Assembly (NCBI GenBank): GCA_021234155.1
Contig: JAJEKV010000133.1
Span: forward strand, 1,027,506 to 1,091,505
Direction: 5' to 3'
DNA length: 64,000 nt
Origin: Isoetes taiwanensis
Lineage: Eukaryota; Streptophyta; Lycopodiopsida; Isoetales; Isoetaceae
Each line of letters opens with the position of its first letter. The first letter of the stretch is position 1. The position numbers were made by a program, and so were the translations under genes. This document shows positions 1 to 64,000 of this stretch, piece by piece. A model generated the notes under the pieces. It searched no databases, was not told the origin of the DNA, and saw nothing but the letters and a program-made list of their open reading frames with translations.

Positions 1-3000
1 TTCGTGTATGGAACTGGTGTATTGCTATGCTTGATTGCCTCACATACAAAACACCCCTAACCTTCGGTGGAAGTGACTCCATGTCCATCAATGAAGGCAT
101 AATAGAACTTAGAAGGCTGAGATACTTGCTAGAAATGGGTGTGTCATGAATAATGACCCGGTAAAAGTAGCACAACGAAGAGAACCCACATATCCAGGAT
201 AATCTTCCAGCCTGCCACATCTATGGGGACTATAGGTATAATGGCAGAATGCTCCCTTCATCGTTCCCAGATGGCCAGGATCCTTTGTAAGGCGGCAGGC
301 TAGAACTCTGCAGCTAGGTGACCACCCCAGTACCGATCCTCAGGGTGGGCCATTTCCTTTCCGATGAGCTGCGTCAAGTGCAGATTGGCGATGGGAGCAG
401 AATCATGGGGTAGAGATTGAAGGAGAAGGAGTGAGTGATCTCGTGGGGCATAATCTGGCTAGAGCACACGCACATGATCCGGCAGCGGCACCCGTGAGAA
501 AAGAGTTCAGCTGGGAAGAAGTGAAAAAACCATCTGGTGCCAGGAGACAGCTCCATGATTGAAGCTGGCATACCCGCAGTGAAGAGGCTGGCTGCTTGAC
601 ATGCCTGGGAGAAGATGCTCCATCTGCAGAATACTCAAACAAACTTGGGGAGACCCAGCCACCTTACTATGGAACATAGAATGGTGAAACCCCCATCTCC
701 GATGAGGCCTCCTGGCTCCACTTTAACAACCTTGCTCAAAACTCATCCTTCCCACTAAAAGGCTGGGACAAATCTTATCCAAGCACAGCCATCTACCCTG
801 AGGCCTGCTTTATGAATCATGCTGCATAGTGCTAGAAAATGCTGACTTGTGGCCAAGTGATCCTACACCATGGGTTCTTTTCCTACCCTTCCACCAATTG
901 GGGTGTTTCACCTTCCACAAAGTCTTATCCCACCCTCCCCTTGGAAACATCCCTCAAAGGAATACCCATGGCTTATTTTACATTGGAAGGCTTCCAGAGA
1001 ATGGGAAGCTGAAGCTCAGGGGAGGCGAGGTGTTTGGGCCCATAATGGAACACCCCAATGGAGAAGGAATGCAGAGGCCAAGGAGAAAAGTATCAAAACC
1101 CTTCATTAACAAATTCTCCCTACGCCCGCGAGAGAGAAAGATGTCGTAAACAGCGGGTTAACCAATCTGGCTGGCTACCATCCACATCCATTATCACCAC
1201 CCTCTCCGCTGTGACCAAAAAGCAAGCACGAGACAGGTGCTACTCACTTTGTCAAACAGCAAAGAAAGAACGCCGAAAGGGCACCCCGGTATTTCCCTCT
1301 TAAAGGAAAAGGCGGGAGGGTTCTGCAGCACCTGCGGCATGCGACCTATAAACCTTCATGGCGTATACGCTTCAAAGCGTGGATACAACCAGCGCTAACG
1401 TCATGGGCAGAACTGACGGACTTCGCCAGTAAGCTTTGGCAATTCGAACTTAAAATGAACTTGTCACCGCCGACGCTGTCCCATTTAATAAAAGGCCCTC
1501 CTGGTGCCGAGCAACGTGTGATCAATGTTCCTCCCGAGGACAAGCCAGTACCTGCTACTAATGGAAGAAGTCGCCAGGCTAACTTCTGCCGCGGGGCACG
1601 CGTAATCACCCTTACAGAGGAGGACAGCAAGAAGGTAGGCCGCTCAATCATTAATAGTAGAGAACGCTTGCCGGGATGATGCATGCATTCAAGGTTATCC
1701 GTTGGGAAAGGCTGGGCAACTCAGAGATACACACCGGTTGCAGGACTCTTGGCCACTCAATAAGTGCGAAGAACTCCACCGGGGATGCCATCCATTGGAC
1801 ATCCTTGGCCGCATACATCGTAAATCATTCAAGGGCTCATGACTCTCACCCATGAGTGGTGAATGAATTGAGCTGGCCACAAAATAAGGCTCTTGCGTCT
1901 CAACCATGGGGCCGAGTGCGTGCAAAAATACAGAAATGGGCATACACATACCTCCTGCAAATCAGCGGGATCCTCAAGAATCCGACCATCGAACGCAAAA
2001 CAGGGGCCTCCCATATAGATCTTTTGCATATCAGCCATTTGCCAGTTGCTCAAAAGAACAAACGAACTTGTCCTCCTTGACCGAGGTGAGCCATATTCAC
2101 AACCTCTGCACTTTAACACCTCGAACAACAATATTTGCTTCTGTTTCTTGCATTCTCTAATACCATCGAAGAACACTTTTAGAATCTTCTCCAACTCGAT
2201 AGAGACCATGCAACTCACACATCTGTTGCCTGTACTATAAAGACCTTGGCAAAATGCTTCACCTGGCCAATCACGATCCACCATACTAGACATACCCTTG
2301 AAGTGAAAAGGTATCAAGCCCTGGCACTCCTGGCAGAAACTCAGCCTTTGGTAGAAATCTTGTCGACCAGAAGCCGGGTGTTCAAGCGAACCAGATCCAC
2401 AGGCAGAGGCAACCAGCACCCAGTGGAATGAAACGAAATTAATGATGAAGAAATGGAAATTGACGGTATTACTCGGTATGAGAGGGCACACCATCGGTCG
2501 CGCTGGAAGCATAACAGGTCATGCTGCCTCACGCTCACAGCCCGCTTTGTGATCACTGATACAATGGGTGAAGGATAAATCCCGGGAATCAACCAAAGAC
2601 CGATCACGCAACAAAGCGGATCATTGGTCCCTCCCAGCCCCGCTGTACAGGTTCCCGAGGGCAGGCCCAGTCCTCTGCCAGCTCTACATGTTAAGTCCTG
2701 CTCTTTCCAGCAACCTGATCCCTAGGGCACCTAACTTATATTAGGGCTATAGCCCATAAAGCACCAGCTAGAAAGAAGCCCGGTCGAAACCTCGGCAATG
2801 CTCATCCTCTTTCCCTCCCTCCAACCTGGTGTGACTGCCAGAGCCCTGTGAGGTGGTGGGGCGCATCCGTCATCAGCGGTAAATTGCCCCTTTGATGGGC
2901 AGGAAGGAAAGGCAATGAAGTATTTTAGCCTGTAAACCATATCCATGAGCACGGACATATCCTTGCATTGTTGCCCGTATGCAGTCAGGAGCAATATGGG

Positions 3001-3400
3001 ATACAGGCGCAGGAGATGCCGAGGCAATAAGGCCTCTTATGCCCTGGGGCATGCACCATCAATGGGATGTCCCGACCCCACATGCTACCCGCACCCGAGT
3101 TGTCGATGCACTCCCGCGGAGGTAAATAAATGCAGAGCGGAGGATTGGCGTAAACAGTGGGCCTCTTGATGGCTCCTGCGGTTCCGCTTCGCCCGCGGTT
3201 TGATCCCCAGTTTCCACCTCCATGGAGTCATGAGGCCACCTGTCTCTACCTCCAGGGGCTGCTCAGCCTCATGCTCGGCCTCCACTTTCTGGGGACATCC
3301 CCGCGGGATCACCCCTCACAGCCTGTCCTGAGACCCTAGCCACAGCAAATGCTCAGGCCTTCCACACGAACCCTGCGTCCCAGCCCGCCATCAGAGTGAG
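1..3400. other. GC-richer stretch, no recognisable gene
   Basis: By eye this stretch is clearly richer in G and C than the rest of the window. Several open frames of 60 to 227 codons occur on both strands, the longest on the minus strand at 1829-2512. None carries a motif I can assign. I checked the alternative frames around 1.8-2.5 kb for reverse transcriptase, RNase H, integrase and gag-type zinc knuckles and found none. Long overlapping frames on both strands are expected in GC-richer DNA. It may be the remains of an old retroelement, but nothing in the sequence proves that. Confidence 0.3.
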
Positions 3401-6400
3401 TAGTGGGTGAGTCTCAAGTAGATAAAGTATAGTTAAACTGCATCACTGGCGGCTAACTTCTTAACCCAGTATGTGATGGGGATTAGCTTGAGATGTGGGG
3501 TATTACGGCTTCCAGGGTTGCCCTTCAACCATTATAGTTAACGTCTTTTCCGCGGCAATTGAGTGCGGGCATCATCGCCCATCTGATTCCTAAAAATCAC
3601 ACATCCATAGTTTCGAGGGCCATAATCAAAACTCTTTGTGGCGAATCACTTTCTATTTGGATTCATTTATCACCTTTGGTTCCTAGGACACTTTCAAACC
3701 ACTGCACAAAGCTGTGATTTTTGTTTACCAAATCACCGGATAAGGTATCTTTAATTTATACACCAAGTCTGGGAGATAAAGTCATGAGTTGAGCCATCAT
3801 CAAACAAAGCCTGATTTACATCTTGTCCCTTTGAACCTTTCAGCAAACAACCTTGCTTGAGGAATACGTAATAGATCTTGACAAATTCTTAGAGTGTGCA
3901 ATTTCGCAGTCTCCTTTCTGTTGATAAGCGCAAGCTTTCCTTTATTCCTTTCTTCTCGGCTTCACCGAGTTTGGTCTTTCTTCTGCGCGGGTGTTGATTG
4001 AGCAACTTGTCTTTTTTTTAGGTGGTAGCCTTTACGGCTGTTGCTTTCTTTGTACTTTTGCTCTGCGGCCCGTATTCTTTAGGCTGATTGGATTTGATAA
4101 TCACGGACCCCCACAATTATAACATCGGTCTTTGGCCCTTTACTGCTGTTCTGTTTGGGCTTATTACGCCCCATTACTAGGCGTTTTCTATTCCTCCCGG
4201 CCAGACACGGTCTTACCGCGGCTCTCCCAGCCTTTTCTTATCTCCCTATTTTCGACCCTCGCCTTTACTCTGGTATTCCACAAAGGTGCTCCTTGTATAA
4301 CTAATTCTGAGCCTTGGATTCCAGGCTTCGTTCTGCGGCTCACCTTTCTTAATTGCATCTTCCATGTTGGTAACCATTAAGATCCTTTCTGCCAAATATA
4401 CTCTCCTATAACCCATTCTAAAACTTCGCTTAGAAGTTACATTATTCCACCAAATTCCTAACTTGTGAACCTAGATGACTAGAAATTCATATAATATTAG
4501 GGACCGCATTTCTTCACGTCATCGCATTTTGAAGGTCCCATTCTTTTGCAATATCATGTAATGGATTATGAGCAAATAATGGGCTTCAAATGCACCTAAG
4601 AAAAGCGCCCATGAGTTAGCGGTACATCAATGCTGCGACCCTTGCAAACTTGAGCTTGTTCATCTAAATAGGTGTCCGGCTTGCGAGTTTTCTCTTGTTG
4701 ATGCATTAACTCTTTCAAAGAGATTTTCCCAATCCCCGAAACTATTACCCATTTGAAACTAGGACACTCAGCCCGATTAAGTATGGCGGATCAACTTTCT
4801 CAACCATTTAGAGCCTTATCCCTTTTAGTTGGCGTGTCGGTTCAGTAGTCTTGAGCTACAGGTTACTTGATATCTGGCGAGATTTTCAGAGTAGTGGATG
4901 AAGCAGTGGAGGTCTGGGTAATGGGGGTAGGCTGGAGCATTGCTTAGGAAAGAAAACCATAGAAGTAAAACAATCTGCTCTAATTTGTAATATCCCTGCA
5001 GGGATATGGAATTTATGTGATACTATCTGATACTTGATAAATCAGCCAGTTCTGCCTTGTTGGTAACTACTCTTGAAGATATTGTATTACCATGCAATAC
5101 TAGAATTGAATGGCTCGTGCCAGATTGATACGGCAAGAAACCACAACAATTCAAACTGACCAAGTCAGAGTTCGCATTTCCCGATCTTTGGAAGTTTAAC
5201 CATGGCTTGGGACTTCGGGGTTTCCCAATGACTTCATTATCTTGCTTGGCTACATTTTCAATCGAGAGAATGGACTTAGGAATGAGGCTAGGCCATTTTA
5301 ATGGCGTGAATTAAAGACCTCTCGACTCTCGACTGAACTTCGATTGAATAAGGCAAATAGTTATATTTATAAGGAAGAGGCATCTGTTCCAGGATCGCCT
5401 TTGGAGTGAAAATATCCCCATTTAAAAGGTAAATACAAAATATCTATGATTAGGTACGTTTTATATCACGATTACAGTGATCGCGTGGATCAGCCTTTTA
5501 TCCTACGATCAGAGCCTTTCTTGGTTCATTACGATTTAGGCCGATTTGGTGATTGAACCTTGTGACCAGTTATCGATACAACTTTTAAACATTTACTGGC
5601 AATGGTTCAATGCGTAACCATTATTTGCTTCTCAGGTTAATAATACATGTAAAGAAATTTGCCCTTGGCAAGCTTTTGAAAATGTTATTCCCTTACCGTG
5701 GAACACGAGCCACTCCCCAAAGACGTTAAGCCATAACATCTATCGGCTATAGCCACAGTTACCTGCATAAGAAATATAAATCAAATATGAGTACGAGAGG
5801 GGTTATCATGAAAGAATAGAAGAGCTCTAATACAGTAGCTTTTAACATGTTGACCTGATGTTTCTGATCTCCTCCATGAGATGTTTCGACTTGACTCGGG
5901 ATATTTCTTCTTCTTCTTTTTACGCATCAAAGGCTCGAAGGTTCCATTCACTCTTGTGGGCGATTTTGGCAAATATTGTGACATTATTAACATAATTCCA
6001 AAAACTGCATCTCTGCAGAGTGGTCTTGACGTCTTCTGATAGAATACACACTCAACATCGACTAACAACATAAATATATGTTAGTGAACAAAAAGAGCAC
6101 TCAATTCAGATGAGCTCACTCATACTCAAGACATCTTCGGCGTCGCAGTGTACCGCGATCTTTATCGCTTGAAGAGGTCACGTCACGGCAGCGTGAAGCG
6201 ATGATGGTGCTCTTTCGTCGCGGTACTATCTCCTGCGTCCTCGAGGAGCGGACTAAGATATCCAGGAAGGAATTGGCATAGCAAACTATGACAAGCGGAG
6301 TTCATAAAATTGGACCTCATTCGCCGTTGAAGGCCGCGTGTGATCTCCTGTTCTTGGTGGGTCGTGGGTGGCGCAGTTCCGTTTCACCTGTCTTGATGGT

Positions 6401-6940
6401 GTCTTAGGGGTTCACGTAATGAATGGCGACCGGTGGATGGTTTCTTCCAGAAGAAGAAGACTACGCCCTAACCTGACGATGAACACCATACATATGACAA
6501 AAGACTATGCCGCATTGCATTACATTTTAAAACATTTATTAGAAGCGTTAAAATAAATGAAGCAACATCTTATCTAGAAAATAATCATACCAAATCCATA
6601 CAATGGTGGAGGTAAAGCTGATGTATTTATGCCAGCTTGACCAATCTGCGCCTCTTAAGGGGCCAGCGGAGTTTGGGTCCTCCATAATGCTATAATCCCG
6701 ATGAAATAAAGTTGTCAACCCAAGATATGCCATCGATATGCGTAACCCATGATTCTTTGGATTTGTACAAATTGTAAGTTATTTATATGGAGTGTGATGA
6801 ATAACTTATAGTAGGAAACAAGAAATCTTTAACATGGAAATTCATTACAAAACATTGGACTTTGTATAATTAAAAGTGTCTTTATATATTTAGTTATTAG
6901 ACTTGATTAAAAAAAATTACTATTTCATTGGAGTAGTACT
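3401..6940. other. Intergenic, nothing recognised
   Basis: This is AT-leaning DNA without long open frames. The longest frames (82 codons at 4132-4380 on the plus strand, 96 codons at 5781-6071 on the minus strand) have no family signature and no convincing splice context. I see no tandem repeat, terminal repeat or RNA gene here. Confidence 0.3.
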
Positions 6941-6944
6941 TTTA

Positions 6945-7150
6945 TTCTCTCTCTCGATTGTAGCGCCTTAAACCGGGTAGGCTCAAGGGTTCTAACCCAT
7001 TGGATGTGCCTATTTTTCTCTTTACGGTGTAGCATTACGGCTCCGGACATTGAGAGAAAGGCCTCTCATGGTCGACCTAAGGTGTATCTATATATTTTCT
7101 CTCTCTCGGCGTAGCAATGTAAAGCTTCGAGGATTACGTATATTTCTCTG
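6945..7150 (+). repeat. Degenerate CT-rich tandem repeat, about three units
   Basis: Three units begin with a CT-rich run followed by a tgtagc or cgtagc word, at about 6948, 7015 and 7095, a spacing of 65-80 bp. The units have diverged strongly. The repeat has no obvious coding potential and its function is unknown. Confidence 0.4.
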
Positions 7151-10100
7151 TCCACTATTTTCATTCCAGTTCTTGTGCTTTGCTTGGCTTTTGAGCATGA
7201 TGCATGCTTGTATAGGGCTCTAACCTTTCACATTAACCATATGGTGATTGTGTTTCTTGATTCAATGCGATCCTCTTCTTGACATTGGGTGATTCTGGAT
7301 TTTTCGTGAGTTAGAGGTGGTTCTGGGTTTCACTTCTACCCTTCTTGTTGGGGTAAGTTGGGAGTAGATATTTGTGGGTTGTGGTAGAGTGCAGCTAGTT
7401 TTGAGTCGGTCCCGACTTGGGCCCGAGTTGGATCACGGTTGGGTTTACTTGCAGGAACACTTTGTGGGTCATTAGGCTGATGCTATGTTTGAGCCTAATT
7501 ATAGGTGAGTCCTTGTGGGGATGTTTTCCTCATATTCACTCATGTGGAGACCTCATTGGCCAAGAATTTTACGTGGAGTCATTGTGATTCTCATTCATTC
7601 GACTCAATGGAGCTCACTTCACTTCTAGAAAGGAACCTTGTGAAGCATGCTGTGTGGCTGACCCCTATCTTGATATCACCATCATCTAGTGGAGCCATAT
7701 TTATATACGTCCTACAGTATATCATAAGTAAAAGCAGATCCAAACTATCCCTCAAAAAAGAGGAGGAATTTGGGAGCAAGATAAGAGTTATTTAGGCGAG
7801 AAGGAGAAGTCGCGAGAGAAAGAAATGGAAGCGTGTTGATTTACAATGGAGTCGAGACTTAGGTGGTAACCTTCCACATATATCTTGAAATAAAATGAAA
7901 CGGAATAGGTTAGTAGAAATGAATAGACATACAGAGATAGAAGAGGTTAATCGCGATTGGTAGAGAGAAGGGTTTTGGTGATCAAATTACATCCATGTTT
8001 GACTAATTTGGGTTCCTCGATTTTGTTCTTCATCTTTTTCACCGAGATTAGCGGTTTTCATATAGACCCGATTACTTTGTTAATGGAGACACTTTTACCG
8101 GAGAGATGCTTTTCGGCTTGTTGAACCTTTATTACATCATAGAAATCTTAAAATGCGAGAAATGCGACATACAAATTGGGTATCAAGCTCGGCTACTTAC
8201 GCTTGCGAAAATCAGTAATCCACCGCTCTTGCGGCTTTCAAGCTCTCGTTGCTCACTTTACAAATTTTTTGCTTCAATAGGTGCTCATACAATTCTAATT
8301 TGAATGGAAACCCAACTTTTATAGTAAACCTCCCCGAGCTTCCCACGGAAAGGCGGGGGTTTCGCTCAGAAAAATTAGAGTTCCAAAATCTTTGGATATG
8401 GATTAGAAGGAGGTGGAATGAAGGTATTTTGGTGCACTTTCGAGAAAACCCATGCCTGAAATATGTGGGTGGAAGGGAGGGTTTTCTTCATGGCAAGTGC
8501 TGGTATAGAGTATGGGAGGGCTTTTTCTTGAATTTCATGCCAAATTATATAAGATATGGTGGGGATATTTGAAATATGGGAGGCTGGCAGAAAGGGGTGG
8601 TATGGGGTTGAATTTCTTGACCCGGGCATGCATACCCATGACCTCCCATGCTTCTACCCGAGGGGTAGCCACATGGCACATCTTTCAGAGTACCACCTCT
8701 CCTTTTTTCAAATTTTAGGGGTGGCCCCCCCACTTTGTGCTTAATATGGAGAGTGATTTGGGTACCCTTTCGCTACCAGTCATAACAATTTAATTAACAT
8801 ATTTTTCTTTTTTTTTGTTTGGGAGGGTAAGTATATATGTATTAATATGAATAAATTATACAGTGAATGTCCCTATTTGGGATAGATAGAAAGGATTGTT
8901 ACTAAATGGGGTTACCCTTCAAGTCGATCTTGTACTAGTGGCGTGATTCCAATCTTCTCTAACCACTAGGTCACTATAGAATTTACCTCCCATATTCATC
9001 TCTGATCTTGAATGCACCTAGTTCTTTTGTACTTTCCAAAAAGGTGGGTTGAGGAAGGATATCAAACTTTATAAAGTAATTTAGAGATTCAAAAATAGAT
9101 TACGCCCCTCTGTTGAGTTAGTTGTTCATATCCATCATGATCTGAAGAACGAGTAAAACCCTACCAAACATTCACTTTATTATAGTTGTGTCCTCCCTTA
9201 GTTAACATTTTGGTAGGTCCTCTCATTCTTTTCGGAGGCCCCCTCCTCTCCTCATTATAGGAAAGCGATATACAACTTGCATTCTGGCCGAGGCTGTGTG
9301 AAGCGGTCACCCGGATGGGCCACATGATTCTTCCCCAAAATATAGAAAGTCCCATTTTATTCAATAAAATACTTAAGTTACATTAGGCAGAATGTAGTGT
9401 CTTACAGAATGTAAGATGGAAAGACAGTCTAAAAGTAAAATAAATTATACTTGTCATCCAAGGATTCTGACGGTCCATCTCAATTGCTTTAAATATTCTT
9501 GGAGGAAAGTGTACTTACATTAACTGGCTGCCATGGAGGAACGCAGGAATGCAACCTGGGATTTGTGTTCATTATGGAGGATATTAAGGCCTCACATGTG
9601 GTGTCTGGTTTGATAGCTCAGCTCCACAGTGTTTCAGTACATATGAGGGATGTCTCAAAAGCATTTGCGTCTTCCTAAAAGGACTGCTTATTTAACACTT
9701 CAACATGTTGACTAATTTATAGTTTCATAAACTTCCGTTTTGGTTTTGTTTGGGAATACTTGGGTCTAGTTGTGGCCTAGATTTGGTAGCTGTAGAGGTA
9801 TAGGAAGCTTAGCATTGTAATTTAGAGTTGAGAACTTGTTGCCATTTAGATGTAGATGTGGAAGTGCGTTGTCTGTGACCCACATTAGGGCGGTTGGGGT
9901 CCTCAAATGGCCCATATCTTGGATGCCGAGAATTCCCGTCATGTTTCCTGCGACCCGATGATGGAGAACAGCATTTTTTCCAAAATCGATGATGGATTGG
10001 CAAGTAGAAAGGGGCGAACACACTTGGCATCCCGTAAAATTCATAGGACATGTGTTACATTCATTGCAACCAGTAATAGCGCGTACGAAAATAAGTACTT

Positions 10101-11280
10101 CATGGGATAAAATAATAGCGCACTACAGCCCTCTGTGCACATTACTTTTATGCACCAACCACCTTATCAAATTTGGCACGAAGATTCCATTGTTCACGTA
10201 AGCGCCGCTATGTGCATCCTCATGTAGCTCTTCATTTTGGAATCCAAAGTCTCCAATAAGGTATGCGTGTTTTTCGTGAGCATAGAGTTCTTTAACAATG
10301 GCGATGTCGGACATAAACAATACGTTACATGCCATGTTTTACTACCCAAATTTTCATTACGAAGTTTTCTACTTTTAGGCTCTTCCCATTCATCGTGATC
10401 CCTCGCCGTGCTGATTAACTGACCAGGTCGATCGGCGGTGGAAGGATGTCCAATCAGCAGGCTCGTGGGTAGAGAATGCTGCTCATGCGAGGTGACCTGG
10501 GATTAGATGTGGACTGACGATCATACACAATGAATAGGTAGAACTATATAGGGTTCAAAATAAATGTATGGATAATTATGTACAAAAAAAAAAAGGGAAG
10601 GGGAAAGGGATTTGAAGAAGGATATTTGCAGGTACCCTCAATAATCACATGGATCACACCATGCGAAAATGCATATGCACTTTGTAAATGTGTAGTGAGA
10701 TTTGGCGTCATGTGATCCTTGCTTCTTCTTCCCTCTTCTTATTTTTCTTTGGGCTATATTTGTCCGGATAATAGAGGGGGATTTGAGACTGGGAAAAGGC
10801 ATTTTAGCACATCGTTGTTGTCTAACTTATGGACATAAGAATATGCTTTCAAGATATACATTAGGGCAATGGGCATCTAGTTTCGTTGTAAAGTTATTGA
10901 GGCAGGCGAAAGTGAGTCCCATGATCTCTTTTAAGCGGGTGTGCAAACCTTGTGAGGAATGAATTGGTCCCTTACAATGAAGAAATGTTTGATAAGGAGG
11001 TAATGCATGAGGGTTGTTAAAAATGAGTTACAAAATATTTGCTCATTAGAGGTGTTTACTAATGCCACGACACAAAAGCTCCAAAGACATATTGTATAAA
11101 ATCTTAAACTTTCATGAGCTAACTGGATGGAGTTAACTCAACGTGTCACATATGGAAACATTGTTAGGTTTGATAAAATAACATAAAAAATCTTATTTAA
11201 TAAAGCTTTGGTTGTTGGTAAGTGTTGGCTTATTGATTAAGTATTTGTATTTTGCTTTGGGACCCTCTTTGAAAGAGTTT
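7151..11280. other. Intergenic, nothing recognised
   Basis: No open frame here has a recognisable domain. A G-rich then pyrimidine-rich stretch at about 8400-8740 supports several overlapping short frames on both strands, as expected from composition alone. Homopolymer runs occur near 8800. I could not pair any termini as a mobile element. Confidence 0.3.
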
Positions 11281-11289
11281 AGTTCATAA

Positions 11290-12030
11290 AACATAATATA
11301 ACTTGGAATGTATTTTATATGCAAATGGGAGACTATTGATGAGGGACTTGGTGTTGTATCTATTGACAACAAACAAAGAAAGTGGGATCACACCATGCAA
11401 TTTGGTATATTCCAACCTTTTAGCTTATACAAAATTAAGCTTGGTGGCGTCTTTGAAAAAGATGACTATAGGTAAAATTATTTGATTATCTTTTAATAAA
11501 AAGAAATATATATGTGTCTTATTTGAGTAGGGTGTGGATATGTAGTGCTCATTTATTGATAAAGTGTTTGCTTTTGAAAGGACTAATAACACATGTACTA
11601 GAGTTGGTAAAGTGTTTTAGATGCAAATGGGATGCTTGATGTGATCCTTCTTAAAAGAGATATACTCTTTAGGAAAAGGACTAATAACTATGCACTTTGG
11701 GGTGGTAAAGCTAAATGAGAGAAGGGGTAATTGTGTTTAATTTTAATTTGACAACAAAATAAGAAAGTGGATTTACCTGATCTTGAATTTAGTGTGTTCC
11801 ATTTTTGTTTACATATGTCTTATTAAAGCAGTGTGATCCCTTCTTAAAAAAATAATATGCTCTTTGAAAGGGATAATGACTTATGTACTAAAATTGGTAA
11901 AGCATTTTAGATACAAATAGGAATGAGTACTTGTGTTTTAATTTTAATTTGACAACAAATAAGAAAGTGGATCACACCATGCAATTTAGTGTGTCCCTTT
12001 TTTATTTAAGCTTGGTGTGATCCATCTTGA
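11290..12030 (+). repeat. Degenerate direct-repeat region built on a 'gtgggatcacaccatgcaat' motif
   Basis: Two sentence-like motifs recur. The first is a gacaacaaa..aagaaagtgg segment followed by gatcacaccatgcaattt, at about 11367, 11750 (partly changed) and 11951. The second is an actaataac..atgtact segment followed by ggtaaagtgttttag, at about 11580, 11680 and 11870. Related tgtgatccttcttaaaa words occur between them, and isolated gatcacacca words reach back to about 10650 and forward to 12187. Spacing is irregular (about 200-380 bp), so this looks like an old, decayed satellite or nested repeat. No coding content is evident. Confidence 0.55.
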
Positions 12031-15000
12031 AAAAAAATAGCTTTCAAGTAAAAAGGAAAAGAAAGAAATATCTTATTTAAAGTGTAAAGTGTTAGTGTAT
12101 AAAGTGTTGGTTTATTAAAAATACTATTTGTTCACAGCTAAGTTGTAAGTTCAATATTTGTTTCCTATTTACTTTTCTGCCAAAAGGATCACACCAGTAA
12201 TTTCTTACTATCTGATGCCACATAAGAATTTAGCATCATATGATCCTCTTTAAACAAGGATGGCTTTGACCTTCAATGTTCATAAATTTTATGAATGTTT
12301 GCATATAAGAATGTCACATCATATTTTCTTAAAAATGGTCATCAAATGGATAGTAGTCAAAGAGTTCTTCTACTACTTAAAAGGTTTCAAGACTCATTTT
12401 GCTATAATTTAAATAGCAATAGATTTTTAAAGGAATCTATTATTAAGTAGTCAAAGGCTTCTTGTATTAAGCGGTATCTAAACACAAACACCACGCCAAC
12501 CTTTGTACTTCAAAGAATACTTATAAACCCTTCACATTGCAAAAGTATAATGTCATTTATTAGCATCTACCCGGTTGTTTCCCCTTCCTTATGGGCTTAG
12601 CTCATCTCAAGAGCTGTATTGGAGTGCGAGATACCTTCATCCTCTCTCAATCTCTCACAATATCCCTAGGGGCCGAGTTACCATCACCACAAAAATCGGA
12701 TGGCTTGAAGCGTCCCGAAATGGCGGTTTCTTACCGCCTCAATGGATCAATGGATATAAAGCTGCCATCCGCCCAGATGTTGACACTTTTGAAATTTACA
12801 ACGTGCATATGCGTCGAAAAGTCCATTCTCCTATAATCCATGCTGCCATTAAGCAAATTCAAATTCCAATTGTAGGCGGGGAAGCCTATATTGGGATAGC
12901 TATTAAAAGTCCGGTTATCTTTGGGTTCACATGAATGACGTGGCGGCTTAAACCTGGCGAACTTGGTAGGGCAAAAAAATTCCCAGCCCGTTTGGAAAAT
13001 CAGCCCTTGCAAGATCCAACTGCGTAGCTGATGCGGCTAGTCTGTCGGTGTGACTTGGCGGAAATTTCAGTGGGCTAAACTTCTCCATGAACCACCCATA
13101 AGAAACCGCGGCCCTCGAAATAAAGTATTCGCTTCAACCCTACATTCAGGGCTGAAATGTGGAAGGCGGAAACTTAGTATGTATAGCCTCTAAATGAAAA
13201 TAGGCATGAGAATGCGGTGACGCGGCGGTATCGACAAACCAAGGGGAACACCGTCATGAGTTGCCGGTATGCTATAATGCAAGTGGCTTTTAGAAGCGCC
13301 ACATGTTGCATTTTGTCGACAACCAACGAATTAAATACATATGGCGCCATGAATAAATCCCATATTAGGAGAATATTCCAGAAATAAATGCGTAATGATG
13401 AGATTTTGTGGTATCGGTGGCATGGGAAAAAGGAGAGGAAATATGGCGGTGGAATGATGGTGATGGGAGGCCATTTGAGACCCCCAAATCGCCCTAATGT
13501 GCATGTGCAAAGATGGAATGGGAGATTTCCATTATTGGTTGGGGTGCATGACGAGGTGCCCCGACGCGATGAGGGATGGGAAGAACTGATGCTTTCTATG
13601 TGCGAGGATATGCAGCGGGAGGCTGATTGGAGGTAGAATAATGGAATTTCACGTGCTTGAATGATTGATGTTGTTCTTGTTTGTTTCGAATTTGTTGCAA
13701 AGCGCGAGTGGCAGCATATATGCGTCGAAATTCACGACCAACTCACGATAGCTTATTTTAATAATCTGGTTGTAGTTTAAGCTTGGCCAAGAAGTTATGC
13801 GGTGCATACCGTCGTGCCATCTATTTAGCTTTAGCCAGTTCTGCGGGTTGAAATTGACCCACCGGCAGATGCTGAAACTCGATAGCTTAGTTAATAATGC
13901 GGTTGTGGTTTAAGCTTGTAGTAAGGAGTTGTCGCGGTGCACGTACAAATGTCGATACTTATCTATTGCTTTGGCCCGATTACGCTAGTTGAAATTAGGC
14001 CACGGCAAATGCTGAAGACGGCAGGCTTAACAAAGCCGCGGACATATCCTTCTTGTATAGCTATGGTTATTGAAGCGGCAAAGATTGAGAGTATGAGGAT
14101 GCATAAGTTGAGATGCGCCAAAGGTTATGCAGACGAATCGAGTGTTTCTGCGTGCAGAGAGGATTGGATGGGAGGCAATTCGTCCTTGTCTTGTGCTTGA
14201 AGGCCGAGTTGGTTGAGCAGTGCATCGGCGAAGTTGAGGAATAGGAAACTGACCCGGTCCTGGTGAGAGTCGATTGGGGTTACGAAGGCGGATGTTTCCA
14301 GCGTGCTAATCGGCGGGCAGAGTGAAATATATATTAGTGGTGATAGCCAGGTTTAGCTCAAGGATCTTGTGATAGGCCAGTTAGGCGTAATGGGGCGGCC
14401 AGACAGTTTGAAGTAAAACGGGAGTAGGAAGAGGGGCAACAGTGGTAAAGATCTACCCGCAGGTCTATAGTCATTAACCCATTTGTGGGCTCCCACAATT
14501 TGCGGCGAGAAATCGGTATATAGAATGGTGGAGGTGGAAGGGGAAGATGCACTCTGCGAATGCTGGCCGCGTGGCGAGGAAGGGGGCGATGGAAGGGGAG
14601 ACAAGTTAGAATGTTGTAGGCTTCGTTCGCGTCTTTTATTAAGAAAAAGCATGTAAGAAGAAAAGAAAGGCTGAGAGGGATCCACATATAATACCTAAGC
14701 GGGGATTGGAAAAGCGGTAGAGGGAAGGGAAAGGGGCAGGCCGGTATGTTTGAAAGAACACCTTGGTTGGTATGGACATTGGAAACTGGCCCGTGAAGAG
14801 GTTCAATGATATGCCGGTTCTAGATGTCGGTGACCAATGTTTGGAGGGTGCGCCGTACATTGTATGGCGTGTGAGTAGATTTTATGAAGCGAAATTACAA
14901 AGCCGGTGTTGGCATGAAAGGGGGCTCTTCCTGGATCATTTGCCGCGTCGCGGGCGATCTTTCGCTTATCTGGCACACAGAGATGTAAACGATAGGATAG

Positions 15001-17990
15001 AAATTTTAGTTTTGGAGCCGCCGCAGGCCAGCCGGGGAGCAATGATTTTTATCTGAAGACTTGGCGGTGGAAGCTCCATTGTTTGAAGGATTAGTGCGGC
15101 TGGCAGGACTGGAGTAAAATTGCGGTACATAAGGTCGTTTACCAGCGGTAGCTCACGCCAAGCGGTAAGGTTACGGCAAAAGAGTTGCGCCGTAAACTAT
15201 GAGCTGAGATGAAATTTGAGTGGCGATAGCGAAACATCATGACCCGGAGAGCTATCATTGATGAGGAGTTTTGAATGGCATCGTTTATCCACTCTCACGG
15301 TGAAATGTGCTAGGCTGGCGAGTTAAGTGGAGTTTTGCCATCTCACGACCCTACGGTATCTTTGGAAGGCGAAGGGTCACAAAAGCGGCGCAGGACTCTT
15401 GCACAGAAATGTGCTTACACAAAGATGTAGAATGGCTTTGTTTGGGACCCGGCCGAGTTGTCAGTTGAGGGGTGGGAGGAGAAAGAGGAGGGAGGCATTA
15501 TGTGGGATAGCCGAGGCGTTCGTGACTGGGAGGAGGAGGAGGATGGGAGCAATAATGAATGGGTATTTATAGAGATAGTGGGTAGATAGCTATAAGGAGC
15601 TCTGGCGATGATTGTGATTTCATTGGATATGCATGGTCTGGACCTTTGATGTTTGCTTGACTTTGCTAGTGCTTTGTCTTCTTTATGAAGTGGAGTGCGG
15701 TGATGGGCCGAGATGAGTTGGTGGCACAAGAGCTCAGGGCTGGCGATGTCCGAGATGGGCAGTGGAATTGTGAGCAGCCGAGGGACCGGTGCTCTTGTGA
15801 CCCGAGAGATGGGGTTCCAATCGTATATACGTTTATAAGCCAACATGTTTTTCGGTTGATCTGAACTCGATTCCCGTGGTTAATCTGATAAAAATCGATC
15901 AAAATTCCGACGTCGAAAAAAAAGATTCAGCGTCATGAAACCATGGCTCTTTCCGGTTTCAGCTCTGTGAATTTTCGATAAACGCGGCTCTCCTTCAGCT
16001 CCGTGAGGCTTTCATGAAAACCGGTTCATCTGGCGAACTTTGTCATGAAATATTCGCTTATCGCCGAAACCGTCAAGTGGAAATATCAGTTCCACTCTGT
16101 AGCTTTCAGTTCCAGCGATAAAAATGGTTACCAGCGAAATAAAAAATAAAATAAAAAATATATATATATTCCGATAGCGAAAACTAAGGTTCAAACTGCA
16201 GCGAAGTAAAACAGGAAAGGTTCGCTCTGAAATTTTTTCTAGAACGTGAGGTATTAAATCTGAAAAATGCGTGTTACTCCCAAAAATAAAGTATTTTCCA
16301 TGCCTAGATAGAAAAATAATTTCATCGTGGGAACTACTCCACGGGTGTGACACATTTGCGGAAGCCGGAGACAATCAATTAGGGAGGTTGTGAGAAGGCT
16401 GTGGGAAGCTCTAGGTTAGCACTAGGCGTTGGATGCGTGTGAGCAAGTGTGGATCTTGTTGAGAAGTGTGGGTGAGCTCCATAATGTCTTTGGAAGGTGC
16501 GGTTTATTAGCCCTCATCACGAGATCTCTGTGAGGGGCCTCCCTACGGAAGGGCTTAGGTGAGTTGGATGCTCTTAGATCACCGGAACTATGATCAGCCA
16601 TTGGATACTCAAGGAGGAAACGTTTGGGGAGTAGGAAGTTGAAAGCTTGACATGTTGTAGATTAGTGCTTTTGGTGGAGAATGTGCTTATTGCGATAACA
16701 ATATCTGTCACATCTCTATATGGATATGTGTTTTCGAGAATAACGATGTGTGTAAGTTGTACGTGTAATGGAGGATGAAAATAAATGTTTCTAATGTGAC
16801 CAAGTGTTTTATTGTAGCATTAAGTGTTTTATTGTGCTTCAAAAGCATGGGCTTCGATTTAAGGTGATCTTGGATATTCTCCGAAATCAATGGCCCACAT
16901 GAAACCATAAAAAAAACCCACTAAACCCTTGAAATAGACATATGTACATGTTGACTAATTTATATCAAACATGCGGTTAAAATGGCGTTTATGAGGAAAA
17001 ACACTTTCTTAAAGTAGCGAGTAGGCGGTACGGAATAAAGGATTAAAGGATGCATTTGAATCGATACGGAATAGATACTTGCTGGATATTCCGGCTAAGA
17101 TGTGATGAAAAGTGGGTAGATACACTTTGTTAATCTAGCCGATTATACGTCGCAGGATCCGAGATTGAAAAAGGTTTGAACTCTGGAATCTCATGGTTGG
17201 TTTTGAAATGGGCGGAATCGGAAGAAACGGCTCCATAGTTGATTATCTGGCGACTATGCTTTGGTGCTGAGCTCCGATCGGATCTGGGTGGCTGCAAATC
17301 AACCCCAAACGCAAAACTACCGACAGCTTCTTGATTATATTCCGGGAATTAGTTGGATCGCAGCCTCCAAGCAAATCATCCATGGGCACATAGTAACGAA
17401 GCTGAGTGATAGCGATTCGGAATCTGGGAGCAAAACGAGGGTTACTCCTTACTCGATTAGTAACGATCACAAAACATTCTTGGGTATCATATAAGAACCA
17501 AACGGAGATTTTTCTAAGCTATTTCAGAAAACCCAGGCAGCGGTGTATCGGACTTCAAGCACTTTGAGCTGCTTGGGGTGCAATGTAGCCCACGGTTTTG
17601 CTTTTGTGGTGTGTGGGTGATTCAGTTATCAAATCAATTCATCTATTCCATGTCTTTGACTCCCGGCAGCAATCTATATTTTGAGAAAGCGTTGATCGGA
17701 CTCCCATTTGGCATGTAATCAAAATCGGAATCAATTTCGTGGTCATAACACCAACTAGCACTAAACCCACCCGATTCTTTATCGTCCCTGTGAGAGTTAC
17801 GCCGGGGTGGTCACGTCTTTCCAACTTGACCCATGACTAACGGCTACCATTACGGTCAGATCACTTGTGCCGTTCCTTTATACACACTTCCATATCCTCC
17901 CTTTCAGTATCTGCATTTCGCTAAAGCGTTTGGTGGCCTAGCCTTAGATGCATATCACTTAATCTTGGGAGCAGTTTCTAGCATTTGTGG

Positions 17991-18154
17991 CCAACCATCC
18001 AAATGGGAACTCAGATTAGCACTGCGTTGCCGAGAGGCCATGGCAATTTAGATTTTTAAAGTTAAAGCTTCCATAAAATGCATGGCTATTTTTAGGTTAG
18101 GTTTTTTAGGTTTGCAGGTGCAATTGACCAGTCCAACCATCCAAATGGGAACTC
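17991..18154 (+). repeat. 22-bp direct repeat, 142 bp apart
   Basis: An identical 22-bp string beginning ccaaccatccaaatggga occurs at 17991-18012 and again at 18133-18154. The sequence between the copies is not otherwise repetitive. It may be the remnant of a local duplication. Confidence 0.6.
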
Positions 18155-20744
18155 CCGGATGCGGTGTCTGAACTTCGGCATTCTTAACCACGGGGGCGAA
18201 TTTAGCCCGGTATGCTAAAACTTAATTACGACTTTGTCATCCAATATCTTTTGCTTCTTCTACATCTTACGTTGACCATCGATCCCGGACCTTTTCTTTA
18301 ACAAGCCACAGTTCATCACCGATTTCTTAAATTTAGGGCGTTTATTACGCCTCACGAATCGGCTTAGCGTTGAATTAACCTCCCAAAGGCGGTGGAATGT
18401 TTCGAACGCGGAGAGCCTTTTACCATTCTTATTTGTATGGGCTTTAGATGCGTTTTACGCTTTACACCTTAATTTCCCAGCGGACCATGCCAAAGTTGTG
18501 GGCGTGTCCACTTTTCTAGTGTACTTACAAGTAGACCCTCTTCCATCATCTCGGGGCCATATATAGCTTATTGTACCTTTGTGGGAAGTATTGGTGAGTT
18601 AAATGCAGCGTTCTTTAGATACCTTACGAAATCAGCGGTGGCGATAGAACCTTGACCCTCCGACCTTTTGTATCGGCGTTGGCGGGTTCAAATCTCGATA
18701 AAATCACGCCGTGACCATGCGAAATCTCTGCCCTCTGCGAATTTGAATCATAATATCAATTGATAGAGAGAAAATGGCAAAGAAGGACCATCTTTTTCTT
18801 GATAAGCTCACAAGACAATTACTTCGCTTGAGTCCAGAACAGCCTAATATTCCCACAACATGGGGAGGATAATCCGTTTCCATGAATTTCTTGAATATTT
18901 TGCTTCGTCCTCACATAAATCATTGTGGTGAATGTTTTTCTAACGCCACCAGTGAAATCACACAAGTCGCCTCGAACACATCCATAGCCGCCTTGGCCCA
19001 ATAATCCCTTTTTAGGTTAGATTGCTTTTATCAATATAAAGCGTCTTTGTCTAAGATTGAAATCAGCGAGGCAGCGGTGTTATTGGGTAGCAAGCGGTTT
19101 GTTGATGACTTGAAGGCCTCTATGTTGTGATCTGACATCGGTAATGGCGTATTCAAGGCTTCGTATGCAAAACTTCGGCAATCAAGCTCTACCTTGTCAT
19201 AGGCTGTTCAACCATTTCTCGTTTCTTTTAAATCGGGAAAAATTTCCAAGCGAGCGATTCATTATTATAAACCTTCTCACATCTTCAATAATCTCTACCG
19301 AATGGTCCGGCGCCGCTGAAGAATGGTCCAAACGATTGGAATCTTTGTACGGTCACGAAGGTTAGAGACCCTTCTTCAAACTTGACTCCATCCCCACTCT
19401 CACGATCTTGCAGAAGTTGACTTTAATTCTGCTTAGAAGCGGTTATTCCACGGTGGCTTTGCGTGGTAGTGTGCCACATCACTGCGCTAATGTGTAGATC
19501 GCCAAAAACATTGCTTCTCATTGATCATCGCTTCTCCATCTTCCCCGAAGAAGCGATGGAAAAGCGAGGATATCGAAAAACCAATCTTCCTCCATAAACT
19601 GCTGCGTGAAGTCCATGAAACATGCATTAGTTAGGATTGAAGAGAAAATTTAGGCCAGCTACATTTGTCCCACCATTGGCCCAGAGTGGGTCCTTCTTAT
19701 GGCCGGTTATTGTTTATCTAGCGAGAGACACCATTTGGAGTTCACATGCAACCAAAGAAAGGGATGCAAAATTTGCAATAAAAAAGCTGAGTCCATGACA
19801 GCTAAGTTAAGATCAGGTGTCTACTGAAACACATGTTAGGGCTAATAAAAAACAAAGTAAGGATAGTTGTTACATAGCATGGCTACAACAAAAAGCGGAG
19901 TCCAGCTAAGTTCGGATCGGTGTCTCATCTTCAAGTTAGGACTATCAGAATTTAGCCAGGGATGAATGTTTATAGCAGCGTTGGCAAACATATTTAAAAA
20001 TAACAATATATTTAAAGCAACTAGTAATAATTTTATTATTTTTGCCTAAATATTACAAGTCATCAAAAAGAATAAAAATTACATCGCATTTAGAAATTTT
20101 AGAGACGAATCTAAATATGGAAAATCTAATTTAAAAATAAGCTTCCTTGTTCAAGATGTGGCTGTTTGGCTTGTGGCTTTCTTGTCTTGAACCAAGCCAA
20201 AAGGAGAACAAAGTGACTATTTCTAAAGTAGCATGGTAGATTTTTTAGTGCAATCAATTTACCTCTAATCTAACAAGTATGCTGCATTTTGAAACTCATT
20301 CCTCCCAATTTTCGTAGTCGCGATTCTGTACCAAAAATTTATTAGTTTCTATAACTAAATGCAATGCGAGCCATTGATTGACAGTAGACAGTAATACTCG
20401 CGACTATCGAAGCCGCATTGAATTGACTCAGGTAGGCCCGTACAATAAGTCGGAATCACCGTACTCACCAAAACAATTTGTAGACCTAAATGTTCACGTA
20501 TTCCAACCGCGGTACTAAAAGCGCCCGGTTGCACATTGCCGCAGGTGTTGTCATCATCTGATAAAGGGCAATTGAAGGTCATCAAAACTACATTTACCCG
20601 ATAGGTAGATACGTGTACTCCATCCCCACCCACCTCTCCCTAAAAGCACCCGGCGTAAATAGCAGCCCCCTTAAGTAGACTTCCCGCTTATTGTGATAGC
20701 GATGTGCCCTAAGGTACATGTGGCCGATATAAGGCTTGTGTGTT

Positions 20745-20822
20745 TCCACATGCCTTTAATATAAGTGTGTTGCGCAGCATGTGTTTTCACATGCCCGATA
20801 ATATAAGTGTGTTACTTTTGTA
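20745..20822 (+). repeat. Short tandem repeat, two units of about 43 bp
   Basis: A unit of the form gtgttt(c/t)cacatgcc followed by taatataagtgtgtt is present twice in succession, with a few substitutions. It is not associated with any recognised gene. Confidence 0.55.
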
Positions 20823-22200
20823 TAATGTAGCTGATATTGTTGCAACCTGCCTATTCTTGTGATGATAGACGTTCTTACAATGACAAAGGTTGATGTGTGG
20901 AGTTGATATGAGTTGCCTCACACGCGAATGGAATTACACACATACATTACACGTCTAATATCTCAATTTCACCAAACATGAATAAAGGGATTAATTTTAT
21001 ACATTACGTAATGCGGTGTCCATAAATTCACCCGAATAACGATTTTTATGTGTCATAGCGCTCTAAATCGCTATAATATGGAGATTGTAGTTGCAGGCAT
21101 TGCGGGGATTTAGCAAGATCGTGATATATTGGGGATTGATAAAGGTTGGATGGCTGGAACGTGCAGTTTGGCTAGGAATGAGATAGAGAGATGCAAGAGT
21201 GAGTATTATTATTTTGTTGGTTGTTGATTTGTTTTAAATGCTTTCGTGTAGATAAAGGCCGAGTGTTATGAAACAATTTGAAGCCCCTAGACAACACATT
21301 CTAAAACTCAAAAGCACTTACAGCATTTGTTGAAGAGTTGACCCTTATTCCATAGGCTTCAATCCTTTGTAGGAATGCTCTCAGAGTCGGTAAATGCTAT
21401 GTTTGACAATATTCCAACATTTTATACATATCATTCTAAGTGTTTTAGATTGAGGTTAATGTGGTCCAAAAGGATCGACCTCCAATGATACACATATTTA
21501 TGTTTAGCATATCTTGTATCTTTCTAAAAGCGATTTGGTTGTTAGTGGGAGTGCATAATCTAGAAGCTGGCCGAAATAAATAGCTTGCTTACTCTAAATG
21601 GACTTTAGACGGTTACTAAGCTTTAGCGACACTATGATAAGTGTGATTATTTGTTCAACTAAGCTAAAATGTAGCGTGAAACAAATATGTTTACGTTATG
21701 GTAAAGAAGAGAGGCTTAAAATTCACATATCTTACTTAATGCCAATGGGCACATAGAATGGGAGAAAAACTAAGCCAATAGGAGGCGCGAATAGAATGAA
21801 ACTAAGGCGGTGTGTGTCTACTAGCAATTTTATGGCGATTATTGATATGACCAAGTTTATGCATTCCAGAATGTAGACCACATGTTTCCCTTGAGATGTT
21901 CAAAGGATTGTTTTGAGGTGTTCACTGGTTTATGTAGAAAGCCTATGATGCAAACCATCAAAACTTACACCATCAACAAAATTCATTGAAGAAATTCAAT
22001 ACGAGTATACATAATGGCGCTACATAGAATTGAAATAGGCGGTGATATTTGTGATTGCTAACAAAATAATTATCGATCATATAACAAAATAAAAGCGGGA
22101 TGTTAGCTCCATATGAGCCCCAAAATGAACTTGTATAAAAATTAGCATAAAAACCGGTGTATGTATATGGTTTTATACGTATCCATATTGCTAAAAAAAA

Positions 22201-22740
22201 AACATGTCCTTCATGTGATTATGCAAAGCCAATAGTGGTTCATGCTCGTATTTTTTATGTCTTGATTTGAAATTTCCACACTAGTTTCTAGAAATCATCA
22301 TTGGTTTGTAAGATTGTTCTTAAGTGTATATTGATTTAACAAAAACATTGCTGGTTCCATATCCATGTTTAGTAAATTTGACAATCATCTGATAGTTTTT
22401 AAATCATCAATAGTTTTGTAAAGATTATTATTATTATGTGTGTGTGTGTGTGTGTGTTTTATTTGTATCGCTGATTTTGCAAAACCAATAGTAATTCATC
22501 ATATTTTTGTACTAATTCTAAATTTCACACTAGTTTCAAAAATCATCATCGGTTTGTAAGATTGTTTTTAAGTGTGCATTGGTTTATAAAATTCATTTTG
22601 CTGGATTTATATTATGTTTAATTACATAAATTCTACAATCCTACAATAGTTTATAGATGTGTTTTACGCATATATTAGTCTTACAAAACCAATAGTGGTT
22701 CATATCATATTTTTTATATTAATTTGAAATTTTATATCAT
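22201..22740 (+). repeat. Imperfect long tandem repeat, about 2.3 units, containing a TG microsatellite
   Basis: The phrase caaa(a/g)ccaatagt..ttcat recurs at about 22225, 22479 and 22685. Between occurrences, aatttccacactagtttc and atcatc..ggtttgtaagattgtt also recur in the same order. The unit is therefore about 205-255 bp and is diverging. A perfect TG run lies inside at 22437-22457. No open reading frame follows the period. Confidence 0.65.
22437..22457 (+). repeat. TG dinucleotide microsatellite
   Basis: Ten uninterrupted TG units plus a final T, preceded by a short TTA run. It lies between the first and second units of the surrounding long tandem repeat. Confidence 0.95.
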
Positions 22741-24900
22741 ATCATAATATATAAGGTTTTTGGGATGTTAGGTTTCATACATACCTCCATCATATACATG
22801 AATGGGCTGCTAATCAACGGATTGCATAAAAAGATGAAGCAAAAAGGGCAGTGTTTGGCACAAAATCTGAGAGTTCAAAGGCGTTTCGACATAGAGACAA
22901 AGACATGTTGTGGAGAAAAGCGGTCGATTGGACTCTGGCAATCACGGTGCGTATTCGCGGTCATGGTGTATGCCAATTATTAGAACTTCCAAAATAAGGT
23001 ATGCATAAAATCTTTGTGCATCATTATCAATTATCTTGGATACAACACCCGATTCATGAGTTACATATATTTGTCCATATATGTTTCCGTAGTGTTGATT
23101 CTAAAACTGATCCAATGCAAGTGGTCATCAATTAAAACAACATAGCAGAGGGTTCATATGAACCCTTCATAACAGCTAATTTTGCTAAACAAATCTTCAA
23201 GCCATGCTTTCACGATCTAAAATGGTATGTTACACAGCACTCACGGCAGAAACAAAGACTTGAAATATATGTTTACCTTATCCAATGTCTTTAGGTAATG
23301 TGAGATATTTAAAGGGATTACGCCAAACAAAGATAAAGAAACATTGGAAGCTAACTTGAAAACCAAAGTCCTTCGCGATGGAAAATAGAGATGGTCATAA
23401 TAAGGGAGCCACCACCCGAATCGTATATAAGATGCCACCAAAGGAAGCCCGGTGCCAATGGAAAATGACAGATCCGCGTATTAGCGAGAACAAGCCAAGG
23501 CAAACTCAAAGTCTTAGGCACCAAGGCGGGGGAGGAAAACAATAGTAGTAGAAACAGTCCAAGAATGAGAAAAGGCATGTCGAGGGGATACAAAGGCTAG
23601 TGGGGCGGGGTGCCAACAATTAAGTTGAGGAAGCTAGTGATTGAGGTTAGCAAAATGGTCCAACATCATGAGGACCCAGGGCTTCATCAATGATCTTGGC
23701 GATGCGAGAAGAGCCTTAGTCATCAAAATCCTATAACTTAGACATATAATCAGCCCATTGTGGTTTTACTGACTTCTAGGAATCCATGAGGCTTGAGGGA
23801 AATTTATATCTGAGGCATAAAGTGATATAAATCGCCAAATGCAGAAAATACCAGATCAAGATGGAGATCATGCCAATGGGATATAGAAAGCATTAAGCAT
23901 CCCCAAAGAGGCCTTAAGTCGAAGACCTCAAAGGGGCCCACATTTGGCTAAGAAGACTAAAGGATGCTAATTCACTACCAAGTTGACTACTCGGCCATAT
24001 ACCATGCTTTCGAGGGCATCTTGGTACCACTTATAAGCTAAAATTGGTCCATGCCTGGGTGGAATAGTTAGGGATCAAACTTGATCTATTTGTTTGCTAA
24101 ATACTAGGAATCACATCAAATGTCGAGCAATTATGTACCTTAGGTATGCAGTGCGAGAAATATCAACAACTTGCATTTGAATTTATACCACCTTCCTCAT
24201 AAAGGTATTTCACGTTTCCTATAAAGGTTAAAATGTTAGGGTTATTTCCCACTTGCCATTAAAGTTAAGTTAAATAGGGCAAATACTTGGAACTTGCTTT
24301 CTCAACGACCCCTTAAGTTAATATCAATTAAGTTAATTCCGGTTAATTTTTAGATTCATTAGCAACAAAACATCCTTCTCACTAGGAAAAGTTAGAAGTT
24401 ATTTTTTAATAAAATTTAAAACATTTAACCAACTAGTGCAAAGTTAAGTGACCTAGCTTGAGTCCACTTAACTAACTTTGGTTAGCATTAAATAACTTAA
24501 CTTCTGAGGTGAAATGGTTCGAGTTAGGTTAGACTTTTAATCGTAATTTTGTGAGATTTTGACTAGTTGACCAAGTGTCTTATTAGTTTGATAGATTGAA
24601 TAAAAACATTAAAATGGGAGGTGGATTTTAGAATTTTATGATTGATTGGTAGTCCCGCGATGGCGCTTGACTAGAAGTAACCCATCGATCAGGAACATGG
24701 ATCCTTCGATGGGACGAGCATGCATGTTTGCGCATCGCGAGGCTTATATGCCATTAGTTGGGGAGTTCGCTATTTTAAGCCCGATTACGCATCAACATCA
24801 TCGTGAGAGGAGAAGCTGCTTCTTCTCGTGATTTTATTCTCTTTGAACCCACCCTCCCAACTTCTTTGTTTTTGTATTTTTTTATCGGCTGATTGTACCC
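22741..24900. other. Intergenic, nothing recognised
   Basis: Only short open frames without known motifs occur here. The stretch from about 24.2 kb onward is rich in the word aagttaa and its complement. This includes a perfect 9-bp stem, agttaagtg with cacttaact, at 24442-24473 around a 14-base loop. I see no gene or element boundary. Confidence 0.3.
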
Positions 24901-24904
24901 GACG

Positions 24905-25225
24905 TAATCAACCCTCACTCACCGCGGGGTTTGTTTTGTCTTGTTGTTTTGTTGGTGATGTGCGAGTCACCGAGGGTTAGCGGTGACATCTGTTCGACTT
25001 TTCCATTACATTGGGTTTGGGAAGCCGATTTTTTATGCCTTGCGTTTGTCCAAGCCCTTTAAGGCTTATCACTAGGGTTTTCCACCGAGGCTTAGAAATG
25101 GGGTTTTAATCCGGTGATAAGCTTTCGGCGGTACATAACCAAATCTCTAGCTAGCATTATTGTATTTTGTTGGGGTCCAAATGATATAATTGGATATTCC
25201 CTTTATTTTTTGGGTAGTTAGCGTA
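24905..25225 (+). mobile_element. Dispersed repeat, probable 5'-truncated LINE 3' end
   Basis: This segment matches, with gaps, the reverse complement of 37515-37890. Shared anchors in order are tgttggtgatgtgc, gccttgcgttt..ccaagccc, a hairpin-like block opening with tatcactaggg and closing with ggggttttaatccggtgata, then ttggggtc, and finally ata(a/c)tggatattccct. The same hairpin layout and a following ttgggtcc occur in the 3' region of the LINE at 44.93-45.09 kb. The minus-strand copy at 37.5-37.9 kb directly follows a LINE reverse-transcriptase remnant, so I infer that this is a LINE 3' untranslated region inserted without its coding part. An LTR fragment is the alternative. Confidence 0.5.
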
Positions 25226-28200
25226 TTAAAACATCCACTATCCCTCATTAATAGAAATCTGTTGAGAGATGAATAAGAAGCAAATCCATGATACTTGACT
25301 AGAAAGTATTAAAATGGAGAGTTGACTACAAAAGTCAATTGATTGGCGAGATTAATGCAACTTAACCAAAGTCAACTCATTGACTAGAGAGTGACCACTT
25401 TACTAGATTTTACTAGGTAGTCAAATTCCTACAAAAAATAGCAGCGAAAAGTCATATCTCCATTAACCTTGGTTATCATAGCGGAAATTGAGAAAGCGAA
25501 CACATTTATCTCTAACCCTAACAAAACTACCCAACCACTAGTGTGAAACTTTTATGCAAGCTTATTATAAGGTTAGGTTAAGTTGATTTCATGAGCTTAA
25601 CCTAAGTGGTCCATAATTGGTATAGTCGCGAATGCATATCTTGCAATCCTTTAAGTTAGTCTTAACTTAATGACTTTAATAAGAATCACAATCCCTCCAT
25701 TAAGTTAAGAGATAATAGCGGTTAAGTTCTTGCTTTGTGGCAGCGCTGCTAGTGCGGTGAGAAACGCATATATGATTAAATGGTCCATAATGGACTATTT
25801 TGTTGTGTATATTATTTGTTTTCATATGGCAATGGCAAAAGATCTCGAATAGTTATGGAGCCATTTCTTGAGTTTGTCTAGGACTTTGCTTTATAATTAC
25901 AAGAAATTCAGCGTGACCAGACCCTTGCATGAACGTCTCTTTCGAAAAAGGCATGAAAATGATACATAATGAAAAGGAATTACAATGTAATAGAACCGTG
26001 ATGGCTGTTAGTGGACCCATGCTTCGTTCTCTGTACATTTGTGGCTGCATTATGTCACGGTAGGTGGCTTCTCGCCCTTCTATTTGTTATGTCACATGAG
26101 TTCTTCAAGTAATGGCAGAATCTGTAATGGCCTATTCATACAACATGAAGTTGTGTGGAAATTTGTAATTAGAAGTGGTCTTCGGTTATTTGTGCACTTC
26201 ATACATGTCACACTTTATTGTTTACAGCCAATGGCATGATATAGGGCACTCTTCTCGGTTCTGATTCAAATTGGTATCTACATGTATTCTTATTGACTAC
26301 ATCATTTATTTCGACCAATGAAGACAGAAAACCACCATGGAATAGCGTGGAAAATGGGAGTTGACCCCATCTTCCTTTTATTATGGTGGGGCTTGGCAGA
26401 ATGGCATATCGTGGAATATTCCTTGATTGGAGACTAGAGTGCAGCAGTGAGATACAGCAGTATTGGAGAGCTCTCTACCACCAGGGCGGCATACCCTCTT
26501 CAAAGGGACTGTGTTCGATTTGCTTGATAAACATTGTTGGATGTTAAAAAGAAATCTATTCTTTTCTATCTTATTTTTATGGCGAGCCTTGATAAATTAA
26601 TACAATACATTCCCCTCTTGGTGTGTGTCTCTAAGGCCAATAACAAGGCTAAACTTGATCATGACTGCATTTTGTGAACTCCTTTCTGTTATAGACCACT
26701 TTCAAGTATGAGACTATTTGAGATGTGCTTTCTATCTTCTTGTAGAGGGATTTTTGTTTTCACCATTATTGATTTCTGAGTTGGGCTATCATCATGTTGA
26801 CATTTCACCGGGCTTTGGCGGACTTTTCTTGGCTTTGGATTTGTGATTGGCTTTTATATGTTCACATCCCTTTCTTTCACGGCCTTCTGATAGCTTGTTT
26901 TAATTCACCAAGCTCACTCTACGATTGGTTGGTAGATGGTGTTCTTTTGACTGTAATTTTAACTCTCCTTACATTGATGATTTCCTTTTTCGCGGTTTGT
27001 CTTTGCTAATTTTTACCATGTTCTCGGGGCTCTTATTTTCGCATTGATGACTTCGGGATGTAGGGTTTGTTTTAGCACTTCATAAATGTCAGCGGCTGTT
27101 AATCACGGCTGACTAAGTTCCGGGCACAATGTACATGGAAAACTCTCTCCATTGCTCCTTCTAGAAAGTTTACAGCTTTAGCCTCAGTTGGCGTCTTGCT
27201 TGCACGTATTACATGGCCGCGGCTGGCCTCTTTCATGGGAATGTTGGACTCTTTTGCTTGTGTTAGGCCCATTTGTTGGTACACTCTCCTTCATTTATTT
27301 TTCTTTATATGCATCCATTACTTCTTGGTCTCAACATCTTGTTAACTTTACCTCATTGTGTGCAAAATCCATGCACAGTTTGAATTGGTTTGATATCTTG
27401 AACTTTGCTTACCTTTGGGAACTTGTTTCTCCGTTATAGTTCATGTTGCGCATGATGCTAGTGGTTCTTCTAACAGGAGGTGTGATGCATGGAGTGCGGT
27501 TCTTGCTCAACTTTTTACGCCTTACTTCCCAGTTTCTAGCATACATATATATGAAGTGATGGTGAAGTGACTCGCCGGTGGCCGTCTGGCAATGATAGAT
27601 TACGTAGTGCTGGGGTTCAATACGAATGAGATGATGCCAGTGAAGCTCTTAGCGAGAAGCTGACTATGGCACAAGAAGGAAGTCGGGCAACTTCAAAAAT
27701 GTAGGCTCTCCAAATTTATATATGGCAAAATCAGCTTTGAGCGATGGCTATGGAATTCCTTGAGCCAAATAAGTAAACTTGTATTGCAATATCTTGGCAT
27801 GTTCATCTTTTTAAAATAGCGATATTTCTGTATCATATGACTTACTTAGACTTAGAAATTTAGGAAAAACCATTGAGATGGTTGATATCTAATCCCCTTT
27901 TTGTCGGAAGCGAGACGGTGAGAAAGCGACCCGGATTATGTAAACCAATTAATTCACATTTTTCTACTTCTCGGACAGTAGCTATAAATGGAGCCACCCA
28001 TTAGATAGAAAAAGCATATAAGGGGATGTACCTCTGGAATGATATGAGAAGTCATGCCCTATTATAATAACCTTTGAGGTCATAGAGGCGGCGTTTGCTT
28101 TGGCAACAATGATGGTCACATCAGCACTTTCATTAGGAGATATCCCCATGCATTATTTGGTCTGCCATATGGGGGCGTTCTACCATACGAGGTTTGGTAT

Positions 28201-30890
28201 AAATTCCTCTATGCTTGATTTGGCATATTACGAGGTTGATGCGGCAATTTAGCAAGGGGTAGATTTCTTGTGAGAACATTTTATTATCATTTTCATTGCT
28301 TGGAGTTGTCGTTTCAAATTTGGCAGCAAATTTTTGAAGGCGCCCTTTCGTATAGCTCTTCCCTGCGTGAAGAGATTGGCCGATGGTGGCGGTATTTCAG
28401 GCCGATAGCCCTTGAAACACGAGATAATGGCCGAATGATCTTAGTCCAAACGGTCTTTGAAAGTAAAGAGCTCGATGTTTCGTAATAAAGGTATAAATGC
28501 ATGATTCTCAAGCTGCTTGCCAATCTTTTGGAAATGGAATGACCAGATAAGATCTAAGCAGAGAGGGTTTGTTGCTTTTTAATAGAAAAGAAAAGATTTC
28601 TTTGAAAAAGCAGTTAGGCGGGGCTTATCGGTAGGAAACTTAGGGCAGTCCTCATTCCTTGTTGGGCTCAAAGGTTCAAGCAACTTTTGGCCAGAACCAA
28701 TGCTGCAGAGCTGCAGAAGTAGAATCACGGAGGTAGAAGTTTATGAGGGATATGATGACTTGTTCCTTGAAAAAGAGCTTATTGCTAACGCCTGGAGACA
28801 AACAATCGGATAGAAAGGAATAATCTCTGAGAGCGTATGCATACAATCGATAGAGATGAAATCTTTGCAATGTTTTACTTTTGAAGAAGATTGTATGTTC
28901 GATTCACCGGACTAGATCCACATCGGCTTTATGGCCATTGTTCCTATCTGACGGTATGCATCTGTTGTTTAATCCTTTGGGCTGCTTAATTTTTGCTTTC
29001 GAACTAAGCGAGGGTGTTTTAGCGTCCTTCAACATGATGCTTGAATCGTCTTGCATTTGGAGCGTCAAGATCAATAGGCATTCAACCCTTCTTTTTTTCT
29101 AGCTTGAGCGAAGACTTGAAAAATCCCTGTAGCATAAGCACTAAAAGCTTCTGAAGCTATGGCGGGGTCATGATAAGATTAGGTAATGTCTTTTACTGTC
29201 TTAAAGATATTTTTAAACTTTGCTTCTATTCGATTTTCAAACTTGCGCTGTAGCACAAAGCCGGCTCTGGCAGTGATAAGTTGGAACCTTGGTACTTTTT
29301 CTTTCTTAAGCTTTCACATCACAAGATCTTTTTAACTTTGATATTCATTTCAATTAAAAGTACGTCAATTTTGGCTTCATTGACCTTATGCTTTACAGGG
29401 CTAGATAAAGAGCCACCTTCACGAACCTAGCGGTAGATGCCTCTTGATGGCAAATGGTTGAGTGGTGATTACGTCATTGACAAGGCTATTTGAGAAAGCC
29501 AGGTTCGAGTTTTGGATATCCCATTCACGGATGGAAACCAAGTCTTATTGGACATAAAGAGGTCTTTATGCTTGACGAAGGTATATGATCAAATTGTGCC
29601 GTCTAATTTCAGGAAAATTTTGTTTTACATTACATATGGATATGAGGGTCTGATTCTCATATTGCCTCCACCATTGACCGCGAGGTTTGTGTCCATCTCA
29701 TCGGAAGGACTTAGCGACCGACCGGTTTATACACCAAGGCTGCGGATTTGAAGACCACAGATGTAAGCAAAACTGGCGAAAGCCCATGTCATGCATTTAA
29801 GAAAGGCTATAAGAAAGATATTTAAAACTGACCAACATCTTAATTGACTTGTGTTAAATATGAGCTCCTTGGAGGCATGAAATATTTTAAGATGCCACTT
29901 GAGATGTTGTTGCATCACTAGTTCGGGATCTGTGAGAAAATGGATTTAGCATGGAAGCGAGAAACTAAGCGAAAGTGGGAATGGAAGATATCTATTGTTG
30001 AAAAGCAACATCTTTGGTTGTTATATATACCAAAAATCTGATCTGCTTGTTGGAAACAAAGAGTCTTTGACTATTGCCTGTAAGTCGGGATGTTATTTCG
30101 AAATAATAATCTCATGGTATATATAGAAAATGGGCCTGCGATGAAGCGGGATTCTTTGATCAAATCAGTGATGGCATTCTCCCCTATAGTCACTTCGTTT
30201 GTGCTTAAAGCCATTAAAACATCGGGTTGGAAACTCGTGGATAATGGGTTTCAGGAAGATGGATAAAGGCGGTGAAGAGGATTCTGGTCATTTAAGGTTT
30301 TGAAGTATATGCTTTTTAGTTATTTGCTTATGGGTTTGCATTTGTTTTAGGGTTTTCATGGCTTGGTTCATTTCCGACGGAATATGATGAAGGCCAATTT
30401 GTCTATAATCAAAAGAGGGAACAGGCCAAAGGATGTATTGGAAGATGAGTATTGATTTATGAAACCTTATTACCTTGAAGGGTAAAAGGCTATTATACAT
30501 ACACATCGGTGTTATATATCAAAATCTGTTTTAAATAAAAAATATTCCGGTTTGAATACGATAGCGCAGACCTTATTGGCAAATGTTGTCTTTTTATCTC
30601 CCTAATTAAAAGCAATGAGTCATGAAAGTAATATTGTCTTATACAATGAAATCTTCGATAATTATTACCTACAAACATCATATTTTTGTTCTTGCTAATA
30701 TCTGTGGTCAAATATCCAATATCATATGATGAAATTTTACCTACGACATTAAATATCATATATATGATTGCAAAATCATTATCGATTAACTATTTATTTA
30801 CAATCATGGGAAAAAGTCATAATATGATTTAAACGCTGGCGTTGCCACGTTTATATGTTGTCCATCAATTACTACAAAATATCAATGCAT
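25226..30890. other. Intergenic, nothing recognised
   Basis: There is no recognisable protein or RNA gene. Two hydrophobic frames near 26.8-27.4 kb and several frames near 28.3-29.7 kb were examined; none shows a family motif or credible exon borders. The stretch 29.45-29.52 kb has weak tRNA-promoter-like boxes and is discussed as a possible SINE head. Confidence 0.3.
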
Positions 30891-31610
30891 TTTAAATTCT
30901 TTAGAAAACTAAATAAAATAATCTTATATTATAATGTTTTGGCGTGTTGTATCAAGCCCTAATTTGAATGGCTAAAGATCATTTTAAGTGCATCAAGGCT
31001 TCCAGTTTCGAGTCAGATCGGATCAGAGCAGTCAAACAAAGGCAGGCGATCGCGATCCTTTTCATCGGCATAAACCGAGGCTCAGGCATAAGTCAGCGAT
31101 CGATCCGGCATCAGATCATCCAGATCGGGCACTTCCATCGGCATCAGAACAAAAGATCGAGCAGTACCGGCAGCGCAATCGAGATCGCGGCAACCGGGCT
31201 CTTCCGAATCGAGCACGGCACATCTTACCGGATCAAAGACGCAAATTCCTCGGCTGACTCCGAGCGAAAGAATCGAATCACATCTCGGCCGGATCAAACG
31301 TCCGGCGGCGTCGAACTTCCAGGATCAGGCAGGCTCGGCGAGAAATCCACTTCAAAATCAAAGATCAAAAGCTCTTTGAAATCAGGCATTTTATCCACGC
31401 GCAAAAAGGGGTCTGGGAAGGAAACAAAGTTCAATGAGGAAAATGAAGATTGAAAAAAAAGAAAAAAAGAGAGAGAAAAGAAAAAGGAGAAATGTTTAAG
31501 AAAAACAAAGAAAAAAAAGGGAAAATATTGGGAAAAGGAGGAAAAGGAGGAAGAAAAGAAAGGGTGAAAGTAGATTAGAAAATGAAAGCAGGAGGAAAAG
31601 AGAAATGGCA
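30891..31610 (+). repeat. GATC-rich/purine-tract module, left (direct) copy
   Basis: Reading rightward, an AT-rich leader containing cttatattataatg is followed by tatcaagccctaat. A block at about 31000-31420 follows in which GATC recurs well over ten times, many times more often than chance. It ends in an almost pure A/G tract at 31430-31610. The reverse complement of 32900-33830 shows the same order: the same leader words, a GATC-rich block and a purine tract. The pair therefore forms an inverted repeat separated by about 1.3 kb. A 161-codon frame crosses the block, but its biased composition explains it. The element type is not established. Confidence 0.6.
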
Positions 31611-32768
31611 TCCAGATGCTAACAATGGAATACTTTGGATTATGTATTTCTCATAATAAAAGGTCATATCAAAGGTTGATGCACTTTCCTCATTCTTGAG
31701 TCAAAACATATAAAATATCAACTGCTCTTGTCTTGAAGCGGCCAGATATGTTATATTACCATGGAGAAAAATAGAATTGAAAAATGATATTAAACAAATT
31801 GTGGTGATTAAAGCTATCATAAAATTAACTACGTAAATCCATCATGATAATTGTACTTTAAAATTACCGCGTCAATATCTTTTGAAGAACATAGATGTGA
31901 TCAAATACCAATCTACTAAAGCGGGCGCTTTAAACAATTTTATATTATCTATAGTTTAAGTTGTTTACGGAAGACCAATTAAGTTTTCCATGTTCCAGTA
32001 CCATGTCACAAAACAATGTTAGCTTACCACCTTAGAAAAATATGTTGATGAACCATATTAGATAACTAGACATGGTTTGTAAACTTTTGAACCCACTAAC
32101 ATGTACCAATTTATAGATTTAATTTTCACCAACAAACATGGAAAAAAAATTATATTGGTTCAATTTTGGGGGTCTTGTGCTCCACTTCAACAGCAAAATG
32201 GCAGACCACCCTGTAAGCTTGCATAGAAAGCAAATTCAACACAAATACAAAGAGGAATTATCTGATCCAAAGATCCATCTTTTTATCATGTACAATCGAC
32301 ATCTTTGCCAATGATTTTTTTGCAACTTTATTTAACATTAGATGTACTTGCTCCTATCTATCACCAGAAGCAAGGAGGAAGGAGGAAGTTATATGTATAA
32401 GCTGGAATATAGATAAAATAGATCCAAGAAAATTGCCACCTGCTTCACTGCCATACATCCCCTCACACAGATCAGCGATCTCAATTAGCGTTGTAGGATC
32501 TTGGTCAGCATATCAGACATTGATGAGAGGATTAGAAGCCATTTCTTCACTTTCATGAGGAACGCACATCCAGACCAATATCCTTATTTGGATGATTCAT
32601 AGGTCAAATATTTTCCATGTAACTTGAAACTGAAAATGGGTATGCATATATTTGAGGACGTTGTTCTCCAGACTGACCAGGCATATGTAAACTATATATG
32701 ACATATTCAACGAAACTTGGACTTATTCAGATTTAATAAATAGCACTTCAAAGACGTCATTATAAGAA
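31611..32768. other. AT-rich spacer between the two GATC-rich modules
   Basis: No gene or repeat boundary is recognisable. This is the interior of the inverted pair 30.89-33.83 kb. The arms differ on their inner sides beyond the purine tracts, so the pair looks like two opposite insertions rather than one folded element. Confidence 0.3.
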
Positions 32769-33830
32769 CTAGTAATGGTGCCGGTTTTGAGCATAAGTTG
32801 AACACATAAAGGGCGCAAAACCTGTTCATTTCCTTTTCCTTTCATAAATCTAACATAATAGAAACTAAGCCCAATATTGGCTTTTAAGAGATTTTTGTGC
32901 ATTCGACGCCCTTCCTCTTCCCTTTGCCTTTTCTTCTATCCTTTATTTTCCTTTTTTTCCCTATATTTTCCTTTTCCTTTTCCTTTTTCCTCATTTTTCC
33001 TTCTTTTTCCCTTTTTCCTTCCATTTTTCAAGTTTGATTGATCCGGGCTTTGATCCGGATCGATCTCGCCTGCCTGATATTCGGCGCAGCGCCTGCCTGA
33101 TCCGCCTGACGCCTGCTGATCTTCGCCGATGCGTGCCGATAGCCAAAGATTCGCGATCTGATCTGATTTGGTTTGATGGATTTTTGAGGAAATGCGGAGT
33201 CGGGAAAGTGATGGATCAAAGCTCGATTTGCCGATTTTGATCCGGGCGTTTCGATGCCGACGCGCAAGCGATGATCTGCGCGCGCTGGATTTCTGATTTT
33301 GATTTTCTGGCCAAAGATTCAAAAGCGGATGCCTTTGATCCGCCAAAGCGTTTCTGGATCCTGATCCGCGTTTGATCGCCTGCGGCGGAGTGATTTCGAT
33401 CAAAGTTTGATGGAAGCGTTTCCGGCCGATCGAGTTTGAATTTGAATTTCCCCTTCCATTCCTTCCCCCTTTCCATTTCCTTCCTTCCCCTTCCTTCTTT
33501 CCAAGATTCCCTTCCATCCATTTTAATTTTTCTTTCCCTTTTCCCATTTCCCATTCTCTTCTCTTATCCCCACCCTTTTTCTCATTTTCCCTTTTTCCCT
33601 TCCCTTTCCCCCCCCCTTTCCTTTTCCCCCATTTCCTTTACCCTTTTCCCATAAGAGATCAAAACATGACCAATCATGGTGGTAAGAAGTTGTGCGAGAA
33701 ATCTTGGCCTTTGGATGCATCTAGATGATCTCAGCCACTCACATTAGGGCTTGATCCAATCCAAGACTTACGGTATAACATTATAATATAAGATATATGT
33801 ATTGTTTAATTCTTCTTGATTGTTAAAATT
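32769..33830 (-). repeat. GATC-rich/purine-tract module, right (inverted) copy, with Helitron-like CTAG end
   Basis: On the minus strand the order is AT-rich leader (reverse complement of about 33780-33830), tcaagccctaatgtg (near 33745), a pyrimidine/purine tract at 33450-33655, a GATC-rich block at 33030-33440, a second A/G tract at 32905-33025, then about 135 bp ending in ggcaccattactag at 32769-32782, followed by T. That end matches the terminal bases of the two Helitron 3' ends at 46.19 and 61.89 kb, but the terminal hairpin is not preserved. I infer a decayed non-autonomous Helitron. Confidence is moderate for the repeat and lower for its class. Confidence 0.5.
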
Positions 33831-34635
33831 ATTATAAGTTTTGATTACGTAAGTTATATTTAAATTAAAACTGTAATGGCTATCAAAAATAAAATTGCTT
33901 TCCGAACTAATCTTCACTTGAAGCTATTTAGAATTAAACATTTCAAGAATATAAAATTTCAACTTTCATTGATTTCATCACATTTAAAATTTGGCAATCA
34001 TGATATTTCTAAATGAAATCTGATGGGTTGATAAGTGATTGACTTAAAATTATTATGAAGAATTTCACAAATTATAAATTTTTACACTTTTAAAAATACC
34101 TTAAGAAAAGTTTTAGGTTGAATTTAATTAAATAATAAAGTTAATATTTTAATAAAAGTTATTGAACAATTTATTAGTGATGAAATAAAATATATTGAAA
34201 TTAATGTATAATAAACTATTATTTTGTTAAAACACGAATGTAATCATTTAATTAATTTAAAACAATCATTGTTTTTAGTTAAAACACAAACGTAGTCATT
34301 TAAATAATTAATTATTTAAAAAGTAATAATATTTTAATCATAAAAAGTTTATCCTATAGATGAAGATTTAGTTCTAAATGATTAAAGCAAAGATTTAAAT
34401 TAGAATGCAATTTTATGCTTTAATAACCATCATACTTTTGATCTAATGGTGAATTTAAAAAATTATTATAATCAATAAGAGTTAAAAATACATCTTACCG
34501 TAGCTATTAGATTTGAATAAGTCCAAATTTTATTAAATATGTCATATATCCAACTATTATGAATAACCGAAATAATAAAACTATATACAACCCTGCAAAT
34601 GTCCTGCATTTCTACATCTTGAGCAGTTAGAATTA
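33831..34635. other. Very AT-rich stretch
   Basis: Nearly all words here are A/T runs (aattaa, ttaaaa, attatt), with few G or C bases and no open frame of note. It could be a matrix-attachment-like or simply degenerate AT-rich repeat; nothing more specific is visible. Confidence 0.6.
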
Positions 34636-34709
34636 TGTATACGCCCCTCCTTGACCTTATTGGTCTCCGTGGACGTTAAAAAAAACTATTCTATTCTATT
34701 CTATTCTAG
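34636..34709 (+). mobile_element. Severely 5'-truncated LINE 3' end with TTCTA-type tail
   Basis: The words ttggtctccgtggacg and taaaa, followed by a run of four ctatt-type pentamers (34686-34708), match the end of the LINE at 45049-45092, where ggtctccgtggacgataaaa is followed by the same pentamer tail. Upstream of ttggtctccg the similarity fades within about 30 bp. This fits reverse transcription that stopped almost at once. The identical tail marks both as products of one LINE family. Confidence 0.65.
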
Positions 34710-37514
34710 TAAGAGTGCTATTGTAGGAGAAATTCTTAGTAAATTTTGTATATTAGGCCTGGTAAGGCTTTTTCCCTCAGAATAATATCGTAGGGTGAAT
34801 GCCAGAGACACACGTTTTCCCTCAAATATATTGAAAATAAGTGAATAAACTCAAGATCTGAAACAAAGATCTAGAAAGGATTTGTCTTAAACAGAGTTAA
34901 CATAACAGACAATAAACTTACAACACATCTTTTCTCCACAGAGAAGATCTACCATGCCTCCAAACATCTTAGAAAGGATGATAACGTAGCAGTGTATGGT
35001 TCAAACAAAAAGAATGGAACAACAAACTTTATTATTTTACCAGCAACTTGACTTCCATGCACAATAATACAGCGAGCAAATATCATGACTACCTTTAATC
35101 ATACTTCTTGCATGTATCAAGAGTTGACTGCCCAGGAAGTGTCTCCGTGGTCATGAACAATGCTATACTTTGAAAACGTAGCTAGAAAACCAGATGCATA
35201 GAATAAGCTGGATAAACTAAAGTCTGTTATTGGCTTATGCATATCCAGATTGCAAGTCAGGCCTAGACAAAGAAATTTGTAAATACATAGAAACTGGCTA
35301 ATTAGGCATTCATTAATAAACGATACAAACACAACTGCCCAATCCAAGAATAAGGAAAATGGGGGAATTCAAATTTGTACAGTATAAGTAGCCAAAAGCT
35401 TGAGAATAATGGAGCACTGTTGAAAAGACATAGCAGGTAATGTAAAGAGATCCAAATGTTCATAATTCTTATTAGCGAGTGTTCCCATTTACAAACAACA
35501 GCAGACTTCCCATTTATAGACCAAGCATATAAACATAAAGAATAGAAAAAAAATTCTATTTTTCGCACAGGTTAGGCACCGAAGGATTTAAAGGATGCAG
35601 TACTCATGCATAAGCAATGCGCCTAATCCAAAAGGATTTATCCCCTCATATCTGTATGATATAATTATTGCATGCTAATTTAAATGTTGTAGCAATGCAA
35701 TATGAAGCATAACCCCAAGTTTATTCAAACCTGGGAAAGCAAGTCAAACCTGGATAAAGAAATCTCCGGTAATGCTGGGGTTCTGGCTTTGCTCGCCTCG
35801 TAACCTATTCTGCAACCAAGACCTACTGCTTTTTGTCATTTCGGCATCAAACACTTGAAGACTAGTGTTGAAGCAAGGAAAACTGGACTACATTAATTGG
35901 GATTACATAATGCAGATTACAGACCAACACAGAGAAGGAAATCTGACAAATAAATTAGAGATCTTGTAGTCTAAACAAAGGAATCCGATAAGGAAGAATG
36001 GAAGAGCCCATGATGAAATGCATTACCATAATAGAATAAAAAAGAAGCTGGAAAAATCATATTGAGGGAAGCTCCCTTACAAAAAATACCTACAAAAATC
36101 TTCAGAAATGGACTGCCATTTTTTGAGCAGGTGAGAACATACCACTTGCTCTGCAAAATGCTGTCGAAATCCTCTACAAATCTAGAATTCAAATCTAGAT
36201 AGAATTATGGAGCCAACCAATACGACACATTGTATACTGGTTGGAAAGAAAAATTATCTGCTAAAATTAAGTGCTGGCAGAGCGTCTTCTCTCCTCAAGC
36301 CCTAAAATGAGACTACTTGAAGTCGTGGAGCAGAATCATCCCAGTTATGATTACGTTCAGAAAAGCACCGGAAATCTAAGGAATAAAAAAAGTCTGTAAT
36401 TAAGGGAACAAAAATGGAATACAAAACTCAAACGTGTGCCCGTCATACAAAAATTAAAAGTCTAAAATGTAAGAAAGATCTAAAATGCAGCATGTCAAAT
36501 TTTAAATGGAATTGATGGGTTCGTGTCTGCAACAGATTATTTTACCTACTCCAGAAACCATAATGAAGATCCGAATACCTGCATTGAAACATGCTGGAAG
36601 AACACATCAAGAAGAATAAAAAAATAAAATAGAAGCCCTGAACTGTGAATCGAGATTACCTGTTTTGATCAGTATCTCGATCTTCATGATAAGAAATAAG
36701 AATCTATTGTAGCAGTCCAGTAAAGAACGGTTACAAAACAGCCTCATCGAAGCTCCCACCTCAGACCATGGTTGTTGCCTTGCTGCATCAGCAAAAAATA
36801 TTAGTGCTCTACTTTTCTCCATTGAGAAGCAAACATGACTAAAGACTACAGTGAAATCGGCCAATTTGAGACAGAAAATACAGTTATATAAGATAACAAC
36901 TCTAGTCTCCAAAATTTTAATATTTGAAAATCCATGAAGACAAAGAGCTAAAACCCTTAATATTTGAAGAATATAGGAGGATAAAGGGCCGGCTCCTCCT
37001 GCGATGATTGATCGTTTTAGCTGAAATGATTTGTGCGAAATGATTTGATGCCTGATACGTTTTTGAAATAGATGCGCCAACCTAAACGTTATAGAAAACC
37101 ATCGGGAAAGGGCAACATGATCAGAAAATGGAAAAATCGCCGAAAAATGCATTTTTGGATTCCAAAACTCACGCTACTCACGCTTTTTCCGGCGTGAGCG
37201 AACCGGAAAAAAACTTTTTATGTAAGTAGACTAGCAAATGTGTGTCCCGCATTGCCCCGCATAAGCCGGGATATATGTTAATCCAAGACGATAAGTTGAA
37301 GTCTTCGTAAATCCAAAATGTGATTATAAAAAGATACTGGAGTGTTCAATTTTATATCAACTAAGCATGATGCAATTCAAATCGACATGTCTATAAAGTT
37401 TTTGTTGATTCTCGAATAAGGGCTCGCATGAAAACAAACAAAAGCTCCCACAGACAAGGCTTTCATCTCAGCAAATTTTCTACAATGGTATAGAGTGGAT
37501 AACTGCACATCGCA
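34710..37514. other. AT-rich region with one possible isolated exon
   Basis: There are no recognisable domains. The 181-codon minus frame at 36607-37152 has no motif and is probably chance or untranslated leader-like sequence. A short minus-strand stretch at 35750-35839 looks like a first coding exon and is listed separately. No matching downstream exon could be identified, so no gene model is offered. Confidence 0.3.
35750..35839 (-). CDS. Possible isolated first exon, unknown protein
   Basis: On the minus strand an ATG at 35839 opens 30 codons (starting MTKSSRSWLQNRLRGE) that end in CAG directly before GTTTGA, a plausible 5' splice site at 35749-35748. The composition (basic start, then NPSITGDFFIQ) looks coding, but 30 codons can occur by chance and no second exon was found. 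I do not recognise the protein. It may be a stray gene fragment. Confidence 0.2.
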
Positions 37515-37890
37515 AGGCTACCTAAAAAATAAAAAACATAGGGAATATCCAGTTATAACACCTAGACCCCAAATAAAATTGTGTGCTACAGATGTTGGAT
37601 AGTGTACTTGCCGATAGCTTATCGCCAGGATTAAAAAACCCCGCCCTTTCAGGTTTTCGAGGAAAAATCCTAGCGATAAAATCTCGGCAAGGGGCTTGGA
37701 AAACGCAAGGCTGCTAAACGTTCCCACCAAAAAAAAAAAAAAAACCATGCTCCACGGAGAATACCGAAGTCGCACATCACCCCTGGACCTGCACATCACC
37801 AACAAAAAAACCAATAGAGAAAAGCCTCGAAAAGCGAGGGGTTGGTCACACGTGCCACGCGAAAAAACAACATTTAAAATAATATACACA
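37515..37890 (-). mobile_element. LINE 3' region (minus strand), same family as 24.9-25.2 kb
   Basis: The reverse complement shares an ordered series of anchors with 24905-25225, including tgttggtgatgtgc, gccttgcgttttccaagccc, a cgctagg...cctggcg hairpin-like block around ggcggggttttttaatcc, and ataactggatattccct. It begins where the minus-strand LINE coding remnant (37874-38600) ends, so it is best read as that element's 3' untranslated region. The catalytic YADD part and C terminus are missing between them, implying an internal deletion. A 16-base poly-A run at 37729-37744 sits inside. Confidence 0.5.
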
Positions 37891-38600
37891 TTAAGGTGGC
37901 CTCTAGTTTCTCGTACAGTCTTGCGATTGCTATCAGCAGATTATGCAATAGGTTTAGGTCTCTTAACCTCTGCAGTAGCCTATCCCTAGGTATTGTATCA
38001 AATGCCTTTTTGAAGTCAACAAAACAGCAGTATAGTGTCTTTCCCCATGATCTCATCTTTTTTATCACTGCTAACTTTCAAAGTACCAAGTGGTCCATTG
38101 TCGAATGGTTCGCCTTCCCTTGCTTGCTTCTCATTCTTTTTGCCCACTTAATTATTCTTATTTCTATCACCTTATTGTACCTCTTTTCCATCCCAATACT
38201 AACCATGATGGGCATGTAATTCCTTGGGTTCGATGGGTCACACCCCTTGAATAAAGGTACACTGCGAGTTGTGGGGGAGCCCTTCACTTAGAGCTTTCTT
38301 GAAGGACCTTGTTACCACTGATATAAGTTCTTCTCCTGCTATTTTGAAGATGTTCGTAGAAAAGCCCAATAAATCCGGCATCTTGTTGTTACTTAGATTG
38401 TATAAAGCTCTCCCTACTTCTTTAGCATCAAATTCCTCCTCTACTGACCCTTCCGAAATTTTAATTTTATCCGCCTCCAAGTTATATAGACTTTTTAAAT
38501 GCTCTTTCCATATTCTCTGGTCCAATATTTTGTTTTGGTTCCCCTTCTTCTTGAATACCCTTCAAAAGTCTCTGAGATGGTTTTTCATCTAACATACCTT
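37874..38600 (-). pseudogene. LINE reverse transcriptase remnant
   Basis: Three frames on the minus strand read in order as the first half of a non-LTR retrotransposon reverse transcriptase. At 38525-38238 lies an acidic, helical pre-palm segment with VGRALYNLSNNKMPDLLG. At about 38280-38080 lies a KGCDPSNPRNYMPI segment, matching the family's G(D)..xPxNYRPI block. At 38068-37874 lies CCFVDFKKAFDTIPRDRLLQ, the conserved FVDFxKAFD motif A carrying the first catalytic aspartate. The YADD motif, the C-terminal part and any endonuclease are absent, and frameshifts separate the pieces. It is therefore a dead, internally deleted copy from a LINE group different from the 43-45 kb element. Confidence in the family is high. 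Confidence 0.85.
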
Positions 38601-38810
38601 CTTCTTTTGTTGCTCTAATTGTATGCTTTCTTTTTTCGATTTATCATTTTTTTTTATATGATGTTTCAAGCTTCTTATATCTTTCCGTTCCCTTCCACGG
38701 TTTTGTGTCCTCCTTCGTCTAACCCGAACCTCCTTTTGTTCCATGTCCTCTTCTATACCCTTCCATATATTTCCTCACATGTCTTTGTTAATAGCCCATT
38801 CAGCATCACT

Positions 38811-38990
38811 CACTACAAGAGAATGGGGGTTATAGTGTCTAGCATATTGGCAAAAAATTTGACACTATGTGAACCTTCAATATTCCTAAAATGGTCAAAA
38901 TCCCGACACTATACTAGACGTCATCATTGGTCAGTGGGGTGACCACCATTCATTCAAGATTGTGACCAAATTTTTTTTACACTAGTAGAG
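38811..38990 (+). mobile_element. CACTA-like terminus with subterminal repeats
   Basis: The sequence CACTACAAGAGAATGG at 38811 matches the canonical plant CACTA (En/Spm) terminal inverted repeat start, CACTACAAGAAA. Short subterminal words recur in both orientations: tagtgtc at 38833, gacactat at 38861 and 38905. A candidate opposite end (ttttttacactagtag) occurs at 38975-38988, but it matches poorly and I see no 3-bp target duplication. Either this is a degenerate short element or only one end remains. Fragments of two CACTA-type proteins lie 8-20 kb to the right. Confidence 0.4.
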
Positions 38991-39069
38991 TTTCCAACAA
39001 GTTTGCAATTTGTATTGTGACAAATTAGCATCACATATAATAGTAGTTTAGTGATTGGTAGCATTTCTT

Positions 39070-39610
39070 TAGATCAGTATGGAAGTTTGTATCTTAGTCA
39101 AAGTCATACCTAAGTAGGAGGAATGGATGCATGCATGCTTTAGCTTTAGCAATAGAGAAAGCTATTTAGTATCTCGTTTTCTGCTAATGGACATTCTGTG
39201 AATTTTGTCTACATGGTAATTTCCAGAAACGTTTTGGATCGTGCAATCTCTACTACAAATTGTAAGGGATAATTATATCCTGAAGTTTTTAATTTGCCCT
39301 GAGCTTTGCATCTATCTATGGTGAGATACATTGGTCAATTCCCATTTTGCATCCGCCACAACCATTAGAAATGTACCAACATGCTGAGGCAAATGTACGT
39401 TAAAGTGATTATCTACTCCATGACATCAGCATAAGACTCTGTATCAAGACTCCATATCTTATTTAAGATTATAGCTAGGTTGGAGGAATGGATGCATACA
39501 TGATTCAGCTCTAGCAATAGAGCCAATTACTTGGTTTATGGGCTTCAACTAGAGGACATTCTGTATATTTCTTCTAGATGGTAATTTCCATAAAGTTTCA
39601 GGTCTTTGCA
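39070..39610 (+). repeat. Diverged direct repeat, about 370-bp period
   Basis: Two blocks, about 39075-39240 and 39440-39605, share an ordered set of words: aggaggaatggatgcat or ttggaggaatggatgcat, then agct(t/c)tagcaatagag, then ggacattctgt, then atggtaatttcca. Substitutions and small gaps show that the duplication is old. No coding potential was found. Confidence 0.6.
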
Positions 39611-40760
39611 GTTGAATATTTTGATTACATCCTTGGAATAATGAAAGATATAAAGATAAGACTTCATTTGTTTCTTTTGATTTACAGTAGGTTATACCTT
39701 ATGCTTGAGCCACTTCGCAAAGGGCCTTGATTTTATTCAGCATTATTTATTTAAATATCTAGCATTATAACAGGGGGTTTTTTTTTCTGTTTTTGTACTG
39801 TTTTCTCTAAGGTTTTCATATGATTTGGTGGCCGTATTCATCCAGGTGTACTAAATAGTATTTCTAGAGTGCACCCTTTTGTCAGCCGTTGATTTTAGAA
39901 AGGGGGCAAATCCTGTGGTGGAGGCTTCTTTTTTTGTCGCGCCCTAAATCGGATGGTTGAGATATGACTTAAAAATTGGACGATCCAGATGGCTACCCTA
40001 AAACTAAAAATCCTTTTTCCCTATTTTGCATGAGCATGTCGCAGCCATGGCAATCATCGGGCTATTCCAGTTAGAATTCCAGGATCTGTGTTGTATGTTG
40101 CCATACTGAATCTCTGGGCATTTTTGGAGCTGCTTGATAGCATTCCGGTGAGTTATAGGCCGCCTACATGAACAAGGTATCCCTCCAAGAAAAAAATAAG
40201 ATTTAGATGTAAAGAGATCTTACAAATAGATTCATGCTTAACATGGTCGGCAATACCTCTTGATAATCTGATACAGGGTTTCCGACTCATAGAAATGCAT
40301 ACTTGAACTGCAGGGAATAAATTACTAATCACATATTTTTTATTAGCCAGAATGCCTTTAGCTAAACTTGCTCGATATTAATCCCAAAAGTTTCTATGGT
40401 TTAGCTAAACTCTACACATTTTTCCTCTCATACTTTCTACCGTTTAGCTAAACTAACCCAAACATCATCCCAAAAATTTCTATGGCGTGGCCAACAGAAA
40501 ATATTAAACCAAATTACTATACTTTTTTCCATATATTCCACTGATAGCTCCAAGTAGATGATTTGATGGAAGATCACTTTAGCACTATCCTACAGATGGC
40601 GAATGATGCTTAAATGAAGGTCGAATCTGTTGGATATATAGTTTTGCCATTGCGTAGCATGCTTCAAATTGTGACAGGCCATGGCCTATTTTCGTTGGAT
40701 TTAGAACAAGTATTGTGCAGCTCTGTTGTTGCAGCTCTGTTGTTCCAAGTAAATAATTTT
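39611..40760. other. Intergenic; possible decayed 5' part of the membrane-protein pseudogene
   Basis: No intact gene is present. Near 40110 one frame reads ESLGIFGAA. This weakly recalls an N-terminal LGIFG segment that, as I remember the family, belongs to the protein whose remnant starts at 40815. The match is too short to claim. Two tiny perfect tandem duplications occur near 40717-40744 and 40775-40804. Confidence 0.25.
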
Positions 40761-40814
40761 CCTACATGAATTTAAGTAGAAATTCTGCCAGTAGAAATTC
40801 TGCCATTCTCATCT

Positions 40815-41584
40815 GTGCTCTTGGATCAGTTATGGATTACTGCTCCCTTTATGGGAAGCTTGGCAAGCAAGTTAGGACTTATTGCTACATCACAAGGGTT
40901 TTGGTTTACTCCATTGTTCTGGATCTTTTATGTCAAAGTTCCAGAGAATATTGTGGCCAATATATTCCAATTGCCCTTTTTTGTACTGTTTGGCTTAACT
41001 GCCAAATTAATGGTTTCTTGTGGAGTTGCAATGGCCTATACTGGTAGAAGATTGGTGTTTGTAAGATTTCTTTCTAATGTTCCCAAATTGTGGAAGAGAC
41101 TTGCAACAACATATTTCTTGGATCTGTATCATACTACTTCAATTCCTTATTTCTATTGCTCTATTCATAGGATTGGTTGTTTTTACATTCAAGACCTTTC
41201 AATTTTCTTCAGACATGTTTTTCCTCGCATTTGTGATAGTTGCCATAATAGTTTCTGTGGCATTTGCTCATTTGATGATTGTGTGCAATCTGTCACTTGT
41301 AATATCTGTATTAGAAGACTGCGATGGTGTGGAGGCACTGTCTAGAGCCTATGCTTTGGTGAACGGAAGAACTCAAGTAGCTCTTCTTCTGTTTGTCTTG
41401 AAAAATTTAAGCATGGCATCTGTGGACAGTTTATTCCAGTACAGGATGATTGGGGTGCCTGGATACGCTTATAAGATAGATGCGGCTTCAAAGATGTGGG
41501 AAGCCCCCTTCTTATAGGGCTGTACACATTTCTCAGCTTGGTTGATTGTATGTCCAGTAGTGTGTTCTACTTCACTTGTAAATG
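40815..41584 (+). pseudogene. Frameshifted plant multi-pass membrane protein remnant
   Basis: Three frames read in order as one hydrophobic protein. Frame 3 (from about 40815) has several membrane segments and ends in the soluble motif RFLSNVPKLWKRLATTY. Near 41110-41130 the reading passes to frame 1, giving more membrane segments and SLVISVLEDCDGVEALSRAY plus ALVNGRTQVALLL. Near 41500 it returns to frame 3 for PLLIGLYTFLSLVDCMSSSV followed by FYFTCK and a TGA at 41583. The layout (VPKxWKRL loop, VSVLE..xGxxAxxxSxxLxxGR motif, terminal YFxCK) resembles an uncharacterised plant membrane family whose Arabidopsis members, as I recall, are about 320 residues and often single-exon. At least two frameshifts and a missing N terminus make it a pseudogene. 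The family name is tentative; no function is claimed. Confidence 0.55.
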
Positions 41585-41977
41585 ACGGAGCAAAGAGAAT
41601 CAAGACACAACTATCTCTCTAGTGGACAGCTTATGGGATGAATTAGTGTATAGTTTCACCATGAAATACTGCATACTGGGCCAGCCAGAATAAGACTCTA
41701 GATTCTTTGAATTGGCAGGGAATTGAGATTACCAAATGTACTCATAGTTGTTCGCAATGGGAATAATTTGTTTGTCTTGATGTTATTGTGCTTTTTAGTA
41801 ATTAATATTTAGGCCCATAACATTTACCTATGTTTGCGTTAGTTAGGGCCCGAAGGGCCCAAATTTTTTTTTAATATAACAGTCAACACACAACTACCAT
41901 TAACATTATTAACACAAACCATTGCATTTAACACATTTTAATTAAAATCCCCCTTAAACCCCCTTTGGTTTGGGTGC

Positions 41978-42232
41978 ATATTCACACGGGGGGTTATGTA
42001 GGGCAGCCAGAGCCCCAAAAATATATTTACAATACATGTACAAAATTAACACCATTAAGTACATTCTTTCAAACCTTATAGTATTTTACAAACCTTAATA
42101 TATAGTACACAAAAACTTGTACATGCATACCCCACAAACGAGGATCACTATGTATGGTCCAGATCTTAGAATAAGGGCAAATATGCCCATCCGACAGCTC
42201 TCGTTGCCTGGAGTAACCCCCCGTGTGAATAT
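41978..42232. repeat. 255-bp element with perfect 19-bp inverted repeats
   Basis: The 19 bases at 41978-41996 (atattcacacggggggtta) are the exact reverse complement of 42214-42232. The match continues more weakly inward (agggcagccagagc against caggcaacgagagc). The interior is AT-rich and non-coding. I could not identify a target-site duplication on either side. It may be a miniature inverted-repeat element or the stem of a longer hairpin; class unknown. A GC palindrome, gggcccgaagggccc, lies just upstream at about 41846. Confidence 0.6.
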
Positions 42233-42239
42233 ATGTTTC

Positions 42240-42945
42240 TACAGGTGCTTTCTCATTCTGGCAACCTCTCTTCAGCTCAATCTACTGGAGTTCAGAAACT
42301 TCCAGTCAAGGTAAGAGGGTTTTGCATTAGTCTATAATCTCCCTTAATTGTTATTATCTCTGCATGTAGATTCAAGTCGATTCATTTCTTTATTATCTAC
42401 CTAACAAAGGATTTGTATATTGTTGTTAGGCATGGCAATTCATTTAGGCATCCCAAACCCTTCAAACCTGCAGCATTCTTTCTTCTAAAAAATAAGGCAT
42501 GCAGAGTGTATCCTAATAGCTTCAACACCACCAATACTTTTTAAAAACTGAACTCTTAAAGCATCTTATGATCTGGTCATTGCACTTGGGAATTGCATGT
42601 GGCGCTGTCTAATTATGAAATGATGGATTTTATCCATCTTGGAACAAACGCAAAAATATACATGAACCATTTTCTGCCCACCAATGACTTGAATGCCATT
42701 GTTTATCAATAAATATGAAGCAAGAAACAACTACGCATGATATAGGTAAATGCACACTTAAGTTGGAGAGCTTGGATTTTTTGATCTGGTTGGGACATAG
42801 AACCTATCAAGCTCAAATTAAAACCTTAAGTTAAAATACTCTAGAAAATGGCTCATATGATTCTTCTCCAAGCTTGCATATGACAATAAGCAACATTTAT
42901 ATGACATGCATCGCATAGTCAGTTCACAGGATATCCTTAGCGTGA
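42240..42945. other. Intergenic, nothing recognised
   Basis: No open frame or repeat of note lies between the inverted-repeat element and the LINE. Confidence 0.3.
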
Positions 42946-42949
42946 TCAA

Positions 42950-45092
42950 TTAGTACAGGCACTGGTCATTACTGAAGGGGATGTCATAATGGGCCTGCAA
43001 CGCCTCGCTAATGGGAAGGCGAGCCAGATTGGATGGTATGCGGCAGAGCTTCTCAAGTGGGCCGGGGCTCAATGGTGCTTAGGTTCTCACAAAGACTCTT
43101 CAAGGGGCATTGCAAGAAGGCTTCCCCGCCTTTGGACTACCGGTAGAGTTGTGCCCATATACAAAGCGGGGACCCCCACCCGAGCCAACTATCGCACCAT
43201 TATGGTCGGGCCTCTCGCTTTGCCAAGTTGCTTGCCGGATTTTTTGAGCGGCGATTGACACTTTGGGCGGGAGGGATGGAGAAGTGCGAGGCTCACCAGG
43301 CTTCCTCCCTCGCATTCTACTATTGACCATATCTTCACTCTGCGGCACTCATAGAGGATAGCCTAATCGACGCCTTTAACTGCATCGTTGCTTTGTGGGA
43401 TTTCGCAAGGCTTTTGACACGCGGCTCGATAAGTTGTGGGACGAGACCGCCTAGGGGACCCCCCGGCCGACTTGCAGAATGCTATATACGCATCGCACGC
43501 AGGGCTTTGCTCCCGGTCGTCTCACACCGTCGGGGAGCCCGCAGTTAGTAGCATTGGGTGCGCCGGGCTGCCCTCTATCCCCGACGCTCTTAGCTTTGTA
43601 CATTGACCAGCTAGAAGAATGGCTAGCTGAAAGCAGGGGAGGCGCCAGTTGATGCACCACATAATCGCAACTCATATATGCCGATGATGTTGACCTCTTC
43701 GCATATACCCTAGAGGACATGCAACGCCACCGATGCTTTGGACACTTTCTCGCCAATTCAATCGACATGAGAGTTAACTTGGGCCAAGACAAGGGTGTCG
43801 CTGGTCCCATCATCCCAAAGACCCACGCCTTCCCTCATTCACTTACCGTGGGCGGTAGTGGGAGGTGGCTCAGTCTTATAAGTATTTGGGCATTGAGTTT
43901 TCTACTACCACACACCGGATGCATCCATCGTTACGGGTCACCGCAGTCGGAAAGCCTTGTATGCAATGCAAAACAACAGTCCACAAGGCAGAGCCAGTAT
44001 CGCGTGGGTCACCAGCACACTTGTTCGTGGCCTTGGTTGAACTGGTCCTCCTCTATGGGGCAGAAGTGTGGGGCCAATGATATCCCTCACCACTTGGAAC
44101 GATCTAGAGCAGGTATAGAAGGCCTTCTTGGCCCGTGCACTTTGGAGTGAAATCCACGGTCCCATATCGGATCTTTGCTCCAGAGAGACAAAGCTTCCTT
44201 CCATTCTGAGGGTCGCTACTGAACGCCACATTATTTACTTCCGGAAGGTGGTGGCTATGGATGAAGCCCGGCTGCCCAACCTTGCTTTGGCGGTGGTGAT
44301 GGGCCCGCAAATACTCAAAGCCTTTGGAAAGACAAAGCAAGCCCGGTGGTTCTCACTATGGAATGTGCGTGCACACCGATGTGGACCCGGTGCATACACC
44401 GAAAGAACGCTGCCTTGAAGCGCGATTTGGATGCTTGCTTCATGGCCAAGCTTTGGGATGCAGAGGCCCCGTCACATGTCAAGGTGGCAAATTATCGACA
44501 AAGAAGTTAATCCCATGCTCACGGGGGCCCACACCACTACCCGCCATAGCACCCATCTACCCATGAATAAGCGGGGTGATTGCCTCCATTCGCCGCAGTG
44601 CACACCACCTCCGCGATTGAGACAGGGGAGATGGATTCGGAGTCGCTGCGTGAGGACGAGTCTGCCGCTCTTTGTCAACAAGGGCGCCATTGAGGATGAA
44701 AGTCACGCCCTCCGGGCATCGCTCCGTGCACGAGCATATCCGCCTCGGTATGCTCTGTTAGTTGTGCCCCCATCAGGCCTTGCATGAGCCACTCTGAAAG
44801 CCACGGCCTCTGTAGGCTTGTTGGGATCGTACCTCCGGGAGGTAATGGGGATCTGCGGACTCGGTTATGCCCCCGTCCACATTAACCTCACCGCATTTTG
44901 TGATTATGTATATAATCATGCGGTATGTCGACATCCTTATTGCTACTAAGGTTTTTTCAGAAAACCCTTCGGGCGGGGGTTTTAATCCTGGTAGTAATAC
45001 GCCTGCTGCTCTCTCTTTGTACTTGGGTCCCATAGGCCAGTTGGTCTCCGTGGACGATAAAATCATATTCTATTCTATTATATTCTATTCTG
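42950..45092 (+). mobile_element. 5'-truncated, inactive LINE with YADD reverse transcriptase
   Basis: Pieces of one non-LTR retrotransposon polyprotein follow each other in order, shifted between frames. At 42989 MGLQRLANGKAS opens the pre-palm region. At 43140 GRVVPIYKAG and NYRTIMVGPL match the family's xPI.K.G..xxxxNYR.I block. A CIVALWDFARLLTR-like stretch near 43385-43430 is the position of motif A. YADDVDLFAYTLEDM at 43677-43721 is the catalytic YADD box. LLYGAEVWG at 44050 and a later KAFL..AL segment are typical of LINE C termini, and GAIEDESHALRASL near 44680 lies where a Cys/His knuckle normally sits. No endonuclease is present, so the 5' end is lost. The 3' end, ggtctccgtggacgataaaa plus repeated attct pentamers, is at 45049-45092. 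Many frameshifts make it inactive. Confidence 0.85.
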
Positions 45093-45099
45093 AAATATG

Positions 45100-46150
45100 G
45101 TGGCTGCTTTAAAATGCATGAAGCTAGAATAAACTAGGCATTTGTACGTCATGAGGCACAACGTTTGAATTTCGGGTATTGTAACCAATTTATGTCCTCT
45201 GCACTTTCAGACAGATTGTCAATTGCTAATGCATTGAAACACTTCATGGATATTTTTGTCAGTTGCTAATGCATTGAAAAATTTCATGGACATTTTTGGT
45301 CGTTTCTGTGGGATAAAAGGCTGATGCCAGTGTGTACATAACATTTCAAAATTTCAAGGACACTTTTTATTGTTCTTGTGGGATAAAAGGCTGATGCTAG
45401 TTGTGTATATAATTGGGTGAGTTCAATTACATTTTTCTTATAACGTCTTTAAAAATGTCAATGTAAATTATTTGACTTTCCTAAAAGCATTAGAAACAAA
45501 AACCGACCATGTCCCTCAATCCCTCCAATCTACAATACAATTTTCAAATTTGTAAGGCACTGACATGCTAATAAACACATAGTTTCAAATAAAGCATTAA
45601 ATTCATGCCAATAAATTTTAATATGCCATTGAGGTGGTGGCAAATCTCAGATCATTTAGCTTCGCATTCTTATATTTGTAGTTGAAAAAGTATTTGTAGA
45701 GCCCTTTGATTTCCTTGGATTGAATATGCCTACTAAACTTTGTTTCAATAAGCATGCTAGGTGCATGAATTTGATGGTGGAAAATCTATATTCCAATTTA
45801 CTTCTCACCTTGAAATATTGTTTATAGCGTCACTGAATAAATTGGTCTCTACTCAAAACATTATGTGAAATTTCAATGCTCCAGTTTACTTCTCACCTTA
45901 AGTACATACTCAATGGTCGAAGAAATTGGTCTTTGCTCTACAAATAAAAATTACACAACATTTTAGACCAACATGTTTGGCGTACACAAATTCTTACGAT
46001 TGATATTGTTAACATCTATGTTCTGCAACCCTACCCCACTACATAAACGATTACTGCTAAGTCTGTCAATGTTGTGCTCCACTGCTCCTACAATCTCCAA
46101 ATGCAAAAATTCATGCTCCAAATCTTTTTTAGTATTAGACCACCACCTCT
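45100..46150. other. AT-rich intergenic sequence with short repeats
   Basis: No gene is recognisable. At 45210-45295 gctaatgcattgaaa and a following ttcatgga.attttt block occur twice, about 45 bp apart. At 45310-45410 a block with gtgggataaaaggctgatgc occurs twice, about 75-80 bp apart. These are short, diverged tandem duplications. A Helitron end follows at 46.19 kb, so this stretch may be Helitron interior. Confidence 0.45.
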
Positions 46151-46164
46151 CAAATTGTTACTAG

Positions 46165-46192
46165 GCCCGACAACGCCGGGCACCATAACTAG
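46165..46192 (+). mobile_element. Helitron 3' terminus (plus strand)
   Basis: A GC-rich hairpin (gcccg, 7-base loop, cgggc) at 46165-46181 is followed by seven bases and CTAG at 46189-46192, then T. This is the defining Helitron 3' end: a short hairpin near a terminal CTRR, with a T in the flank. The terminal bases are nearly identical to the independent end at 61894-61921. The body of the element must lie to the left; its 5' TC end could not be located by eye, so only the terminus is annotated. Confidence 0.7.
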
Positions 46193-46549
46193 TATATGGT
46201 TAATTTGCATTCAACGAAACCATGCATATCGCATTAAATAAGCTTACTGTGTTCATAATTTCTTTCTCCTTCTTGGGTTTTATCCTAAAAATGATTCCTA
46301 GGCTTGTCCTCCCATTAACATAGTCCAGGGCTTTATGCTCCCATAAAAAGACAAGCCATTTAAAACTGAAATAATAAATTCTAAGAAATGAACATCTGGC
46401 TGCTACAAAAATTATAGCATTTAAAGTCGCGATATGAATTGCAGTAATCAGATCTGTCCTGCATATTATTCCATCATATTGAAGGCGATATGAGAGGTAT
46501 GTCTGCATATTATTAGATTCAGCCATATGCACTGTTCAAATATTCAGGA

Positions 46550-46740
46550 TATCACAAGAAATCAGAAATGTACGTCAGCTAAATAATTTTTATTGCAGCA
46601 ATCAGAAATGTACATCAGCTAAAGAATTTGTAAGCTAACTAACAACAGCTAATTTATAAATGTACAATAGCTAAAGTATTTGTACAGCAGCTAATTCATA
46701 AATGAACAGCTAATTCAAAAATGTACGGTGTATTTCAAAG
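46550..46740 (+). repeat. Short tandem repeats on an 'agctaa...aaatgtac' motif
   Basis: The motif (a/t)cagctaa followed by an AT-rich spacer and aaatgtac or aatgaac recurs about seven times between 46550 and 46735 with variable spacing. It lies immediately downstream of the Ptta-like exons read on the minus strand. Subterminal arrays of this sort are common in CACTA elements, but no terminal repeat was found here. Confidence 0.5.
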
Positions 46741-46777
46741 CAAGACATGAATGACACTAATTTAAAGCAAAACCAAC

Positions 46778-47154
46778 CTTTTTAGGAACAAAGCCCTTTG
46801 CGATCATCTTCTTTCTCCATGTTTCATACCCGCCTTTCGCTGTAATTTCCTGTAGCAAATCCTCTGTTGGCATGGATCCCCAATCCTGGAACTGCATTAT
46901 ATTTTAAACATCCACAACAATTAAAAAAAGGGTATTTGAAAGATGTCAAAATAATTATAAAACTTACAAACTTAGTTTTAATAGACATTATGCCTCCAGA
47001 ACCAGTCTGTTGCTGCCTTTTGCGTTTGGAAGCAGCATCTCTTTGCCGTTGATAATTCCTACTACAAAGCTCAACAAACCTCTTCCAACTTTCATCATCG
47101 ACGTGCATTGGTTTCGGCGCATTGTTGTTTCGCACATTCCTCCGAAGATTTTCT
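46778..47154 (-). CDS. Ptta/En-Spm-like transposon protein, two exons (remnant)
   Basis: On the minus strand two exons can be joined in phase. Exon A, 47154-46968, follows an acceptor (gaaatctatag) and ends in AAGTTT before GTAAGT. Exon B, 46891-46778, follows atgcag and ends in AAAAAG before GTTGG. Exon A encodes PMHVDDESWKRFVELCS, then NYQRQRDAASKRKRQQQTGS. This resembles the W..FV...S...Q......R..Q...TG core of the plant Ptta/En-Spm transposase family. Exon B gives FQDWGSMPTEDLLQE and ETWRKKMIAKGF. Both exons are open and phase 0 at the shared intron. Upstream, 47530-47345 has a second acidic open stretch that may be an earlier exon. I see no start, stop or terminal repeats, so this is a fragment. 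Family assignment is moderate. Confidence 0.5.
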
Positions 47155-47676
47155 CTATAGATTTCAACCAAAAAAAATGTAAGAGTTCAATCATAACAAA
47201 AAACCAGAACTGTTCTAACCATGGGCCTTCACTACCAAGATATATGATTCTGAATTTTTCAAATCTGACGAAGACCCTAATCTGGAATCTTCATGTTCAT
47301 TCATACTGTTTTAATCAAGTAATGCGCCCTTGCTTTTATATACATCAACACTGACCATGCTTAAACAGATCAACAAGTGGTCCATTTAAGTCTATAAAAC
47401 GGATCAACAAATGCAAATTCCTTTTCCGTTTCCTCATATGAATTTGGCAGCTCTTCATTAGATTCCTCCTTAGTGACTTGTGGAGTGAAGTGTTGTAAAG
47501 CACACCCCTATAATTGGAAAAAGAAGACAAACGATGCCAATGTTACTTGCACGTTTGTCCCATATCAGCCTTGTCCCATATCAGCCTTGCAGTAGCTGAT
47601 ATAGCTTTTCTGACAGCAAAATCAGAATACATGTGCCATCATAAGAGACAATAGATTATTGTAATAAACAAATCCT

Positions 47677-47826
47677 CATGTGCTTGTTATAAACCATTTC
47701 AGTGCATATATTGTTCAGATATGCTAATGCCCATGAATAGGCAGTAATAATGAATTGAGAATCTGTTATAACATAACCCACAACACCTCCTAATATGACC
47801 AAAAGAGAACCAGTAGAAGCCAGTTG
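47677..47826 (-). pseudogene. Nucleotide-sugar-transporter-like gene fragment
   Basis: About 50 codons on the minus strand encode SLLVILGGVVGYVITDSQF, then ITAYSWALAYL and TEMVYNKHM. This matches the consecutive transmembrane segments of plant Golgi nucleotide-sugar transporters of the GONST-like group (drug/metabolite transporter superfamily): a VxxGGVxYxxTDxxF loop, TAYxWAxxYL, and a xxxxVYxKHM end. A full transporter has ten helices and over 300 residues. Here homology stops right after KHM, and upstream it fades beyond VQLASTG. It is an isolated fragment, either one exon of a dead gene or host sequence captured by the neighbouring Helitron or CACTA elements. No function is expected. Confidence 0.6.
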
Positions 47827-49037
47827 GACCATCAGATTAAGAGGAAAGAGAGCAAACAACAGACTGCATGTGTAACACAATGATAAGGGGTGATGCATGT
47901 TTCCCAATTGATGTCTGAGATGGGTGCTACCTAAGTCGGAGCTTTCCTAATTTCTAGGATTCTTCATGGCCTGATCTGCGATTCAGTGACATCTTCCTTG
48001 TCTATAAAAATCTTCCTAGATTCGCAGTTGACTATGGCTAATCTTCAATGATTTAGACAGAGGAATGATGGTCAAAGAATTGTACTAAATAAGTCGTTGT
48101 ACCTGAAACTCAGATTTATGTTATTGCATTTTCATCACCTCTTGATAAGTAACTCTAATGTATTCCTACAATTATGATATGTGTAAGTAGTTCCAAATTT
48201 GCTTCTACCTGAGGCCAAGTATTTTTGACATTAACTAGGATGAAAGAAGCAGGCAGAACTGTTTAGGGAACTAGGCAGTTAACTAGGATTAACCTTTAGG
48301 GAACACAGGTTATGGAAAGAAGCAGGCAGAACTGTTTTTTCAATGGCAAGATAATGGCCAAACTGAAGAAGAATAATATGCCATGGATATGGGAATATTT
48401 GGCCACCTTATACATTGAAAGAATTTTCGAAAAGAGAGAACTTGTTAATTTTTCAACATGCAAGTTGCATCTATCTGTCAAATTTCAGAGACTTACCTTA
48501 CTAGTCCAGAAATGGCAACAGGCCAGGTAAAAGCTAAGAACTGAAACACAATACAAAAGTTGATCATCTTGGATAAAGAAGGACCATCGAACAAGATGAA
48601 CGACGAGCCTTTGTTCTGCATATGGAATTGTGAGAAATAATATCGAGACTTATTGACTAATTTTCAGAAAAGCTTTTCTCACTGGCAGATACTTAGAGAA
48701 AATTAAACTTCTTAGCGTGGTAAGTCTGAACTAAATATACAGGTAAGTCTGAACTAAATATATAGTAAGTACGGCTGTTAGGCCACGGTGGCAGGTTAGC
48801 CATGCAAGGGGCCCATAGTAAGTGCAAAACTGATACAAATTCTAATTTTAACAAATTCTAATAGTAAGGGGCCAAACTGATACAATTCTAATTTATCCCT
48901 CCATTGCATTGGTAAGGCAATACTCAATCATGTCAGATGCAGCCAGCATAGAAATCATTATCTTAACTATAGAATAATGTGCCATGGATATGGGAATATT
49001 TGGCCACAAAAGTAGTAATTATGACAGACCTCTAGTG

Positions 49038-49240
49038 TTACCATCGCTTCTTCAAGAATTTTATTACATCCATCTCAGATAGCCCATCGCCAAACTGCTC
49101 GTAGATGTACTTCAACGTCCTCTGCAGATGACGTGGCTTTATTTCCTTGAAAAGTTTGTCGACCTCCCTACAATGTGTTTTCAGGGCATCCGATGCTTTT
49201 TGCTCGAATTCACATTCCGCATCATTCCTCAACAATTCCC
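49038..49240 (-). pseudogene. Unknown minus-strand gene, last exon, module copy 1
   Basis: The 65-codon open stretch ends in FLKKRW and a TAA. It encodes ECEFEQKASDALKTHCREVD, then KLFKEIKPRHLQRTLKYIYE and QFGDGLSEMDVIKF, a charged, helical sequence that I do not recognise. In copies 2 and 3 the exon follows an acceptor ending tttataaag. In this copy that acceptor region differs by two bases, and a hAT element sits about 24 bp further upstream in the intron. The protein sequence is nearly identical in all three module copies, differing by one residue (Asn here, Asp in the others). Confidence 0.45.
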
Positions 49241-49263
49241 CTTTATGAAAGCATACATGTATT

Positions 49264-50245
49264 CAGGGCTCGAATTTGACGGCTTTCATGCCTGTTTTTT
49301 GGATTTTTGCCCGTCAAAACAGGTGAAAAAAAAATTCGTATGGCAAATGAAAAGCCACAGTTGGGCAATCGCCTGTCATAGAGAAGGGCACCTACAAGAC
49401 ATATTCGTCATTTGAAAGGCTACGAATAGAGAAATGCCCGTCATTTTTCTTGCTATATATCTTTATAAATTTTAAACATTTATATTATTATTGATTATAA
49501 ATCTATACAGTATACAATGATACAATTACATATACCAAATTTCCAATGATCCCTCCCCCCATCCCATTTTTTTAACCTTTTATACATTATAGCTATAGTT
49601 ATTAGATGCAATCATGCAACCATTAACAATCACGAACCTAAATTTATGCTAAATTGCTAATTCAAGAAAAGTAGATCCTAAATCTATGCTAACAATTCGA
49701 AATTTTTTTCTTCGAATCTTGATTCTTCTTGATGCCCGCCCGCCCACTGCCCGACCCGCCTAAGATCAATCAGAGATTCATCAGAGTTCTTGGCTGGCTT
49801 CTTGCTTGTGCTGCAATCACAATGCTGAATTTGTGCTACCAATGCCGAATCGAATGCTGCTGATCTGATCATGCTGGTACGAATCAAACGAATCACACGA
49901 AATGCTGGTACGAATCAGACGAAATGCTGGTATGAAGCGAAGCAAAGGAGAGGAATGCCACTTGAATAAGTTTTTGTGATTGATTTTAAACTTTAAACTA
50001 TTATTTTTATTTCAGTAGTATTTATGTAAGAACAACATTATGTATTTGATGAACTTAAATGGAAATATGCTTTGTTTTATGTATCTACCTATGTTTTTTA
50101 GGAAAAAAACTGGTTTCTGTCATTTTAAATTTTTTTTATTGCATTTGAAAGGCTTGAATTTAGGAACTTCCTGTCACGCGAAAGTTGTAAAATTATTTTG
50201 CCCGTCCCTGGAAAATTAAGGGCGGACCGTCAAATTCGAGCACTG
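49264..50245. mobile_element. Non-autonomous hAT element, 982 bp
   Basis: The element begins CAGGGCTCGAATTTGACGG and ends with the reverse complement of CAGTGCTCGAATTTGACGG, so its terminal inverted repeats match at all but one of 19 positions. It is flanked by a perfect 8-bp duplication, catgtatt, at 49256-49263 and 50246-50253. Both features are diagnostic of the hAT superfamily. Copies 2 and 3 of the surrounding module have a single catgtatt (55299-55306 and 60344-60351) with no insert, which proves the boundaries. Inside, gacgg/ccgtc words cluster near both ends, as is usual for subterminal transposase-binding repeats. No transposase frame is present; the longest frame is 70 codons. Confidence 0.95.
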
Positions 50246-51309
50246 CATGTATTCAAACATAAACTCAGAATTCATTGTAAGCAAAATATCTAAAGCATAA
50301 GCTGGTCTTTGATACGCTGCCCAATAAGAACAGGTCTATAAAGTCTTTTTTATATTTAGTTGCAGCCTTATCATTCTTTTGCATAAAATCTAGTTGCAGG
50401 CTTATCATAGGAAAACATAAACAAACCTAAATCAATAACAAATTTAAGAGCCTGTGGGAGGACTATCAATCCAGTTCATGGTGTTGTAGGATCACTTTGC
50501 AGTTGGAAATTGGCAATTGTGCCAAGCTAGCAGGTGGAGACATTACTAAGTGGTGGGTTCTTAAGCACTTCTTCCAGCCCCTTCAAGATCTGGCGAGATC
50601 CCCCTTCATGCAAATGCATGTGAATGATCAAGTTCTAGGCGGGGAGGCGAAAAGACTTCCCCTGTTGGAAGGGATCTCTTCCATCTTCCTTTGAGAAGAC
50701 CCGTAGAAGCTCTGCCCGGGAAGAAGCACCGAGATAAAGGATCTTTGGCGAGTCCGATCCACCGAGAGATAATGCTCTCTGCACTGGGAAGAAGCACCGG
50801 GACAAAAGAAAGCCGGATCCGTTTTGATCTTAGTATTAATCACCGAAGTTTCAAAAATGAAATGCTCTCAACATGAGACCTCTTCGATGAGAACAAATAG
50901 CCATCTAAAGTTTGGACCTGACCTTAGCAGCCTCTAATGTGTCCTCTGTAACTTTTCATAAACCTTTTGAGGCCAAAATCAGGTGTGGAAGCCCTTCTTC
51001 TTCTACCATATGTGCCCATAGCTGACATTGTTCTCAAGAATCTACCACCGAATTTGACACTGTTCGCTCCAACTATAGCTTCATTTGTCGTCTTCAGGAG
51101 GATCCCAAAGTTGGAAGATCAAAGCCAAAACGTTAGAGCAACTTGTTAACATGCATATACTAGTCTAGGCTTATAACTCTTTCGTGTTTTTGTCATTCAC
51201 ATTTTTGCAGCACGTGTCCTACAGGCTTCAGCTGTAACAAGAGTCCATTTGAAGGCAGTACCTAATAAACTCCCAAAATTGCAACAAACTAGCCCTAAAG
51301 ATCTAAAAC

Positions 51310-52167
51310 CTACAAGCTAAACAACCATCTATATGCAGCCCCTAGCACCATAGCTAGCAAATCCTTCATTTGCTCATTCTTCGATAACTTTCTGAACTGA
51401 ATGTTGTAAGAGAGATCAATGTCCTCTGAAATGTCTTTGTCAACTTCAATATCGTCTTGATCAGTCAGCTCATCATGTTCATCTGACTCATCATGTTCAT
51501 CTGATGACGATGAACAGCTAAGCACCACATGCCTATTTGTGGTGACATGATGCTTTTTTGAAAATTTGCGTGCTCCTTATGCAGATGTTTCAGCATTATT
51601 GGAAGAATTATGGGATTGGCGATGTTTCTTTGATCTGCATGTGTATTAATAACTCAAGTTAGAACAGTTCTGGTTTTGAATGTAATGAACAGTTCTGGGG
51701 TTTTGACAGAGTAGAAAAATAAGATAAGAACATTAAATAGAAAACTAGAGAAAAAGTATGGAAAAATGCATATCATGCTTACTTTAATGTAGCATAATGC
51801 ATATCAGTGGATTTAAACCACTATGAAGCAACTCCTAAACCGTGTAATAAACCAAATAGCAGCAGAAAATGTTCTAATATTTAGGTAAACTATAGCTTAC
51901 CTCTCTTTGTGCTTCTTTCCCTTTTCAATATTCCTCTCCTGTTCATTTCTTGATGGCTTGAAGGATGCATTTGAATCATCTCCTTCTTGAGTTCTTCGCA
52001 CCCGATTTTCTAACTCTGTGATCAACGCACCTAAGATATCCTCAGGAACATTGGCAAGGAAAGTGGACAATCGATCTGCATTGGACGCCTCTGTGGCTAG
52101 GCCTTTGCCTTTATCAGATCATTGCCTTTGTCAGATCCATTGCCTTTATTAGATCCATTCGCAGACA
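51310..52167 (-). pseudogene. Unknown minus-strand gene, two upstream exons, module copy 1
   Basis: Exon 1 (52167-51901) follows gtctttcag. After a shared 1-bp deletion in the NGSDKGN repeat it reads LATEASNADRLSTFLANVPE, then DILGALITELENRVRRTQEG, and ends GKKHKE plus AG before GTAAGC. Exon 2 (51634-51310) follows acatgcag and continues in phase as RSKKHRQSHNSSNNAE. It then meets a TAA and resumes with a Ser/Asp/Glu-rich stretch (SSSSDEHDESDEHDELTDQD) and a C-terminal KLSKNEQMKDLLAMVLGAAY. The in-phase junction and the serine/acidic nuclear-protein-like composition suggest a once-real gene. I do not recognise the family. The stop and frameshift recur in other copies, so the damage predates the duplication. 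Confidence 0.45.
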
Positions 52168-52801
52168 CTGAAAGACGGATAAACAACGGTTATATTCCAA
52201 AACTGGAAACACCTCCAAGAAACAAGGGATGAGCAAAACGAATTTGATTTACTTGTAGATGAATGAATCAGCGAGCTCGAGAGCAACAGAGACATAGAAG
52301 ATAGAGGCCAATAGAGATATAGGAGATGTAGGACAATGGCAAGACTCGGCCATGAAGTTGGATCTGGCGCCAAAGTGGTATGATGATCTATCGCGCCCTT
52401 TTTCCTGTTTTTTTTTTTCTTGTTGTTTTTTTACTTTCGGATCCTTGTGCTGTGCGGGTTGTTTACCATACCTAGATCCATAATGAAATGGAAAATGAAA
52501 AAAAAAAAAGTTGCTTTTTACTTTCGATTTTACCATGGCAATATTTTTGGGTTTTTGGGGATCGATAGCTTACAATGAAATATGAACATGGGTCTTGTCC
52601 ATTGATTCCGTTTTGAAATTTCAAATGAAATATGAACATGGGTCTTGTCTATTGGATCCCATTTTAAATGTAAAAATGAATAGGTTGCTTTCTATTTTTA
52701 GTTTTTTTGGGTCATTAGATCCATTTCTAAATCTCAATTGAAATGTTGTTTAATACTTATTGAATTCTTTTTTTTTAGGCAATATAGGTTTTGTTTACTA
52801 G

Positions 52802-54103
52802 ATGCATTTGCAAATGTCGGATGAAATGTCGAGCTCGAGACTAGTAGCTACTGGCGAGTGGAACGATTGTTTGCCGTGCCGTGGCTAGGTCATCTTCCGC
52901 AATATCCCCTTCATCAAATTCATCATCTTCCTCCCACGAAAATATAGAAAAAAGGGCAAGAAGAGCCCGACGAAGTTCTCTATCTTAGAGGCACTTGTTG
53001 GTGCAACAAGTGTAATGGCAAGCACTGTTGTTTCATATCGCGTTATTTGGATCATGAAGCAAAGTATGGAATATGTCGCAATGTCGGCCTAGGCAATTTG
53101 ATGAAGAAAATAACCTTGAACATGACACAAATATTGTGAGTGTTTCATAAGCCTTATCTTTCTTCCTTTTTGTTTTTATTTGTTCTAAATGGGAGGAAAA
53201 TGTTGAGTTTCTTCATCGTTTGTAACGTGTATTGTGTATCTTCATTCTTCCATAATATTCACTTCTTATTCATCTTTATGTGGCCATATAGTCACCTAGT
53301 GAAGAGTCTAGCATGCATAGTACTTTTGTTGGTGAGGAGGCAATCCACGATATGATCACAAAATTTTTTCCAACAAGCCAGGAAGCCAATAATGATGAAA
53401 ATAATGATGATGCCAATGAAGTAGATGATGAATCATGCATTGATAAGGCAACATATCTCCATAATGAGGCAAGCACGCCATTGTTCCCAAATGCCCATTA
53501 TCTCTCGCCTTGCTACATGTATGCTTATTCTAAATCTCCAACACAAAGCGGGTTGGAGCAACAACAATGTCCAGAACTTTTTCGGTATGTACATGCAATT
53601 CATTCTTTTGTTTTAGTGTGGGTGGGGCTTCCTATACAGACATGCTTACTTGATGTTTTTATAGTTTGCTTGATAAGATATTACCCGATGGCCATTGTCT
53701 TCCAAAATCTAGGCGGGAAGCTAGAGAGCTATTACGATCCTTGGGACTGGAATATAATGTCGTGCATGCATGTGTCAATGATTGTATCTTATTTCGTAAA
53801 GATTAGGCAAACCATGACTCATATCCAATATGTAAAGAGGCACGTTGTGAAAAGGGTAGGAAGACAAAGGTGGCAAGAAAGGTGTTACGTCACATGCCTA
53901 TAATTCCTCGCATTCGTCATATGTTTCGATCACCAACCCTAGCTGATTTCATGGATTACCATGCACGGCATCGTAGCACTGATGGAAAAATGAGAATACC
54001 TGCTGATGGGGCTTTGTGGAAATATATAGAAGATAAGTGGCCCATATTTGCATTAGAACCTCGCAATATTAGACTTGGGCTAGGGATTGATGGTACTAAA
54101 TAA
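52802..54103 (+). pseudogene. CACTA (En/Spm) tnp2-type transposase fragment, module copy 1
   Basis: This is the same three-exon arrangement as at 57840-59146. Exon 1 contains GTCWCNKCNGK, the N-terminal Cys cluster typical of tnp2 proteins. Exon 2 starts SPSEESSMHSTFVGEE. Exon 3 contains LPDGHCLPKSRREARELLRS, VNDCILFRKD, then RKVLRHMPIIPRIRHMFRSP and ALEPRNIRLGLGIDG. In this copy the exon 2 donor reads cggtatg instead of caggtatg, and several frames are broken where CAG/CTG words were altered. The protein stops at GIDG, exactly at the module junction, well before the catalytic core expected of a full tnp2 transposase. It is a non-functional 5' part. Confidence 0.85.
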
Positions 54104-55080
54104 GTCGTTGTACCTGAAACTCAGATTTATGTTGTTGCATTTTCATCACCTCCTAGCCTTGCCAGTTGAGCATAGTGGCATTTGCAGATAAGTAACTCTA
54201 ATGTATTCCTACAATTATGATATGTGTAAGTAGTTCCAAATTTGCTTCTACCTGAGGCCAAGTATTTTTGACATTAACTAGGATGAAAGAAGCAGGCAGA
54301 ACTGTTTAGGGAACTAGGCAGTTAACTAGGATTAACCTTTAGGGAATACAGGTTATGGAAAAAGAAGGTGAATCGCTTTTTCAATGGCAAGATAATGGCC
54401 AAACTGAAGAAGAATAATATGCCATGGATATGGGAATATTTGGCCACCTTATACATTGAAAGAATTTTCGAAAAGAGAGAACTTGTTAATTTTTCAACAT
54501 GCAAGTTGCATCTATCCATCCAAATTCGAGACTTACCTTACTAGTCCGAAATGGCAACAAAGCGGAGTAAAAGCTAAGAACTGAAACACAATACAAAAAG
54601 TTGATCATCTTGGATAAAGAAGGACCATCGAACAAGATGAACGCATTTGAGCCTTTGTTCTATATGGAATTGTGAGAAATAATATCGAGACTTATTGACT
54701 AATTTTCAGAAAAGCTTTTCTCACTGGCAGATACTTAGAGAAAATTAAACTTCATAGCGTGGTAAGTCTGAACTAAATATACAGTGGTAAGTCTGAACTA
54801 AATATATAGTAAGTAACTGTTAGGGCCACAAGGCAGGTGTTAGCCATGCAAGGGGCCCATAGTAAGTAAAAACTGATACAAATTCTAATTTTAACAAATT
54901 CTAATAGTAAGGGGCCAAACTGATACAATTCTAATTTATCCCTCCATTGCATTGGTAAGGCAATACTCAATCATGTCAGATGCAGCCAGCATAGAAATCA
55001 TTATCTTAACTATAGAATAATGTGCCATGGATATGGGAATATTTGGCCACAAAAGTAGTAATTATGACAGACCTCTAGTG

Positions 55081-55283
55081 TTACCATCGCTTCTTCAAGA
55101 ATTTTATTACATCCATCTCAGATAGCCCATCGCCAAACTGCTCGTAGATGTACTTCAACGTCCTCTGCAGATGACGTGGCTTTATTTCCTTGAAAAGTTT
55201 GTCGACCTCCCTACAATGTGTTTTCAGGGCATCCGATGCTTTTTGCTCGAATTCACATTCCGCATCATCCCTCAACAATTGCC
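55081..55283 (-). pseudogene. Unknown minus-strand gene, last exon, module copy 2
   Basis: The reading is GQLLRDDAECEFEQ followed by the same charged helical sequence as in copy 1, ending FLKKRW and TAA. A good acceptor, tttataaag, lies immediately upstream. The exon is open and identical to copy 3 at the protein level. The family is not recognised. Confidence 0.45.
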
Positions 55284-56354
55284 CTTTATAAAAGCATACA
55301 TGTATTCAAACATAAACTCAGAATTCATTGTAAGCAAAATATCTAAAACATAAAATTTGGTCTTTGATACGCCTAATAATAAGAAAGTCTATAAAGTCTT
55401 TTTATATTTAGTTGCAGCCTTATCATTCTTTTGCATAAAATCTAGTTGCGAGGCTTATCATAGAAAAACATAAACAAACCTAAAATCAATAACAAATTTA
55501 AGAGCCCTGTGGGAGGACTATCAATCCAACATGGTGTTGTAGGATCACTTTGCTTTGAAATTGGCAATTGTGCCAAGTCTGCGGAGGAGACGGTACTAAG
55601 TGGTGGGTTCTTAAGCACTTCTTCAGCCCCTTCAAGATCTGAGAAAAATCCCCCTTCATGCAAATGCATGTGAATGATCAAGTTCTAGACGGGAGGCGTA
55701 AAGACTTCCTAGTTGAAGGGGATCTCTTCCATCTTCCTTTGAGAAGACCCAAGAGAAGCTCGCCCGGGAAGAAGCACCGGAGATAAAGGATGCTGGCAGA
55801 GTCCGGATCCACCAGAGATAATGCTCTGCACCAGGAAGAAGCACCAGACAAAAGAAAGCTGGATCTGCTTTGATCTTAGTATTAATCACCCGAAGTTTCA
55901 AAAATGAAATGCTCTCAACATGAGACCTCTTCGATGAGAACAAAGAGACCATCTAAAGCTGGACCCCACCTTAGCAAAATCTAATGTGTCCTCTGTAACT
56001 TTTCATAAACCTTTTGAGGCCAAAATCAGGTGTGGAAGCCCTTCTTCTTCTACCATATGTGCCCATAGCTGACATTGTTCTCAAGAATCTACCACCGAAT
56101 TTGACACTGTTCGCTCCAACTATAGCTTCATTTGTCGTCTTCAGGAGGATCCCAAAGTTGGAAGATCAAAGCCAAAACGTTAGAGCAACTTGTTAACATG
56201 CATATACTAGTCTAGGCTTATAACTCTTTCGTGTTTTTGTCATTCACATTTTTGCGAGACGGTCCCATGTGCTTCATTGGAATAAGAGTCCATTTGAAGG
56301 CAGTACCTAATAAACTCCCAAAATTGCAACAAACTAGCCCTAAAGATCTAAAAC

Positions 56355-57205
56355 CTACAAGCTAAACAACCATCTATATGCAGCCCCTAGCACCATAGCT
56401 AGCAAATCCTTCATTTGCTCATTCTTCGATAACTTTCTGAACTGAATGTTGTAAGAGAGATCAATGTCCTCTGAAATGTCTTTGTCAACTTCAATATCGT
56501 CTTGATCAGTCAGCTCATCATGTTCATCTGACTCATCATGTTCATCCGATGACGATGAATGTTTTAAGCACCACATGCCTATTTGTGGTGACATGATGCT
56601 TTTTTGAAAATTTATGTGCTCCTTATGCGATGTTTCAAAGATTATTGGAAGAATTATGGGATTGGCGATGTTTCTTTTGATCCGCATGTGTATTAATAAC
56701 TCAAGTTAGAACAGTTCAATTTTGAATGTAATGAACAGTTCAGGGGTTTGACCAGTAGAAAAAATAAGATAAGAACATTAAATAGAAAAACTAGAGAAAA
56801 GTATGGAAAAATGCATATCATGCTTACTTTAATGTAGCATAATGCATATCGCTGGATTTAAACCACTATGAAGCAACTCCTAAAACCGTAATAAACCAAA
56901 TAGCAAAGAAAAATGTTCTAATATTTAGGTAAACTATAGCTTACCTCTCTTTGTGCTTTTTTCCTTTTTCAATATTCCTCTCCTGTTCATTTCTTGATGG
57001 CTTGAAGGATGCATTTGAATCATCTCCTTCTTGAGTTCTTCGCGACCCGATTTTCTAACTCCGATCAACGCACCTAAGATATCCTCGAACATTGGCAAGG
57101 AAAGTGGACAATCGATCCGCATTGGGCGCCCTCGTGGCTAGGCCTTTGCCTTTATCGATCATTGCCTTTGTCGATCCATTGCCTTTATTAGATCCATTCG
57201 CATAA
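56355..57205 (-). pseudogene. Unknown minus-strand gene, upstream exons, module copy 2
   Basis: This is equivalent to 51310-52167. The acceptor before exon 1 is altered here (the gcagacactgaaag of copy 1 reads cataatcgaag on the plus strand), and several CAG/CTG-derived changes break exon 1. Exon 2 keeps the Ser/Asp/Glu-rich stretch and the KNEQMKDLLAMVLGAAY end. The copy-1 frame is the better guide to the gene. Confidence 0.4.
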
Positions 57206-57839
57206 TCGAAGAGACGGATAAACAAATCTTATATTCCAAAAACCGGAAACACCTCCAAGAAACAAGGGATGAGCAAAAACGAATTTGATTTACTTGTAGA
57301 TGAATGAATCGGCCCGAGCTCGAGAGCAACAGAGACATAGAAGATAGAGGCCAATAGAGATATAGGAGATGTAGGACAATGGCAAGACTTCGGCCATGAA
57401 GTTGGATCTGGCGCCAAAGTGGTATGATGATCTATCGCCCTTTTTTCCTGCTTTTTTTTTCTTGTTGTTTTTTACTTTCGGATCCTTGTGTTTGCCGCGG
57501 GTTGTTTACCATACCTAGATCCATAATGAAATGGAAAATGAAAAAAAAAGTTGCTTTTACTTTCGATTTTACCATGGCAATATTTTTTGGGTTTTGGGGA
57601 CGATAGCTTACAATGAAATATGAACATGGGTCTTGTCCATTGATTCCGGTTTGAAATTTCAAATGAAATATGAACATGGGTCTTGTCTATTGGATCCCAT
57701 TTTAAATGTAAAATGAATAGGTTGCTTTCTATTTTTAGTTTTTTGGGTCATTAGATCCATTTCTAAATCTCAATTGAAATGTTGTTTAATACTTATTGAA
57801 TTCTTTTTTTTTCTAGGCAATATAGGTTTTGTTTACTAG

Positions 57840-59146
57840 ATGCATTTGCAAATGTCAGATGAAATGTCGAGCTCTGAGACTAGTAGCTACGACAGTGGGA
57901 ACGATTGTTTGCCGTGCCAGGTGGCTAGGTCATCTTCTGCAATATCCCCTTCATCAAATTCATCATCTTCCTCCCGACGAAAATATAGAAAAAGGGCAAG
58001 AAGAGACCCGGCAAGTTTCTCTATCTTCGCATGAGGCACTTGTTGGTGCAACAAGTGTAATGGCAAGACTGTTGTTTCATATCGCGTTCGACTGGATCAT
58101 GAAGCAAAGTATGGAATATGTCGCAGTCGGCCTAGGCAATTTGATGAAGAAAATAACCTTGAACATGACACAAATATTGTGAGTGTTTCATAAGCCTTAT
58201 CTTTCTTCCTTTTTGTTTTTATTTGTTCTAAATGGGAGGAAAATGTTGAGTTTCTTCATCGTTTGTAACGTGTATTGTGTATCTTCATTCTTCCATAATA
58301 TTCACTTCTTATTCATCTTTATGTGGCCATATAGTCACCTAGTGAAGAGTCTAGCATGCATAGTACTTTTGTTGGTGAGGAGGCAATCCACGATATGATC
58401 ACAAAATTTTTTCCAACAAGCCAGGAAGCCAATAATGATGAAAATAATGATGATGCCAATGAAGTAGATGATGAATCATGCATTGATAAGGCAACATATC
58501 TCCATAATGAGGCAAGCACGCCATTGTTCCCAAATGCCCACGTATCTCGCCTTGCTACATGTATGCTTATTCTAAATCTCCAACACAAAGCGGGTTGGAG
58601 CAACAACAGTGTGTCCGAACTTTTCAGGTATGTACATGCAATTCATTCTTTTGTTTTAGTGTGGGTGGGGCTTCCTATACAGACATGCTTACTTGATGTT
58701 TTTATAGTTTGCTTGATAAGATATTACCCGATGGCCATTGTCTTCCAAAATCTAGGCGGGAAGCTAGAGAGCTATTACGATCCTTGGGACTGGAATATAA
58801 TGTCGTGCATGCATGTGTCAATGATTGTATCTTATTTCGTAAAGATTAGGCAAACCATGACTCATATCCAATATGTAAAGAGGCACGTTGTGAAAAGGGT
58901 AGGAAGACAAAGGTGGCAAGAAAGGTGTTACGTCACATGCCTATAATTCCTCGCATTCGTCATATGTTTCGATCACCAACCCTAGCTGATTTCATGGATT
59001 ACCATGCACGGCATCGTAGCACTGATGGAAAAATGAGAATACCTGCTGATGGGGCTTTGTGGAAATATATAGAAGATAAGTGGCCCATATTTGCATTAGA
59101 ACCTCGCAATATTAGACTTGGGCTAGGGATTGATGGTACTAAATAA
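57840..59146 (+). pseudogene. CACTA (En/Spm) tnp2-type transposase fragment, module copy 2
   Basis: This is the best copy. Exon 1 (57840-58178) starts MHLQMSDEMSSSETSS, carries a serine-rich run and, after a frameshift, the CWCNKCNGK cluster and LDHEAKYGICR, ending in ATT before GTGAGT. Exon 2 (58335-58627), after ccatatag, runs from SPSEESSM through an acidic stretch to LNLQHKAGWSNNSVSELF, ending CAG before GTATGT. Exon 3 (58708-59146) restores the phase: LLDKILPDGHCLPKSRREAR, VNDCILFRKD, an in-frame TAG at 58847-58849, ANHDSYPICKEARC, RKVLRHMPIIPRIRHMFRSP, and RNIRLGLGIDGTK before TAA. Known tnp2 proteins have the same order: W.N..F..LL, LP.G..LP.S, NDC.L, CP.C, K.LR..P.IPR..R.F, RN.RLGL..DG. 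It is cut at the module junction and cannot be active. Confidence 0.9.
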
Positions 59147-60125
59147 GTCGTTGTACCTGAAACTCAGATTTATGTTGTTGCATTTTCATCACCTCCTAGC
59201 CTTGCCAGTTGAGCATAGTGGCATTTGCAGATAAGTAACTCTAATGTATTCCTACAATTATGATATGTGTAAGTAGTTGCAAATTTGCTTCTACCTGAGG
59301 CCAAGTATTTTTGACATTAACTAGGATGAAAGAAGCAGGCAGAACTGTTTAGGGAACTAGGCAGTTAACTAGGATTAACCTTTAGGGAATACAGGTTATG
59401 GAAAGAAGCAGGCAGAACTGTTTTTTCAATGGCAAGATAATGGCCAAACTGAAGAAGAATAATATGCCATGGATATGGGAATATTTGGCCACCTTATACA
59501 TTGAAAGAATTTTCGAAAAGAGAGAACTTGTTAATTTTTCAACATGCAAGTTGCATCTATCTGTCAAATTTCAGAGACTTACCTTACTAGTCCAGAAATG
59601 GCAACAGGCCAGGTAAAAGCTAAGAACTGAAACACAATACAAAAGTTGATCATCTTGGATAAAGAAGGACCATCGAACAAGATGAACGACGAGCCTTTGT
59701 TCTGCATATGGAATTGTGAGAAATAATATCGAGACTTATTGACTAATTTTCAGAAAAGCTTTTCTCACTGGCAGATACTTAGAGAAAATTAAACTTCATA
59801 GCGTGGTAAGTCTGAACTAAATATACAGTGGTAAGTCTGAACTAAATATATAGTAAGTACGGCTGTTAGGCCACAGTGGCAGGTTAGCCATGCAAGGGGC
59901 CCATAGTAAGTGCAAAACTGATACAAATTCTAATTTTAACAAATTCTAATAGTAAGGGGCCAAACTGATACAATTCTAATTTATCCCTCCATTGCATTGG
60001 TAAGGCAATACTCAATCATGTCAGATGCAGCCAGCATAGAAATCATTATCTTAACTATAGAATAATGTGCCATGGATATGGGAATATTTGGCCACAAAAG
60101 TAGTAATTATGACAGACCTCTAGTG

Positions 60126-60328
60126 TTACCATCGCTTCTTCAAGAATTTTATTACATCCATCTCAGATAGCCCATCGCCAAACTGCTCGTAGATGTACTT
60201 CAACGTCCTCTGCAGATGACGTGGCTTTATTTCCTTGAAAAGTTTGTCGACCTCCCTACAATGTGTTTTCAGGGCATCCGATGCTTTTTGCTCGAATTCA
60301 CATTCCGCATCATCCCTCAACAATTGCC
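60126..60328 (-). pseudogene. Unknown minus-strand gene, last exon, module copy 3
   Basis: The protein is identical to copy 2 (GQLLRDDAECEFEQ ... FLKKRW, TAA), with the acceptor tttataaag. It has no neighbouring hAT element; the empty target is at 60344-60351. Confidence 0.45.
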
Positions 60329-61439
60329 CTTTATAAAAGCATACATGTATTCAAACATAAACTCAGAATTCATTGTAAGCAAAATATCTAAAACATAAGC
60401 TGGTCTTTGATACGCTGCCCAATAAGAACAGGTCTATAAAGTCTTTTTTATATTTAGTTGCAGCGTTATCATTCTTTTGCATAAAATCTAGTTGCAGGCT
60501 TATCATAGAAAAACATAAACAAACCTAAATCAATAACAAATTTAAGAGCCTGTGGGAGGACTATCAATCCAGTTCATGGTGTTGTAGGATCACTTTGCAG
60601 TTGGAAATTGGCAATTGTGCCAAGCTGCAGTGGAGACGGTACTAAGTGGTGGGTTCTTAAGCACTTCTTCAGCCCCTTCAAGATCTGTAGCGAAATCCCC
60701 CTTCATGCAAATGCATGTGAATGATCAAGTTCTAGACGGGGAGGCAGAAAGACTTCCTAGTTGGAAGGGGATCTCTTCCATCTTCCTTTGAGAAGACCCA
60801 GTAGAAGCTCTGCCCAGGAAGAAGCACCAGAGATAAAGGATGCTGGCAGAGTCTGGATCCACCAGAGATAATGCTCTGCACCAGGAAGAAGCACCAGGAC
60901 AAAAGAAAGCTGGATCTGTTTGATCTTAGTATTAATCACCCAGAAGTTTCAAAAATGAAATGCTCTCAACATGAGACCTCTTCTGATGAGAACAGCAGCC
61001 ATCTAAAGCTGGACCTGACCTTAGCAGCCTCTAATGTGTCCTCTGTAACTTTTCATAAACCTTTTGAGGCCAAAATCAGGTGTGGAAGCCCTTCTTCTTC
61101 TACCATATGTGCCCATAGCTGACATTGTTCTCAAGAATCTACCACCGAATTTGACACTGTTCGCTCCAACTATAGCTTCATTTGTCGTCTTCAGGAGGAT
61201 CCCAAAGTTGGAAGATCAAAGCCAAAACGTTAGAGCAACTTGTTAACATGCATATACTAGTCTAGGCTTATAACTCTTTCGTGTTTTTGTCATTCACATT
61301 TTTGCAGCACGTGTCCTACAGGCTTCAGCTGTAACAAGAGTCCATTTGAAGGCAGTACCTAATAAACTCCCAAAATTGCAACAAACTAGCCCTAAAGATC
61401 TAAAACCTACAAGCTAAACAACCATCTATATGCAGCCCC

Positions 61440-61733
61440 TAGCACCATAGCCAACCAAAATCCTTCATTTGCTCATTCTTCGATAACTTTCTGAACTGAA
61501 TGTTGTAAGAGAGATCAATGTCCTCTGAAATGTCTTTGTCAACTTCAATATCGTCTTGATCAGTCAGCTCATCATGTTCATCTGACTCATCATGTTCATC
61601 TGATGACGATGAACAGCTAAGCACCACATGCCTATTTGTGGTGACATGATGCTTTTTTGAAAATTTGCGTGCTCCTTATGCAGATGTTTCAGCATTATTG
61701 GAAGAATTATGGGATTGGCGATGTTTCTTTGAT
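61440..61733 (-). pseudogene. Unknown minus-strand gene, acidic exon, module copy 3
   Basis: The exon follows acatgcag, has the same internal TAA as the other copies and the SSSSDEHDESDEHDELTDQD stretch. The last codons differ from copies 1 and 2: the reading ends KNEQMKDFGWLWC because of a small change near 61450. The upstream exon of the gene is missing because the Helitron cuts the module at 61893. Confidence 0.4.
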
Positions 61734-61925
61734 CTGCATGTGTATTAATAACTCAAGTTAGAACAGTTCTGGTTTTGAATGTAATGAACAGTTCTGGGGT
61801 TTTGACAGAGTAGAAAAATAAGATAAGAACATTAAATAGAAAACTAGAGAAAAAGTATGAAAAAATGCATATCATGCTTACTTTAATGTAGCACTAGTAA
61901 TGGTGCCCAGCGTTGATGGGCATAC

Positions 61926-62395
61926 TTTGAGAGCCTAAAAATGTTTTGGGCCACAATGAGAAAGCATGCCCAGAATATGCTCGTTCTGTTATTCTTACTT
62001 TTGTAATTGTTGTGCGCGTAGTAGGAACGATGCATTTATTTGCAAGACTCTACCTGTTATTTTATGAAATCTTTAGCATGAGTGAACATTAGAATGGGAG
62101 GGAACACGCTTTGGGCATAATTTGAGAGCCTAAAAATGTTTTGGGCCACAATGAGAAAGCATGCCCAAAATATGCTCGTTCTGTTATTCTTATTTTTGTA
62201 ATTGTTGTGCGCGTAGTAGGAACGATGCATTTATTTGCAAGACTCTACCTGTTATTTTATGAAATCTTTAGCATGAGTGAACATTAGAATGGGAGGGAAC
62301 ATTTGTTAGAGAATCAAGCACTCTACTTATGAAATCTTTAGCATGAGTGAACATTAGAATGGGAGGGAACATTTGTTAGAGAATCAAGCACTCTA
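61926..62395 (+). repeat. Tandem duplications inside the Helitron end (195-bp and 70-bp periods)
   Basis: A block starting tttgagagcctaaaaatg at 61926 is repeated almost perfectly at 62121 (195 bp later). The end of the block, gaaatctttagcatgagtga and onward, is repeated again 70 bp later (62261 and 62331), together with gagaatcaagcactctact. Copies are almost identical, so the duplications are recent. They lie just inside the Helitron 3' end. Confidence 0.9.
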
Positions 62396-64000
62396 CTGCT
62401 ATTGAATAGGTGGTAGTAATTTTCTCAAGTGCTAACATGTGGAAAATCCTGTAGTAAATTTCTCAATCGCAAACATGTGAACAATGTAACAATGCAAGAA
62501 AGCTCTTTCAAAAATAGAATGGCCCTTTTTCGTTTCGTTGTTGTTGTCAGTACCTTCTCTTTTTATGATATTCCAAGTTTATCATACTTATTTTGCTTGT
62601 TGTATAGGTGTGGGATCAAGATTTTTTTACCGTTAAAAAGAAAAATGCAAAAGTAAGCTTACCATAGTTGTGAACTTGTGATTATATTATAATGTTTTGA
62701 TGTAAATCTTATTTGTCTTGTCGTCAGGAGGTCAGGAGTTTAACAGATCGATGGGAATGGCTGCTGATTTGTGCCTCGGTCTAGGGTGACATGACAAAAC
62801 TCAAGAAACCCAATCAACACTCTTGTGCCCTTAGAAATGGTTGAGCATATGAGTACCCAATGGATGACATAAAAGCAAAGTGTTGCAAAAATTGACGGAT
62901 GACACAATAGAGCAAACCATTAGAATTAAGCAATCATCCCAGCATCAAGATATGGTGTTAATGTCTGAAAATCTTTGTTTGAGATGTCTACCATCTTTTG
63001 ATCAACATGTAGACCCCAGCTCAAATGGCATCCTGACCAGACAGTCAGTTTAATCATATGGCAGTGTTAATATCTAGACCATCTTTGTTGACAATGTCAA
63101 AAATAGTACACAATGTTTTCCCTTTTGCAGTATCACCTTGAGGCCCCAAAGGCTCCTCCTGCTAATGAATTTTGGTGAATATCTCTGTCAAAAAATGTCA
63201 ACTTTGAAAATAGAATCTCAGCTTTCAATTTCCGCCATTACATGCTTTCCGTCATATCTTCTTGTTGGTGCTTTTCCTTTCTATCATGGCAAATGCCAAA
63301 AGAGTGCTATTAAGAATGATGTCAGTTCTCCACGAATCCATCGTTTCGAGATCATTGTATGGTGTGACCGCGGGCATGATCCACTTTGAGCTGGCATGTT
63401 TTGGCCAAAGAAGAACCGGTGCATTCATCTTCATTCATGAGTATCCTAGCGGCCGGACACACAATCTGTTCACCTTCTTTATATACATCAAGTCGAGGAT
63501 CTTAAGTTGTTTTCATGCACCAACACTATTGAGTCAACATGTACACTTCTGATACACATTAAAAAATGAGAAAAGTTCCTGCAAAACTGATAAAAATGAA
63601 CGAATAATCTTCATTTTTATTCTATTGCAAAGTTGATAAATCACCTTTTTTTGAAAGCTGCAAGTATATCTTAGCCAGTTGGGGTGTCATGACAAATTCT
63701 AGCAAGTCCTTGCACATGAGTACCATTATCTTAAATAGGCCCAAAACCAAACTTTACATGGAAATCTTAACACATTGAGTTGAACGCTTAACAGCTTCCA
63801 ATGATATTTCCCAACCTAGCACAATTGGGACATTACTTTTATGAGCGTGTCAAATAATTTGGCAAATAGAATCCTGCAACACAATGGACCATAAGTTTTG
63901 GCATAAAAATTTTGAAAAGGCCTGCATAATTATAATGACTTATCTGCAACAAAATATGCTTTGCTAGACTCCATGTTAAAGATTTGCATATGTGCAACCA
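62396..64000. other. Putative Helitron interior, no gene recognised
   Basis: The longest frames (83 codons at 63138 and 96 codons at 63262, both plus strand, overlapping in different frames) show no domain I know. The second reads SIVSRSLYGVTAGMIHFELA and FIFIHEYPSGRT, which looks mildly coding but cannot be assigned. Nothing resembling Rep or helicase motifs was seen. Confidence 0.3.

What the first reader, a model, noticed from the sequence alone, without database searches (positions are those of the whole stretch)
48082..61893. Head-to-tail 5-kb array pairing a tnp2 transposase fragment with an unrelated divergent gene
Two and a half copies of one module follow each other with identical junctions (gtactaaataag at 48082, 54093 and 59136). 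Each full copy joins the first half of a CACTA tnp2 transposase (plus strand) to a divergently oriented multi-exon gene of unknown family (minus strand), with roughly 0.6 kb between their starts. The tnp2 frame ends exactly at the junction, so the junction created or captured the truncation. CACTA elements are not usually amplified as local tandem arrays. The arrangement could be an unequal-crossover array, a rolling-circle product linked to the adjoining Helitron, or a composite capture unit.
Basis: partly seen in the sequence, partly recalled or inferred. Interest (0 to 1): 0.7.

Follow-up and report, generated by a model that had tools for sequence, protein, structure and literature searches.

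The report
Tandemly repeated transposon fragment, plant-type DNA
A roughly 5-kb piece that includes the broken start of a CACTA-type jumping-gene enzyme has been copied head to tail at one spot, probably by ordinary recombination errors, and was later hit by other jumping genes; this is a tidy example of a known kind of event and not a new system.

Summary
The array is real: copy 1 48082-54092, copy 2 54093-59135, copy 3 from 59136. Copy 1 is longer because of a 982-bp hAT-type insertion with an 8-bp target duplication. Copy 3 is not a half copy: it is cut at 61893/61894 by a minus-strand Helitron 3' end, in an A^T target intact in copies 1 and 2, so it probably continues beyond the window. 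The tnp2 part covers only positions 1-39 of the 213-position Transposase_21 profile, with an in-frame stop upstream. The minus-strand "gene" has no significant Pfam match. Raw divergence between copies (about 3-7%) is concentrated at CAG/CTG and CCG/CGG sites, mostly as multi-base or indel changes, which looks like sequencing error; isolated substitutions elsewhere number 3-10 per pair in 2,691 columns. All 8 that separate copies 1 and 2 lie in the first 1.6 kb. Best reading: one illegitimate tandem duplication inside a CACTA-related segment, then unequal crossing-over or conversion. No Helitron end or inverted repeat was found at the junctions, so rolling-circle origin is not supported. Ordinary; new member of a known kind.

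The parts
46193..48081 (.). left flank of the array, between a Helitron 3' end and the module; single copy in the window
   Evidence: no repeat of it of 80 bp or more in the self-BLAST; matches to the 2 kb before the junction at 54093 are 10-11 bp only
48082..54092 (+). module copy 1 (about 5.02 kb plus a 990-bp insertion including one target duplication)
54093..59135 (+). module copy 2 (5,043 bp)
59136..61893 (+). module copy 3, first 2,758 bp, interrupted by a Helitron
54053..54122 (+). novel junction 1: tnp2 fragment joined to module start
   Evidence: identical to junction 2 for 509 bp leftward and 143 bp rightward
59096..59165 (+). novel junction 2
53663..54104 (+). tnp2 5' fragment of copy 1; Transposase_21 profile positions 1-39 at about 53981-54097; in-frame TAG at 53804-53806
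58706..59147 (+). tnp2 5' fragment of copy 2; Transposase_21 profile positions 1-39 at about 59024-59140; in-frame TAG at 58847-58849
49264..50245 (.). 982-bp hAT-type insertion in copy 1 (inverted repeats CAGGGCTCGAATTTGACGG / CAGTGCTCGAATTTGACGG, 8-bp target duplication CATGTATT)
   Evidence: inverted repeat above chance (0 of 500 shuffles); empty site in copy 2 at 55283-55320
61894..64000 (-). Helitron: 3' terminus (CTAG at 61894-61897, hairpin 61904-61922) inserted in copy 3; its other end is not in view, so the end coordinate is the window's
   Evidence: A^T target intact in copies 1 and 2
46163..46192 (+). 3' terminus of a second, related Helitron (hairpin 46165-46181, CTAG at 46189-46192)

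Best explanation
A CACTA-related segment in plant-type repetitive DNA suffered one illegitimate tandem duplication: a point inside the tnp2 gene (about position 39 of the Transposase_21 region) was joined to a point about 5 kb upstream of it, by end joining or template switching with little or no homology. This made the junction. A later unequal crossing-over or conversion between the two copies gave a third copy and partly homogenised them. A hAT-type element entered copy 1 and a Helitron entered copy 3 after the duplication. Nothing here works as a unit: each tnp2 piece lacks most of its Transposase_21 domain. Shown: the array, the junctions, the two insertions, the truncated domain, the uneven distribution of clean differences.
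For: Junctions at 54093 and 59136 are base-identical while the left edge at 48082 has an unrelated flank, as expected for X-[AB][AB][AB...]. The left flank 46193-48081 and the 2 kb before the junction (52093-54092) show only 10-11 bp matches at E<=10, and directly before the shared GTACT they read AATT and GATG, so the first join was not made by long homology at these edges. Isolated substitutions away from CAG/CTG/CCG/CGG in 2,691 gap-free three-way columns: 7 private to copy 1, 3 to copy 3, 0 to copy 2. Between copies 1 and 2, 8 of 14 isolated substitutions in 4,949 columns are of this clean kind, and all 8 lie in the first 1.61 kb of the 5.04-kb module (7 of 8 in one 1,380-bp stretch, reached in 78 of 5,000 random placements), a mosaic expected from crossing-over or conversion between copies. 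The hAT-type insertion is in 1 of 3 copies and the Helitron in 1 of 3, with empty sites in the others that cover the place, so both came after the duplication.
Against: The right edge is outside the window, so the tnp2 continuation that the model predicts was not seen. Clean-variant numbers are small and the 1,380-bp scan length was chosen after seeing the data. Of the 8 clean copy 1/copy 2 sites, 4 lie beside a homopolymer and one (55699) is where copy 3 has a CAG, so some may be errors; without that one, 7 of 7 are in the first 1.38 kb. Copies 2 and 3 also differ at 2 clean sites in the left part, where the simple model wants them most alike, and at 1 in the right part; these may be later changes or errors. 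Copy number cannot be verified without reads; no genome is held. That the segment is one CACTA element was not shown.
Confidence: 0.75

Rival explanations
1. Assembly artefact: the true locus has one or two modules, and assembly of near-identical sequence or of two haplotypes inflated the number.
For: Counting only isolated substitutions away from CHG sites, the copies are about 99.6-99.9% alike (7, 10 and 3 in 2,691 columns), which is where assemblers fail; the window shows signs of uncorrected long-read errors.
Against: Three copies are told apart by a 982-bp insertion with target duplication, a 32-bp deletion and a Helitron insertion; the same novel junction occurs twice, so reads with the junction must exist unless it is chimeric.
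Confidence: 0.15
2. Rolling-circle (Helitron) product: the modules are tandem outputs of a Helitron that captured the fragment.
For: Two related Helitron 3' ends lie 1.9 kb left of the array (46192) and inside copy 3 (61894); 16 of their 18 terminal bases agree.
Against: Neither end is at a module junction; a search for hairpin plus CTRR within 100 bp of the left edge and of both junctions, both strands, found none; the end in copy 3 lies in an A^T target that is intact in copies 1 and 2, i.e. a later insertion.
Confidence: 0.04
3. The module is itself a mobile composite unit (tnp2 fragment plus captured gene) that moves or spreads as a block.
For: The tnp2 fragment and the minus-strand frames occur together in the two copies that are complete in view.
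Against: First and last 80 bp of the module show no inverted repeat above chance (150 of 500 shuffles reach the score for copy 2, 298 of 500 for copy 1; 0 of 500 for the hAT insertion as control); no other copy in the 64-kb window.
Confidence: 0.05

Closest known systems
Tandem arrays made from the internal (tnp2) region of CACTA elements, e.g. the Chenopodium satellite from the Jozin element (PMC7320549; abstract and passages seen)
   Same: A truncated tnp2 piece of a CACTA-like element becomes the start of a tandem array; the paper also cites satellite arrays made from the internal region of an En/Spm-like element (Atenspm).
   Different: There the start monomer is about 40 bp in satellite arrays; here the unit is about 5 kb in about three copies and holds much more than tnp2.
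Maize P1-wr cluster (PMC2686159; passages seen)
   Same: Nearly perfect multi-kb head-to-tail repeats, discussed with end joining, unequal crossing-over and conversion; the region also holds a hAT, CACTA elements and a Helitron end.
   Different: The unit is a Myb-like gene in eleven 12-kb copies; here the unit is a broken transposon fragment.
Kochia EPSPS tandem array (PMC6808082; passages seen)
   Same: Plant tandem multiplication with unequal crossing-over and a microhomology-mediated step proposed.
   Different: Amplified host gene that gives herbicide resistance, with a mobile element associated with the repeats; here no border element and no host gene identified.

Membership tests
CACTA (En/Spm) transposon | tnp2-type transposase | tested here: inconclusive
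   Transposase_21 positions 1-39 of 213 above the Pfam cut-off in copies 1 and 2; the rest of the domain is not in the module
CACTA (En/Spm) transposon | CACTA-type terminal inverted repeats bounding the module | tested here: not met
   My CACTA-end patterns hit the window only at 38811 (+) and 23094 (-), not at module ends; no inverted repeat above chance at module ends. A near copy of the 38811 end was sought with up to 6 mismatches on both strands and not found. The module is a fragment, not an element
CACTA (En/Spm) transposon | 3-bp target site duplication | not testable with these tools
   right end of any host element lies outside the window
Tandem array by unequal crossing-over | identical head-to-tail junctions between near-identical copies | tested here: met
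Tandem array by unequal crossing-over | mosaic distribution of variants among copies | tested here: inconclusive
   8 of 8 clean copy 1/copy 2 differences in the first 1.61 kb; small numbers, post hoc; 2 clean copy 2/copy 3 differences in the same part
Helitron (the insertion in copy 3, not the array) | 3' CTRR with upstream hairpin, insertion between A and T without target duplication | tested here: met
   CTAG at 61894-61897, hairpin 61904-61922, intact GTAGCA^TAATGC in copies 1 and 2. The hairpin also fits a + strand reading with CTAA further right, but the A^T site favours the minus strand. 5' end not seen; absence of target duplication untestable on one side
hAT (the insertion in copy 1, not the array) | 8-bp target duplication and CAGGG/CAGTG-type inverted repeats | tested here: met
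   the TIR type is recalled from general knowledge. Its 982 bp were not scanned for a transposase
Helitron tandem (rolling-circle) array | Helitron 3' end joined to 5' end at each junction | tested here: not met
   no hairpin plus CTRR within 100 bp of the left edge or of either junction; both known ends were found by the same search

The most novel reading that the evidence does not exclude
The repeated piece may carry a two-way promoter between the tnp2 start and the minus-strand frames; several copies of it with truncated tnp2 could give small RNAs that silence intact relatives in trans, a natural 'killer' locus of the kind recalled for maize Mu killer. The dense probable errors at CAG/CTG sites would fit heavy CHG methylation.
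Probability: 0.05. Interest if true: 0.5.

Novelty: new member of a known kind. Interest (0 to 1): 0.2.

Why it matters
It is a small case, with an order of events, of how a transposon fragment becomes a local tandem repeat, a step on the path from transposon to satellite DNA. It also shows a trap: in this sequence, differences between copies are largely linked to CAG/CTG and CCG/CGG sites and look like uncorrected read errors, so a naive divergence of 3-7% would make the array look far older than it probably is.

Tried and rejected
Rolling-circle origin: rejected because Helitron ends are not at the junctions. Composite mobile unit: no inverted repeat at module ends. The 12-mer as a functional junction motif: rejected, it is only the start of the module. 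Third copy as a truncated half copy: rejected (Helitron insertion). Divergence as age: rejected as read, because difference clusters touch CAG/CTG in 38 of 67, 20 of 37, 39 of 55 and 22 of 47 cases in four comparisons against 15.3, 8.4, 13.9 and 5.3 expected (0 of 500 random placements each). CCG/CGG is enriched too: 17, 11, 12 and 15 against 4.0, 1.4, 2.5 and 3.8 (0 of 500 each). Of 20 control tests (5 triplet pairs in 4 comparisons) 15 show nothing, but AGA/TCT was reached by only 7, 6 and 20 of 500 in three comparisons and GAC/GTC by 28 and 1 of 500 in two, so the controls are not flat. Gaps of 30 or more columns were dropped before these counts.

Led nowhere: identity of the minus-strand gene. 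Pfam six-frame scans of copy 2 (from 54201), left flank (44001-48200), 60001-64000 and 50246-54110 gave nothing significant but Transposase_21; matches below cut-off were Fer4_19 (0.23), ACDC (0.084), Mak10 (0.054) and Ribosomal_S30 (0.23), taken as chance. I thought that minus-strand frames in the left flank resemble a CACTA second gene (Transposase_24 type); that is from memory, and Pfam did not support it. Ten longer frames elsewhere in the window: 0 of 10 with a Pfam match at E<=0.1. Six-frame scans of 12001-16900, 28001-44270 less 32901-34500, found no Helitron protein; 1-12000, 16901-28000, 32901-34500 and 48201-50245 were not scanned in six frames. tRNA and Rfam (gathering) scans of the window: none. 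Relatives of the tnp2 fragment in viral contigs: 2 pattern matches, 0 confirmed. Helitron 5' ends: a motif scan gave hits left of 46192 but none that I could tell from chance, and none right of 61894. Paper searches: (2 papers; 2; 20, of which 12 listed; 0; 15, of which 8 listed; 6) on CACTA, tandem arrays and Helitrons; 24 (0), 34 (0) and 44 (26, of which 8 listed) on nanopore errors in plants. From PMC7501810 I saw passages; it says that self-trained basecalling models accounted for read errors caused by methylation in Klebsiella and suggests plant-specific models. That the errors here come from CHG methylation is inference.

Full report
Observation. The array is in the sequence. Self-comparison shows a direct repeat with a period of about 5.04-5.05 kb from 48079/48082 to 61893. 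The left sides of the last two agree for 509 bp and the right sides for 143 bp, so these are two copies of one novel junction. The first place, 48082, is different: its left flank is unrelated and its right side matches copy 3 for 41 bp before the first mismatch. It is the left edge of the array.

Copies. Copy 1 is 48082-54092 (6,011 bp), copy 2 54093-59135 (5,043 bp), copy 3 59136 onward. An alignment shows a 990-bp extra stretch and a 32-bp deletion in copy 1. The extra stretch is a 982-bp element at 49264-50245 with inverted repeats CAGGGCTCGAATTTGACGG / CAGTGCTCGAATTTGACGG, flanked by an 8-bp repeat CATGTATT, where copy 2 has the empty site; these are hAT features (recalled). Copy 3 ends at 61893. 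There the sequence continues CTAGTAATGGTGCCCAGCGTTGATGGGCA, which on the minus strand is a hairpin followed by CCATTACTAG, a Helitron-type 3' end; copies 1 and 2 read GTAGCA^TAATGC at this point, an intact A^T target. A similar terminus lies on the + strand at 46163-46192; 16 of the 18 terminal bases agree. So the 'half copy' is a copy split by a later insertion, and the rest should lie beyond the window.

Content. The + strand end of the module carries part of a tnp2 transposase: Transposase_21, positions 1-39 of 213, E 2.5e-07 in copy 2 and 2.4e-07 in copy 1, both above the curated cut-off. The junction cuts the domain there and the joined sequence gives GGT ACT AAA TAA. An in-frame TAG lies about 290 bp earlier in both copies. 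Neither complete copy in view can make a whole transposase. The minus strand has short frames (longest 116 aa in copy 2), with no Pfam family at E<=1 in copy 2 or in 60003-64000 and one chance-level match in copy 1. I cannot confirm that it is a gene or name it.

Errors versus divergence. Raw identities between copies are 93.4, 97.4 and 94.4% over the copy-3 span and 95.2% for the right part of copies 1 and 2, small gaps counted as differences. The differences gather at CAG/CTG: 38 of 67, 20 of 37, 39 of 55 and 22 of 47 clusters against 15.3, 8.4, 13.9 and 5.3 expected, with 0 of 500 random placements reaching each; CCG/CGG is enriched likewise; 5 of 20 control tests were also low (details under Tried and rejected). 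Copy 2 is the odd one in 36 of 73 three-way clusters, 26 of them at CHG-type triplets; of the 36, 24 are multi-base, 9 are 1-bp indels and 3 are single substitutions. Deamination would give single C-to-T changes, so uncorrected base-calling error at CHG sites is the better reading; no raw reads were available to test it. CAG/CTG is also the most under-represented trinucleotide pair of the window (observed/expected 0.77). Isolated substitutions in 2,691 three-way columns number 12: 7 private to copy 1 and 3 to copy 3, none at such triplets, and 2 private to copy 2, both at such triplets. Across the whole module copies 1 and 2 differ by 14 isolated substitutions in 4,949 columns, 6 at CHG-type sites and 8 not; the 8 lie at 54134-55699 in copy-2 coordinates, the first 1.61 kb, and none in the remaining 3.4 kb.

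Mechanism. The first duplication joined the tnp2 interior to a point 5 kb upstream. The 1.9 kb left of the array and the 2 kb left of the junction share only 10-11 bp matches, so long homology at those edges was not used; end joining or template switching is inferred. The other side of the breakpoint (the tnp2 continuation) is not in view, so microhomology could not be mapped in full. In a two-copy array P-Q, unequal crossing-over gives P, a hybrid with the left part of Q and the right part of P, then Q. Copy 2 has no private clean variant among the 12 isolated ones, sides with copy 3 at the 7 clean sites private to copy 1 (left part), and has no clean difference from copy 1 in the right 3.4 kb. 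This is what the model predicts. Against it, copies 2 and 3 differ at 2 clean sites in the left part and 1 in the right, and the numbers are small and the test post hoc. The two insertions are each in one copy and so came after the duplication.

Relation to known cases. Tandem repeats made from tnp2 or internal CACTA regions are known (PMC7320549, abstract and passages); multi-kb head-to-tail arrays discussed with end joining and unequal crossing-over are known in maize P1-wr (PMC2686159, passages) and, with a mobile element, in Kochia (PMC6808082, passages). Tandem repeats inside a CACTA element are described in Chenopodium (PMC8978399, passages). A grapevine CACTA family carries a gene piece in opposite orientation to the transposase (PMC2528002, passages). 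A search for 'internal tandem duplication' with CACTA and transposon found no paper; I make no claim of priority.

Verdict. Real, but ordinary: a local tandem duplication of a broken CACTA-related segment. Assembly inflation of copy number remains possible and cannot be tested here.

Noticed in passing
whole window; strongest at 8001-12000 and 20001-28000: CAG/CTG trinucleotides are under-represented in patches (observed/expected 0.43-0.55 in these 4-kb blocks, 0.61-1.19 in the others), which suggests patchy uncorrected long-read errors at CHG sites.
   Followed up: partly
38811-38920: CACTA-like terminus CACTACAAGAGAATGGGGGTTATAGTGTC with GACACTATA in both orientations nearby; could be the left end of a CACTA element. 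No partner found in the window.
   Followed up: partly
43560-43730 (+) and 37928-38185 (-): Weak reverse transcriptase (RVT_1) matches below the curated cut-off (E 0.0027 and 0.00054): probable decayed LINE-like remnants.
   Followed up: no
61917-62397: A 195-bp unit in two copies (98% alike), overlapped at its end by a 70-bp unit in two identical copies, right of the Helitron end.
   Followed up: no
32414-32551 (-): Weak match to Phosphate-induced protein 1 (Phi_1, E 9.8e-05, below the curated cut-off), with a further weak match in another frame next to it: a probable gene fragment.
   Followed up: no
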